Positions 1-39,928 of a stretch of DNA of 39,928 nucleotides are shown piece after piece. Position 1 is the stretch's first letter. The number at the start of each line of letters is the position of its first letter. The position numbers and the translations under genes are program-made. Below the pieces are notes generated by a model. That model saw nothing but the letters and a program-made list of their open reading frames with translations, was not told the origin of the DNA and did not search any database. Where the stretch lies: positions 1 to 39,928 of the IMG/VR virus record IMGVR_UViG_3300017971_000480; one strand, given 5' to 3'. The stretch comes from a virus.

Positions 1-71
1 ACGAGGTGATTGCGAGAACAGTCGCCATCGACTGGAGAGGTGGAGAGATGGCGAAGGAGGGGAGGGGGTAA
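1..71 (+). CDS. C-terminal end of an upstream phage gene (partial)
   Basis: An open frame enters from the left edge (codons begin at base 3) and ends at TAA 69-71. It encodes 22 residues, ending in a Gly/Lys/Arg-rich tail (EMAKEGRG). The stop overlaps the ATG of the next gene (TAATG), which is typical of translational coupling in phage operons. Nothing can be said about function from so short a tail. Confidence 0.5.
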   Translation, partial: EVIARTVAIDWRGGEMAKEGRG

Positions 72-538
72 TGGGCAGCAGCAACAGACTGTATATGGAA
101 ACCACAACGATCGATCCGAACAGGACGGTCGGAGAGATCCAAAATGTGTTGAGAAAGCACGGGGCCCAGGGCGTTTTGACTGAGTACGAGGGCGGGGAGG
201 TCTCTGCCGTGTCGTTCACAATCAAGGTGAACGAGGGCGATGACCAGAAGGTTCCTTTTCGGCTCCCCTGTCGGTGGAAGGAGGTCTATCGTCTTCGGCA
301 ATCTAGGAGGAGGAGAGGGGTGAGAAAGTACTCGGTCCTCGAGGCGCAGGCCAAACGGATTGCATGGAGGCAAATCCTTCGTTGGGTGGAGGCCCAAATG
401 GCGTTCGTAGAGACAGGGATGGTCAAGATGGAAGAAGTGTTTATGCCCTATATCCAGGTGGGGATCGACGAGACGCTGTTTGATCGGTTGGAAGGGCAGG
501 GGTTCAGACTGATCGGATATGACGGGGAGAATGAGTAG
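71..538 (+). CDS. Conserved phage protein of unknown function
   Basis: A 155-residue soluble protein. The start at 71 follows a purine-rich site (GGAGGGGAGGGGG) and overlaps the previous stop. The layout is: an N-terminal part (about 9-55, 'TTTIDPNRTVGEIQNVLRKHG') that looks like a small alpha/beta unit, a basic middle (Arg-rich around 75-85), then a helix with 'IAWRQILRWVEAQMAFVETGMV' character (given here only as the pattern AWR-ILRWVEAQ) and a short tail. From memory, this pattern recurs in hypothetical proteins of phages and prophages in Firmicutes and Deltaproteobacteria; I know of no proven function. Its place just before HTH and zinc-ribbon genes and the terminase suggests an early or regulatory role, which is inference only. 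Confidence 0.75.
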   Translation: MGSSNRLYMETTTIDPNRTVGEIQNVLRKHGAQGVLTEYEGGEVSAVSFTIKVNEGDDQKVPFRLPCRWKEVYRLRQSRRRRGVRKYSVLEAQAKRIAWRQILRWVEAQMAFVETGMVKMEEVFMPYIQVGIDETLFDRLEGQGFRLIGYDGENE

Positions 539-1046
539 AGCATGGCAGGAGATGGGGCAGAAGGAAGCGATACTCGATCACCTGAAGAAGCGGGGATCGA
601 TAACGAGAGATGAGGCGTTTGAGTTGTACGGCGTGTATCGGCTGTCTGCCAGGATTGGCGAGATCCGGGAAGACACAGGATTGAAGATCAAGGCCGAAAG
701 GTGTGAAGGCCGGCACGGCAAGCCGATCGTCAAGTACGTGTTGGAGAAGGGGGATAGCCGGGGCGGTCAGAAAGGAGTGTTCAGGATGACAAGCAAAGAA
801 ATGATCAAGGAACTGATGAGTGAGAAGTGCCAGTGCGGGAAGAAGAAGATGTCCAACATGACGTTCTGTTCCAGATGTTACCATCGTCTTCCCAAATGGC
901 TCAAGAATGGTCTGTACAAACAGATGGGCGAAGGATACGAGCAGGCCAGGGAAAGGGCGGGAGAGTTCTTGAATCGGGAGATGTCGCCGAAGACTCCGAA
1001 GGAGGAAGCGGAAGAGCAGCGGGTGGCAGTTAGTGGAAATGGCTAA
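531..1046 (+). CDS. Helix-turn-helix protein with C-terminal zinc-ribbon module
   Basis: About 171 residues. I chose ATG 531 because it overlaps the previous gene's stop (TAG 536-538) and follows GGGGAG; ATG 519 in the same frame is an alternative. Residues about 8-60 (EAILDHLKKRGSITRDEAFE, then LSARIGEIRE) look like the winged-helix HTH found in many small phage proteins (HTH_39 type). The second half has Cys pairs CQC...CSRC, a likely zinc ribbon, followed by a helical, charged tail. A strong internal signal, AAAGGAG at 771-777 followed by ATG 786, lies in frame exactly between the two domains, so a separate zinc-ribbon protein of about 86 residues may also be made. Role is probably DNA binding; the target is unknown. 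Confidence 0.6.
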   Translation: MSRAWQEMGQKEAILDHLKKRGSITRDEAFELYGVYRLSARIGEIREDTGLKIKAERCEGRHGKPIVKYVLEKGDSRGGQKGVFRMTSKEMIKELMSEKCQCGKKKMSNMTFCSRCYHRLPKWLKNGLYKQMGEGYEQARERAGEFLNREMSPKTPKEEAEEQRVAVSGNG

Positions 1047-1305
1047 ACACATCTACCCCGCCAGGCCAAAGAAGGCCGACCGCGGGGCGCACAACAAGAA
1101 GAGGCAGTGGCAGAGAGACGACCAGAAGAAGAACACGGAGAAGGTGAAGAGGAAGTGCTTGAAGTGCGGAAGGTCGTTCATCGCACGGGGGAGATACAAT
1201 CGAATCTGCCCGAAATGTACGTTGGTGAATAGGACGATTACGGCAGGGAGTGCGGACCCAGGTTCTGTGGGAGTGCGGATTGAAGGCTACTATTATGATG
1301 GCTGA
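1039..1305 (+). CDS. Small basic zinc-ribbon protein
   Basis: An 88-residue, strongly basic protein. The N-terminal third is Lys/Arg/Gln rich (KKRQWQRDDQKKN), followed by a zinc ribbon with two Cys pairs (KCLKCGRSF ... RICPKCT) at about residues 40-62. The start is ATG 1039 or GTG 1033; the gene overlaps the end of the preceding gene by a few bases. Such small ribbon proteins are common just upstream of phage terminases and are presumed nucleic-acid binding. No catalytic residues are visible. The next gene, terS, follows after a 188-bp non-coding gap. Confidence 0.6.
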   Translation: MAKHIYPARPKKADRGAHNKKRQWQRDDQKKNTEKVKRKCLKCGRSFIARGRYNRICPKCTLVNRTITAGSADPGSVGVRIEGYYYDG

Positions 1306-1311
1306 AACTGA

Positions 1312-1384
1312 ACGGATATGCACCGAATCGGGACGGATTTGGACCGGATAAGGCAGGAAACGGTACGAAAAGGACACGATCGGG
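1312..1384. repeat. Helically phased GG-ending 10-11 bp units upstream of terS
   Basis: Units start at 1312, 1322, 1333, 1343, 1354, 1364 and 1374. The best conserved are ACGGATATGC, ACCGAATCGGG, ACGGATTTGG and ACCGGATAAGG; the later ones keep only the terminal GG. The spacing of 10 or 11 bp is close to one DNA turn. A ring-shaped small terminase could bind such an array, so this is a candidate pac/cos recognition region. The similarity between units is modest, and chance cannot be excluded. Confidence 0.35.
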
Positions 1385-1394
1385 TGTCGAAATC

Positions 1395-1472
1395 GATTAT
1401 TTGTGGGCTTGTCGCACGAGTTAAACATCTGCAACTACGATGTTTTGACGTTTTGAAGAAGATTATTTGTGG
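1395..1472 (+). repeat. 12-bp direct repeat (GATTATTTGTGG) before terS
   Basis: GATTATTTGTGG occurs exactly at 1395-1406 and again at 1461-1472, 66 bp apart, in the non-coding gap directly before the terS ribosome site. An exact 12-mer pair in under 200 bp is unlikely by chance. With the phased units just upstream, it may be part of a packaging site, an origin or an operator for the structural operon. Confidence 0.5.
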
Positions 1473-1493
1473 CAGGAGGGGGGGTGACCCCAG

Positions 1494-2093
1494 ATGAGCA
1501 AGGATAAGGAAATTGAGGGCATGGCTGCTGCTGCTGCTCCTGAGGAAGGAAAGCCTGAGGAGAAACCGGCGAAAGGGAATCGAGGCAGGATGCGCCGTGA
1601 GGAGAAGGAGGCGGTCAAGAGGCAGCTGCGTGAGATGAGGCTCAGGGGGATTGACAGGGGTATGTGCAGGACGGTGCTCAATTTGTCGCGGAGACAGTAC
1701 GAGGTCCTTACGACTGAAATAAGAAACGAGAATGTCCAAAGTGTGAAGGAAGCAGGGATCCAGTCGATCGGAGAGAGGTTGGCAGAACTGGACATGATAA
1801 AGGAGTATGCCATTGACGCTTGGCATACCGCGGACCTGGACAGCAACAAGATAGGCTTTCTGAACAACGCCATCAAGGCGATAGAGGCACGGCACAAATT
1901 GATGGTTGAGTTCGGATTGGTAGAGGCAGTCAAGGTCGAAGCGCAAGAGGAAGCGCGAAAGGCCAAGGACACTGGACGTATGACCCTCGGGGAGTTGGAA
2001 GAGGAGCAGCAACGGATTCTTGAATCCCTAAGGAAAAGGAACGTTGACGGCCGATTCGATGCTTTGCTAGAGGCGAAGGATGCTAAGGCGTAG
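1494..2093 (+). CDS. terS: Small terminase subunit (putative)
   Basis: A 199-residue protein overlapping the large terminase start by 14 bases. It has a disordered Ala/Glu/Pro N-terminus (about 1-35), a basic helix (RMRREEKEAVKRQLREMRLR), an HTH-like stretch around residues 52-72 (RGIDRGMCRTVLNLSRRQYE), a central helical part, and a Lys/Glu-rich tail. That layout (DNA-binding HTH, helical oligomerisation core, C-terminal portal or TerL-binding tail) and its position fit a small terminase, which selects phage DNA for packaging. The identification rests on layout and neighbourhood, not on a strong sequence motif. The start has a purine-rich site (GGAGGGGGGG). Confidence 0.7.
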   Translation: MSKDKEIEGMAAAAAPEEGKPEEKPAKGNRGRMRREEKEAVKRQLREMRLRGIDRGMCRTVLNLSRRQYEVLTTEIRNENVQSVKEAGIQSIGERLAELDMIKEYAIDAWHTADLDSNKIGFLNNAIKAIEARHKLMVEFGLVEAVKVEAQEEARKAKDTGRMTLGELEEEQQRILESLRKRNVDGRFDALLEAKDAKA

Positions 2094-4011
2094 ATTCAAC
2101 GATGACCCGCGAATGTCCGACATCGAGATCCTGAAGGCCTATGAGGCGAACACCCGAGACAGGGAGATCGTCAGGCTTGAGCAGAGTACGGGGCTTGAGT
2201 ACGACGAGTATCCTGTTGATATGCATACGTTTCTGACTGATCGGTATTACATGGGGTATCACGGTGCGGACCTGTACCCCAAGCTATGTGACGACCTGGT
2301 TGAATTGTTCGCCGGCAACATCTACGACACGGTGATACTGACCGGGGCGATCGGGTGGGGCAAGGATTTCTTCACGTCCTTTGCGATCGCACGGATGATC
2401 TATGAAGTTTCGTGTTTCAGGAACCCGCAGGGGGCGTACAAGCTGGCCCGGGACTCGTTTGTTGTGTTCAAGAACTTCTCGATTAACGCCACAAAGGCCA
2501 GGAAGGTTCTGTTCGCAGAGATCGCTGTGAAGCTTCGGCGGTCCCCCTACTTCCAGGAGAAGTTTGCCCATGAACCAGGGGTCCTGAGTGAGCTCCGATT
2601 CCCCAAGCATGTGAGGGCTGAGCCAGGTAATAGTCTGGAGACATCCGCGATCGGTGAGAATATCTTTGGAGCAGCCATTGACGAGGCGAATTTCATGGCT
2701 GTGATTGAGGATAGCAAGCAGGTGGGTGTCGGAGGTACCTACGATCAGGCCGATCGGCTTTTCAAGGCTGTCAGGAGAAGAATGAAGTCCAGGTTCAAGG
2801 AGGTGGGGTTGAGGCCTGGTATGTTGATCGCCTTGTCCTCGAAACAGTATCCGGATGATTTCACGGAGCGGAAGGTAGCCGACCTGAAGGACGATCCGAA
2901 GACGTTCATCCGGGATTACGCAGAATGGGAGACAAAGCCCAAGTCGTTGTACTGCGGGGAAATGTTCAAGGTTGAGGTAAATGATGAACACGGTATGAGT
3001 CGGATTCTTGAAGGGAATGAGGATCCGGATACGATCACGGGTGAAGTCGTTGAGGTTCCGATGGAGTGGAAGTCGGACTTCGATCTCGACATGGAAGGAG
3101 CGATCAGGGATATCGCCGGCAGGTCGACTCTGGCCATTTCGCCGTTCATTATGAACAGGGGCAAGATTTATGATGCCGTTGTAGAGGATTGGGCACATCC
3201 GTTCAGCGCGGAAGAGACCACGCTGCAGGACGGCGCCCGACTGCTTACGGAACTGCTTTGCGTAAAGGACAAGGAGGGGAACTGGAAGCCGCGGCGAAAC
3301 CCTCAGGCTACGAGAGCGATTCATCTGGATCCGGGTGTATCTGGAGACGCCTTCGGTTTTGGCATGGGGCATATCGAGAGATACGAAATGAGGCAACGGA
3401 CCACGCAGGTTGAGGACGTAGACGAGGATGGAAAGCGGTATCCGAAGATCCGGGTGCACTCCGAACGTCTGCCGTTGATCAACGTTGATCTGATGCTTCG
3501 TATCGTGCCACCAAAAGGAGGGGAGATCCAGTTCAATGACGTGCGATCGCTGATCTATGAACTCACGAGACTCGGGTTCTTGATCGGCGTTGTCTCGATC
3601 GATTCATTTCAGTCTAAGGACACGATGCAGGTCCTGGAGAAGCGCGGGTACCATGTGGCGTACGTGAGTGTGGATGCGGACATCGAGCCGTACAAGAGAG
3701 CGAAGACCGCTTTGTACGATGACCGGGTCAATATGTATTGGTACGACCGACTGATTGAGGAGCTAAAAAGACTTGAGAAACGCGTGAAAGGTGGGAAGGA
3801 GTATGTTGACCACCCTCCTAATTTCTCGAAGGACGTGGCCGACGCTTTTGCCGGGATGATCTACGACCTGGAGACGATGGAGATCCAGCCGGTGGTGGGT
3901 CCTGAGCTTGGAGAATTGGAAGGGGAAGAGGAGACAGCAGAGGGCGTTCGGCTCTCGGAAGATGAGTATAGGTGGCTCTATAACGAAGATCCGCCCAAGA
4001 GGAATAAATAG
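2080..4011 (+). CDS. terL: Large terminase subunit, ATPase-nuclease
   Basis: A 643-residue DNA packaging motor. The N-terminal ATPase has a Walker A at residues 88-96 (TGAIGWGKD); the residue after Lys is Asp rather than Ser/Thr, a deviation. The Walker B/catalytic pair is Asp201-Glu202 (AAIDEANF). The C-terminal RNase H-fold nuclease shows the expected acidic triad: Asp417 (HLDPGVSGD), Asp508 (VSIDSF) and Asp588 (KDVADAF). The protein docks on the portal at the capsid vertex, cuts concatemeric DNA and pumps it in. The start ATG 2080 lies inside the end of terS. Unusually, the portal gene is 16 kb downstream rather than next door. Length is at the high end for terminases but normal for this type. 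Confidence 0.92.
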   Translation: MLRRRFNDDPRMSDIEILKAYEANTRDREIVRLEQSTGLEYDEYPVDMHTFLTDRYYMGYHGADLYPKLCDDLVELFAGNIYDTVILTGAIGWGKDFFTSFAIARMIYEVSCFRNPQGAYKLARDSFVVFKNFSINATKARKVLFAEIAVKLRRSPYFQEKFAHEPGVLSELRFPKHVRAEPGNSLETSAIGENIFGAAIDEANFMAVIEDSKQVGVGGTYDQADRLFKAVRRRMKSRFKEVGLRPGMLIALSSKQYPDDFTERKVADLKDDPKTFIRDYAEWETKPKSLYCGEMFKVEVNDEHGMSRILEGNEDPDTITGEVVEVPMEWKSDFDLDMEGAIRDIAGRSTLAISPFIMNRGKIYDAVVEDWAHPFSAEETTLQDGARLLTELLCVKDKEGNWKPRRNPQATRAIHLDPGVSGDAFGFGMGHIERYEMRQRTTQVEDVDEDGKRYPKIRVHSERLPLINVDLMLRIVPPKGGEIQFNDVRSLIYELTRLGFLIGVVSIDSFQSKDTMQVLEKRGYHVAYVSVDADIEPYKRAKTALYDDRVNMYWYDRLIEELKRLEKRVKGGKEYVDHPPNFSKDVADAFAGMIYDLETMEIQPVVGPELGELEGEEETAEGVRLSEDEYRWLYNEDPPKRNK

Positions 4012-4199
4012 GGGAGCGGCACGGCTTTTTTTCTGAGGGGTCTGGTGTACCCGGGAACAACAGGATTCCCAGGAAAAAAACAACAGGCCTCCTATTTGCC
4101 ACAAACGAAAAATAATGAAAGATCCTTACCTTACCATTCATCGCGGAAGAAGTTACTTGAGACTGGTAGACGTCTGCCACTTTTGGAGGGGAATCGGGC
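4012..4199 (+). other. Non-coding gap after terL
   Basis: 188 bases with no convincing gene. A T7 run after GGCACGGC (about 4019-4031) hints at weak transcription termination, but I see only a three-base-pair stem before it. The rest is AT-richer than the flanking genes, and the ASCH gene start is preceded by TTGGAGGGG. Confidence 0.3.
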
Positions 4200-4586
4200 A
4201 TGAAAGCGTTGTCGATCAAACAGCCATGGGCAGGGTTAGTTGTTAGTGGAATCAAGGATGTGGAGAACAGGAAGTGGCGGTGTGGTTACCGAGGGCCGTT
4301 GTTGATCCATGCGGGTAAGGGGTGGGATCAGTACGGATATGAATTTCTGTCGAACGAAATGGGCGTGCTTGTGCCACGAAAGAGCGAGCACGTTTTTGGA
4401 GCCATTCTCGGGATTGTGCAAATGACGGACTGTGTGAGGGGGCATCCATCGAGATGGTTTTTCGGCCCTTGGGGGTTTGTGTTCGAGGATGCGAGAAAAT
4501 TCCCGACGCCGATTCCATGGAAGGGGGAGTTGAAGATATTCGAGGTGACAATTGATCAAGGAAAGGAGGTTGGGTGCGATGGTTGA
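4200..4586 (+). CDS. ASCH-domain protein
   Basis: A 128-residue protein covering a complete ASCH domain. It begins with the hallmark MKALSIKQPWAGLVVSG, then ENRKW, followed by RGPLLIHAGK and a C-terminal beta-strand segment (WKGELKIFEV). ASCH is a PUA-like beta-barrel that binds RNA or modified nucleosides; some members are ribonucleases or N4-acetylcytidine amidohydrolases. In phages it is thought to act on host RNA or nucleotide metabolism, but the substrate is not known here. It overlaps the next small gene by 8 bases. The start is well supported by the upstream GGAGGGG. Confidence 0.85.
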   Translation: MKALSIKQPWAGLVVSGIKDVENRKWRCGYRGPLLIHAGKGWDQYGYEFLSNEMGVLVPRKSEHVFGAILGIVQMTDCVRGHPSRWFFGPWGFVFEDARKFPTPIPWKGELKIFEVTIDQGKEVGCDG

Positions 4587-4740
4587 TCTGAATGAATTGG
4601 CGAAAGAAGTCACGTTGGAAGAAGGTGGTAAGCAGTCGATGTCGATCGCCCAGGTGAAGGAGGTTATGGGCATCTTGCTGCGGAAGCTGGCGAAGCTGCC
4701 TCCGAAAGAGGTAGTGGAGATCCTGAGCAAGTACGTTTGA
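4579..4740 (+). CDS. Small helical phage protein
   Basis: 53 residues, starting at ATG 4579, chosen because AAAGGAGG (4562-4569) sits 9 bases upstream; an upstream in-frame start at 4552 would lie before that site. Sequence features are an amphipathic helical body (MSIAQVKEVMGILLRKLAKL) and a terminal 'EVVEILSKYV' helix. I do not recognise a named family. It overlaps the ASCH gene by 8 bases, so the two are probably co-translated. Confidence 0.6.
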   Translation: MVDLNELAKEVTLEEGGKQSMSIAQVKEVMGILLRKLAKLPPKEVVEILSKYV

Positions 4741-4899
4741 AGCCCGCCTGTTGTCTTGGCAACGGGTAGTCCATGGGGAAGGCCACTGACTCTAGGGTAG
4801 CGTGGGGAGCGCATGTCGATACAGCATAGAGTGGGGTGTGTGCCTATTCGGCTAGGCAGGGGTGGCCCGCGGGTCTCAGGAAGAAAGGTGGTGGCTGAT
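4741..4899 (+). other. Short non-coding gap with a weak hairpin
   Basis: 159 bases. CCCG...GTTG-tcttgg-CAAC-GGG around 4743-4766 can form a short hairpin. There is no T tract, so it is not a clear terminator. An ORF frame is open from 4813, but the ribosome site favours ATG 4900. Confidence 0.25.
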
Positions 4900-5157
4900 A
4901 TGCCAGAGACACTGTGGCAAAGATGGCTGAATTTCTGGTGCAGAACCCTGGGGCACAGGAAGCCGAAGGACACGTGGGTTTTTGAAGGAAAGGTGCACGG
5001 CTCCTGCAAGCGTTGTCACCGTGTTGCGGATTTTGGCGAACAACGGTTGGAACCATTATGCGAGGGCTCGAGGAAAGAGTACGTAAAGGGTCCACCGACA
5101 GTACCAAGGCCTGAAATTGCTCCACCAGCGGAAAAACCGAGGAAGGAGATGAAATGA
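4900..5157 (+). CDS. Small protein with Cys/His pairs
   Basis: 85 residues from ATG 4900, preceded by GAAAGGTGG; an upstream in-frame start at 4813 has no ribosome site. The N-terminal part is aromatic (TLWQRWLNFWCRTLGH), and the centre holds HGSCKRCHR, so Cys and His residues could bind one metal ion. The C-terminus is Pro/Lys/Glu-rich and probably disordered. The family is not recognised. It overlaps the next gene by 4 bases (ATGA). Confidence 0.55.
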   Translation: MPETLWQRWLNFWCRTLGHRKPKDTWVFEGKVHGSCKRCHRVADFGEQRLEPLCEGSRKEYVKGPPTVPRPEIAPPAEKPRKEMK

Positions 5158-5921
5158 CAGAGCAGGAAGTGCTCCGGGCCCTGGCTGACATGAAGGACTG
5201 TGGACCGGTCTTCCACAGGTATTCTGGCAAGGAAGAGTATTTTGCTGCCCAGGTGAGGACTGGAGGGTCATGGTTCGGGAATGAGCGGTTAGGCGTGATC
5301 GATGCGGTGGCCATCCGGAAGTCGTGGAGCAATCCATGCATCACGTTTTACGAAGTGAAGGTCAGCCGGCGTGATTTTGTTGGAGATGAGAAGTGGGTTA
5401 CGTACCTCAAATACTGCCACAAGTTCTACTTCGCATGTCCACAGGGATTGATCAAACCCGATGAAGTCCAGAAACAGATGGGGCTGGTGTATGTGAATGA
5501 CCAAGGAAAGGCGTTCACCAAGAAGAAGGCCTTGATTCGACATGTCGAGATGCCGTGGCCGCTGCTGTACTACGTCATCATGTCCAAACTTGAGCCCGAC
5601 AGGGATCCGTTTCACGCCTCGAAGCTGGATAGGTGGAGGCGCTGGATTGAATTTGTAAAGGAGAAGAAGAGGCTGGGGATAGAGATTGGTGGCGCCCTCG
5701 GACGTCGGATGCACGAACTCGAAGAGGAAATCGAGGATCTGAAGATCAAGAATCGAACTGCCATGGAAGTGCTGGAGATCATGAACAGCGAAGGGCTGAG
5801 GATTTGGGATCTTCGTAATTTGATCAAGAACAGGCACAAAGTTTTGCCTGCGCGGTTGGAACCGGCCATGAGGACGATAGCGGAGTATGTTGCTGCGGAA
5901 GAGGCAAGAGAAGGGAAGTAG
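5154..5921 (+). CDS. MmcB-like PD-(D/E)XK nuclease family protein
   Basis: A 255-residue protein. Residues about 40-115 have a restriction-endonuclease-like core: RLGVIDAVAI (Asp), then ITFYEVKVSRRDF (Glu-x-Lys), then KYCHKFYFACP and a GLVYV strand. This pattern fits the MmcB/DUF family of predicted nucleases linked to DNA repair. The C-terminal third (about 160-255) is predicted helical or coiled coil (RRMHELEEEIEDLKIKNR). It probably acts on DNA, possibly in phage recombination or in degrading host DNA; the substrate is inferred only. It overlaps its upstream neighbour by ATGA and is 3 bases from the next gene. Confidence 0.65.
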   Translation: MTEQEVLRALADMKDCGPVFHRYSGKEEYFAAQVRTGGSWFGNERLGVIDAVAIRKSWSNPCITFYEVKVSRRDFVGDEKWVTYLKYCHKFYFACPQGLIKPDEVQKQMGLVYVNDQGKAFTKKKALIRHVEMPWPLLYYVIMSKLEPDRDPFHASKLDRWRRWIEFVKEKKRLGIEIGGALGRRMHELEEEIEDLKIKNRTAMEVLEIMNSEGLRIWDLRNLIKNRHKVLPARLEPAMRTIAEYVAAEEAREGK

Positions 5922-5924
5922 CGG

Positions 5925-6461
5925 ATGGTCAGGATAATCCATGCGACGGAATCGAAGAACGTGGAGAGCATTCTAAGGCTGGGGGTGTTGCCCATGTGGC
6001 CAAAGAATAGTGGCCACGATTGGGGCAAGAGAGTCATTTACAGTTGGGTGCCGAATGATGACAACGAGAAAATCGCCAGGGATTATGTTTACTGCAAATC
6101 GTGGATCCATCCGAGGAATGCCATACTTGAGAGGTTCTGGCGTAATCGGAGCGTAGACGATTACGATTGGCCTGATCATTACTCCTTCTTCAAGGGTGTC
6201 AGAATTCGGGATGTGCGGATAACGATCCTCGAATTGTGTGTGGGAGAGGATGAGGTTTTTGAATTCTGCTGGCACCTGCAATCGAATTCCATGGACAAGC
6301 AGCACAAGCTGTGGGGCGATTTTGATACTCGATATGAGCATAATACGAAGTTGCTTGCAATGCTTGATCACAGGATAGCTCCGGAACGTATTCGTGTCGT
6401 CGGACAGGCGGAATCGATCATCAAGAGGTGTGGGAAAGTGGATACGGTGCTGAGAATTTGA
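5925..6461 (+). CDS. Protein with possible ADP-ribosyltransferase-like N-terminus
   Basis: 178 residues. The N-terminus (IIHATESKNVESILRLGVLP) matches the 'H-x-T ... N-x-x-SIL-x-x-G-L' pattern shared by ART-fold enzymes such as DarT, KptA and RES-type toxins. Further on, an RVIYSWVPND strand and a C-terminal IRVVGQ strand would fit the fold's edge strands. I cannot identify the catalytic Glu with confidence. If real, it would modify nucleic acid or protein using NAD. It sits 3 bases after the nuclease gene. Otherwise it is a hypothetical phage protein. Confidence 0.4.
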   Translation: MVRIIHATESKNVESILRLGVLPMWPKNSGHDWGKRVIYSWVPNDDNEKIARDYVYCKSWIHPRNAILERFWRNRSVDDYDWPDHYSFFKGVRIRDVRITILELCVGEDEVFEFCWHLQSNSMDKQHKLWGDFDTRYEHNTKLLAMLDHRIAPERIRVVGQAESIIKRCGKVDTVLRI

Positions 6462-6487
6462 TGAACCGAAGAACTGGAGGTGGACTA

Positions 6488-7171
6488 ATGGCATCTGCAA
6501 AGGAAAGACAGGAATGGTTTGATCAGGATTTTTTCACCCAGGGGAGGAAGGACGAACGAGGAAGGTCTATCAAGGGCGCCAAGAGGGACCAGGACAGCCC
6601 GCACTACAAGTTCATGGCGATCGCTGTTACGCAGGTACTGGGCACCGAAGGGAGTTGGTTGGACATCGGCTGCGGGATGGGCTGGACTGTGCAGCATCTC
6701 AGGGATTGTGGAGTGAAGAACGCCGAGGGGGTCGAAATAAGCCAATGGGCTGTCGATAACGCTGTTTGCGAAGGGATCTATCACGGAGACGTCGTGAGGC
6801 TGCATAGGCTCGGTCACGAAAACGCTAACCTCAAAGTGTCAGGGGAATCGAAGCGGTGGGACAGAATTTTGTGTGACAGGGTACTCGGGTACCTCGAGCC
6901 GATCGATGCTGGGAAGGCGATCAAGGCGTTGAGCTTGTCGCTTGCGCCTGATGGCTACCTTGTGTGTGCAATTATCTGCTCCGACCATAAGAGCGAGGAG
7001 GTCAGAAGAAACGGTGCCTGGGGCAGGAAGTCGTTGAGATCGAAGGAGTGGTATGTCGGGAAGTTCAGGAAGAATGGCCTGGTTGTCGACGAGGAGAAGA
7101 CGAGGGCTATCGTTGAACCACGTAGTTGGGACTGTGTTTGGGTGCTGTGGAGAGAGGAGGGGGCACGGTGA
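6488..7171 (+). CDS. SAM-dependent methyltransferase
   Basis: 227 residues from ATG 6488, chosen because GGAGGTGG lies just upstream; an earlier in-frame start at 6428 falls inside the previous gene. Class I methyltransferase motif I is SWLDIGCGMGWTV (about residues 57-69), motif II includes AEGVEISQWA, and the fourth strand is DRILCDRVLGYLEP. C-terminal strands (GYLVCAII, WDCVWVLW) complete the Rossmann fold. The substrate could be a small molecule, a sugar or a protein; there is no NPPY or DPPY motif, so it is not an obvious DNA adenine/cytosine-N4 enzyme. The stop overlaps the next start by GTGA. Confidence 0.8.
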   Translation: MASAKERQEWFDQDFFTQGRKDERGRSIKGAKRDQDSPHYKFMAIAVTQVLGTEGSWLDIGCGMGWTVQHLRDCGVKNAEGVEISQWAVDNAVCEGIYHGDVVRLHRLGHENANLKVSGESKRWDRILCDRVLGYLEPIDAGKAIKALSLSLAPDGYLVCAIICSDHKSEEVRRNGAWGRKSLRSKEWYVGKFRKNGLVVDEEKTRAIVEPRSWDCVWVLWREEGAR

Positions 7172-7365
7172 AGTGTCCAAGATGTGGGAATCTATTCGAG
7201 ACCAGGAAGGTGACGAACTCCGAGGTGGTGAGTCGAGGCTGCAGAATCCGGAGAAGGGTTTGTTCCAAATGTGGAGCACGTTTCAAAACCGTTGAACTCG
7301 TGACGGACACCTCTTTGCAGGACTTCATGGAGAGGATCGGCGATAGGGTAGGTGGCGCAACTTAA
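7168..7365 (+). CDS. NrdR-like zinc-ribbon protein
   Basis: 65 residues from GTG 7168, with GAGAGGAGGGGG upstream and a GTGA overlap with the methyltransferase. It begins VKCPRCGNLF, followed by GCRIRRRVCSKCGARFKTVE, which is the zinc-ribbon pattern of NrdR (two Cys pairs with RRR between). The ATP-cone domain of NrdR is absent, so this is the ribbon alone. It may bind DNA as a small regulator. It is the last phage-type gene before the host-like region. Confidence 0.65.
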   Translation: MKCPRCGNLFETRKVTNSEVVSRGCRIRRRVCSKCGARFKTVELVTDTSLQDFMERIGDRVGGAT

Positions 7366-7420
7366 CCCTGCAGCCGGTGTGTCCCTGCTTTGATATCAGC
7401 GGAAGAAGGGTTGTCAAAGC

Positions 7421-7475
7421 GATATCAGGGAAGGACATCAGGGGAGGATTTCAGGCAGGGGACATCAGGGGAGGA
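7421..7475 (+). repeat. GACATCAGGGGAGGA direct repeats
   Basis: GACATCAGGGGAGGA occurs exactly at 7434-7448 and 7461-7475 (27 bp apart). Degenerate copies lie at 7421 (GATATCAGGGAAGGA) and near 7449 (TTTCAGGCAGGGG). They lie in the non-coding junction between the last left-hand phage gene and the first cargo gene. They could be operator sites or a junction scar. Confidence 0.45.
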
Positions 7476-7486
7476 CATTTTTGTCT

Positions 7487-7515
7487 TTGTTGAGCACAAT
7501 TGCAGATGCTATCAT
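7487..7515 (+). promoter_or_regulatory. Weak sigma70-like promoter candidate
   Basis: TTGTTG at 7487-7492, a 17-bp spacer, and TATCAT at 7510-7515. The neighbouring bases GCACAATTGCAG-ATGCT-ATCAT resemble the promoter region before the portal gene (19983-20010). Nothing on the plus strand begins directly after it, so it may be a remnant of a phage promoter interrupted by the cargo. Confidence 0.25.
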
Positions 7516-7545
7516 AGCTGACGTTCACTTAGAAAGGGGAACGAC

Positions 7546-8133
7546 CTACCCCGGAGTCAGATTGAAATACTCATCCAGTGGGAGACGGCTTTTTTGATTA
7601 AGATACTCCCACAAACTCTTGAACTGCCCATAATCTCCGGAACATTTCAATAGTATTCTCGATGCACGGCCCTTGTACGCGAATTCATTCACTCGCGTAA
7701 TTTCCTCATCAGTTTTGCTTAGATAGTCCATCACCTGCTCAAGAAATTCGGATGGTGCACGGCCCAAGAGTCTATCTTCCATGAAATACCTAAAGGCATC
7801 GCAAAAAGGATCACCCCAATTCCACCTATTGTCGCTCTTCCACAGAGGAGATTCGTGAAATGCAGAATGAAAGAGTTCGTGGAATATTATCCCTAGATCG
7901 TTGTCATCCGGTTTTACTCGAATCTCTGCATATTCGGCCGGGCAGTCTGTGGGCTTAGGGATCCACACTCCACTTTCCCCCGGCTTTGCCTCCCCGACGC
8001 ATCTAATTTCGATCCATCTATTATTAGGACTTGAGAATTCCTTAGCTTCCGATTCTGCCTGGAGGAATAGATTCCATAATTTGTCCCTAAGAGTTAAGTC
8101 AGCCAAAGTTTTCAGGAAATCTGAGTAGTTCAT
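7546..8133 (-). CDS. Zincin-like metalloprotease-fold protein
   Basis: 195 residues on the minus strand, with GGGAGGT before the ATG at 8133. The central part (DNDLGIIFHELFHSAFHE) carries HExxH, the zinc-binding and catalytic motif of gluzincins/metzincins. DAFRYFMEDRLLG about 30 residues further on offers a possible Glu/Asp third ligand. There is no signal peptide, so it acts in the cytoplasm if active. I do not recognise the exact family. It lies tail-to-tail with the phage genes and about 66 bp after the next minus-strand gene, with which it may form an operon. Confidence 0.55.
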   Translation of the reverse strand: MNYSDFLKTLADLTLRDKLWNLFLQAESEAKEFSSPNNRWIEIRCVGEAKPGESGVWIPKPTDCPAEYAEIRVKPDDNDLGIIFHELFHSAFHESPLWKSDNRWNWGDPFCDAFRYFMEDRLLGRAPSEFLEQVMDYLSKTDEEITRVNEFAYKGRASRILLKCSGDYGQFKSLWEYLNQKSRLPLDEYFNLTPG

Positions 8134-8199
8134 GTTGACCTCCCTAATGACATTGAGCAGTACAAGAGAAGTCCTTCTGAAGAATGGAAATTAGCTCAC

Positions 8200-8706
8200 T
8201 CAATGGCCTGACAAAAAAACTCGATTCCAATTGATTCCTCTCCAGGGTATGTTTTCCTCGATTCTGTTTAACCACTCATACAGGATTTTCCTTTGATTCA
8301 GATCAAAAGTTAGATCAATGTATCCTGCGATACCGAAAAATAGGTTTCTATCTTTCGTACCACAGCACTGGGCAATACGGCGAAGCCCGTGTTCGATGTC
8401 AATTCCCTGAATTGGGTAATTTAATCTCTCTTCCCTTGCCTTCAAGAAAGCTAACCTCCCCCTTATTTGTGAAGCAACTCCAGATTGGATTTTCTTAAAC
8501 ACTCTACTAAATCTCTGAGAATCATAGGGCATGTCTATACTAGGGAATCCTTTTAAAGATTGGGGATTAGCGGGATCCCAGTGTTCAACCTCATTGAGCC
8601 TTTTGATAAGTCCGTAGCAGCGCCTACAGTACCCCTTGGCCACGTGCTTGAATCGGTCACTTTGACAATTTCCGCATTTGTCATATTTTCTGGACCATCT
8701 GTTCAT
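8200..8706 (-). CDS. Zinc-finger protein of unknown function
   Basis: 168 residues on the minus strand. The first 35 residues contain a four-Cys cluster (KCGNCQSD ... GYCRRCYG) that should bind zinc. The remainder is a mixed alpha/beta region, rich in Arg, Ile and Leu, with IEHGLRRIAQCCGTKDR and a C-terminal aromatic segment (LYEWLNRIEENIPWRG). I know no family for it. It is probably co-transcribed with the zincin-like gene downstream of it. Gaps either side are AT-rich, unlike the phage. Confidence 0.5.
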   Translation of the reverse strand: MNRWSRKYDKCGNCQSDRFKHVAKGYCRRCYGLIKRLNEVEHWDPANPQSLKGFPSIDMPYDSQRFSRVFKKIQSGVASQIRGRLAFLKAREERLNYPIQGIDIEHGLRRIAQCCGTKDRNLFFGIAGYIDLTFDLNQRKILYEWLNRIEENIPWRGINWNRVFLSGH

Positions 8707-8794
8707 GTGTCACCCATATCCCGGGCTAATTTTGATGTCAGTCAGTTTTGAAATATGCTGATATCGCAGCAGGCGAGAAAGTCTTCACTGATCT

Positions 8795-8957
8795 TCACTT
8801 CTTTTTGCATTCATTACATTGTTCTCTTCGCGGTGGGCGAGTGTTGGACTTCTTCCACCCTGGGGCTGGATAATGGTTTTTTTGAGCATGATGTCTCCCA
8901 GTGATAGGCGTCACTACCACTTTCCTTGTAAAAGTACGGGGCCTTTGGAGTAGACAT
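8795..8957 (-). pseudogene. Frameshifted Cys-rich miniprotein
   Basis: ATG at 8957 follows a good site (GAAGGAGGTCC at 8962-8972). The first frame encodes MSTPKAPYFYKESGSDAYHW and on to ETSC, then enters a run of seven A's and soon stops (TAA 8814-8816). Dropping one A restores a sensible ending to TGA at 8795-8797: CSKNHYPAPGW, then RPPREEQCNECKKK. The pattern 'HW-x3-C ... YPxxGW ... RP-x-EQCNECK' looks like a small conserved zinc-binding protein. A homopolymer sequencing error or a real +1 frameshift mutation would explain it; a -1 slip would not. Confidence 0.45.
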
Positions 8958-9018
8958 GATGGACCTCCTTCAACCGCCTGCTGCGATATTCTAGTCTTCA
9001 GCTAATCAGAGTTTCCTC

Positions 9019-9891
9019 TTAGGAGGATCGAATTCTTAATCTCTGAAACAAGTCACGTAGCTCGGAGGAGCTTTGAACTTCGCAACTTTCTGAGGCATGT
9101 GTTCTGCTATATATTCGCCCGGGGAACAGACGCGCCTGTTCATTTTGCTTACCAGCGAGTACGAAAGTGTCCCTTGCTGGCGGAATCTCAAGCAAGACAA
9201 AGATACGAGAAGCATCTCGCACATGTCGCGATACGATAGAAACTGGAGGATCCATGAATTGCCGTAATGCCAGATTTACTCGTGTGGTCTCGAAGCTTGC
9301 GAGGTTTTCCTCATCAACGCCCACAGAAACAAACTCACCCGGGCTTCTTTCTTCTACCCCGATGATAATAGTACCCCCGCCCCAATTTGCCATGGCGATG
9401 ACATCTTTTGCCAATGCGGCGCGCTGTTCCTTGAGTTTTAGGTCGAGGACGCCCTTGTAATCTAGGTCTTGGCGTTCAACTCCAAGGTGAATGAGCAAAG
9501 CGTCTGGATTTGTCCGCAATGATAAGGCTCGATCAACACTACGCAGAAGCTGGTCAATTTCGAAAGGTTTGCGAAGGACTGCGTTGAATCCATGACGATA
9601 CTGGCGGAGTTCTTCACGCTCATTCCAGCTCTGTCCCGAGATAGCGATTACTGAGGTAAATTCTGTCTTTGGATCTTCACGGAGTGCAGTGAGAAACTCG
9701 TATCCATCACCACCAGGGCGAGATATGTCAGTTGTAATGAGATGTGGAGTGAAGTCCTTCAAGCAACGAAAAGCCTCTTCATTCGATGCGGCTAAACGAA
9801 CATCGGCTCCCGCATGTAGCAACTCAAGCAAGTCCCGTAAGAATTGGCGGGATTCACGATCGTCGTCCACCACTAAGAAGTTGAGTTGCAT
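9019..9891 (-). CDS. Response-regulator receiver fused to an AlbA_2 (Schlafen-like) domain
   Basis: 290 residues on the minus strand. Residues 1-125 are a CheY-like receiver: acidic DDD near residues 8-10, a phospho-acceptor Asp in LITTDISRPGGDG (about 56), and the conserved Lys in VLRKPF. Residues about 140-285 match an AlbA_2 putative DNA/nucleotide-binding domain: LKEQRAALAKDVIAMANWGG, then GTIIIGVEER and SVGVDEENL, with a second half ending in RIYSRTHASES. AlbA_2 domains usually sit in transcription or anti-phage regulators, so direct fusion to a receiver is unusual. No partner histidine kinase is visible here. It could link a phosphorelay to nucleic-acid binding, which is inference. Confidence 0.75.
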   Translation of the reverse strand: MQLNFLVVDDDRESRQFLRDLLELLHAGADVRLAASNEEAFRCLKDFTPHLITTDISRPGGDGYEFLTALREDPKTEFTSVIAISGQSWNEREELRQYRHGFNAVLRKPFEIDQLLRSVDRALSLRTNPDALLIHLGVERQDLDYKGVLDLKLKEQRAALAKDVIAMANWGGGTIIIGVEERSPGEFVSVGVDEENLASFETTRVNLALRQFMDPPVSIVSRHVRDASRIFVLLEIPPARDTFVLAGKQNEQARLFPGRIYSRTHASESCEVQSSSELRDLFQRLRIRSS

Positions 9892-9981
9892 GTAAAAGCC
9901 TTCCGAGTTGGACTATAGGGATCTGAAAGAAATGGGGACCAATTGTACTAGGCAAGAAGAACGAATCGCGAAATGAGGCAG

Positions 9982-10254
9982 CTATGTGCTGGATCTGTCC
10001 CCCCCTGACATGAAATTATTAAAGCACGAAAATCCGGAGGAGTCAAACACTTTTGTATTGTTCTGCATTCTTCTTAGAATCTCTGAAGCAGGAATATCCA
10101 CTTCAATCAACCGAACGCGGTCTCCGCTGACAAGAAGTAGTGTATCTCCGTCAACGACTCGTTTGACCCGCTCGAGACAAGGCTGGGCATGGATAGACAG
10201 GGCGAGGAAAAGGATTGCTGCGCAGACAATGAACCCGCTTGGCTATGTCTTCAT
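9982..10254 (-). pseudogene. Broken thermonuclease-like gene
   Basis: Minus-strand remnant. It begins ATG AAG ACA TAG: a premature TAG (10243-10245) is the fourth codon. After it the frame continues through a signal-peptide-like stretch (FIVCAAILFLALSIHAQP), then ERVKRVVDGDTLLLVSGDRVR and LIEVDIP, which is the start of a staphylococcal-nuclease-like (SNase) fold. This closely parallels the intact gene downstream (HIVKRAVDGDTLVLANGERV). After 'VDIPASEI' similarity stops, and the frame ends at 9982-9984. It is therefore a doubly damaged paralogue: an N-terminal nonsense codon plus loss of the catalytic C-terminal part. Confidence 0.7.
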
Positions 10255-10403
10255 GATCGGTGGAAGGCCCCACACTGGTGGATCAGCTTTAGGGGGGCGT
10301 GATCGCACCTCGCCGAGGCGGCTTTGCGTGGGGCTCGCCAATAGCCCAGCGAACAATCGCAGACGGATCTACTCGGGATCATCCGTAAAGCACACAGCTT
10401 GCT

Positions 10404-11126
10404 TCAGCGTGGTGGCTTACAGACCGAGCACGGGGTATAACCTCGTCTTTTTGCTTCTTCAAGAGATATGGGGATTTTGCTCTTCCTAAGATAGCGGCAG
10501 TTTCCCCGATGGTATTTGCTCCCAGTCTTTGTAATGTAAACCGTGATATTGCCTTGAGTCTTTATCGGCTGTGTTTGTTGAAGCTGCGCTTGCTTGGGTC
10601 TATCAGATAAGCCATCATCAGCCCACAATCCTCTCCGATACTCTCTCGCTTCCTTTTCGTATTGCCGGAACTCCTCCATATGAGAAAAAGGGTACTTCGT
10701 GTATGCGTTTCCGTATCCTTGTCTGATGATCTCAGCGTTGATTAATGTCCCATCTTCGAGGTAAACGTAGGCGAGGAGTCTTCCATACCGGTCCCGATGG
10801 CCCAGGTGTGCGTTAGCCTGGTCGTAGCTAAGCCAAACACGCTCACCTTGTACGATTTTCTTGGTGAAATCGGAGGCTCTCTTCCCAAGGGCCTGAATGG
10901 TTTCGACATCTGTTTGGCTGCGCTGTGCATCCTGGTAAAGTTTACCGGACACATGAACTTCGGGCGTATCCACACCAATCAGCCGGACTCGCTCACCATT
11001 AGCTAAGACGAGAGTGTCGCCATCAACGGCCCGCTTAACAATATGAGAAGCTTCGGCGAAGCTGGGAATCGAATGCAAGAAGAGGAAGAGGCCTAAGGTT
11101 GCGCCTATGATTATTCGCTTCGTCAC
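10404..11126 (-). CDS. Secreted thermonuclease (SNase-like)
   Basis: 240 residues, starting GTG 11126 after AAGGAG. It has an N-terminal signal peptide (about 1-26, hydrophobic LGLFLFLHSIPSFAEA). The SNase fold spans about 28-165: VKRAVDGDTLVL and VRLIGVDTPE supply the acidic metal ligands, and VWLSYDQ, DRYGRLLAYVYLED and YGNAYTKYPF carry catalytic Arg/Glu-like positions. The C-terminal about 45 residues form a Cys/His module (YHRGNCRYLRKSKIPIS ... CSVCKPP) common in bacterial thermonucleases. It degrades extracellular or periplasmic DNA and RNA. It is followed closely on the same strand's upstream side by the small secreted protein gene at 11150, so they are probably one operon. Confidence 0.9.
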   Translation of the reverse strand: MTKRIIIGATLGLFLFLHSIPSFAEASHIVKRAVDGDTLVLANGERVRLIGVDTPEVHVSGKLYQDAQRSQTDVETIQALGKRASDFTKKIVQGERVWLSYDQANAHLGHRDRYGRLLAYVYLEDGTLINAEIIRQGYGNAYTKYPFSHMEEFRQYEKEAREYRRGLWADDGLSDRPKQAQLQQTQPIKTQGNITVYITKTGSKYHRGNCRYLRKSKIPISLEEAKRRGYTPCSVCKPPR

Positions 11127-11149
11127 ACTTTTCTCCTTAACCTTTGATC

Positions 11150-11443
11150 TTAGTATTGGCTCCAGTCGCTGTCATCGAACAACCCGTCGTTATCATCGTC
11201 AAGATCGAGGTAGTTCGGTGTCCCATCACGATCAGCGTCTCGAAGCCATGGATTCATTAACTCAGTATCCCTTTGCGATGGCCCGTAGTTGTTCCACTTG
11301 TAACCGTCCGGTGAACTTCTGATGTGCGGTCTAACATATGTCCCGTCTTTTCGGAAATATCCTTTCACGTAAACATCGTCGGCCAAAGCCACACTCGTTA
11401 AAACAAAGACCATAGCTAGAAGCAACAAGACCAATCTCTTCAT
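11150..11443 (-). CDS. Small secreted Ca-binding-repeat protein
   Basis: 97 residues with a signal peptide (LVLLLLAMVFVLTSVALA, about 3-20). The mature start GYFRKDGTYVRPHIRSSPDG is the pattern seen beside SNase-like nucleases in Deltaproteobacteria and others. The C-terminus, DADRDGTPNYLDLDDDNDG followed by LFDDSD, looks like thrombospondin type 3 or EF-hand-like Ca2+ loops. The gene starts at ATG 11443 after GGGGAGGGAAAG, and it ends 24 bp before the nuclease gene. It may be secreted with the nuclease and bind calcium, a nuclease cofactor. Function otherwise unknown. Confidence 0.7.
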   Translation of the reverse strand: MKRLVLLLLAMVFVLTSVALADDVYVKGYFRKDGTYVRPHIRSSPDGYKWNNYGPSQRDTELMNPWLRDADRDGTPNYLDLDDDNDGLFDDSDWSQY

Positions 11444-11475
11444 CTTTCCCTCCCCTGTGTCCTGACCCCACTTTA

Positions 11476-11491
11476 CCTCTCCCGGGAGAGG
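11476..11491. other. Perfect 16-bp palindrome
   Basis: CCTCTCCCGGGAGAGG is self-complementary and lies between the promoter at 11709-11736 and the small secreted gene. It may be a binding site of a dimeric regulator or a leader hairpin. It has no T tract, so it is not a terminator. Confidence 0.4.
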
Positions 11492-11708
11492 ATTTAAGGA
11501 ACCAAGACAGCGAAAATTAAAGTGCTTGCCTCGTTAGAGTTGACGTGAAGTCTTTCGTGAGGGGGTTAGGTGTCGGACAATATCAAGGGATCAGATTCGT
11601 CGCAGTCAGTTAGGGATGAGCCAGGAGAGATGATATATTGACTTACTCGTAGAACGGCCGCGTTACGAGGTACAACGCCTAATCGGCATATACTCAACCC
11701 CCATGTTT

Positions 11709-11736
11709 AGTATATTCATAGAGAATCAAGTGTCAA
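11709..11736 (-). promoter_or_regulatory. Sigma70-type promoter for the secreted-protein/nuclease pair
   Basis: On the minus strand, TTGACA (11736-11731), a 16-bp spacer, and TATACT (11714-11709). This is near-consensus, and it points to the 11443 gene 265 bp away, leaving a long leader. The promoters of the two riboswitch elements use the same 16-bp spacing. Confidence 0.6.
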
Positions 11737-12014
11737 CAAGAAAATGACAATCAGTGAATTGAGAGGGAATTAGAGCATAAGCTCCGTCCCAGCCAGATCA
11801 GCGAATTCGTATTGAAACCTCAAACCACTGTGAGTCTCAGAGGCTTCAATGTTTCTTCCGGGATTCGTAAGAACAAGTCACAGCACTTGGACCTAAAGTA
11901 TATCTTGAATTCCTCAAGCAGTCTCTTCCCCTTTTGCTGAGCAAGGTGCATCGGCCGTCGTGTAGAGCATCGCCTCGAAGAGGTATGGCGTCCTACCAGA
12001 GATATATTGGCAAT
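11737..12014. other. Non-coding gap, possible short ORF
   Basis: 278 bases between the lipoprotein stop and the promoter above. A minus-strand open frame (about 11831-11959) has a body such as HLAQQKGKRLLEEFKIYFRS and looks protein-like, but it has no visible ribosome site. I would not call it a gene. No other structure was seen. Confidence 0.2.
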
Positions 12015-12623
12015 CTATAGCGTAAGCTCCAATTGAATTTTCTCTTTACTTTCAAGTTTCTCTGCTTCCAGGCAAATTTTACAACCCTTTATCGTTCTAC
12101 CTTCTGAAAGCTGAAAGTAAACGAATCCATTTCCTTTGCGGTCTGGCAGAATGATAAGCTGATCGGGGATCTCTTTTTCACGCCAGTCGGCTTCCATCTT
12201 CTCGTTCGCTTCTTCGGCAGACATATAGGAAAAGATCCCGAACCCGAGAATCGCATAAGCCATCTCGTTTTTCTCAAAATCGTCAAACATGATGGTACTA
12301 CGTACTGGCCTATGTATATTTCCACTAGCGTCAATTAACTCGATTTTCTCTCTTAAAATCAGAAGCCGATCATTTGTCTCATTCTCAAAAACAAGATTTA
12401 CAGGATAGAATCCCCTTTTTGTGACATCAACATAGAATCCTTGTTTTGCCTTCTCTGGACAGTCGCACGGATCAGCAGCGAACCATATCCCTTGGATGCC
12501 GCAGTGACATGGATAAGCCTGCACCCGACGAACATCTATCCTGCTTCGTTTATAACTGGCACACCCTGAAATTCCGATCGCCAAAACAACGAAGAATAGA
12601 AGAGATTTTTGTTTAGATAACAT
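12015..12623 (-). CDS. Outer-membrane-type lipoprotein of unknown function
   Basis: 202 residues from ATG 12623 (GTG 12626 alternative) after AAAGGAGG. The signal sequence ends in a lipobox (AIGISGC), so Cys at about 20 would be lipidated. The mature part has an early Cys-rich loop (YPCHCGIQGIWF, DPCDCPEK) followed by a beta-rich domain, FYPVNLVFENETNDRLLIL and LIDASGNIHRPV; a stretch GFGIFSYMSAEEANEKMEADW is distinctive. I cannot name the family. It lies downstream of a GEMM-like riboswitch with a terminator, so c-di-GMP may control it. AT-rich codon use differs from the phage genes. Confidence 0.6.
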   Translation of the reverse strand: MLSKQKSLLFFVVLAIGISGCASYKRSRIDVRRVQAYPCHCGIQGIWFAADPCDCPEKAKQGFYVDVTKRGFYPVNLVFENETNDRLLILREKIELIDASGNIHRPVRSTIMFDDFEKNEMAYAILGFGIFSYMSAEEANEKMEADWREKEIPDQLIILPDRKGNGFVYFQLSEGRTIKGCKICLEAEKLESKEKIQLELTL

Positions 12624-12840
12624 CACATCCTCCTTTCTTTCAGTCTCTGAACGATACGGCTAAAAGAAACTGCCCAATATGCTACGCTATCTAAACGGGC
12701 CCTCACCTCCTTTCGTCCTCCACGCGAAAACCGATAAACAATTCATGGGCGATCGTCCTTCTTCTATTTGGAAGAAATACTGGCCTCCTCGCAACTGCCG
12801 CAAGCATCCCCCTCATATCCGCTTGGTGCTCATTCGGCAA

Positions 12841-12882
12841 GAAAAAAGAAAACCGGGTCACCCATCCGCTTCGGCAACCCGG
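12841..12882 (-). terminator. Terminator overlapping the riboswitch 3' end
   Basis: On the minus strand, CCGGGT (12882-12877) pairs with ACCCGG (12858-12853), followed by TTTTCTTTTTTC. The left arm lies inside the GEMM 3' core (CAGCCGGGTTGCC), so ligand binding and termination should exclude one another. This gives a plausible transcriptional OFF/ON switch. Confidence 0.6.
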
Positions 12883-12980
12883 CTGTCCAGGATATCAATG
12901 CAGTCAAGTCTCAGAACTCCGGGCATAATACCCCCCCAGACCCAGGTTCCTGCGCCACCCCTAAGGGTGTGGTTTCTCTA
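12865..12980 (-). ncRNA. GEMM-I-like riboswitch (c-di-GMP class), divergent
   Basis: The minus strand reads AAACC after the transcription start, then a stem CCAC(A)CCC-TTA-GGGGTGG, then GCGCAGGAACCTGGGTCTG, and ends GACAGCCGGGTTGCCGA. The 3' core is identical to the element at 15806-15925. The GACGCAAAGCC segment is altered and the first loop is not GNRA, so this copy is less canonical. It precedes the lipoprotein gene by about 200 bases. The ligand could be c-di-GMP or cGAMP. Confidence 0.5.
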
Positions 12981-12986
12981 CGGCTG

Positions 12987-13014
12987 ATTATACGAGGTCT
13001 CATCGGGAAGTCAA
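12987..13014 (-). promoter_or_regulatory. Sigma70 promoter for the riboswitch/lipoprotein transcript
   Basis: On the minus strand, TTGACT (13014-13009), a 16-bp spacer, and TATAAT (12992-12987). The start would be near 12980, right at the 5' edge of the riboswitch fold, which supports both calls. Confidence 0.7.
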
Positions 13015-13074
13015 GCATGCTGAAATGATGCGCCGGTCGGTTTGTTTCAATAGGTAGGATCCAGGTACTAAGAA

Positions 13075-13146
13075 CCCCACACCGAGGAAGGACTTGTTTT
13101 TGGGGGGCAAATCCTTCTCACCCTTTGAGGCGGTTTCGATGTGGGG
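13075..13146 (-). ncRNA. Candidate structured RNA downstream of HU (three-way junction)
   Basis: An 11-bp outer stem (13136-13146 with 13075-13085) encloses two hairpins. One is long: GAAGGATTTG, a loop CCCCCCAAAAA, then CAAGTCCTTC. The other is short: CTCA-AAGGG-TGAG. On the plus strand both long stems contain an A-C mismatch; on the minus strand both become G-U pairs. This points to transcription from the minus strand, the strand of HU. No U tract follows, so it is not a standard terminator. I know no RNA family that it matches. Confidence 0.45.
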
Positions 13147-13203
13147 CAATTTAATTTCAGTCTCAATTATCCCCGTTCTCAAATCAGGGTTGACACAAGA
13201 GGA

Positions 13204-13476
13204 TCACCTCACCGCCTCTTTCAGGGTCTTGCCTACCGTGAATTTGGGAGTCTTGCTGGCCGGGATCTGGATTTCCTGTCCGGTCTGTGGATTTCTGCCG
13301 GTTCTCGCCTTGCGGTTTGTCACGGAGAAGGTTCCGAAGCCTGGAAGGCTTATCCTTCCTCCCTTTTTCAGGTCCTTTGTGATGGTTTCGGTGATGGCGT
13401 TGACCGCCTTTGCGGCTGCCGCCTTGGTGATCTTGGCCTCTTTGGCCACCTTCGAGATAAGCTCGGCTTTGGTCAT
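13204..13476 (-). CDS. hup: HU-type DNA-binding protein
   Basis: 90 residues, the exact HU length. MTKAELISKVAKEAKITKAAA forms the helical dimer body, GGRISLPGFGTFSV is the saddle, and RKARTGRNPQTGQEIQIPAS is the DNA-bending arm with the canonical RNP motif (Asn-Pro intercalating). It compacts and bends DNA. Start ATG 13476 follows AGAGGAA. It is a normal bacterial copy, and it has its own promoter at 13508-13536. HU is also carried by some phages, but the flanking host-like genes suggest a chromosomal origin. Confidence 0.92.
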   Translation of the reverse strand: MTKAELISKVAKEAKITKAAAAKAVNAITETITKDLKKGGRISLPGFGTFSVTNRKARTGRNPQTGQEIQIPASKTPKFTVGKTLKEAVR

Positions 13477-13507
13477 AGTGGTTCCTCTCTAGATTTTTGA
13501 TGTGGAT

Positions 13508-13536
13508 CTTATACCATGGGGCCCTGGATTGTTCAA
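13508..13536 (-). promoter_or_regulatory. Promoter of the HU gene
   Basis: On the minus strand, TTGAAC (13536-13531), a 17-bp spacer, and TATAAG (13513-13508), ending about 31 bases before the HU ATG. This fits a sigma70 promoter. Confidence 0.55.
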
Positions 13537-13649
13537 TGGGGAAGTGGGTGGGTGGGGGGGGAACGGAATCCTGAGGGGAGGTGTGAAGGCCAGATTCAGT
13601 TAGCATTTTGGGGGGACTAGCTTGTTGAGTTCGAGTAACCACAGACGCA

Positions 13650-14480
13650 TCACCTGATGTAGACAAGATATATGAATAGTATGCCAAGTATGATCCATAT
13701 GAGACATCCCCAGTCAAAATTTGAACTTGAGGCTTTTGATAGCCACAAATCTGAACGATTCATCAATCTGATTCCAGATTTCTTAGGACTGAATTGTAGC
13801 TCAAGCTTGTGCTTTCCGATTTCAATCTGTTGATGCATCTTTTGGGTAACCGATCCGTGTTCTCTCAGATGATTAAGTAGAACCGGAATGCGATGCTTCA
13901 CAGCATGGAGGATTAATTCTTTTTCTTTTTGAAGGAGGTAATTGAGTAGCTGCTGTTTCACATCTACATCTCCAGCAGCTAACCAATTGAATCTTCGTTG
14001 AAGTGGTTCGGGAATTTCGTAATTCACTACTGCATTCATGAGGTGAGATTGGATAGTGTCAATGATTCCCTCATCATTTGTATCGGCACCAACTAAAAGG
14101 ACTTTATCTGATTTTGGGCAGTACTCTTTCCACAGGTGTTCGACCAGGACATACTTATCTTTCAGAGGCATTCGGGGTGGTAACAGATTGAACAATCGAC
14201 CTGCAACCAGACCGCTCATCTTTACCCGCCCCGTTTTCCACGAATGAAATGTTTCCTCTGCATATTCCTGCTTGATCCTTCCGTACTTTCTACCGTATTC
14301 CTCAAAAATTTTTCTTAGTTTGTCAGGCTGGAGCGAAAAGAAGTATTTCTTTACATCTTTGTCAGTACCACCGAGTTCTCTGGACAGTTCTTCTGCTTCA
14401 CGGATATGTTCTAGGGCACGTTCTAAACCAACAGAATCAGAGTAACGCCTATATCTTCTTCGTGGCCTACCGTATGGCAT
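13650..14480 (-). CDS. Unknown tail-anchored protein (cassette gene 3)
   Basis: 276 residues on the minus strand. A basic, Arg/Tyr-rich N-terminus (PYGRPRRRYRRYSDS) precedes a helical region (about 20-110), then VLLVGADTNDEGIIDTIQ, and a Leu/Lys-rich helix (QQLLNYLLQKEKELILHAV). The last about 20 residues (CLIWIILGILFIYLVYIR) form one membrane segment, so the protein should be tail-anchored with its bulk in the cytoplasm. I recognise no family. It starts 7 bases after the stop of the gene at 14488-14790, so it is likely the last gene of a three-gene operon. Confidence 0.5.
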   Translation of the reverse strand: MPYGRPRRRYRRYSDSVGLERALEHIREAEELSRELGGTDKDVKKYFFSLQPDKLRKIFEEYGRKYGRIKQEYAEETFHSWKTGRVKMSGLVAGRLFNLLPPRMPLKDKYVLVEHLWKEYCPKSDKVLLVGADTNDEGIIDTIQSHLMNAVVNYEIPEPLQRRFNWLAAGDVDVKQQLLNYLLQKEKELILHAVKHRIPVLLNHLREHGSVTQKMHQQIEIGKHKLELQFSPKKSGIRLMNRSDLWLSKASSSNFDWGCLIWIILGILFIYLVYIR

Positions 14481-14487
14481 TATCGTC

Positions 14488-14790
14488 TCAGCTTTTGGAA
14501 AACATCGATCGTAGCTTTCCGACTAAAGTTGGCCGTTCACCTCCAAAATCAACATCTAGAGCAACTTGACAAATCTCTGATTCAATAACACGTTTTACTT
14601 GAAACCGACTTCCAATAGATGATAGCTCTTGTCCTCTCCTCGCTAAATCAATCGCTACTGATTCCACTTCCTCGATTAGATTTCTCTGCTCTGCATTGGA
14701 AATTCCAAAACTCACGCAATCGTTCCTGAGCTTATTCAAAGCTTTAGACACATCTGTCACAGAGGTTATTTTTAATTTCAGCTTCCGCAA
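14488..14790 (-). CDS. Unknown small protein (cassette gene 2)
   Basis: 100 residues starting at TTG 14790 with AGGAG about 9 bases upstream. The protein is mostly helical with balanced charge (IEEVESVAIDLARRGQELSS), a central ALDVDFGGERPTLVGK strand/loop, and no membrane segment. No family recognised. It lies between the two tail-anchored proteins, 12 bases after the upstream gene's stop, so it is probably their soluble partner. The start codon is not certain, because ATT is also near the ribosome site. Confidence 0.45.
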   Translation of the reverse strand: MRKLKLKITSVTDVSKALNKLRNDCVSFGISNAEQRNLIEEVESVAIDLARRGQELSSIGSRFQVKRVIESEICQVALDVDFGGERPTLVGKLRSMFSKS

Positions 14791-14802
14791 TTTCGTGTGC
14801 TC

Positions 14803-15273
14803 CTACCTTACTAAGGCTATAATTGCAATTACAATTATCACAAAGGCTGCAAGACCAATCCAGACCCAAGTCAAGTCTCTCTCGCCAGTTTGGCTACGAC
14901 TAAGCTTGCCTTTTTTTGCAGCTTCACTATCCCCCATAATAATTTCTGTTCGACCAATAGTATCGTCCTGTGTACTTGTAATTGTGATTGAACCACCACT
15001 TTCAGATACCGCCCTCGTATGTTCTGCCATCGTTCCCAATTTCTCATCGAGTGCTCTCGTGTCTACACCAACTTCTGCGGCTTTGCGGCCGACTTCAATC
15101 ATGGCTTCAAGATATTTCGTTTTAAGCTCTTGCTTCTGCTCGTCAGTCAATCCTCTTAGATCCAAAACCTCGCCAGTCTGACCAACCTGTATTATGTCCT
15201 CACTTGGCAAGTGGGTCTTGTCTTCCTCTTTTTTGACCAGATCTTTTTGTCGTGGCTCTTTTTTTTCTGGCAT
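14803..15273 (-). CDS. Unknown tail-anchored protein (cassette gene 1)
   Basis: 156 residues from ATG 15273, chosen because AAAGGAG lies 6 bases upstream; a longer form starting at 15300 is less likely. The N-terminal half is Lys/Glu-rich and probably disordered (MPEKKEPRQKDLVKKEEDK). A helical segment (about 45-85) with LTDEQKQELKTKYLEAMIEV follows, then a Ser/Thr-rich beta part (SGGSITITSTQDDTIGR). The C-terminus is a single membrane helix (WVWIGLAAFVIIVIAIIALV). Topology and operon position suggest a membrane-tethered complex with the other two gene products; the function is unknown. Confidence 0.5.
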   Translation of the reverse strand: MPEKKEPRQKDLVKKEEDKTHLPSEDIIQVGQTGEVLDLRGLTDEQKQELKTKYLEAMIEVGRKAAEVGVDTRALDEKLGTMAEHTRAVSESGGSITITSTQDDTIGRTEIIMGDSEAAKKGKLSRSQTGERDLTWVWIGLAAFVIIVIAIIALVR

Positions 15274-15300
15274 GTATGACTCCTTTCCTTTTATTGACAT

Positions 15301-15768
15301 GCCCCCAGACCCTCCAGGGTTACACGCCTAAAATGGCCACTAGAAAACCAACCCGTCACAGGCGGCTGTAGTCTTTAACATCCGCACTAAGGATGGCGCT
15401 GAGCTGGCGTTTGAAGCCCTTCGTTCCGATGGGATCACCCCCCTTCAAGTTCATCGCGGATTGAGCAGGTGTGTGAAGTTCGGCAGTGGCCTGGACGAGG
15501 TGTTCTTAAGTTTAGGAGCAAGAGCATGCTTATCGGACTCTCAATCTCCCTTACCATTCTTTTACCACGAGAGGTTCGAAATGGCAACTTCCGTGGTGAC
15601 ACAGGTCATTTTACTCCGCTTCTTCCTCCAACGAGAGGCGTTGATTCAAGATGTTATTGAGGTTTCTCGGCGATCCCTGAGCCCGTCTAATTCTTCCAGA
15701 AATCAACACTTCTGGGGACTGATCCAGACTGCGTATCTCAGTAAGAATCGCTCGATCTGCTTTTCGCT
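15301..15768. other. Non-coding or degraded stretch
   Basis: About 470 bases before the riboswitch promoter. A plus-strand frame open from about 15349 contains VFNIRTKDGAELAFEALR and then diverges, so it may be gene debris. A minus-strand frame at 15611-15775 (MSKRKADRAILTEIRSLDQS...) looks protein-like but has only a weak, too-close ribosome site. I support neither as a gene. Confidence 0.25.
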
Positions 15769-15796
15769 TTGACATATCTCCACATGCTGCTATAAT
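15769..15796 (+). promoter_or_regulatory. Consensus sigma70 promoter for the riboswitch transcript
   Basis: TTGACA at 15769-15774, a 16-bp spacer, and TATAAT at 15791-15796: both boxes are perfect consensus. The RNA would start near 15803-15806, at the edge of the GEMM fold. Confidence 0.85.
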
Positions 15797-15805
15797 TGGA
15801 CATAT

Positions 15806-15925
15806 CGACAAAGCCAAACCATCTGTGAGGGTGGGACGGAAAGCCACGGGTCTAGCTGGGGGGTGGGACTCCAGAGCTTCCAAGATTTGGCATCAGAGGT
15901 TTCTAAGACAGCCGGGTTGCCGATG
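15806..15925 (+). ncRNA. GEMM-I riboswitch (c-di-GMP class)
   Basis: Hallmarks: AAACC at 15816-15820, a stem CCATCT-GTGA-GGGTGG with a GNRA tetraloop (15819-15834), GGGACGGAAAGCC at 15833-15845, ACGGGTCT, and the 3' core GACAGCCGGGTTGCCG at 15907-15922. Known elements of this class end the same way. Aligned to Vc2, the residue equal to G20 seems to be G, favouring c-di-GMP over cGAMP. The usual G21-C46 pair appears as C-G, a compensatory change. It precedes the small membrane protein gene at 16152. Confidence 0.8.
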
Positions 15926-15954
15926 TGGATGGGTGACTCGGCTTCATTATTTTC
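15910..15954 (+). terminator. Terminator-like hairpin in riboswitch expression platform
   Basis: AGCCGGGT (15910-15917) can pair with ACTCGGCT (15936-15943, one G-U), followed by TCATTATTTTC. The 5' arm is part of the ligand-binding core, so folding is mutually exclusive with the aptamer. The T tract is imperfect. Confidence 0.45.
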
Positions 15955-16151
15955 AGGAGAGACTTGGATAGCAGCTGTGGGCGCGATCGGTGCGTGGCGT
16001 GCACTCACACCAACTCTGAGGAACGGGGCCGAAGCGTGAATGGGTTGTGGAACCAACAAGACAGGTAGCGCTTATCGTCAATGGTCAGTCGTCCGTTCCC
16101 ATACTAGCGCAAATGCAGTGCGCACAAAACGATGATTTTGGAGGAGAACCT

Positions 16152-16388
16152 ATGGACACGTACGCGAAAATCGTTCTTTCTGTGATCGCCATCTGTTTGA
16201 TTGCAATAGTGATTAAGCTTTGGCAACCCAGACCTGCTCATAGTGGGTTTATGGATAAGGGCCCTACAATTGGAGATTTGATGGATCTCAGAAATCTAGA
16301 AGGGGAGAACCTGGAAAGAGAGAGGGAAAGGATCATTAGGAGCATTCCGGTCATGAAAGTCTATGGCACGGTCGATGTGTCCAGTTGA
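16152..16388 (+). CDS. Small single-span membrane protein under riboswitch control
   Basis: 78 residues from ATG 16152, chosen because GGAGGAGAACCT lies just upstream; an in-frame start at 16047 has no ribosome site. It has one N-terminal membrane helix (IVLSVIAICLIAIVIKLW, about 7-24), then a charged cytoplasmic or periplasmic tail with LMDLRNLEGENLERERERII. The family is unknown. Its leader holds the c-di-GMP-type riboswitch 230 bp upstream, so its level probably responds to that second messenger. Confidence 0.6.
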   Translation: MDTYAKIVLSVIAICLIAIVIKLWQPRPAHSGFMDKGPTIGDLMDLRNLEGENLERERERIIRSIPVMKVYGTVDVSS

Positions 16389-16453
16389 GAATACTGTTGC
16401 TGTGTGACGATCCGTAAGCTGCTATTGATGCTTAATCCCCCGTCGATCCTTGA

Positions 16454-16639
16454 AGTGTCCTAACCGATGGAAGTCGAAGGCGGCTGACAACTGACCACCG
16501 ATTCGGCTGGAACGTCGCCCGCCGCTGGGGCGGGATCGGGTCCACGAGGCCCAGGACCCTCTCCAGGGGCTACGAGACCTGGGAGGAGGCAAAGAGGGAA
16601 ATGATGGCGATTCTCAGGAAGAGAGAGGAGAGGGTATAG
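16454..16639 (+). pseudogene. WGR-domain remnant
   Basis: A plus-strand frame open from after a TGA (16451-16453) to TAG at 16637-16639, with no usable start codon or ribosome site. The part FGWNVARRWGGIGS..., then a Glu-rich helix (YETWEEAKREMMAILRKREE), fits the WGR fold (W-G-x-I-G followed by a helix with AxxxF/M). WGR domains occur in DNA-damage and toxin-related proteins. It is GC-richer than its surroundings and is probably the C-terminal debris of a larger gene. Confidence 0.45.
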
Positions 16640-16700
16640 GATCATTCAAGCTTAAAGGCGGAAGACTTAAGGCTTTCTGCCATTGGCAAAGGAGGCGGTT

Positions 16701-19631
16701 ATGTCCTTTGAACCTCTGAAGACTCAGATACAAAGAACCCTTAAGAATGCGGCCTCGTTCTACAAGGTAGATTTTCATGTTCATGCCAGAGACTCTCATG
16801 ATTTTGCGAAAAAAGATAAACCTGCAAGCCAAAAAGATCTTCAGGCGCAACCGATTGACTTCGTAGAAAGTGCTTTGAAGAACGAAATCCAAATGATTTC
16901 TGTAACAGACCATAACCGGTGCGGCTACGCCTTCCAGGTCATGAAGGCTGCTGAGGAATTCCGGAAAGCTGGTCAAGACAAGTACAGATTCAACAGCCTA
17001 ACCGTCTTGCCCGGGTGCGAAATCTCTCTCGACTATAACGGCCGAACGGTGCATATTCTTGGCATTTTTCCTGAAGACACGTCCGAACAGGAAATAGAAA
17101 ATACATTTGACGGGACAGGGATCGAACCTAACCCCGCAGACCGTACCAAAGATTCCAAGATAACTAAGATTAAGTTGGCAGCCCTTCTTGAGAAAATAAA
17201 GGCGAAGAAAGGAATCTGCGTCGCCTGTCACATAAACGAAGCCAACGGACTTAGAGAGGAAATCAAAAGGCTTAACGAAGGTCAAGTCCTCAAGCTAGAG
17301 AAAAAACAGAGAGAATTGCGAGACCAAGGAAAAAACAGGGAAGCTGATCATCTTGACCATGAAATAGATAAGGTAAAAGAAAAGGTCGAGACCGAGTTTA
17401 GGCAGAAGATATTCACTGAAAGCCCGTTTGACGCGGTTGAAATAAAGAAACCTGACGAGCGCTGTCACTTTGAAAACGTACAGATCAATGACAAAAGCTA
17501 CACGAAAGCTTGTCTGATAAATAGTGACGCCCATTACCTTGACGATATCGGAATAAAAGCGAACACGACCAGAATCAAGATGGAGGAGCCAGGGTTCAAC
17601 GGGTTGAAAAGAGCGCTACATGACCCTAAGACCCGGATCAGATTTGAGGAAGAGCTTCCACGATCCGACATCAAAAGAATAGTTGGCCTACGAGTCGAGA
17701 ACGGTTTCCTTGATGGACAGGTCATCGGGTTCACAGAGAATCTTAATTGCCTCATCGGAGGCCGTGGTACTGGAAAAACTTCACTCATAGAGATCATACG
17801 CTTCCTGATGGAAGAGAACATTCCCCCACTCCGCAAGGAGGATATTGACAGCCTTATGCGCAAGGTTCTTGAAGGGGCTGTTGCCACCATGATATTCCGG
17901 GACGAAACGAGAAATGAATATGTCTTGCAACGCTCACTAGGCCAGGAAAGGACCACCTGCTCCGACCTAGCCGGGGCGCCCCTCGAAAGCGTCTCTGTCA
18001 AAGACTCACAAATGATCAATGTGGATATCTACGGGTGGAGCGAGATAGAAACCATCGCCAGGGACCCGAAAGAACAGCTCGACCTTATCGACAAATTCAT
18101 CGAGGGAATAGAAGACTTAAAAGCAAAGGAAAAAGAAACAGTTTCTAAACTCAAGACGAATGCTCAGCAAATCCTCGACAAAATACGGAACAAAGAAGAG
18201 CAACTCCCCAGCATCTCCACCCTCCCCGAAAAAAAACTGGAACTCAAGAAGCTGAAAACTGAAAAACTGGACGAGGCAGAAGTCAAAACCCAACAGATAA
18301 CCAACGAATCCAGTTTCCTTACGTCCATAAGAATGGACCTAGAAAACATGAAGAATGGCATCGAAGAACTAGACCTCAAAAGCGAGGTCCAGACTTTCTT
18401 TACATCTCTCAAAGAGGACATCGAATCGAAAGACCTGCATGACAAACAATGGTTTAACAACCTCTACTCGAAAATTCAGCCTATAAAAGAGAAAATTATC
18501 ACCAGCCATGACAACCTCGTAGACTGGTTTGACGAAATACTACGCACCATAGAGAAAGAAGTTCCGGCGCTTGACACAGAGCACGAACGAATCTCCAAAC
18601 AATTTCAGCAACTAGTGGAGTCAGTGGATCAGACTGATGCCAGGACAGCTATACAAAGGAGAAGGGTCCTGTACAAAGAAGTTCAAGAAATGGAATTGAA
18701 AAAGAAACACATTGATAAATTGGAGGGAGAAACAGAGAATCTCTGGAAAACCAGGTATGATGATCTAATCCCCAAGCTTGAAAAAACAAGGAAAGACATA
18801 TACGAACTCAGAAAAGGGCAGATCTCAAACCTTCAAGAACAACTAGACAGGATAACAACGAACATCGAAATCAGCGTCGGCATCGTTGAAAGCGGAAACA
18901 AGACCGAATTCCGCCAAGACCTAGAAGAGTCCTACCTAAGAAAAATACCACTCAGATATATTGATAGACGGATAGCGAACACCATCTCATCCATGTTCAC
19001 GCCAATCAGCTTTGCCAAGCTGATCCGTGAAAAGGATCCTTCACCTCTGATCTATGAAAGCGAAGAAAACAGGAAGTTTTCGATAGGGACTGGGGACGCT
19101 CAGACGATAGTGGAACACTTCTCTCCTAAAGGCGAGGACAGGCTCAAAAAATCCAAAGCCCTGTTCGAAATAGAGGTAATAGACAATCCTGACCTGCCAC
19201 GAATATTTCTCAAGGACGGCGAGAAACCAAGGCTAATACAGGAACTTTCACCAGGCCAAAGATGTACCGCTCTTCTGCCAATAATATTATTAGAAAGCAA
19301 GAATCCTCTAATTATAGACCAGCCAGAAGACAACCTTGATAACCGCCTCGTCTTTGACCTTATAGTGAACACGATTCGGGATTTGAAGGAAAAGCGGCAG
19401 ATAATCGTTGCCACCCATAACCCTAACATCCCGGTTTCCGGGGATGCTGAGCAGATTCTCGTTTTCGACTCAGATGGAGACCATGGCTATGTTGATGTCC
19501 GAGGATGTATCGACAACGAGAAAATAATAAGAAAAGTGAAGGAAATAATGGAAGGAGGAGAAAAAGCCTTCCTGACCCGCGTCCAGAAATACGGTATCAC
19601 TCCTTTGGAGCTTGAACAGCCTTCCATGTAG
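16701..19631 (+). CDS. PHP-domain plus SMC-type ATPase (TrlF-like)
   Basis: 976 residues, start ATG 16701 chosen for AAAGGAGG just before it (TTG 16683 precedes the site). The N-terminal PHP phosphoesterase domain has its metal ligands: H26xH28 (FHVHARDSH), TDHN, GCEISLDY with HILG, HINEAN and SDAHY. An SMC/ABC-type ATPase follows: Walker A GGRGTGKTS at 353-361, then a long coiled-coil region (about 460-740), signature LSPGQ at 849-853, Walker B LIIDQPED at 870-877 and ATHNPNIP near 905. The layout matches TrlF-family AAA proteins, which often lie in defence islands; the mode of action is not settled. The nucleotidase or nuclease activity of PHP would be controlled by ATP and coiled-coil dimerisation. 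It stands alone in its direction, among remnants. Confidence 0.88.
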   Translation: MSFEPLKTQIQRTLKNAASFYKVDFHVHARDSHDFAKKDKPASQKDLQAQPIDFVESALKNEIQMISVTDHNRCGYAFQVMKAAEEFRKAGQDKYRFNSLTVLPGCEISLDYNGRTVHILGIFPEDTSEQEIENTFDGTGIEPNPADRTKDSKITKIKLAALLEKIKAKKGICVACHINEANGLREEIKRLNEGQVLKLEKKQRELRDQGKNREADHLDHEIDKVKEKVETEFRQKIFTESPFDAVEIKKPDERCHFENVQINDKSYTKACLINSDAHYLDDIGIKANTTRIKMEEPGFNGLKRALHDPKTRIRFEEELPRSDIKRIVGLRVENGFLDGQVIGFTENLNCLIGGRGTGKTSLIEIIRFLMEENIPPLRKEDIDSLMRKVLEGAVATMIFRDETRNEYVLQRSLGQERTTCSDLAGAPLESVSVKDSQMINVDIYGWSEIETIARDPKEQLDLIDKFIEGIEDLKAKEKETVSKLKTNAQQILDKIRNKEEQLPSISTLPEKKLELKKLKTEKLDEAEVKTQQITNESSFLTSIRMDLENMKNGIEELDLKSEVQTFFTSLKEDIESKDLHDKQWFNNLYSKIQPIKEKIITSHDNLVDWFDEILRTIEKEVPALDTEHERISKQFQQLVESVDQTDARTAIQRRRVLYKEVQEMELKKKHIDKLEGETENLWKTRYDDLIPKLEKTRKDIYELRKGQISNLQEQLDRITTNIEISVGIVESGNKTEFRQDLEESYLRKIPLRYIDRRIANTISSMFTPISFAKLIREKDPSPLIYESEENRKFSIGTGDAQTIVEHFSPKGEDRLKKSKALFEIEVIDNPDLPRIFLKDGEKPRLIQELSPGQRCTALLPIILLESKNPLIIDQPEDNLDNRLVFDLIVNTIRDLKEKRQIIVATHNPNIPVSGDAEQILVFDSDGDHGYVDVRGCIDNEKIIRKVKEIMEGGEKAFLTRVQKYGITPLELEQPSM

Positions 19632-19834
19632 AAGCAAAGATGATCTTTGAAGCTGTTTCCCGGCCGAAAAATCAAACCAGGAAATGGCCGATTCGATCGG
19701 TGTTTTCTCTTTCTTGAAATCTGCTCGGCTCACACGGCTGTTTCATTCTACCCACAGACCCGGATTCTCCGCTCTTTATTCCTTAAGCCGCTCCACGCCC
19801 TTGGTTTTCCGTAATCCGATTTGTCGTCAGTTCG
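19632..19834. other. Right edge of cargo, no supported gene
   Basis: 203 bases after the PHP-ATPase gene. Read on the minus strand from the promoter at 19835-19862, the sequence AAACC ... CCGGGTCTGTGGG ... CAGCCGTGTGAGCCGA resembles a decayed GEMM leader but lacks several key elements. A minus-strand frame (to 19470) overlaps the ATPase and is probably a shadow. Confidence 0.3.
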
Positions 19835-19862
19835 ATTATAGCTGAGTCCTTCTGAAAGTCAA
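19835..19862 (-). promoter_or_regulatory. Sigma70 promoter facing the PHP-ATPase 3' end
   Basis: On the minus strand, TTGACT (19862-19857), a 16-bp spacer, and TATAAT (19840-19835). It points towards the 3' end of the PHP-ATPase gene, so no obvious target remains; antisense RNA or a lost gene are possible. Confidence 0.6.
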
Positions 19863-19880
19863 ACAAAGTCTCACAAAGTC
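19855..19880 (-). repeat. Three GACTTT boxes at exact 10-bp steps
   Basis: AAAGTC on the plus strand starts at 19855, 19865 and 19875, so GACTTT boxes on the minus strand are in helical phase. The first overlaps the -35 box of the promoter at 19835-19862. This is a typical design for an activator or repressor operator. Confidence 0.5.
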
Positions 19881-19980
19881 ACGAATCTGCAGGACTAACT
19901 TTGAGGAAGGTGGGCCTAGGAAAATGAGCGAGAGGGTGTTCTAATGGTTCTTGATGAACAAGAAAGATGTAAAATTTTGC

Positions 19981-20008
19981 TTGCACAATGCAGAATTTAT
20001 GCTATTAT
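19981..20008 (+). promoter_or_regulatory. Promoter candidate for the portal/head operon
   Basis: TTGCAC (19981-19986), a 16-bp spacer, and TATTAT (20003-20008). It lies about 100 bases before the portal start, at the left edge of the right phage block. Confidence 0.55.
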
Positions 20009-20032
20009 CATGATATGTTGCTTTTTCCGATG

Positions 20033-20078
20033 TGCCGGGGAGTTGCCTCCTGCCGCCTTGCAGATTGACTCCCCGGCA
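20033..20078. other. Perfect 11-bp inverted repeat in the portal leader
   Basis: TGCCGGGGAGT (20033-20043) and ACTCCCCGGCA (20068-20078) are exact inverse complements with a 24-base loop, ending 28 bases before the portal ATG. No T tract follows, so this is a leader hairpin or protein-binding site rather than a simple terminator. Confidence 0.5.
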
Positions 20079-20106
20079 TCTGCCATCCAATTCATAAGGG
20101 TAGCTG

Positions 20107-21738
20107 ATGATTATGAGGCAACCCGCCAACTTCCCACTTATTCAGAGGATCACAGCCCTATGGAGGCGTGGTACTCCCTCGTCTGTTGTTGTATCTGGTG
20201 AACCCTCCGATAGTACGACTGAAACCAGCGTCACAGGCGCGATTGTCGACGGGTACTTCAAGGAACTGAAGCTCAGCCGGTTGCGGAAAGATCGGTACCG
20301 GGACTTCGAGCAAATGGACGAGGAGTATCCGGAGATTGCGTCTGCGCTCGACATTTACGCTGATAATGCGACGAACCCGAAGGAGGAAACCGGCGACCCG
20401 TTTTGGGTTGAATCCGACAACGAAAAGGTGAAGAAGATCCTCGAAGAGTGTAGCGATAGGCTTGAACTCAAGGACGTCATCTGGGAGATCGCCCGGAATA
20501 TTTCGATGTACGGGGATGAGTTCGACGAGGTGGTCGTTGACAAGACTCCGGAAGTGGCGCGTTTGAAGTACCTCGCACCTGAAACGATGTTCAGGAACGA
20601 GGATGAGTACGGAAGGCTGAAGGAACAGGCCTATCATCAGCGAGACGTTACCACGCATGTGACAGTAGCTGAATTTGAGAAGTGGCAGATCGTTCAGTTT
20701 TCAAACGCTGGGCGGAGAAAGAAGTATGGACGAAGCGTTCTCGATCCAATCCGGAGACCGTACAAACAGCTGCAGATGATGGAAGACGGTATGGTGATTG
20801 GCCGTCTGACAAGGGCACATCTGAGGTACAAGTGGCTGATTGACGTCACGGGAATGGACCAAAAACAGGCCCAGGATCATCTGAAGAAAGTCAAGAAAGA
20901 TCTCCGGAAGAAGCGAACAATCAACCCGGTCACAGGGAAGCTAGATGTCAACACGAACCCACTCACGGCTGAAGAGGATTTCTTTGTTGGTGTGACGAAG
21001 GACAGTAAGGCTGATGTTGATGTTGTCCAAGGCCAGGGCAACCTGGGGGACATCGGAGACGTCGAGCATTTTCAGAACAAGCTGTTTTCCGGCCTGAAGG
21101 TGCCGAAGGCGTACCTTGGGCTGGAGCGCGATATCAATGCCAAGGCCACGTTGACCGAGCAGGATATCCAGTTTGCCAGGAGTGTCCGGAGGGTTCAAGC
21201 TGCAGTGAGAAAAGGACTGCGGCAGCTGTTCGACCTGGAGCTTATTCTGAAAGGAATCATCGTGGCGAACGTGGAGTATTCAATCAAGTTCAGCTCGATC
21301 AGTATGGTTGACGAGATGCGGAAATGGCAGGTGGAGAAGATCAAGGCCGAGGTCGCAAGGATCTACGGCGTTGAGATCGATGTTCTGTCTGATGAGTTTA
21401 TCTTGAGCACCTTCCTGGGGCTGAGTGACGAGCAGATCGCTCAGATTCTGAAGAACCGTGAAAAAGACTCTCCGGCTACCAAACCCACCGGCAAACCTGA
21501 CCTTAAACTTGTCCCCCCTGGCCCACAAACGAAAACCACGAAGGAGCCATCCAAATCAACCAAGACACAAGTTCCCGGCGAACCAGGTACGCCTGCGACT
21601 GCTGCGACTCCCCCGGCAGAAATCGCAGACCAGATCAAGGAAAACGGGCCATTCGCATCCGAAACGCTCATGTTTTTGGTTGAACAACTCAAGGACTTGG
21701 TCGACGCCGAGTTGGAAGCGGTTCGTGAGGAAGCGTGA
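20107..21738 (+). CDS. Portal protein (T4 gp20-like)
   Basis: 543 residues, forming the dodecameric ring at one capsid vertex through which DNA passes. The sequence has the T4-like portal pattern: RKDRYRDFEQMDEEYPEIASA, LDIYADNA, and further on DIGDVEHFQNKLF, VPKAYLGLERDI and ATLTEQDIQFARSVRR. The last about 80 residues (GKPDLKLVPPGPQTKTTKE) are Pro/Thr-rich and probably flexible. Start ATG 20107 (ATG 20113 alternative) follows a GG-containing site. The preceding non-coding region has a promoter and a hairpin. Its stop overlaps the MuF-like gene by GTGA. In most phages the portal follows terL directly; here 16 kb intervene. Confidence 0.88.
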   Translation: MIMRQPANFPLIQRITALWRRGTPSSVVVSGEPSDSTTETSVTGAIVDGYFKELKLSRLRKDRYRDFEQMDEEYPEIASALDIYADNATNPKEETGDPFWVESDNEKVKKILEECSDRLELKDVIWEIARNISMYGDEFDEVVVDKTPEVARLKYLAPETMFRNEDEYGRLKEQAYHQRDVTTHVTVAEFEKWQIVQFSNAGRRKKYGRSVLDPIRRPYKQLQMMEDGMVIGRLTRAHLRYKWLIDVTGMDQKQAQDHLKKVKKDLRKKRTINPVTGKLDVNTNPLTAEEDFFVGVTKDSKADVDVVQGQGNLGDIGDVEHFQNKLFSGLKVPKAYLGLERDINAKATLTEQDIQFARSVRRVQAAVRKGLRQLFDLELILKGIIVANVEYSIKFSSISMVDEMRKWQVEKIKAEVARIYGVEIDVLSDEFILSTFLGLSDEQIAQILKNREKDSPATKPTGKPDLKLVPPGPQTKTTKEPSKSTKTQVPGEPGTPATAATPPAEIADQIKENGPFASETLMFLVEQLKDLVDAELEAVREEA

Positions 21739-21740
21739 GA

Positions 21741-22802
21741 ATGAACCTCACTGGAAACATCGCCGAAATTCATCGCGGGCTGGATAAGGTCCACCTGATG
21801 CTGGCCGAGATCAACACGGTCGGCCAGAAAGGCTGGAAGAAGAGGACCAGGTATAGCGACGAGAAGGCCACGTTGATGTTCACGTACACCCAGCTGGCAG
21901 GGGCGCTGAAGGGGAAACTCGAGATCCAGATGATCCGCAAGGCGGTTGCCGACTACGGGAAATTGAAGCGCGAATTCCGGGAGAAGCTGTTTGGCCACAT
22001 GAAGGACTACGATGCGGGAAAGATCACGATCACGCAGCTGGCTGCAAGGCTGAAGGGCGTGATTGGTCCATCCTGGGAAGAAGCGTATGTGTTGGGGACC
22101 CGGGCTGTGGGGAATTCGTTTGGCCTGACTCCGGAGGACAGGACGTTCCTGAAAGGGGCGCGGAAGACCGAGTACATGTTTTTGGACAAGTTCATGGGCG
22201 ACATCGCGGCCAACCGTGAGAAGATGGGGCGCTACGATCGGCTCGAGATGTATGTCAACAGCATGGATGCCATGTACCAGCATGGCCAGGTAGACGGCTC
22301 GCCTGACAACGTCGAGATTGATTGGGTTTTGCACCCTGCAGAACACTGTCCGGACTGTGTGAAGTTCGCTGCCGAGGGTCCGTACACGAAAAAGACATTG
22401 CCTGCCATCCCGCGGGACGGGACAACGCAATGCCTGTCGGGATGCAAGTGTACGTTGCGGATCCGCAGGGTCGAGCCAAAGGTTGAGCCCCCGAAAGTTG
22501 CGGGGCCGAAGCGATGGAGAGTGCCGGCAGGATACCGGCTACCAAAACCTGAGGAGATGGAGATCATTTCCGGGTACGACAATGAGATCCGGAATTACCG
22601 TGCTCTGATCAAGGTCACGAAAGATCCGAAGCTGAAGCGTCAGTACATCCAGTTTCGCAGGGACGCCAATGCCAAGCTGATCGACTACCTGGAGAAGAAC
22701 AAGATTTATTGGACTCCGGGTATCGAGTTGAACATAAAGCTGGCGACGACGGTGGAGGCGATCAAGGAAGAAGCAATCGATTTGTTGATGGAAGGCACAT
22801 GA
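21741..22802 (+). CDS. Minor head protein, MuF-like
   Basis: About 353 residues (start ATG 21741; GTG 21735 overlaps the portal stop). The C-terminal part has the head-morphogenesis signature: HPAEHCPDCVKFAAEG, a proline/glycine link (AIPRDGTTQCLSGCKCT), giving paired Cys residues as in Mu gpF and SPP1 gp7 families. Long helical stretches precede it (IRKAVADYGKLKREFREKL). It probably sits inside the procapsid near the portal and may be ejected with DNA. The extra C-terminal about 90 residues are helical. Its position after the portal is the standard one. Confidence 0.75.
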   Translation: MNLTGNIAEIHRGLDKVHLMLAEINTVGQKGWKKRTRYSDEKATLMFTYTQLAGALKGKLEIQMIRKAVADYGKLKREFREKLFGHMKDYDAGKITITQLAARLKGVIGPSWEEAYVLGTRAVGNSFGLTPEDRTFLKGARKTEYMFLDKFMGDIAANREKMGRYDRLEMYVNSMDAMYQHGQVDGSPDNVEIDWVLHPAEHCPDCVKFAAEGPYTKKTLPAIPRDGTTQCLSGCKCTLRIRRVEPKVEPPKVAGPKRWRVPAGYRLPKPEEMEIISGYDNEIRNYRALIKVTKDPKLKRQYIQFRRDANAKLIDYLEKNKIYWTPGIELNIKLATTVEAIKEEAIDLLMEGT

Positions 22803-22806
22803 AGCC

Positions 22807-23625
22807 ATGAACGTCATCCAAAAGCCAGACGAGATGTTTATCGGTAGGGACGTGAGGATCGCGCATAACGTGAAGATCAATGTGACCGAGCGACTGGTGA
22901 TCGGTGACCGGAGTGCGCTCAACGAGCACGTTTCGATCGAAGGACGTGATGTTGTCATCGGCCGTGAGGCCTGGCTTGATGAGTATGCGTTCATCGGCGG
23001 GGGAAGCTGTTTTGAGAGACAGTCGACATTCCGAGCGGGTGATTTTCTCCACATGGGAAGGTTCTCGCATATCAACACCGCCCGTGAGGTCCGGGTAGGC
23101 CACGAGTGCGGTGTGGGGGTGGGCACGCGAATCTGTACGCACGGAGCGTACCCGCCACAGTGGGAAGGGTTCCCCGTTGCGTTCGAGCAGGTCACGATAG
23201 GTGACCGTGTGTGGTTGCCACATGCCTGGGTGAATCCAGGGGTTACAATCGGAAGCGATGTTGTCGTTTGCGCGTGGTCCTTGGTCAACCGCGACCTGCC
23301 GAGCGGGTGTCTCGCCTGCGGCATCCCGGTCAGAGTAATCAGGGAAAACGAGTATCCCAGGGCGTTGGTGGAGGAGGAAAAGCAGCGGTTGGTGCACGGC
23401 ATCGCCCAAGAAATCGATATGTTGCCGTGTGAAACGGATCCAGGCATTGGATATACGGATGGGCAATTGGTGTACGGAGAGACCAGGTTTGACCTCGACC
23501 GCAGGAGGATCGAGGGCCCGGGGGACGAGAGAACCGAGCGAATTCGGAACCAACTGCGAAGACACGGTGTACGCTTCAGGTACGGCATCAAGAGTGGCCG
23601 ATATGTCGCGTGGGGAATGCTATGA
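22807..23625 (+). CDS. Hexapeptide-repeat acyltransferase-like protein
   Basis: 272 residues. Residues about 10-180 show the left-handed beta-helix pattern (GRDVRIAHNVKINVTERLVI, IGREAWLDEYAFIGG), ending in IGDRVWLPHAWVNPGVTIG, SDVVVCAWSLVNRDLPSGCL and GIPVRVIR, which is typical of CysE/LacA/NodL-type O- or N-acetyltransferases. HIN and THG segments offer a catalytic His. The C-terminal 70 residues are not part of the helix. It probably acetylates a sugar. It lies 4 bases after the MuF gene and overlaps the GT2 gene, so it is part of a glycan cassette inside the head operon. Confidence 0.78.
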   Translation: MNVIQKPDEMFIGRDVRIAHNVKINVTERLVIGDRSALNEHVSIEGRDVVIGREAWLDEYAFIGGGSCFERQSTFRAGDFLHMGRFSHINTAREVRVGHECGVGVGTRICTHGAYPPQWEGFPVAFEQVTIGDRVWLPHAWVNPGVTIGSDVVVCAWSLVNRDLPSGCLACGIPVRVIRENEYPRALVEEEKQRLVHGIAQEIDMLPCETDPGIGYTDGQLVYGETRFDLDRRRIEGPGDERTERIRNQLRRHGVRFRYGIKSGRYVAWGML

Positions 23626-24428
23626 GAATGAAGCTGTCTTTCAACGTGATCTGTCAGGATGAAGAGGAGTTGATCCACCAGTGCCTGAGCCATCTGATCA
23701 AGATCGGCGAGGCTGTGGATGGTGGGTATGAGATCGTCATCGTGGACGGTGGCAGCCGGGACCGCACCCTCGAGATCATAAAGGAAATGGTTAACGGTGC
23801 GGATCCAAGTCCGATCAGACTTTTGCAAAAGATGTGGCCAGGAGGGTTTGGAGAGCAGAGACAGTTCAACATGGAGATGAGTCGCGGTGAGTGGATCATG
23901 ATGATGGACGTGGATGACATCCTCAGTGATGGGATCTACGCGAGGATCAACGATTTGCTTGCTGATCGGAGCCGTCATGTCTACTGTTTTCCGAAGATCC
24001 ATCTCTTGCACGACATCCACCACATGCTTGCCGATGCGCCGAAGGATCCGAAGAGGGTTATTTGGAGGAATCTGCCGGATTTTCGTTGGTCGGGTAGTCT
24101 TGAGTCGTTCACCTACCAGGGGGTGCCGGTCAACCAGCACCCGTGTCATTTCAATTTCCCGTGGGTGGCGTACGTCCCGGATATTCGGCTTGTACACTTT
24201 GAAGGTTTGAAGAGCGATCAGAGTCTGCTTTCTAAGTTCAGGGAACGGAGCAAGTACGAAAGGTGCAAGATATACAGATGGAGTGATGAGCAGATCCAGG
24301 AGCTGGTCGCAAAAAGAAAAATGGCTCGGGTATGTCCGGTCGAGGAGCGTCATCCCGGGTTGACATTCTACCACGAGATCGACAAAGGGTTGTGGTATGG
24401 GGCGGGCAAGGATTTTCGTCGACTATGA
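23622..24428 (+). CDS. Family 2 glycosyltransferase
   Basis: 268 residues from ATG 23622 (ATGA overlap; in-frame ATG 23610 and 23628 are alternatives). The GT-A fold is clear: MKLSFNVICQDEEELIHQCL, EIVIVDGGSRDRTLEII, and MMMDVDDIL supplying the DXD metal/UDP-sugar motif. A C-terminal part (GVPVNQHPCHFNFPWV, GLWYGAGKDF) lies beyond the catalytic domain. It transfers a sugar from a nucleotide donor; donor and acceptor are unknown. Phages use such enzymes to modify virion proteins, DNA or the host surface. It overlaps the next small gene by about 30 bases. Confidence 0.85.
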   Translation: MRMKLSFNVICQDEEELIHQCLSHLIKIGEAVDGGYEIVIVDGGSRDRTLEIIKEMVNGADPSPIRLLQKMWPGGFGEQRQFNMEMSRGEWIMMMDVDDILSDGIYARINDLLADRSRHVYCFPKIHLLHDIHHMLADAPKDPKRVIWRNLPDFRWSGSLESFTYQGVPVNQHPCHFNFPWVAYVPDIRLVHFEGLKSDQSLLSKFRERSKYERCKIYRWSDEQIQELVAKRKMARVCPVEERHPGLTFYHEIDKGLWYGAGKDFRRL

Positions 24429-24669
24429 AGTGGCTGGGTTGAGCGGAGGCAGAAAATGCAGCGATGTTCTGCTGCGCAAGCTGCTCCATATGGATGATCG
24501 ATATAGCATTGTTTCGATCGAAGCGAATGACAGGTTGCAACATCTTGAGGTCGTCCTCGAGGGGAGCCACATACCTGAACCTGTTCCAGGGGGTAAGGCA
24601 CTTTTGGACGGAAATTGGTTTATCAGGGAAGTGCCGAACCAGATTCCGAATGGATGGCTTGAGGTCTGA
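24397..24669 (+). CDS. Small protein in glycan cassette
   Basis: 90 residues, beginning inside the GT2 3' end. It has an alternating hydrophobic body (IFVDYEVAGLSGGRKCSDVL, IVSIEANDRLQHLEVVLEG) and ends NQIPNGWLEV. I recognise no domain. It has no clear ribosome site, so coupling to GT2 translation would be needed; its coding status is moderately sure because it fits tightly between GT2 and the methyltransferase. Confidence 0.45.
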   Translation: MGRARIFVDYEVAGLSGGRKCSDVLLRKLLHMDDRYSIVSIEANDRLQHLEVVLEGSHIPEPVPGGKALLDGNWFIREVPNQIPNGWLEV

Positions 24670-24670
24670 T

Positions 24671-25204
24671 ATGTGTACGAGTGCACACCAGTTCAATGGC
24701 GACTTTGTGAGGTTTGTCCAGGAGAAGAAGCCCAAGATCATCCTCGATCTGGGCACGGGGATAGGGAAGTACGGAAAATTGCTGAAGGATTCGGGGATCG
24801 GGCCTTATCGTCTGACCGGCGTTGAAATCAATGAGACGTTCGAGGAGAGGCTGCAAGGTCTTTACGACCGGATTGTTTGGAGTGATCTCGTCAAGTACGC
24901 ACTTGACTATTCGCTCACGCCACACAACATGGAGAAGACCTGGGATCTGGTGATAATGGGAGATGTCCTCGAGCACCTTCGCAAGTCCGAGGGGATAGAT
25001 ATCATCGAGTTCTATGTGTACCGAAGCACGTACCTGTATATCCAGTTCCCGTTGTTTATGATCCAGTTCTCAGGTGGGGTCCATGCGAGAGAGAACCATG
25101 TTTCGATATGGGCGGACAGGGATTTTGATCGCTTTGTCCACGACTATCAGGAGATTAGCGGTATCGCGAGAGTCATTATTGAGGGCAGGAAGGTGAAACC
25201 ATGA
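24671..25204 (+). CDS. SAM-dependent methyltransferase
   Basis: 177 residues from ATG 24671, with GAGG just upstream. Motif I is IILDLGTGIGKYGKLL (about 23-38), followed by YRLTGVEINETFEERL (acidic ribose contact) and DLVIMGDVLEHL, a typical Class I methyltransferase. The end (SIWADRDFDRFV) matches the substrate-side region of small methyltransferases acting on sugars or lipids. It lies one base after the previous gene and overlaps the next by ATGA. It may methylate a glycan made by the neighbouring enzymes. Confidence 0.8.
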   Translation: MCTSAHQFNGDFVRFVQEKKPKIILDLGTGIGKYGKLLKDSGIGPYRLTGVEINETFEERLQGLYDRIVWSDLVKYALDYSLTPHNMEKTWDLVIMGDVLEHLRKSEGIDIIEFYVYRSTYLYIQFPLFMIQFSGGVHARENHVSIWADRDFDRFVHDYQEISGIARVIIEGRKVKP

Positions 25205-25389
25205 TAAACGAAAAGGAAAGGAAGGCTCGGTTTGATCACACCGTTGGACTTGTGAAGGACGCCGTGTTTGGCAGCGAGGATTTCCAGGGGAATATCGTGA
25301 TCCCGATCAAGGATCGAGAGATCGGGAAGGTGAAGATAGAGCGGTGGGTTGATCCCGCAAAGCCAAAGGTACTCACAGAGGACACCTAA
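25201..25389 (+). CDS. Small phage protein, unknown
   Basis: 62 residues with an ATGA overlap to the methyltransferase. Charged, with a helix (NEKERKARFDHTVGLVKDAV) and two likely strands (NIVIPIKDREIGKVKIERWV). No family recognised. It closes the first glycan cassette. Confidence 0.5.
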   Translation: MINEKERKARFDHTVGLVKDAVFGSEDFQGNIVIPIKDREIGKVKIERWVDPAKPKVLTEDT

Positions 25390-25416
25390 CACATTCTCGA
25401 GGGAGGTTCTTTTGTC

Positions 25417-25722
25417 ATGTCATATCAGGAGATCCGTTACCAGAATACGTTTCAGGATGTGAGCGTTGATGAAAACGGAACGGTTCTGGATATTGGAGAA
25501 GGGAACAAACAGATTCTTATTGTGAACAAAGGAAGCGATGCTGTCTACGTTAAGGAAGGCGAGGCGGCGAATGCTGGAAGTGGAAGTCTGCAGATTGCTG
25601 CGAATGGATCGGTGACGATTTCGGTCACAAATAGTAGCCTCGGGCTTATCTGTGCGGCAGGCAAGACAGCGACTGTGACTGTCGGGAAGCAGGTGCCGGC
25701 GTGGCATACTGTGACGCCGTAG
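25417..25722 (+). CDS. Putative capsid decoration or head protein
   Basis: 101 residues with GGGAGG before the ATG. All-beta pattern: ILIVNKGSDAVYVKEG, GSLQIAANGSVTISV, LGLICAAGKTATVTVG. This looks like the small beta-barrel or jelly-roll proteins found beside phage protease/capsid genes (decoration or fibre-like), but no family is certain. A transcription terminator overlaps its stop codon, so it may be the last gene of a transcript or the gene with highest expression. Location just before the capsid-assembly genes supports a virion role. Confidence 0.5.
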   Translation: MSYQEIRYQNTFQDVSVDENGTVLDIGEGNKQILIVNKGSDAVYVKEGEAANAGSGSLQIAANGSVTISVTNSSLGLICAAGKTATVTVGKQVPAWHTVTP

Positions 25723-25730
25723 CTTTTTTT
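25697..25730 (+). terminator. Rho-independent terminator overlapping a stop codon
   Basis: CGGCGT (25697-25702), an 11-base loop, then ACGCCG (25714-25719), followed by TAGC and seven T's (25724-25730). The stem includes the last codons of the preceding gene, and the TAG stop lies just after the stem. Confidence 0.5.
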
Positions 25731-25779
25731 GGTTTGAGGGTTGCTTGAAGGACAATCTAATAAAAAGGAGTTGATTGTC

Positions 25780-26679
25780 ATGCCAGATATATTAACGAGA
25801 TGTGTCGCTCATGAAGAGAAAAAAGGCGGTGAGGCTGCGAAGCAGGCGTGGGGAAGCTGTATCGGTCGCCTTGGCCCAAAGGGTTTGGGGTACATCAAAT
25901 ACGACAAGAAGAAGAAGGATTGGGTGCTTAGCGCAAAAGGTGAAGAGTATGAAAAACACCGGAAGTTCAAGAAGGAGGGTGTTGCCGACACGATTGAGGG
26001 CCTGCTTTTCGACAACTGTCCCACGCCTGGATTGAAGATACGGTCTAAGGGCCAGGGCCAGGGCCAGGGGCGTGCATACGGCCAGGGGAAGGGGCCGAAA
26101 GGAGTGCCGATCATGAGGAAGAAGAAGTTTTTTGATTTCGAGTTGATGGCCAGGGAAAGCTTCGAGGAAGGGAACTTCACAGAGGTGGAGGTAAGTGACG
26201 GTGTGTTCATCCGGCTGGGGAAGCCGAAGAAAGCGGATAAGGCCGAGGTCCAGAGCGTCCGGTTTGACAAGAAGAAGCACACTCTGGAGAAGGCAAATGG
26301 ATTCATGGCCGCATGGTTTCCCAAGAATCGGCGTGCGAAGAGGGTGAAGCCGACCGGCGCTAAACAGGAAAGCACGGGGATCGCCAATGCGGTTCTTGAT
26401 GAAGCAACGGCTGCTCTGATTTCCGAGAAGATCGTGCTGGCAACGAGTTACGAAACCGTTCGGGCCGACCTCGAGCGGGCGATCAAGGACAGCAATTCGT
26501 ACGGAAAGTACCCGTATGTGGTCGCTACGTTTCCGTCACAGGTGGTGTTTGTGACTGACGGAGAGTCGAGCCAGGGGACGCGTTATTTGATGGCGGATTG
26601 GACCAAGGACAAGAATGGGCTCGTGACGATCAGCAACGTGAGGGATGTCAAGAAGCAGGTCTCGTATTTCGAGGTCTGA
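25780..26679 (+). CDS. Two-part phage head-region protein with nested start
   Basis: 299 residues from ATG 25780 (AAAAAGGAG upstream). The N-terminal module (about 1-85) begins ILTRCVAHEEKKGGEAAKQA, WGSCIG, a small domain common in phage protease/portal-linked proteins. A Gly/Gln linker (KGQGQGQGRAYGQGKG, about 88-103) follows. The C-terminal module begins MRKKKFFDFELMARESFEEG and carries VQSVRFDKKKHTLEKANGF, similar to a motif in XkdF and prohead-protease-associated proteins. A strong site, GAAAGGAG at 26097-26104, plus ATG 26113 in frame, allows the second module to be made alone. Function is not known; head assembly is likely. Confidence 0.5.
   Translation: MPDILTRCVAHEEKKGGEAAKQAWGSCIGRLGPKGLGYIKYDKKKKDWVLSAKGEEYEKHRKFKKEGVADTIEGLLFDNCPTPGLKIRSKGQGQGQGRAYGQGKGPKGVPIMRKKKFFDFELMARESFEEGNFTEVEVSDGVFIRLGKPKKADKAEVQSVRFDKKKHTLEKANGFMAAWFPKNRRAKRVKPTGAKQESTGIANAVLDEATAALISEKIVLATSYETVRADLERAIKDSNSYGKYPYVVATFPSQVVFVTDGESSQGTRYLMADWTKDKNGLVTISNVRDVKKQVSYFEV
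26113..26679 (+). CDS. Nested in-frame product of the preceding gene
   Basis: The second module alone (188 residues). GAAAGGAG ends 8 bases before ATG 26113, an ideal distance, in frame with the long form. It would be an independent, probably abundant, head protein. Confidence 0.4.
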   Translation: MRKKKFFDFELMARESFEEGNFTEVEVSDGVFIRLGKPKKADKAEVQSVRFDKKKHTLEKANGFMAAWFPKNRRAKRVKPTGAKQESTGIANAVLDEATAALISEKIVLATSYETVRADLERAIKDSNSYGKYPYVVATFPSQVVFVTDGESSQGTRYLMADWTKDKNGLVTISNVRDVKKQVSYFEV

Positions 26680-26695
26680 TTCGACGACGGGTTCG

Positions 26696-26747
26696 TAAGG
26701 GTAATGACGAAGGCACTAGAGCCCGGCTATAGGCCGGATAACCCTTA
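26696..26747 (+). other. Stem-loop in intergenic gap
   Basis: TAAGGGT (26696-26702) pairs with ACCCTTA (26741-26747), enclosing a second hairpin CCGGC-tatag-GCCGG (26723-26737). No T tract follows. It lies before the ribosome site of the next gene, so it may tune its translation or act as an RNA-processing site. Confidence 0.4.
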
Positions 26748-26765
26748 ATTCAGGAGGTGTAAGTC

Positions 26766-27110
26766 ATGGTAACGGAACAAGAATTCAAGGAATTGGTTGA
26801 TGTTGCAAAGGCAGGTGTCGCATACGGAAACGCTTTCGGGAAGAGTCTCGAGGACAAAAAGTTCACGGTCAGCGATTCTGTGCATTTCCTCGACCCTATT
26901 ATGAAAACGCCGGCTGCCATCGAGAATTTTTCAATGGTTCCGCTACCGTCGCGGCTCTCAGCCGAGCAAATGGAGGAGTTGTGTACGATCATCGCCGATG
27001 AATTCGACATCCCACAGGACCAAGCCGAGGGCCTGATTGAGGATGGTATCAAGCTCTTGTTCAAGAACATCGATTACGGCAAGAGGGTCTACGAGGCGGT
27101 CAAGAAATAG
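26766..27110 (+). CDS. Unknown phage protein beside the holin
   Basis: 114 residues with CAGGAGGTG upstream. A helical N-terminal part (VTEQEFKELVDVAKAGVAYG) and a C-terminal helix pair (AEQMEELCTIIADEFDIPQD, AEGLIEDGIKLLFKNI). It is soluble and acidic. It precedes the holin-like gene by 32 bases, an arrangement I associate with holin-linked small proteins in prophages of Deltaproteobacteria, but I have no function for it. Confidence 0.55.
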   Translation: MVTEQEFKELVDVAKAGVAYGNAFGKSLEDKKFTVSDSVHFLDPIMKTPAAIENFSMVPLPSRLSAEQMEELCTIIADEFDIPQDQAEGLIEDGIKLLFKNIDYGKRVYEAVKK

Positions 27111-27142
27111 CCTGAACGTTTCCCAGGCCGGAGGTTCATATC

Positions 27143-27613
27143 ATGTCAGGAGCAGGAGCCATATTTGTAGGCGTTGTCGGGTTGGTGAAGGAGATATTCG
27201 CCCCCGCGATGAAGACTATCGATGAGCTCCACACATCGGAGGAGGAGAGGCTTCTCATCAAGGCAAAGGTGGAGAAGATCCAGGCCGATGTGACCACGAA
27301 GCTTGTTGAGTACGGAAGCAAGGTGGTGGAGCTTCAATCGAAATTGGTTGAGGCACAGTCGAAGGTTTTGACGGCTGATGCTTCAGGTCAGAGCTGGCTT
27401 CAAAGGAACTGGCGTCCGATGATTATGCTGGAGTTTGGGTTCCTGCTCTTTTGGAATCATTTTCTTGCTGAGGTTGTAGGGGTAACACCTTCGTCGATGC
27501 CGGCAGAAATGATGAGACTGCTGGAAATCGGTCTCGGTGGGTACATTGGGGTCCGGTCTTTGGAGAAGGTCGTGCCGGCGATCGCCGGATTGATTGTCAA
27601 CAGGAAGAAGTAG
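27143..27613 (+). CDS. Holin, 3TM type (GTA_holin_3TM-like)
   Basis: 156 residues. It has a hydrophobic N-terminus (SGAGAIFVGVVGLVKEIFAP), a charged coiled coil (about 30-85), then SGQSWLQRNWRPMIMLEFGF and further hydrophobic segments (LLEIGLGGYIGVRSLEKVV). The 'SW-x-Q-x-x-RP' pattern is diagnostic of this holin family. It would make holes in the inner membrane for endolysin release. No endolysin or spanin is visible within the window. Unusually for a lysis gene, it sits between head genes rather than after the tail genes. Confidence 0.7.
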   Translation: MSGAGAIFVGVVGLVKEIFAPAMKTIDELHTSEEERLLIKAKVEKIQADVTTKLVEYGSKVVELQSKLVEAQSKVLTADASGQSWLQRNWRPMIMLEFGFLLFWNHFLAEVVGVTPSSMPAEMMRLLEIGLGGYIGVRSLEKVVPAIAGLIVNRKK

Positions 27614-27635
27614 GTGGGAAAGGAGGTGATCTGAT

Positions 27636-28970
27636 TTGAACCCTTTGATCGAAGTGACGTATCCGGATTTTCAGGTTGTCGAGGAAGCGACGAAGGACAA
27701 CGGGGGGCGGATGCGGGTGAAATGCCTGATGCAAGTCGCAGACGAAATAAACGGCAATGGTCGATTCTATCCTGAGGCGATTCTTGACCGCGAAGTGCTG
27801 AGGATGCAGGAGGAAATCAAACGGCAGAGCGCATATGGGGAGGCTGACCACCCAGGCGATGGAAAATCGAGAATCTCGAACACCGCATCACGGCTTCTGA
27901 ACCTCGAAAAGGCGGTGACGGATAAGGGACGCAAGGAGTATTGGGGCGAGGTCATGATCCTCAACACATCGAAGGGTAAGGACGTCCAGGAGATCTTGAA
28001 TTCTGGCGGTCGCCTTGGACATTCGAGCCGCGGGTTTGGAACAACCAAGGCGTCTACCCTTGACGGAAAGAAAGGTGAGTGTGTCCAGGACGACTATCGT
28101 CTCAAGGCTTTTGACTTTGTCATCGGACAGAGCGTGAAAGACGCTGACGTGAGGCTCGGAGAAGGATTGTACGAGCAAACGCTCGATGTTGTGAGCATTT
28201 TCGAATCTGAGGAACAGGGTGTGGAAGGAGATGCCGCTGTACGCCCGAAAACTGAAATCGAGAAAGGAGGTCACGAGACCATGGAACTGACACTCGAGGC
28301 GCTGAAAAAAGACCACCCGAAGTTGGTGGAGGCCATCAAAGCTGAGTTGGAAGCACAGCTGAAGGAGAGCATTCAGAAGGAGTTGGATGCTTCGTTCGAT
28401 CAGCGACTGGCCGAGGAAATCGAGAAGCGGAAGGACGAGATCAGGGACGACGTTGTGGAGGCAATCAAATCGTCTGAGGAATTCCAGAGCTATAAGGGTG
28501 TGGTCGACGAAATTACCGCCCTGCTCAGGAAATACGACCTAGTCGAATCCGGGTCCGGCGAGGACGGGACGGACAAGGAGAAGGACGAGCAGTTGGCTAC
28601 GCTGCGGCAGGAGTTGAAGACGGAAAAAGAGGAGAGGGTCAAGCTGTCCGAGCAACTGGGAGGCATGAAGGTCAAGGATCACATCGCCGAGGTCGTCAAG
28701 GGCAAAGCCCATGCTTCTCTGCTGGCCGAAAGGCTCGCTGACTGCAAAACCGAAGAGGAAGTCAATGAGCGGCTGGAGAAAGAGGAGGACTATATCAAGA
28801 GGATCACCGAGGCCTCCGGCACGCCCGCGGGCAAGGGTAAGGTGAAGGATGAGGACAACCCAAGTCAGCAGGTAATAGAGGGCGAGGAGGATGAGGAAAA
28901 GAAGGCACAGATGGAACGCGACAGAAGGCTGGCCGGCTTGCCGCCCCTTGAAGAAAAGAAAGAGAGCTAG
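27636..28970 (+). CDS. Prohead protease-scaffold fusion (T4 gp21-like, S80)
   Basis: 444 residues, start TTG 27636 after AAAGGAGGTGAT. Residues about 1-205 are the S80 protease: NGNGRFYPEAIL, YGEADHPGDGKSR with His72, and LGHSSRGFG with Ser130/131 as nucleophile, spaced 58 residues apart, similar to T4 gp21. Residues about 216-430 form a charged coiled coil, typical of scaffolding: KAELEAQLKESIQKELDASF and others. It matures the capsid by cutting the scaffold and capsid N-termini. A strong internal site with ATG 28281 allows the scaffold part alone to be made. It lies upstream of the major capsid. Confidence 0.85.
   Translation: MNPLIEVTYPDFQVVEEATKDNGGRMRVKCLMQVADEINGNGRFYPEAILDREVLRMQEEIKRQSAYGEADHPGDGKSRISNTASRLLNLEKAVTDKGRKEYWGEVMILNTSKGKDVQEILNSGGRLGHSSRGFGTTKASTLDGKKGECVQDDYRLKAFDFVIGQSVKDADVRLGEGLYEQTLDVVSIFESEEQGVEGDAAVRPKTEIEKGGHETMELTLEALKKDHPKLVEAIKAELEAQLKESIQKELDASFDQRLAEEIEKRKDEIRDDVVEAIKSSEEFQSYKGVVDEITALLRKYDLVESGSGEDGTDKEKDEQLATLRQELKTEKEERVKLSEQLGGMKVKDHIAEVVKGKAHASLLAERLADCKTEEEVNERLEKEEDYIKRITEASGTPAGKGKVKDEDNPSQQVIEGEEDEEKKAQMERDRRLAGLPPLEEKKES
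28281..28970 (+). CDS. Nested scaffolding protein start within the protease gene
   Basis: AAAGGAGGT (28263-28271) lies 9 bases before ATG 28281, in frame (residue 216 of the fusion). The product begins MELTLEALKKDHPKLVEAIK and is 229 residues, mainly coiled coil with a charged tail. This mirrors the nested C/Nu3 genes of lambda, where the protease gene also encodes the scaffold. The scaffold should be the more abundant product, fitting the stronger site. Confidence 0.65.
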   Translation: MELTLEALKKDHPKLVEAIKAELEAQLKESIQKELDASFDQRLAEEIEKRKDEIRDDVVEAIKSSEEFQSYKGVVDEITALLRKYDLVESGSGEDGTDKEKDEQLATLRQELKTEKEERVKLSEQLGGMKVKDHIAEVVKGKAHASLLAERLADCKTEEEVNERLEKEEDYIKRITEASGTPAGKGKVKDEDNPSQQVIEGEEDEEKKAQMERDRRLAGLPPLEEKKES

Positions 28971-29029
28971 GATGAGGCCGACGCTGCTGTAGCTCTGAAC
29001 TGGAATAGACCGAAAGGAGGTATTTTGAC

Positions 29030-30109
29030 ATGCTGGTATCACAAATGATTAAGGAAGACGCGCAGAGGAGAGAGCGTTGGGCCTATCTCACCGAAGGGCT
29101 TGTGCAGGACCATCGGTTGATCATGGAGCGGCTTCTTGACCAGACAGCGAAGTGGATCGCGGAGGAGTCCACGACCGCGAACGTCGCGGCGTTCAGCACC
29201 TGGGCGCTTCCGGTTGTCCGGAGGGTTTTTGCCAAACTGATCGCCCAGGATCTGTTTTCCCTGCAGCCGATGAGCCAGCCGACCGGCAAGGCGTTTTACC
29301 TGGATTTCAAGTATGGGTCCGGGGCCGATGCTGGCAACCGGATTGACCAGCTGGCGAATTTCAACAGCGCGTACGCCGATTCCAGCGAAGGCGGGACGGT
29401 GAAGGAGATCAACTTCGACCTCTCGAGTGTTACCGTTGAAGCTCAGGAAAAGAAGTTGAAGTACATCACCACGGTCGAGGCGCTCCAGGATCTCAAAGCC
29501 TACCATCCCACGTTGGATGGGGAGGACGAGTTGATGAAGGTTCTCTCCGCCGAGCTCGTTCGGGAGATCAACTCGATTCTGCTGGCTGACGCTCTTGCCG
29601 GCGCCACCGCGGGAAACGTGAACTGGAGCAAGACCGTACCGTCCACTCAGCCTTGGAGCCTTCTCAACCCGAAGGAGTACAAGGCGACGATCTACGACGC
29701 GATCACCGACGCCAATAACCTCATTTTCAAAAAGCGTTTCCGGAACGCGAACTGGATTCTGGCCGATCCGGATACGTGCGTGCGGCTGGAAAAGCTCGAG
29801 GACTTCAAGGGCGTGGACACCGCTGATGACGGCATCCTGAATGTCAGCATCGAGTACGTGGGAACCCTGAAGGGGAAGTACAGGGTGTGGAAGGATCCCT
29901 GGTTCACGGCGAACAAGATGCTGCTCGGTTACAAGGGGACCAGTTGGCTTGACACCGGGTATGTCTATCTCCCGTATCATCCGCTGTACGTGACCGACAG
30001 GATCGTTGATCCCAACGATTTCAAGCCACGGCGGGGGATCATGAGTCGCTTTGCGAAGAAGTGTGTCGTGGGCGACATGTTCGCGACGGTGACGCTTACA
30101 AGCAGCTGA
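29030..30109 (+). CDS. Major capsid protein (T4 gp23-like)
   Basis: 359 residues, strong site AAAGGAGG. The HK97 fold of T4-like capsids is recognised from ALPVVRRVFAKLIAQDLFS, LQPMSQPTGKAFYLDFKYG, DLSSVTVEAQEKKLKYI, FRNANWILADPDTCVRLE and GYVYLPYHPLYVTD. It forms the capsid lattice. At 359 residues it is shorter than T4 gp23 (521) but similar to other gp23-like capsids of this size. The N-terminal about 50 residues may be removed by the neighbouring protease. It is followed directly by a glycosyltransferase gene, an unusual arrangement. Confidence 0.9.
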   Translation: MLVSQMIKEDAQRRERWAYLTEGLVQDHRLIMERLLDQTAKWIAEESTTANVAAFSTWALPVVRRVFAKLIAQDLFSLQPMSQPTGKAFYLDFKYGSGADAGNRIDQLANFNSAYADSSEGGTVKEINFDLSSVTVEAQEKKLKYITTVEALQDLKAYHPTLDGEDELMKVLSAELVREINSILLADALAGATAGNVNWSKTVPSTQPWSLLNPKEYKATIYDAITDANNLIFKKRFRNANWILADPDTCVRLEKLEDFKGVDTADDGILNVSIEYVGTLKGKYRVWKDPWFTANKMLLGYKGTSWLDTGYVYLPYHPLYVTDRIVDPNDFKPRRGIMSRFAKKCVVGDMFATVTLTSS

Positions 30110-30159
30110 GATTTCCTCCTTGTTAAGGGGACAACGATCATAACTTGGAGGGAGACGTA

Positions 30160-31188
30160 ATGCTGACCCGTAATGTTTCCGGGTCTCCGCAGGTCTACTA
30201 CACGAGCCTGATGGAACCTGTGGAGATCCCGCCCAAGTGTTGCATCGAAACCGCACTCCTGCAAGAAGGAATGGCTGGCAGCCCTCACTTGCAGGAGTGC
30301 GAATCCCTTGAGTCGTTTTTAAACAAGCACCCCACTGCACGGGTTTTGTTCGTGCGGGGAGGCGGCTTGGGGGACGTCCTCTGTCTCACGCCTGTTTTGG
30401 TTGTTCTCCGCGAACGTTACCCTTCGGCAAGGTTCGCTGTTGGCACGTCCTGCGCCTCCATCTTTAGAGATTGGCCGGAAATCGAAACCGTGGATCCACG
30501 AAGGGTCCATGGTGGGTACTACGATATCGGCTTCATGTTGGACGGCATACTTGAGTTGGATTATGTTCCCGGCTCTTACTACCGCGGGAAGCCAAGGCTT
30601 CAGATCTATCTGGATGTCCTTGGGATGAAGAAAATCAGGGATCCGGTGTTTCGCCTGACTGTTGCTCCCGAAGACCGGATGTTTGCCAGGGATAAGCTCG
30701 GATGTACGACGGGGAACGGTCGGAAAACTATCGGCGTTCAGGTGGCAGGGAACAGTCCGATGCGGCAATTGCCGTGGGATACGGTTAAGAACGTCATCGA
30801 GGGAATTGCGAGAGAGGGGCATACGGGGGTTGTCCTGCACAATGAGAAGGTTCCCCTCGAGGGGAAGGGAATTATCAATCTGTCGGGAGAGACCACGTTG
30901 CACCAGCTAGCTGCCGTGATTCATGCCCTTGATTTGGTGGTGACCATGGACAGCGGGGCAATGTGGGTGGCGCACACAACGCAGACTCCCCTGGTGGCCG
31001 TTTTGGGGCCGACAAGACCGGAGGATAAGACCTGCTATCACTTGAACTGCAGGAACTTGGAAACGAATCGATGGATTGGGTGTGACAGTTGTTTTGAATC
31101 GACGGAAGCTTGTGGGGGTTCAGTTGCCTGCCTAAGGGATGCTGATGCCGGCAGGATTCTGGCAGAGGTTCTAGAGGCCGCAGAATGA
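30160..31188 (+). CDS. GT9-like glycosyltransferase (heptosyltransferase type)
   Basis: 342 residues from ATG 30160; TTG 30145 is part of the ribosome site GGAGGGAG. The GT-B fold of family 9 is seen in ARVLFVRGGGLGDVLCLTPV, IGVQVAGNSPMRQLPW, INLSGETTLHQLAAVIHALD and MDSGAMWVAHTTQTPLVAVL (the ADP-sugar-binding Asp-Ser-Gly). A C-terminal Cys-rich part (IGCDSCFESTEACGG) is an addition. Known members transfer ADP-heptose to lipid A core; here the acceptor could be a phage protein or host glycan. It overlaps the next gene by ATGA. Placing it after the capsid gene suggests late expression. Confidence 0.82.
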   Translation: MLTRNVSGSPQVYYTSLMEPVEIPPKCCIETALLQEGMAGSPHLQECESLESFLNKHPTARVLFVRGGGLGDVLCLTPVLVVLRERYPSARFAVGTSCASIFRDWPEIETVDPRRVHGGYYDIGFMLDGILELDYVPGSYYRGKPRLQIYLDVLGMKKIRDPVFRLTVAPEDRMFARDKLGCTTGNGRKTIGVQVAGNSPMRQLPWDTVKNVIEGIAREGHTGVVLHNEKVPLEGKGIINLSGETTLHQLAAVIHALDLVVTMDSGAMWVAHTTQTPLVAVLGPTRPEDKTCYHLNCRNLETNRWIGCDSCFESTEACGGSVACLRDADAGRILAEVLEAAE

Positions 31189-32945
31189 AAACAGTGAAGG
31201 TGCCACAGATTCATTATGGTTTTGACATGGAGCCCGTGGTCAGCCATGTGGAGATAAGCAGCCCAGAGTCCGATCGGCGAACGGGGTCGATGCTGAAGAG
31301 GCAGACCGTACTTGTGGGCAAGAAGGTTTCCATCGTCATCGTCTGTCTGAATCAACTTGCGTACACGAGACAGTGTGTTCGGAGCATCGTGGACAACACG
31401 CAAGGCGTTGACTACGAGCTGATCCTGGTTGACAACGCCTCGACCGATGGGACCGCGGAGTACATGGATCATCTGGAGCGAAGTTACTCCGGCGTTCAGG
31501 TCGTTCATAACGATCGGAATCTCGGTTTTGGCGCGGGGAACAACAGAGGGTTCAGGGTTGTGACCGGTGATTATGTCTGCTGCCTGAATAACGATACGAT
31601 CGTGAAACCCGGCTGGTTGACCTATCTGCTGTCTTGCCTTGTCGATCATCCTAGAACAGGGATCGTGGGGCCGGTAGGCTCGAGGTTGGGGGTTGTAGGT
31701 GGGAAGACATTTGTTCATATCGGAGGAACAGATAGCGATGGGGCGCGTGACGTCCATTACATCGAAGGCTGGTGTTTTCTGATCTCGAAGAAGGTCTTGG
31801 ACGAAGTTGGGTGGTTTGACGAGTCCTTTGGGTTGGCCTTCAGTGAGGATGCGGACCTGTCCTTCCGGTTGAGGGAGAAGGGGTACGGTCTGAGGGTGAG
31901 CAATAACGGCGGCGTCGTTCATTTTGGCAGCGTCACGGTAAAGAGCCAGCGGGAGTTCAACGTAGCCCGTTTGACCGGCGAGAACAACCGGAAACTGTAT
32001 TCACGATGGGGTCCGGGAATCTTGGGCTTTGATTTTTCGCGGATTTTGCTCGTTCGCCGAGGGGCACTGGGCGACGTTTTGATGTGTACACCGATTGTTC
32101 GGGAGCTAAGGAAAAAGTTCCCCGGCAGCTGCATTGGGCTCGCCACTGATTGCCCCCAGGTATTGGAGGGAAACCCTCACGTTGATGTAGTGTTGAAGGA
32201 ATTCGATCCGAGGGAATGGTCAAAAGTGTATCGGTTGGACTATGAGAAGGATCCACTCCGGAATGCCGTGGAGGTTATGGCAGAACAAGCAGGGGCGAAA
32301 TGCGAGAACAAGCGACCGGAATTGGTGATCGACCGTGGTGATCGAAGGGATTCAAGGAGATTGATGGTTAACAGGAAATGGGTCGCGTTCCATACGGGAA
32401 GGAGTTGGCCCAATCGAGAATGGCCCATGGATCGGTGGATTGAGCTCGCCGAAAGACTGCTGCGGTTGGGTTTTTCCATTCTCGAGTTGGGGGACCGGAA
32501 AACCGCCCTGACAGGAATCGGGTTGGATCTGCGTGGGTTGGGTGTTCGTCGGGTTGGGGCGATCATGGAGGGATGCGAGCTGTTTGTCGGAATCGACTCG
32601 CTTTGCGCTCACATTGCAAAGGCCGTAAACGTGCCGGCAGTTGTTATCTACGGATGCGTTGACCCCTCGACCAGGAAAAACGGTGGGATCGAGTATCCGG
32701 TATGGCTGGCGAATCTGAAGTGTCGTGGGTGCCGCAACAAGACCAGGTCGCTGTATGTGGAGTGTCCGAAAAAGCGAATCAGCTGTGTTGAAGATATCAC
32801 GATTGACATGGTGTATCGGACGGTTCTTACGGCGCTCAGAAATGGCCGTGTGGGAAGCAGCAGCAGAGAAGAAGGGGTTGGAGATGGGAGAGGCAAGCAA
32901 GATAAGGGAAATGGTTCTCAAATGGTGCACGGGCAAGGGGCTTGA
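31185..32945 (+). CDS. GT2-GT9 two-domain glycosyltransferase fusion
   Basis: 586 residues. Residues about 45-280 form a GT2 (GT-A) domain: VSIVIVCLNQLAYTRQCVRS, LILVDNASTDGTAEYM, VCCLNNDTIV and SEDADLSFRL. Residues about 285-560 form a second domain of the GT9 (GT-B) type: ILLVRRGALGDVLMCTPIVR, WVAFHTGRSWPNREWPM, LDLRGLGV and FVGIDSLCAHIAKAVNVPAV. The C-terminus has Cys residues (CRGCRN, CPKKRISC). The fusion could add two sugars in sequence. GT9 domains of this gene and of 30160-31188 share a similar C-terminal Cys pattern, so they may be paralogues. It overlaps the next methyltransferase by about 60 bases. Confidence 0.82.
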   Translation: MKTVKVPQIHYGFDMEPVVSHVEISSPESDRRTGSMLKRQTVLVGKKVSIVIVCLNQLAYTRQCVRSIVDNTQGVDYELILVDNASTDGTAEYMDHLERSYSGVQVVHNDRNLGFGAGNNRGFRVVTGDYVCCLNNDTIVKPGWLTYLLSCLVDHPRTGIVGPVGSRLGVVGGKTFVHIGGTDSDGARDVHYIEGWCFLISKKVLDEVGWFDESFGLAFSEDADLSFRLREKGYGLRVSNNGGVVHFGSVTVKSQREFNVARLTGENNRKLYSRWGPGILGFDFSRILLVRRGALGDVLMCTPIVRELRKKFPGSCIGLATDCPQVLEGNPHVDVVLKEFDPREWSKVYRLDYEKDPLRNAVEVMAEQAGAKCENKRPELVIDRGDRRDSRRLMVNRKWVAFHTGRSWPNREWPMDRWIELAERLLRLGFSILELGDRKTALTGIGLDLRGLGVRRVGAIMEGCELFVGIDSLCAHIAKAVNVPAVVIYGCVDPSTRKNGGIEYPVWLANLKCRGCRNKTRSLYVECPKKRISCVEDITIDMVYRTVLTALRNGRVGSSSREEGVGDGRGKQDKGNGSQMVHGQGA

Positions 32946-33375
32946 CCTTGGGTGTGGTAGCGAAAAGATCCACGAGAATGCGATCGGTGTTGATGTGCGA
33001 CCCCTTCCCTGCGTTGATGTCATCTGGGACATCGGACAGCCTTTGAGTTTTGCCCAAGAGGGAATGTACGACTATGTCTTCTCCAGCCATGCTCTGGAGC
33101 ATTTGAAGGAAGACCCGATAACGGTTGTCAAACATTGGTTTCGGGTTATCAGGACCGGAGGGTATCTGGTTCTGTATCTGCCTGACATGGACTACTACAC
33201 GCAGCCGAATCCTGAGCATTTTCAATCCTTTAGATTTGAGCCATTCCGCAAAGCCATTTCTGAGGTTCCTGGATTTGAGCTTGTTTTCTGCACGCATGAT
33301 GTGAGCGAACCAGGGCGTTACAGTTTCTTGATCGTGGGCCAAAAAAATGATGATGAAAAGGAGGCCAGGAGATGA
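32884..33375 (+). CDS. SAM-dependent methyltransferase, glycan type
   Basis: 163 residues from ATG 32884 (GAGATGGGAG context; an in-frame start at 32725 lies inside the previous gene). Motif I is KGLDLGCGSEKIHENAIG, then VDVIWDIGQPLSFA, YDYVFSSHALEHL and TGGYLVLYLPDMDYYT. This is the common methyltransferase type in LPS or polysaccharide clusters (Methyltransf_11). It probably methylates a sugar built by the two glycosyltransferases. ATGA overlap with the next gene. Confidence 0.8.
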   Translation: MGEASKIREMVLKWCTGKGLDLGCGSEKIHENAIGVDVRPLPCVDVIWDIGQPLSFAQEGMYDYVFSSHALEHLKEDPITVVKHWFRVIRTGGYLVLYLPDMDYYTQPNPEHFQSFRFEPFRKAISEVPGFELVFCTHDVSEPGRYSFLIVGQKNDDEKEARR

Positions 33376-33968
33376 AGAAGGTAATCAGAACGTTCACGAA
33401 CGACACGGGGATAGACCAGCATGTCTATGATCGGTCGGAAGAGCTTGTCCACGTTCCCGTTGGTCACATTTTCGAAGAGTTCGAGGATGGCTCTTATGTG
33501 ACCCGACCGATAGGGGCGATACGTCGTTTTTTCGATGGTGGAGGTGGTGGGGTGGAGGCGGAGATCCAACAGGCCGAGGCCGGAACTGATGAGGCGACAG
33601 CGCCGGCAAAAAAGGAACCGGACCTCGAGACCACGTTTCGGACTGCAGCAACGTTCGGGCTTGCCGACGAGGAAGAGGGCGGTGACAAGGAAGAGGAGAA
33701 GGAGGCAGTGGAAGAGGAGAAAACGTACAAGCGATCTGTCCGGGAGTTGATGCCCCTCATAAAAGCTGCTGAAACTCTTGATGACCTTGCTGATTCGAAA
33801 GAACCAAAGGAAGACAGGAAAACGAGTATCAGAGCACTCCTGGCCAAGAGGAAGGAATTGCTGATGGCGGGGGGCGGGGAGAAGGCGCCCGATGGAGAAA
33901 ACAGAGACTCAGCTAAAGGAATTGATCCGGAGGAAGGCGGGGAACGCATCGGTCGCGGATCTGACTGA
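33372..33968 (+). CDS. Phage head-region protein, acidic, unknown
   Basis: 198 residues. The N-terminal about 50 residues may form a small beta domain (VHVPVGHIFEEFEDGSYVTR); the rest is Gly/Glu/Lys rich (DEEEGGDKEEEKEAVEEEK) and predicted disordered, with one helix (TYKRSVRELMPLIKAAETLDD). It overlaps the next gene by 77 bases. Its position after the capsid and before connectors suggests a structural or chaperone role; no motif supports more. Confidence 0.5.
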   Translation: MKKVIRTFTNDTGIDQHVYDRSEELVHVPVGHIFEEFEDGSYVTRPIGAIRRFFDGGGGGVEAEIQQAEAGTDEATAPAKKEPDLETTFRTAATFGLADEEEGGDKEEEKEAVEEEKTYKRSVRELMPLIKAAETLDDLADSKEPKEDRKTSIRALLAKRKELLMAGGGEKAPDGENRDSAKGIDPEEGGERIGRGSD

Positions 33969-34584
33969 AACACAGATTGGCGATGCCCTCGATTCCGCTT
34001 TGACTGAATACAGCAAGAACCGGCCTGTGTTGGTGCTGACGTACCTCGAGACAGTAGCGAACACCGGAGAGTACAGCCTTTCCGATTTGACTGGCATCAT
34101 GGGGATCGAAGAGTGCTTCTATGGTACGGGAGGATCCTACGTCTTCGATACCGATTTTCCTCGTGTTCTTGATCTCCCGGCATTGAGCGGAATTCGGGTT
34201 TTTTACAACCCATCGATTTTTCTGCAGTACATGCAGAAGGTTGAGAGCTATGAGCGGATATTCGAAGGCGATCACAACTGGCACGCAGACCGGAAGGCGA
34301 TTGAATTGATGCCCGCGCCATCCAGCACGGGGAGCAAGGTCTATTTCGTGTATCGGAAGAAACACACCCTCGCCACGGTTCCGGATACAGACGAGGATTT
34401 GTTCTTGAAATGGGCCATTGCCGAATGTCTGGACTATATCATGGAGAAGCGCGGGAAGTTCAGTTCAGTCAGCGGCTACGGACAGTCTGTATCGATTGGT
34501 TTCAGTCGATCGGAGAAGCGGGCGGAGAGGTTGAAGGAAGAATTTCGCAACGCCTTTTCAGGTTCGCAGTTTCTTGTGGGGTAG
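33892..34584 (+). CDS. Head-tail connector (adaptor) protein
   Basis: 230 residues starting inside the previous gene (ATG 33892). A helical N-terminus (KTETQLKELIRRKAGNASVA, QIGDALDSALTEYSKNRPVL) followed by a mixed beta part (LIGxx, VYFVYRKKHTLATV) and a long C-terminal helix (EKRAERLKEEFRNAF). The layout, and the order capsid-adaptor-closure-gp10-like, fit an HK97 gp6/SPP1 gp15-type adaptor, but homology is not certain. Confidence 0.55.
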   Translation: MEKTETQLKELIRRKAGNASVADLTETQIGDALDSALTEYSKNRPVLVLTYLETVANTGEYSLSDLTGIMGIEECFYGTGGSYVFDTDFPRVLDLPALSGIRVFYNPSIFLQYMQKVESYERIFEGDHNWHADRKAIELMPAPSSTGSKVYFVYRKKHTLATVPDTDEDLFLKWAIAECLDYIMEKRGKFSSVSGYGQSVSIGFSRSEKRAERLKEEFRNAFSGSQFLVG

Positions 34585-34591
34585 ATAGGTC

Positions 34592-35011
34592 ATGGTACTT
34601 GTCCCCGAAACGGATGCGGGTTTCACTGAGCAGGAAGCGATCGAGCTGGCCACGATGGAGCGTGAAGGCTGGGATATGCTGCGTTCCAAACAGTTCAATC
34701 CGACTGCCAGTATTCTTCGCTATACCGTAACTGTAGAGGCTACGCCAGAGATCGGAAAGGAAGCCACGAGAGAGTTGGTCTCCGGATTGGCTGATTTGAA
34801 AGTGCTACAGACGAATCTGAGTTGGAGAGAAGTGTCTGCGAGCCGCGGGGTATTCGAGTTGAGAGACAAGCGGTTCATTTTCTATCTGACCGAACCGGTG
34901 TTGATGACAGACCACATTGCGTACGGGGGGAAAGAGTACAGGGTGATTGAAATCGAGCATTGGAGCGAGAAGACGGGACGCTGTCAGGTGATCACCAGGG
35001 AGATTGGATAA
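34592..35011 (+). CDS. Head closure protein (putative)
   Basis: 139 residues, 7 bases after the adaptor gene. All-beta with a few helices (FTEQEAIELATMEREGWDML, then strands such as ILRYTVTVEATPEIG, LRDKRFIFYLTEPV, AYGGKEYRVIEIEHW). Size and position fit the head-closure or stopper proteins (gp16 type) that plug the portal after packaging. No signature motif. Confidence 0.45.
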   Translation: MVLVPETDAGFTEQEAIELATMEREGWDMLRSKQFNPTASILRYTVTVEATPEIGKEATRELVSGLADLKVLQTNLSWREVSASRGVFELRDKRFIFYLTEPVLMTDHIAYGGKEYRVIEIEHWSEKTGRCQVITREIG

Positions 35012-35492
35012 AGCCGTGGTTGTCAAAATTTCTGCCGATACACGGAGACTGAGGGCTCAGATCAATGCAACGGAAAGGTTGTTTCGAAAGACCCAGGAGG
35101 ACGTCTTGTACCTTGCCGAATACTACCTGGACAGAATCCGCACACTGACACCCAGGAAGACAGGGCAGACCGCGGATGCTTGGGTGATGAGGTTTACGGC
35201 ATTTGGGAAGGCTACGGGTGAGGGAGTGATTTGGGAGATCCGCAATGAAGGGCGTGAGGAGATCGTTGAATACCTCGAATTTGGAACCCGACCTCATGTC
35301 ATCGAACCGCGGGATCCCGATGGTGTCCTCGCTTTTGAGATTGACGGGAAGACCGTATTTGCGAAAAAAGTGCTGCATCCCGGCACAAAGCCACTTGGAT
35401 TTGTGAGGATGACACAGAGCGACATCGATCGCTCCGCTGAAGGACTTGCAAAGAAACTGTCGGTCGGGATCGCGGCCGTTTGGGGTTCATAA
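35004..35492 (+). CDS. HK97 gp10-like tail completion/connector protein
   Basis: 162 residues, TTG 35004 start overlapping the previous gene; GTG 35016 is an alternative. The HK97 gp10 pattern is visible: LAEYYLDRIRTLTPRKTGQT, YLEFGTRPHVIEP and a C-terminal FVRMTQSDIDRSAE. This family stops the tail tube at the head joint. The order with the next gene is the normal siphovirus and myovirus one. Confidence 0.75.
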   Translation: MDKAVVVKISADTRRLRAQINATERLFRKTQEDVLYLAEYYLDRIRTLTPRKTGQTADAWVMRFTAFGKATGEGVIWEIRNEGREEIVEYLEFGTRPHVIEPRDPDGVLAFEIDGKTVFAKKVLHPGTKPLGFVRMTQSDIDRSAEGLAKKLSVGIAAVWGS

Positions 35493-35494
35493 CG

Positions 35495-35968
35495 ATGTAC
35501 GCGCATGAACAGGTGCTGAACATCCAACGCAGTTTGTACCGGCATATCGCACAGAGGCTCGGACCAAGCTACTACGTCAATTACAACCGGAGGAAGGACC
35601 CTGAGTTGATGAAACGTTTTGCGGAGGAAGTCACGGATTACTGGAAGTGGCTTTCTGTTTTCTGGCCCACGGTAGGCCAGGGCATACAAAGTGTGTCGTT
35701 GGTCCAGATCAACTGCAATACCGTTATCGAGAGTGACCCGTATCAGGTTGAGTTGATGAAGATGCATGATGAGGTCCATGAAGAGTTGAACGAGAATTCG
35801 ATCACGATCCTGGATTTTTCTGACGCTGAAAATCCGGTAAGCACTGACAATGTTTTGATTCCGAGGTACCGAGGTTCACGGGAACTGCCTGAGGAAGCAG
35901 AAGGCACGGTCCAGGTTATGGCGCTGGATTATAACCTGTACGTTTGGAGAGAATCGGTACTGCCTTAG
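35495..35968 (+). CDS. Tail terminator/completion protein (putative)
   Basis: 157 residues from ATG 35495 (three bases after the preceding stop; TTG 35480 is inside that gene). Mixed alpha/beta with YHIAQRLGPSYYVNYN-like helix and strands (SVSLVQINCNTVIES, NSITILDFSDAE, GTVQVMALDYNLYVW). The size and position fit the tail terminator family (gpU/gp17). No stronger evidence. Confidence 0.45.
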   Translation: MYAHEQVLNIQRSLYRHIAQRLGPSYYVNYNRRKDPELMKRFAEEVTDYWKWLSVFWPTVGQGIQSVSLVQINCNTVIESDPYQVELMKMHDEVHEELNENSITILDFSDAENPVSTDNVLIPRYRGSRELPEEAEGTVQVMALDYNLYVWRESVLP

Positions 35969-35986
35969 GAGAGAGGAGGTACTGTC

Positions 35987-36718
35987 ATGGTTTATCCACG
36001 GTTTGGCGCGGCTGGTAGCGTCGAAAGCGAAGTCCACGGATATGACACCGAGAGGCTTGAGTTCCGGGATGGGTTTGACACCGAACTATTTTCACTCAAG
36101 TTTACCGATACGTTGAGGCGATCTGCTCCTAGCTCTTGTGCGGCCACCTATGGAATTGGAAAATCGGACGACCCTACGAGGAACAGTCTTGGAGTTGTCC
36201 TTGAAACCGTGACCATGGTTGAAGACGAGGAAGTCACTACACCGCATATGCTGGCAACCCAGCCTGGCGTTTCGCCCTCCCTCGGAGACAAGCTGACGTA
36301 CACCGATGGGTTGATCTTCTTCCGAAAGCGGGTGTCGATCACGCTCGTAGGGCGGGGGGATCCACCTTCAGGGATGGGCACAGCCGCTCGTGGAAATACA
36401 TACACGTCGACGATAACGATCAAGCCGGCAGTGGGAGACGCCCCGTACGTGAGCGAAAGCGGGTTGTATATCGCACGGGTGGAAATCGAGAAAGGTGTGA
36501 CAGATTGGGAGAAGTTTACGATCGAACTCGAGAAGTTCGTCGGCAACACGGTTCCCAACGCACAGCAAAACATGATCACCCCGACTTTGTTCACGATCGC
36601 TGAGTTGGACGCGATTTCAGCTTGGTACAAGATAACGAGAACGACGACGCTGAATCAGACGGACAAGGCCAATATCGAGGAATCCGTAGAAATCTACGAC
36701 GACGATTCAACGCCGTAA
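35987..36718 (+). CDS. Tail protein, unknown (large beta-rich)
   Basis: 243 residues with GAGAGGAGG before ATG 35987. Beta-rich: GLYIARVEIEKGVTDW, FTIELEKFVG, with loops rich in Gly, Ser and Pro; no membrane segment. It lies between the tail terminator and the tube protein, where many phages encode a tail tube or virion-associated protein. I cannot decide the role; no sheath-like motif is visible. Confidence 0.45.
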   Translation: MVYPRFGAAGSVESEVHGYDTERLEFRDGFDTELFSLKFTDTLRRSAPSSCAATYGIGKSDDPTRNSLGVVLETVTMVEDEEVTTPHMLATQPGVSPSLGDKLTYTDGLIFFRKRVSITLVGRGDPPSGMGTAARGNTYTSTITIKPAVGDAPYVSESGLYIARVEIEKGVTDWEKFTIELEKFVGNTVPNAQQNMITPTLFTIAELDAISAWYKITRTTTLNQTDKANIEESVEIYDDDSTP

Positions 36719-36760
36719 GTTTCTCACTGGCAGGCGCCTGCCACTCTGGAGTTGGTGAGT

Positions 36761-37045
36761 ATGGGCTACTCGAAGGTTGTCGACCCGGTTGTGAAGATAC
36801 CCCGGCAGAAGGAGCATCCTCTGGTGAACGGGGAGTCTGTGGTTCAGCAGCTTGGATATCTTGAGCGCAAGATTGTCCGGCTCTACTGGATTACGAACGC
36901 GGAGTTGCAGACTGAGATTACCGCCATTGAGGCCGAGGCGGGCGAAGGATGGGTTATTGACGGGGAACCCGGGAGAACGCCGGTTCAGGATCCGTTGGAT
37001 TTGTACAACGTCGTTATCAACATGCGACGGGTGGTAGCCACCTAG
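36761..37045 (+). CDS. Small tail-region protein, unknown
   Basis: 94 residues from ATG 36761 (TTG 36752 and GTG 36755 lie in the same frame, just upstream). Charged helical centre (VVQQLGYLERKIVRLYWITN, AELQTEITAIEAEA) and a C-terminal LYNVVINMRRVVAT. No family recognised. It is translated from the same operon, with GGAG near the start. Confidence 0.45.
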   Translation: MGYSKVVDPVVKIPRQKEHPLVNGESVVQQLGYLERKIVRLYWITNAELQTEITAIEAEAGEGWVIDGEPGRTPVQDPLDLYNVVINMRRVVAT

Positions 37046-37073
37046 GAAATCATGAAAAAGGAGGTCTGAGGCC

Positions 37074-37976
37074 ATGAGCAAGACAATCACGGTGGAATAC
37101 ACAAACCCGAGCGATGGATCGCAGTTGACGAAGCAGGTCACGGTTGACATCGAGAAGTATCGGGTGGATACGGAGGAAGGATCCAAGGAAAAGTTTTTTC
37201 TGAAGGGCAGTGCGAGCGGTGCAACCGATATGTATATCGATGTCGAGAAGGTTGTGGCCAATCTTCTGGACGGGAGGCCCTCCGGAGAAGACTACGCCAT
37301 CGAGAAGTTGCAGACGTATGTGGATACTGCATTCACTTCCGGTGGGACAGATCTCGAATGCACTCCTGACCCAAACAGCCTGAGTTTTGTGGCAGAGGTG
37401 CCGTTGGTCATCCTGACCAAGTACGGGACGGTCCTCGCCTACTGCATACCGACCTCGATAGCAGCAGGGAAGTTTGTCGTCCCCGCGGCTAACGAAGGGG
37501 CCGTTGGGTGTAATGTCCCGGTCGGTGCGATCGTCCAGCAGCTCGTATACCGTGGAAGTTCGCTGGGTGAGAACTCACAGCTCGGGATCAAGGCGCAGTT
37601 GGAACAGCCAGCAGGGGTTACGACTCTTGCCGTTGAGGACGCGGGATCGCAGACGATAGACATGACATGCGTGGCTTCCGTCTCGAGTGTTGTGTCTTAC
37701 TATGATGTGTACGTGATCAAAGACAGTCAGCTGTCCGTTCCCGGTACCGCGCCAACCACCATTGAGCCGAACACGGTTCCATCGGAGGCGAATAAGACGG
37801 CCGCTCAGATCGTCGACCTCGATGGCATCAGCCAGTATTTCGATTTGACGACCTATGCGTTGACCTCGATCAGTGCTGGCGACTATTGGGTGATCGTTGT
37901 TGCCAAGGACGGCTCGGGCATGGACAACATCAACGAAAGCGCATTGGTGGTCTCGAGCAAACTGACTGTGGCGTAG
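37074..37976 (+). CDS. Major tail tube protein with Ig-like C-terminus (putative)
   Basis: 300 residues. The N-terminal about 190 residues are beta-rich with few Cys; the C-terminal about 100 (SVSSVVSYYDVYVIKDSQLS, LSSIS... DYWVIVVAKDGSG) have the repeating strand pattern of an Ig/BIG-type domain common on siphovirus tail tubes. Strong site AAAGGAGG. It precedes a chaperone pair, the expected order for a tube protein. The long tail would require a tube of stacked hexamers. Confidence 0.55.
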   Translation: MSKTITVEYTNPSDGSQLTKQVTVDIEKYRVDTEEGSKEKFFLKGSASGATDMYIDVEKVVANLLDGRPSGEDYAIEKLQTYVDTAFTSGGTDLECTPDPNSLSFVAEVPLVILTKYGTVLAYCIPTSIAAGKFVVPAANEGAVGCNVPVGAIVQQLVYRGSSLGENSQLGIKAQLEQPAGVTTLAVEDAGSQTIDMTCVASVSSVVSYYDVYVIKDSQLSVPGTAPTTIEPNTVPSEANKTAAQIVDLDGISQYFDLTTYALTSISAGDYWVIVVAKDGSGMDNINESALVVSSKLTVA

Positions 37977-37991
37977 TAAGTGAGGTGACCT

Positions 37992-38171
37992 ATGTTGAAG
38001 GTAACCCTTGACGGTGATCCTCAAGGCAAGGAGTACGTTCTGTTGGACGTCCAGATTGGGTTCAAGGTAGTGAAGGCTTTGATCCCTCTCTCGACTGTCA
38101 TGAGAGGCGTCAAGACGTATGAAGCCTATGAGGAATCGGCAGATAAGGGAATGGAAATCATGAAGTGCTGA
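37992..38171 (+). CDS. Small tail-operon gene of 59 residues
   Basis: A short reading frame from ATG 37992 (GAGGTG upstream) to TGA 38171. It encodes MLKVTLDGDPQGKEYVLLDV, QIGFKVVKAL, then a charged helical tail. Its body fits the tight operon spacing between tube protein and chaperone, and its strand pattern is like that of small tail proteins. Function unknown; coding status is supported by frame, start and gap-free packing. Confidence 0.55.
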   Translation: MLKVTLDGDPQGKEYVLLDVQIGFKVVKALIPLSTVMRGVKTYEAYEESADKGMEIMKC

Positions 38172-38200
38172 ATAATCCACGACGACGAAGGAGGGTTGTG

Positions 38201-38746
38201 ATGGGAAGCACGGACAAAGCAGTAGAGGTTCCGGACGAGTTGAGGGTTCTTCTGCCGGAAGAGAACACGATGGCCGTGGTTATCGGATCACGGGCGTATG
38301 AGATGTCTCCGCTGACCGAAGGGGTTGTGGAGCGCGTATCGAAGGACGTCGCGGAGATCCTGAACAAGGTCTTCAACAACAACGCGCGATGTCCAAAATG
38401 CGAGAAGGTGTTTCCGGATCAGCTTGGGATCACCCTTGAGTGTCCTGATTGCAAGGTCAGTCTTGTTGATTGCCGGGAAAGCCCGATCGAGGCCATCATC
38501 AGTAGCGGGAAGATCCCAAAGTTGGTCGAACAGATCATCGAGGTTCCGGCGAATATCGTGGCGAAGAACATGACCATTCCTCAGATGAAGCATTTTGCTG
38601 GGGTCTTTTGGAAGCAGAACCTATCGGACGATGGGCTTCCGGAGGAGAGCAGAAAAAACTTCCAAGGGCTCCTGGGGAGCTTCATGCCAGGAAAGAAGGA
38701 AGAGGCAACGAAGGAGCCCGAGCAGCAGCAGCAGGAGAAGAAGTAA
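38201..38746 (+). CDS. Tail assembly chaperone, short form (gpG-like)
   Basis: 181 residues from ATG 38201, with GAAGGAGG 7 bases upstream (38165 start is upstream of that site). It has a helical part with a four-Cys zinc ribbon (RCPKCEKVFP ... LECPDCKVSL) and a charged tail (KEEATKEPEQQQQ). Such zinc ribbons are unusual for gpG-like proteins. Inside it lies a slippery heptamer at 38653-38659, followed by a hairpin, so a share of ribosomes continue in the -1 frame. Position before the tape measure is the standard one for tail chaperones. Confidence 0.7.
   Translation: MGSTDKAVEVPDELRVLLPEENTMAVVIGSRAYEMSPLTEGVVERVSKDVAEILNKVFNNNARCPKCEKVFPDQLGITLECPDCKVSLVDCRESPIEAIISSGKIPKLVEQIIEVPANIVAKNMTIPQMKHFAGVFWKQNLSDDGLPEESRKNFQGLLGSFMPGKKEEATKEPEQQQQEKK
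38653..38680 (+). promoter_or_regulatory. Programmed -1 ribosomal frameshift site
   Basis: A AAA AAC at 38653-38659, in the 0 frame as AGA AAA AAC. An 8-base spacer then a perfect GCTCC-TGG-GGAGC hairpin (38668-38680). After a -1 slip the frame reads CTT CCA AGG and continues to 39381. This is a textbook X XXY YYZ signal. Confidence 0.85.
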
Positions 38747-39381
38747 GGTATGTCTCTCTTGGTGAGATTTACGAGGCCTTTGCAGCCGAGTATGGCTGGA
38801 AGAGAGAGTACGTACAGAAAGGTCTGACCAGGCCACTTCTGAGGTTGTACTGGCATTACCTGAACAAGAGGAAGGTTCGGGAGGCGAAAGATCAGATCAG
38901 GTTGATGTGGGGCGAGACGCCTGACGAGAAGGCCAGCAAGGCACTGAAACAGAAAGAACTCGCCGAGAGGTGGCAGAAGGATCCGTTGTATGGGTTTCCG
39001 AACGATATCAGGTACTTCACTCGAGATCAGGCCATGCAAAAGGTCAAGATCACAGAGAGATTCGGAGAGAAGATTGCCCCGCGCAGTCGATGGGGCATGG
39101 AAAGGGTTCGCGCTTGCGTCGGCGAACTAGGCATTGTTGCAAGACGATGCTCGATGAACGATCTGCTGTGGGATACGTATTCACGGGCGAAACACGAAGG
39201 TGTGGAGCTCACGCTGGATACGGTCAGGAGGATGATCGAGTACGACATCCTTCGATCGCAACTCTATCCACCTGGGTGGTCTGACGACACTGTTCCCCCC
39301 CCAAAAGAGTTTCTCGAAGAGCTCCAGAAACAAGGAAAGTTGAAAAGAATCTACGCCGAGATGGACAGGGTGTTTGCCTAA
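38659..39381 (+). CDS. Tail chaperone C-terminal extension (gpGT-like), made by frameshift
   Basis: A 240-residue frame with no convincing start of its own: it has no ATG, GTG or TTG near a ribosome site before VRYVSLGEIYEAFAAEYGW. Its frame is -1 to the short form, so the fusion protein has about 393 residues (153 + 240). The extension is helical and charged (EKASKALKQKELAERWQKD, DDTVPPPKEFLEELQKQGK). By analogy with lambda gpGT, the short and long forms bind the tape measure during tail assembly. The stop TAA at 39379-39381 lies 27 bases before the tape measure start. Confidence 0.75.
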   Translation, partial: LPRAPGELHARKEGRGNEGARAAAAGEEVRYVSLGEIYEAFAAEYGWKREYVQKGLTRPLLRLYWHYLNKRKVREAKDQIRLMWGETPDEKASKALKQKELAERWQKDPLYGFPNDIRYFTRDQAMQKVKITERFGEKIAPRSRWGMERVRACVGELGIVARRCSMNDLLWDTYSRAKHEGVELTLDTVRRMIEYDILRSQLYPPGWSDDTVPPPKEFLEELQKQGKLKRIYAEMDRVFA

Positions 39382-39408
39382 TCTACCGTATGAAAGGAGG
39401 GCCGAGTC

Positions 39409-39928
39409 ATCGCAGACAACGTAACCCTTAGATATGGCTCCACGGGATACAGCAAGGTCACAGGCGAATTGGCCGGCCTGGAAAAGGCATCGGGAAGGAT
39501 CGAAGGTGCTTTCGGAAAGGTCGGTGCATCTGCCGATAGAACCTCGCCACGTATCACGAGTTTTTTCAACAAGTTTGGCGGGGCCGTGAAGAGTGCCGCT
39601 GGTGTTGCTGAAAGCTTCCTCAAGACTGCCCTGAAGGTGCTGTCGGCGATCACCGGAATTGGTGCCGCTGCGGCAGGCGTGGCAGCCGCTGGTTTCCTGA
39701 AGTGGGGCCAATCGATGCTGAATGTGACCCAATCGTTCAGGCTCCTGGAGATCAGTCTGTACGGAGTCTTGAAGAGTTGGGACAAGGTGAAGGTGGTCAG
39801 TGATTTCGCCAAGGAGTATGCAGCGAAGTACCCCGCCATGTACGGGGATATCATGCGGGCTATGTCCTCCATGGCGATGATGCCTGCGCTGAAGCCGATT
39901 TTCAGTGGAGGCGATGTTCAGGGAATGA
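39409..39928 (+). CDS. Tape measure protein, N-terminal part, possible ATC start
   Basis: The frame is open to the right edge with 173 codons visible. It starts ATC 39409 after a strong AAAGGAGG (39393-39400) with 8-base spacing. The only NTG codon in frame nearby is TTG far inside (about 39463), and upstream in-frame codons end at TGA 39391-39393. The protein is Gly/Ala-rich, with hydrophobic stretches (LSAITGIGAAAAGVAAAGFL) and a helical pattern, typical of tape measure proteins that set tail length. A sequencing error at the start codon would be the simplest alternative. Confidence 0.7.
   Translation, partial: MADNVTLRYGSTGYSKVTGELAGLEKASGRIEGAFGKVGASADRTSPRITSFFNKFGGAVKSAAGVAESFLKTALKVLSAITGIGAAAAGVAAAGFLKWGQSMLNVTQSFRLLEISLYGVLKSWDKVKVVSDFAKEYAAKYPAMYGDIMRAMSSMAMMPALKPIFSGGDVQGM

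Follow-up and report, generated by a model that had tools for sequence, protein, structure and literature searches.

A GT9 glycosyltransferase and a GT2-GT9 fusion encoded beside the capsid gene of an uncultivated T4-type phage are candidate virion-glycosylating enzymes

The window, meaning the whole stretch of DNA analysed here, is an entire IMG/VR virus record, linear and 39,928 bases long, and represents a partial contig. It derives from a T4-type (gp23) phage, with the gp23 major capsid protein (MCP), the S77 protease and a T4-type portal present in order. The right half begins with the portal gene (20107-21738, +; phrog_213, 210 bits), followed by a minor head protein, a first glycan cassette, a small beta protein and the S77 prohead protease with its scaffold (27636-28970, +; PF03420, phrog_207). 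The gp23-type MCP gene that anchors the locus (29030-30109, +; PF07068 190 bits, phrog_138 188 bits) is followed by a second glycan cassette and then by neck and tail genes, the first of which (33372-33968, +) is assigned by gene order as a small head/neck-region protein. At 359 aa the MCP is short and is devoid of the large insertion found in its nearest relatives (approximately 520-545 aa). No DNA similarity of the window to phage records was detected and a single-protein scan with the MCP gave no match, while a profile search recovered relatives only at 40% identity or below; thus, these searches revealed no close relative of the phage.

P1, the first gene of the second cassette, starts 51 bp downstream of the capsid stop codon at 30109, and 4-bp ATGA overlaps occur at the junctions between P1 and P2 and between the methyltransferase and the next gene. 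This spacing is typical of a single transcription unit, here the head operon. The cassette has the same G+C content (0.53-0.56) as the structural genes around it and so, by composition, is no recent foreign insert.

A separate 12-kb block of lower G+C (0.44-0.50; approximately 7500-19700) lies between a terminase-like gene (2080-4011) and the portal gene at 20107. It carries host-like genes, mostly on the minus strand, and is either an accessory island or the product of two joined sequences. Its genes include a 982-aa TrlF-family AAA ATPase with a PHP domain (16683-19631, +; NF045780 478 bits, cut-off 350), which is related to the anti-phage protein Ppl, a protein that joins a response-regulator receiver domain to a Schlafen AlbA_2 domain (9019-9891, -) and a thermonuclease-like protein with an SNase domain (10404-11126, -), for which the top NCBIfam hit, to the family of the calcium-activated nuclease EcnA, falls below the cut-off.

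The two proteins described in an earlier note on this DNA, a stand-alone GT9 and a 586-residue GT2-GT9 protein, were both confirmed. P1 (30160-31188, +; 342 aa) begins with an ATG at 30160 preceded by GGAGGGA and scores 49 bits with PF01075, for which the cut-off is 22. The catalytic Asp72 lies within LGDVL (residues 70-74), and four cysteines cluster at residues 308-324. P2 (31185-32945, +; 586 aa) matches PF00535 (100 bits, residues 49-207) and PF01075 (52 bits, residues 357-521, same cut-off of 22). Its GT2 domain occupies residues 46-270, with DXD-type motifs NND at 135 and ED at 221, and its GT9 domain residues 283-545 approximately, with Asp297 in LGDVL at 295-299 and the four cysteines at 513-534. 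The catalytic aspartate of the LGDV loop was invariant across 22 aligned GT9 sequences. A motif common to both N-termini, PQ[VI]xYxxxMEPV, is found at near-equal distance from each start (30187-30222 and 31203-31238); its shuffle p value, calculated post hoc, is 0.0026.

The third enzyme of the cassette is a SAM-dependent methyltransferase (32842-33375, +; PF08241 31 bits, PF13489). Its frame spans 32725-33375 with start candidates at 32842, 32884 and 32911, and translation probably begins at 32842 or later. On the other side of the capsid gene, the first cassette encodes a left-handed beta-helix (hexapeptide) acyltransferase (22807-23625, +; PF00132), which scores 62 bits with the WcaF-type subfamily, below the cut-off, together with a GT2 glycosyltransferase (23610-24428, +; PF00535 60 bits) and a methyltransferase (24464-25204, +; PF13489 27.7 bits). 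The first cassette is likewise confirmed.

The possibility that the GT2-GT9 join reflects a frameshift or an assembly artefact was weighed against several observations. P2 is a single open frame uninterrupted by a stop codon, and third-position G+C (GC3) remains high in this frame from 31185 to approximately 32800, across the GT2/GT9 junction at around residue 275, indicating that there is no frameshift at this point. Beyond approximately 32800 the GC3 signal moves to the methyltransferase frame, and the last 35 or so codons of P2, which overlap the methyltransferase gene, look non-coding in the frame of P2; this is the one feature that favours an artefact. We looked for the fusion in plasmids, phage isolates and 119 Acidobacteriota, and for GT9 in 40 genomes from the phylum of a Calditrichota MAG and 120 from that of Noviherbaspirillum. 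GT2 and GT9 were found joined independently in an 870-aa MTase-GT2-TPR-GT9 protein (L116), encoded on a 370,804-bp phage contig with its own gp23 capsid gene, and in a 1533-aa protein of a Calditrichota genome (L123), where the two domains share one frame. L123 was the only such case among the cellular loci opened. Fusions of GT9 to GT4 were also found (L096 and L118), and no second instance of the exact two-domain architecture of P2 was encountered among the loci examined. The open frame, the unbroken codon bias and the recurrence of GT2+GT9 fusions elsewhere make an artefact very improbable and, for practical purposes, rule it out at the junction. The outcome that would have told against the earlier note, a lack of such fusions in other genomes, did not occur.

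The two halves of P2 probably have different histories, since the GT2 half is nearest to Acidobacteriota GT2 domains (38-39% identity) and the GT9 half to GT9s of other phages (30-31% identity), with no equally strong match to the latter in the 279 cellular genomes searched. The L116 protein resembles P2 in combining GT2 and GT9 in one chain of a gp23-type phage, and its GT9 domain is 30% identical to that of P2. It differs in carrying a methyltransferase in the same chain and a TPR region between GT2 and GT9, and in its distance from the MCP gene, at least about 20 kb, with fibre-like genes nearby. Methyltransferase and GT9 also share one chain in L125 and in Microcystis phage Mel-JY01 (L094). 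Furthermore, among the ORFs of the loci compared with it, homologues of the methyltransferase of the window were found only beside or near GT9 genes (L102, L099 and L122). Fusion and neighbourhood together suggest that the methyltransferase, GT2 and GT9 activities belong to one pathway.

The earlier note had read a Cys-rich C-terminal pattern in both GT9s as a sign of duplication. The pattern itself is present, but it is family-wide: C-x2-C-x(n)-C-x(n)-C occurs near the C-terminus in 24 of 27 viral GT9 ORFs that had been retrieved by a motif without cysteine, and when 22 GT9s from viruses and cells were aligned, C-x2-C, which forms the first pair, was present in all 22 and the second pair was nearly invariant. 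Thus, the pattern is ancestral and silent on duplication, and the argument from the motif was rejected. Alignment of the two GT9 domains gave 25% identity over 238 residues. By score, P2 GT9 is closer to the GT9s of other phages (103, 101 and 84 bits) than to P1 (62 bits), and eleven other retrieved ORFs outscore P1 as matches to P2. The divergence excludes a recent duplication. In trees with long branches P1 and P2-GT9 are not sisters; an AU test did not reject a clade uniting them (p = 0.28), so an old duplication is possible.

The AF2 model of P1 has a pLDDT of 81; an N-terminal extension of about 46 residues (1-46), which is assigned to no domain, is not confidently folded. It is predicted to adopt a GT-B fold whose nearest structures are all GT9 enzymes: the Veillonella heptosyltransferase 3tov (VIA Z 24.2), WaaF (1psw; 22.6), TibC (20.9) and WaaC (20.2), the next unrelated family scoring 13.9. 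P1 and P2 share with 3tov, WaaF and WaaC the catalytic aspartate of LGDV and a PF01075 match above cut-off, while identity in structural alignments of P1 to these enzymes is only about 20-23%. At the K-x-W-P site of WaaC and WaaF, both P1 and P2 have Arg in place of Lys; in the 22-sequence alignment Trp269 of P1 replaces the His of the family, and Leu473 of P2 stands at a position that is mostly Gly. Neither protein reached the cut-off of the NCBIfam equivalogs for LPS heptosyltransferases I, II and III (best score 53 bits against 185), and no gene for ADP-heptose synthesis was found among the ORFs scanned. Since neither protein falls within an equivalog, the sequence does not predict a sugar donor for P1 or P2.

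A second comparison is with TibC, a GT9 that glycosylates protein and in which four cysteines at the corresponding place bind one iron and are required for assembly and activity (PMC4358343). P1 and P2 resemble TibC and the other BAHT O-heptosyltransferases in having four C-terminal cysteines at the position of the iron finger, where a metal site is putative here, although the cysteine spacing is shorter than in TibC. The N-terminal beta-barrel of these enzymes was not seen in P1 or P2, and P1 scores 19.3 bits with TIGR04414 against a cut-off of 200. Conversely, the long protein of the gp23-type phage Mel-JY01 holds a true member of this TibC/Aah family (TIGR04414, 319 bits), joined to a methyltransferase-like part.

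LPS heptosyltransferases are the best-known members of the GT9 family, and the GT2 domains of the window match GtrB-like PHROGs weakly. These observations would suit enzymes that alter the host surface polysaccharide during infection, bringing about serotype conversion or superinfection exclusion. We consider this improbable. None of the enzymes has a transmembrane segment, no membrane-bound GtrA/GtrB was found, and no flippase, polymerase or polyprenyl-phosphate transferase is present among the ORFs scanned; these absences argue against an envelope polysaccharide and for a soluble acceptor in the virion that is made together with the enzymes. The failure to reach any LPS-heptosyltransferase equivalog cut-off and the position of the genes within the late head operon point the same way. 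That position also weighs against glycosylation of hypermodified bases in phage DNA, a common role of phage glycosyltransferases in the account of Pyle et al. 2024 given in PMC12619734. No base-hypermodification genes were found in the contig, which is partial, so that replication and possible DNA-modification genes are unseen; we judge this role more improbable still.

GT9 enzymes had been described as rare in phages. For isolates this holds at the sensitivity used: tblastn with P1 gave no match in 50,697 phage records, and PF01075 was matched in one of 50 phage records, mostly gp23 relatives. It is less true of uncultivated phages, from which one narrow motif scan yielded 28 GT9 loci. In a further phage lineage (L188, L190, L196, L201, L203, L206, L212, L213 and L114) the GT9 lies just upstream of an actin-like (ParM-type) gene and in most members is preceded by a conserved structural-looking protein.

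Examination of the retrieved loci revealed that the GT9 gene lies within three genes after the MCP gene in five of 14 GT9 lineages, namely the window, L095, L103, the L107 clade (L097/L098, L105-L113, L115, L117, L119 and L120) and L118. The order is portal, protease, MCP, small gene, GT9 and adaptor in L095 (MCP phrog_1623); minor head, protease, decoration, MCP, small gene, adaptor and GT9 in L103 (MCP phrog_4523/133); protease, MCP and GT9 in the L107 clade (MCP phrog_1623 in L107, L117 and L120); and MCP, GT9-GT4, sialyltransferase-like gene and adaptor in L118 (MCP phrog_29), where the GT9-GT4 fusion (L118:5395-9251) is directly 3' of the MCP gene. The MCPs of the five lineages fall into four PHROG families (phrog_138, 1623, 4523/133 and 29). 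Under random placement the binomial p value ranges from 1e-3 to 2e-5 as the assumed gene number rises from 50 to 120, for a lineage count made post hoc, after the pattern had been noticed, and from a non-exhaustive motif scan. Two further viral scans added only GT9 lineages away from capsid genes, and approximately two thirds of viral GT9 lineages do not adjoin an MCP. No report of a capsid-adjacent GT9 was found in the literature searched, the scope of which included few subscription papers.

The N-terminal domain of the L103 GT9 is a homologue of gp45 from Vibrio phage 1F273_PE002 (38% identity; tblastn E 3e-3, pairwise E 9e-10, phrog_482 E 3.7e-4). In that phage gp45 is free-standing and is encoded two genes after the MCP, ahead of the next virion structural genes. 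At the N-terminus of L107-type GT9s a small beta domain is predicted fairly confidently (pLDDT 75-87), and profile comparison gave a suggestive match between it and the head-region domain of L103 and gp45 (P = 0.0012). No convincing free-standing homologue of the L107-type N-terminus was identified in isolates, and a sequence profile of this region did not find L103, L095 or P1. Homology of the N-termini of P1 and P2 to the head-region domain was likewise not found.

Genes beside an MCP can occupy insertion hot spots, and elsewhere in the window unrelated genes form a 12-kb block that separates terminase from portal. Both would fit a cassette that is mere cargo, a set of morons that landed at a permissive site downstream of the capsid gene and play no part in the particle. 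The recurrence of one enzyme family beside MCPs of different families makes this unlikely, as do the overlapping starts and stops, a composition equal to that of the neighbouring structural genes and the head-type domain fused to the L103 GT9.

Since at least four further, unrelated groups of phages have the same kind of enzyme at this spot by the capsid gene, the particle is probably decorated with sugar, and the suggestion that the enzymes act on it gains support. Our preferred reading, to which we assign a probability of roughly 0.55, is that P1, P2 and the methyltransferase belong to the late gene products, are soluble, and add sugars, and probably methyl groups, to a head protein of the virion. 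Made late together with the capsid, they would build a short glycan on this protein: GT2 would act once and GT9 once or twice, drawing on nucleotide-sugars of the host, and the methyltransferase would cap or modify the product. The acyltransferase, GT2 and methyltransferase of the first cassette may contribute further steps. Expression from the head operon would place the enzymes where head proteins are produced, and in the related loci the GT9 may be docked on its target by a head-protein-like domain at its N-terminus. From genes and their neighbourhoods we infer the acceptor, the donors, the order in which the steps occur, the docking, and that methylation affects the glycan and not protein. 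More tentatively, and with some doubt, capsid-adjacent GT9s may constitute an unrecognised and widespread virion-glycosylation system of uncultivated tailed phages, repeatedly acquired next to capsid genes that are unrelated to one another, with the enzyme delivered to the assembling head by a fused head-protein domain.

A precedent is provided by mycobacteriophages, in which, as PMC12619734 relates of Freeman et al. 2023, glycans are found on capsid and tail-tube subunits and phage glycosyltransferases have been proposed to act. That system concerns other phages and hosts.

The presence of capsid-adjacent GT9s in several unrelated phage groups, which was not among the claims of the earlier note, is in our opinion the most interesting outcome of this work. 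Glycosylation of the virion changes how phages are recognised by the immune system and may affect adsorption, and to our knowledge phage-coded virion glycosylation has been described in very few systems. The MCP and the small decoration and neck proteins suggest themselves as candidate acceptors. A GT9 gene recurring beside the capsid gene would name the enzyme family and provide a simple genomic signature by which more such systems may be found.
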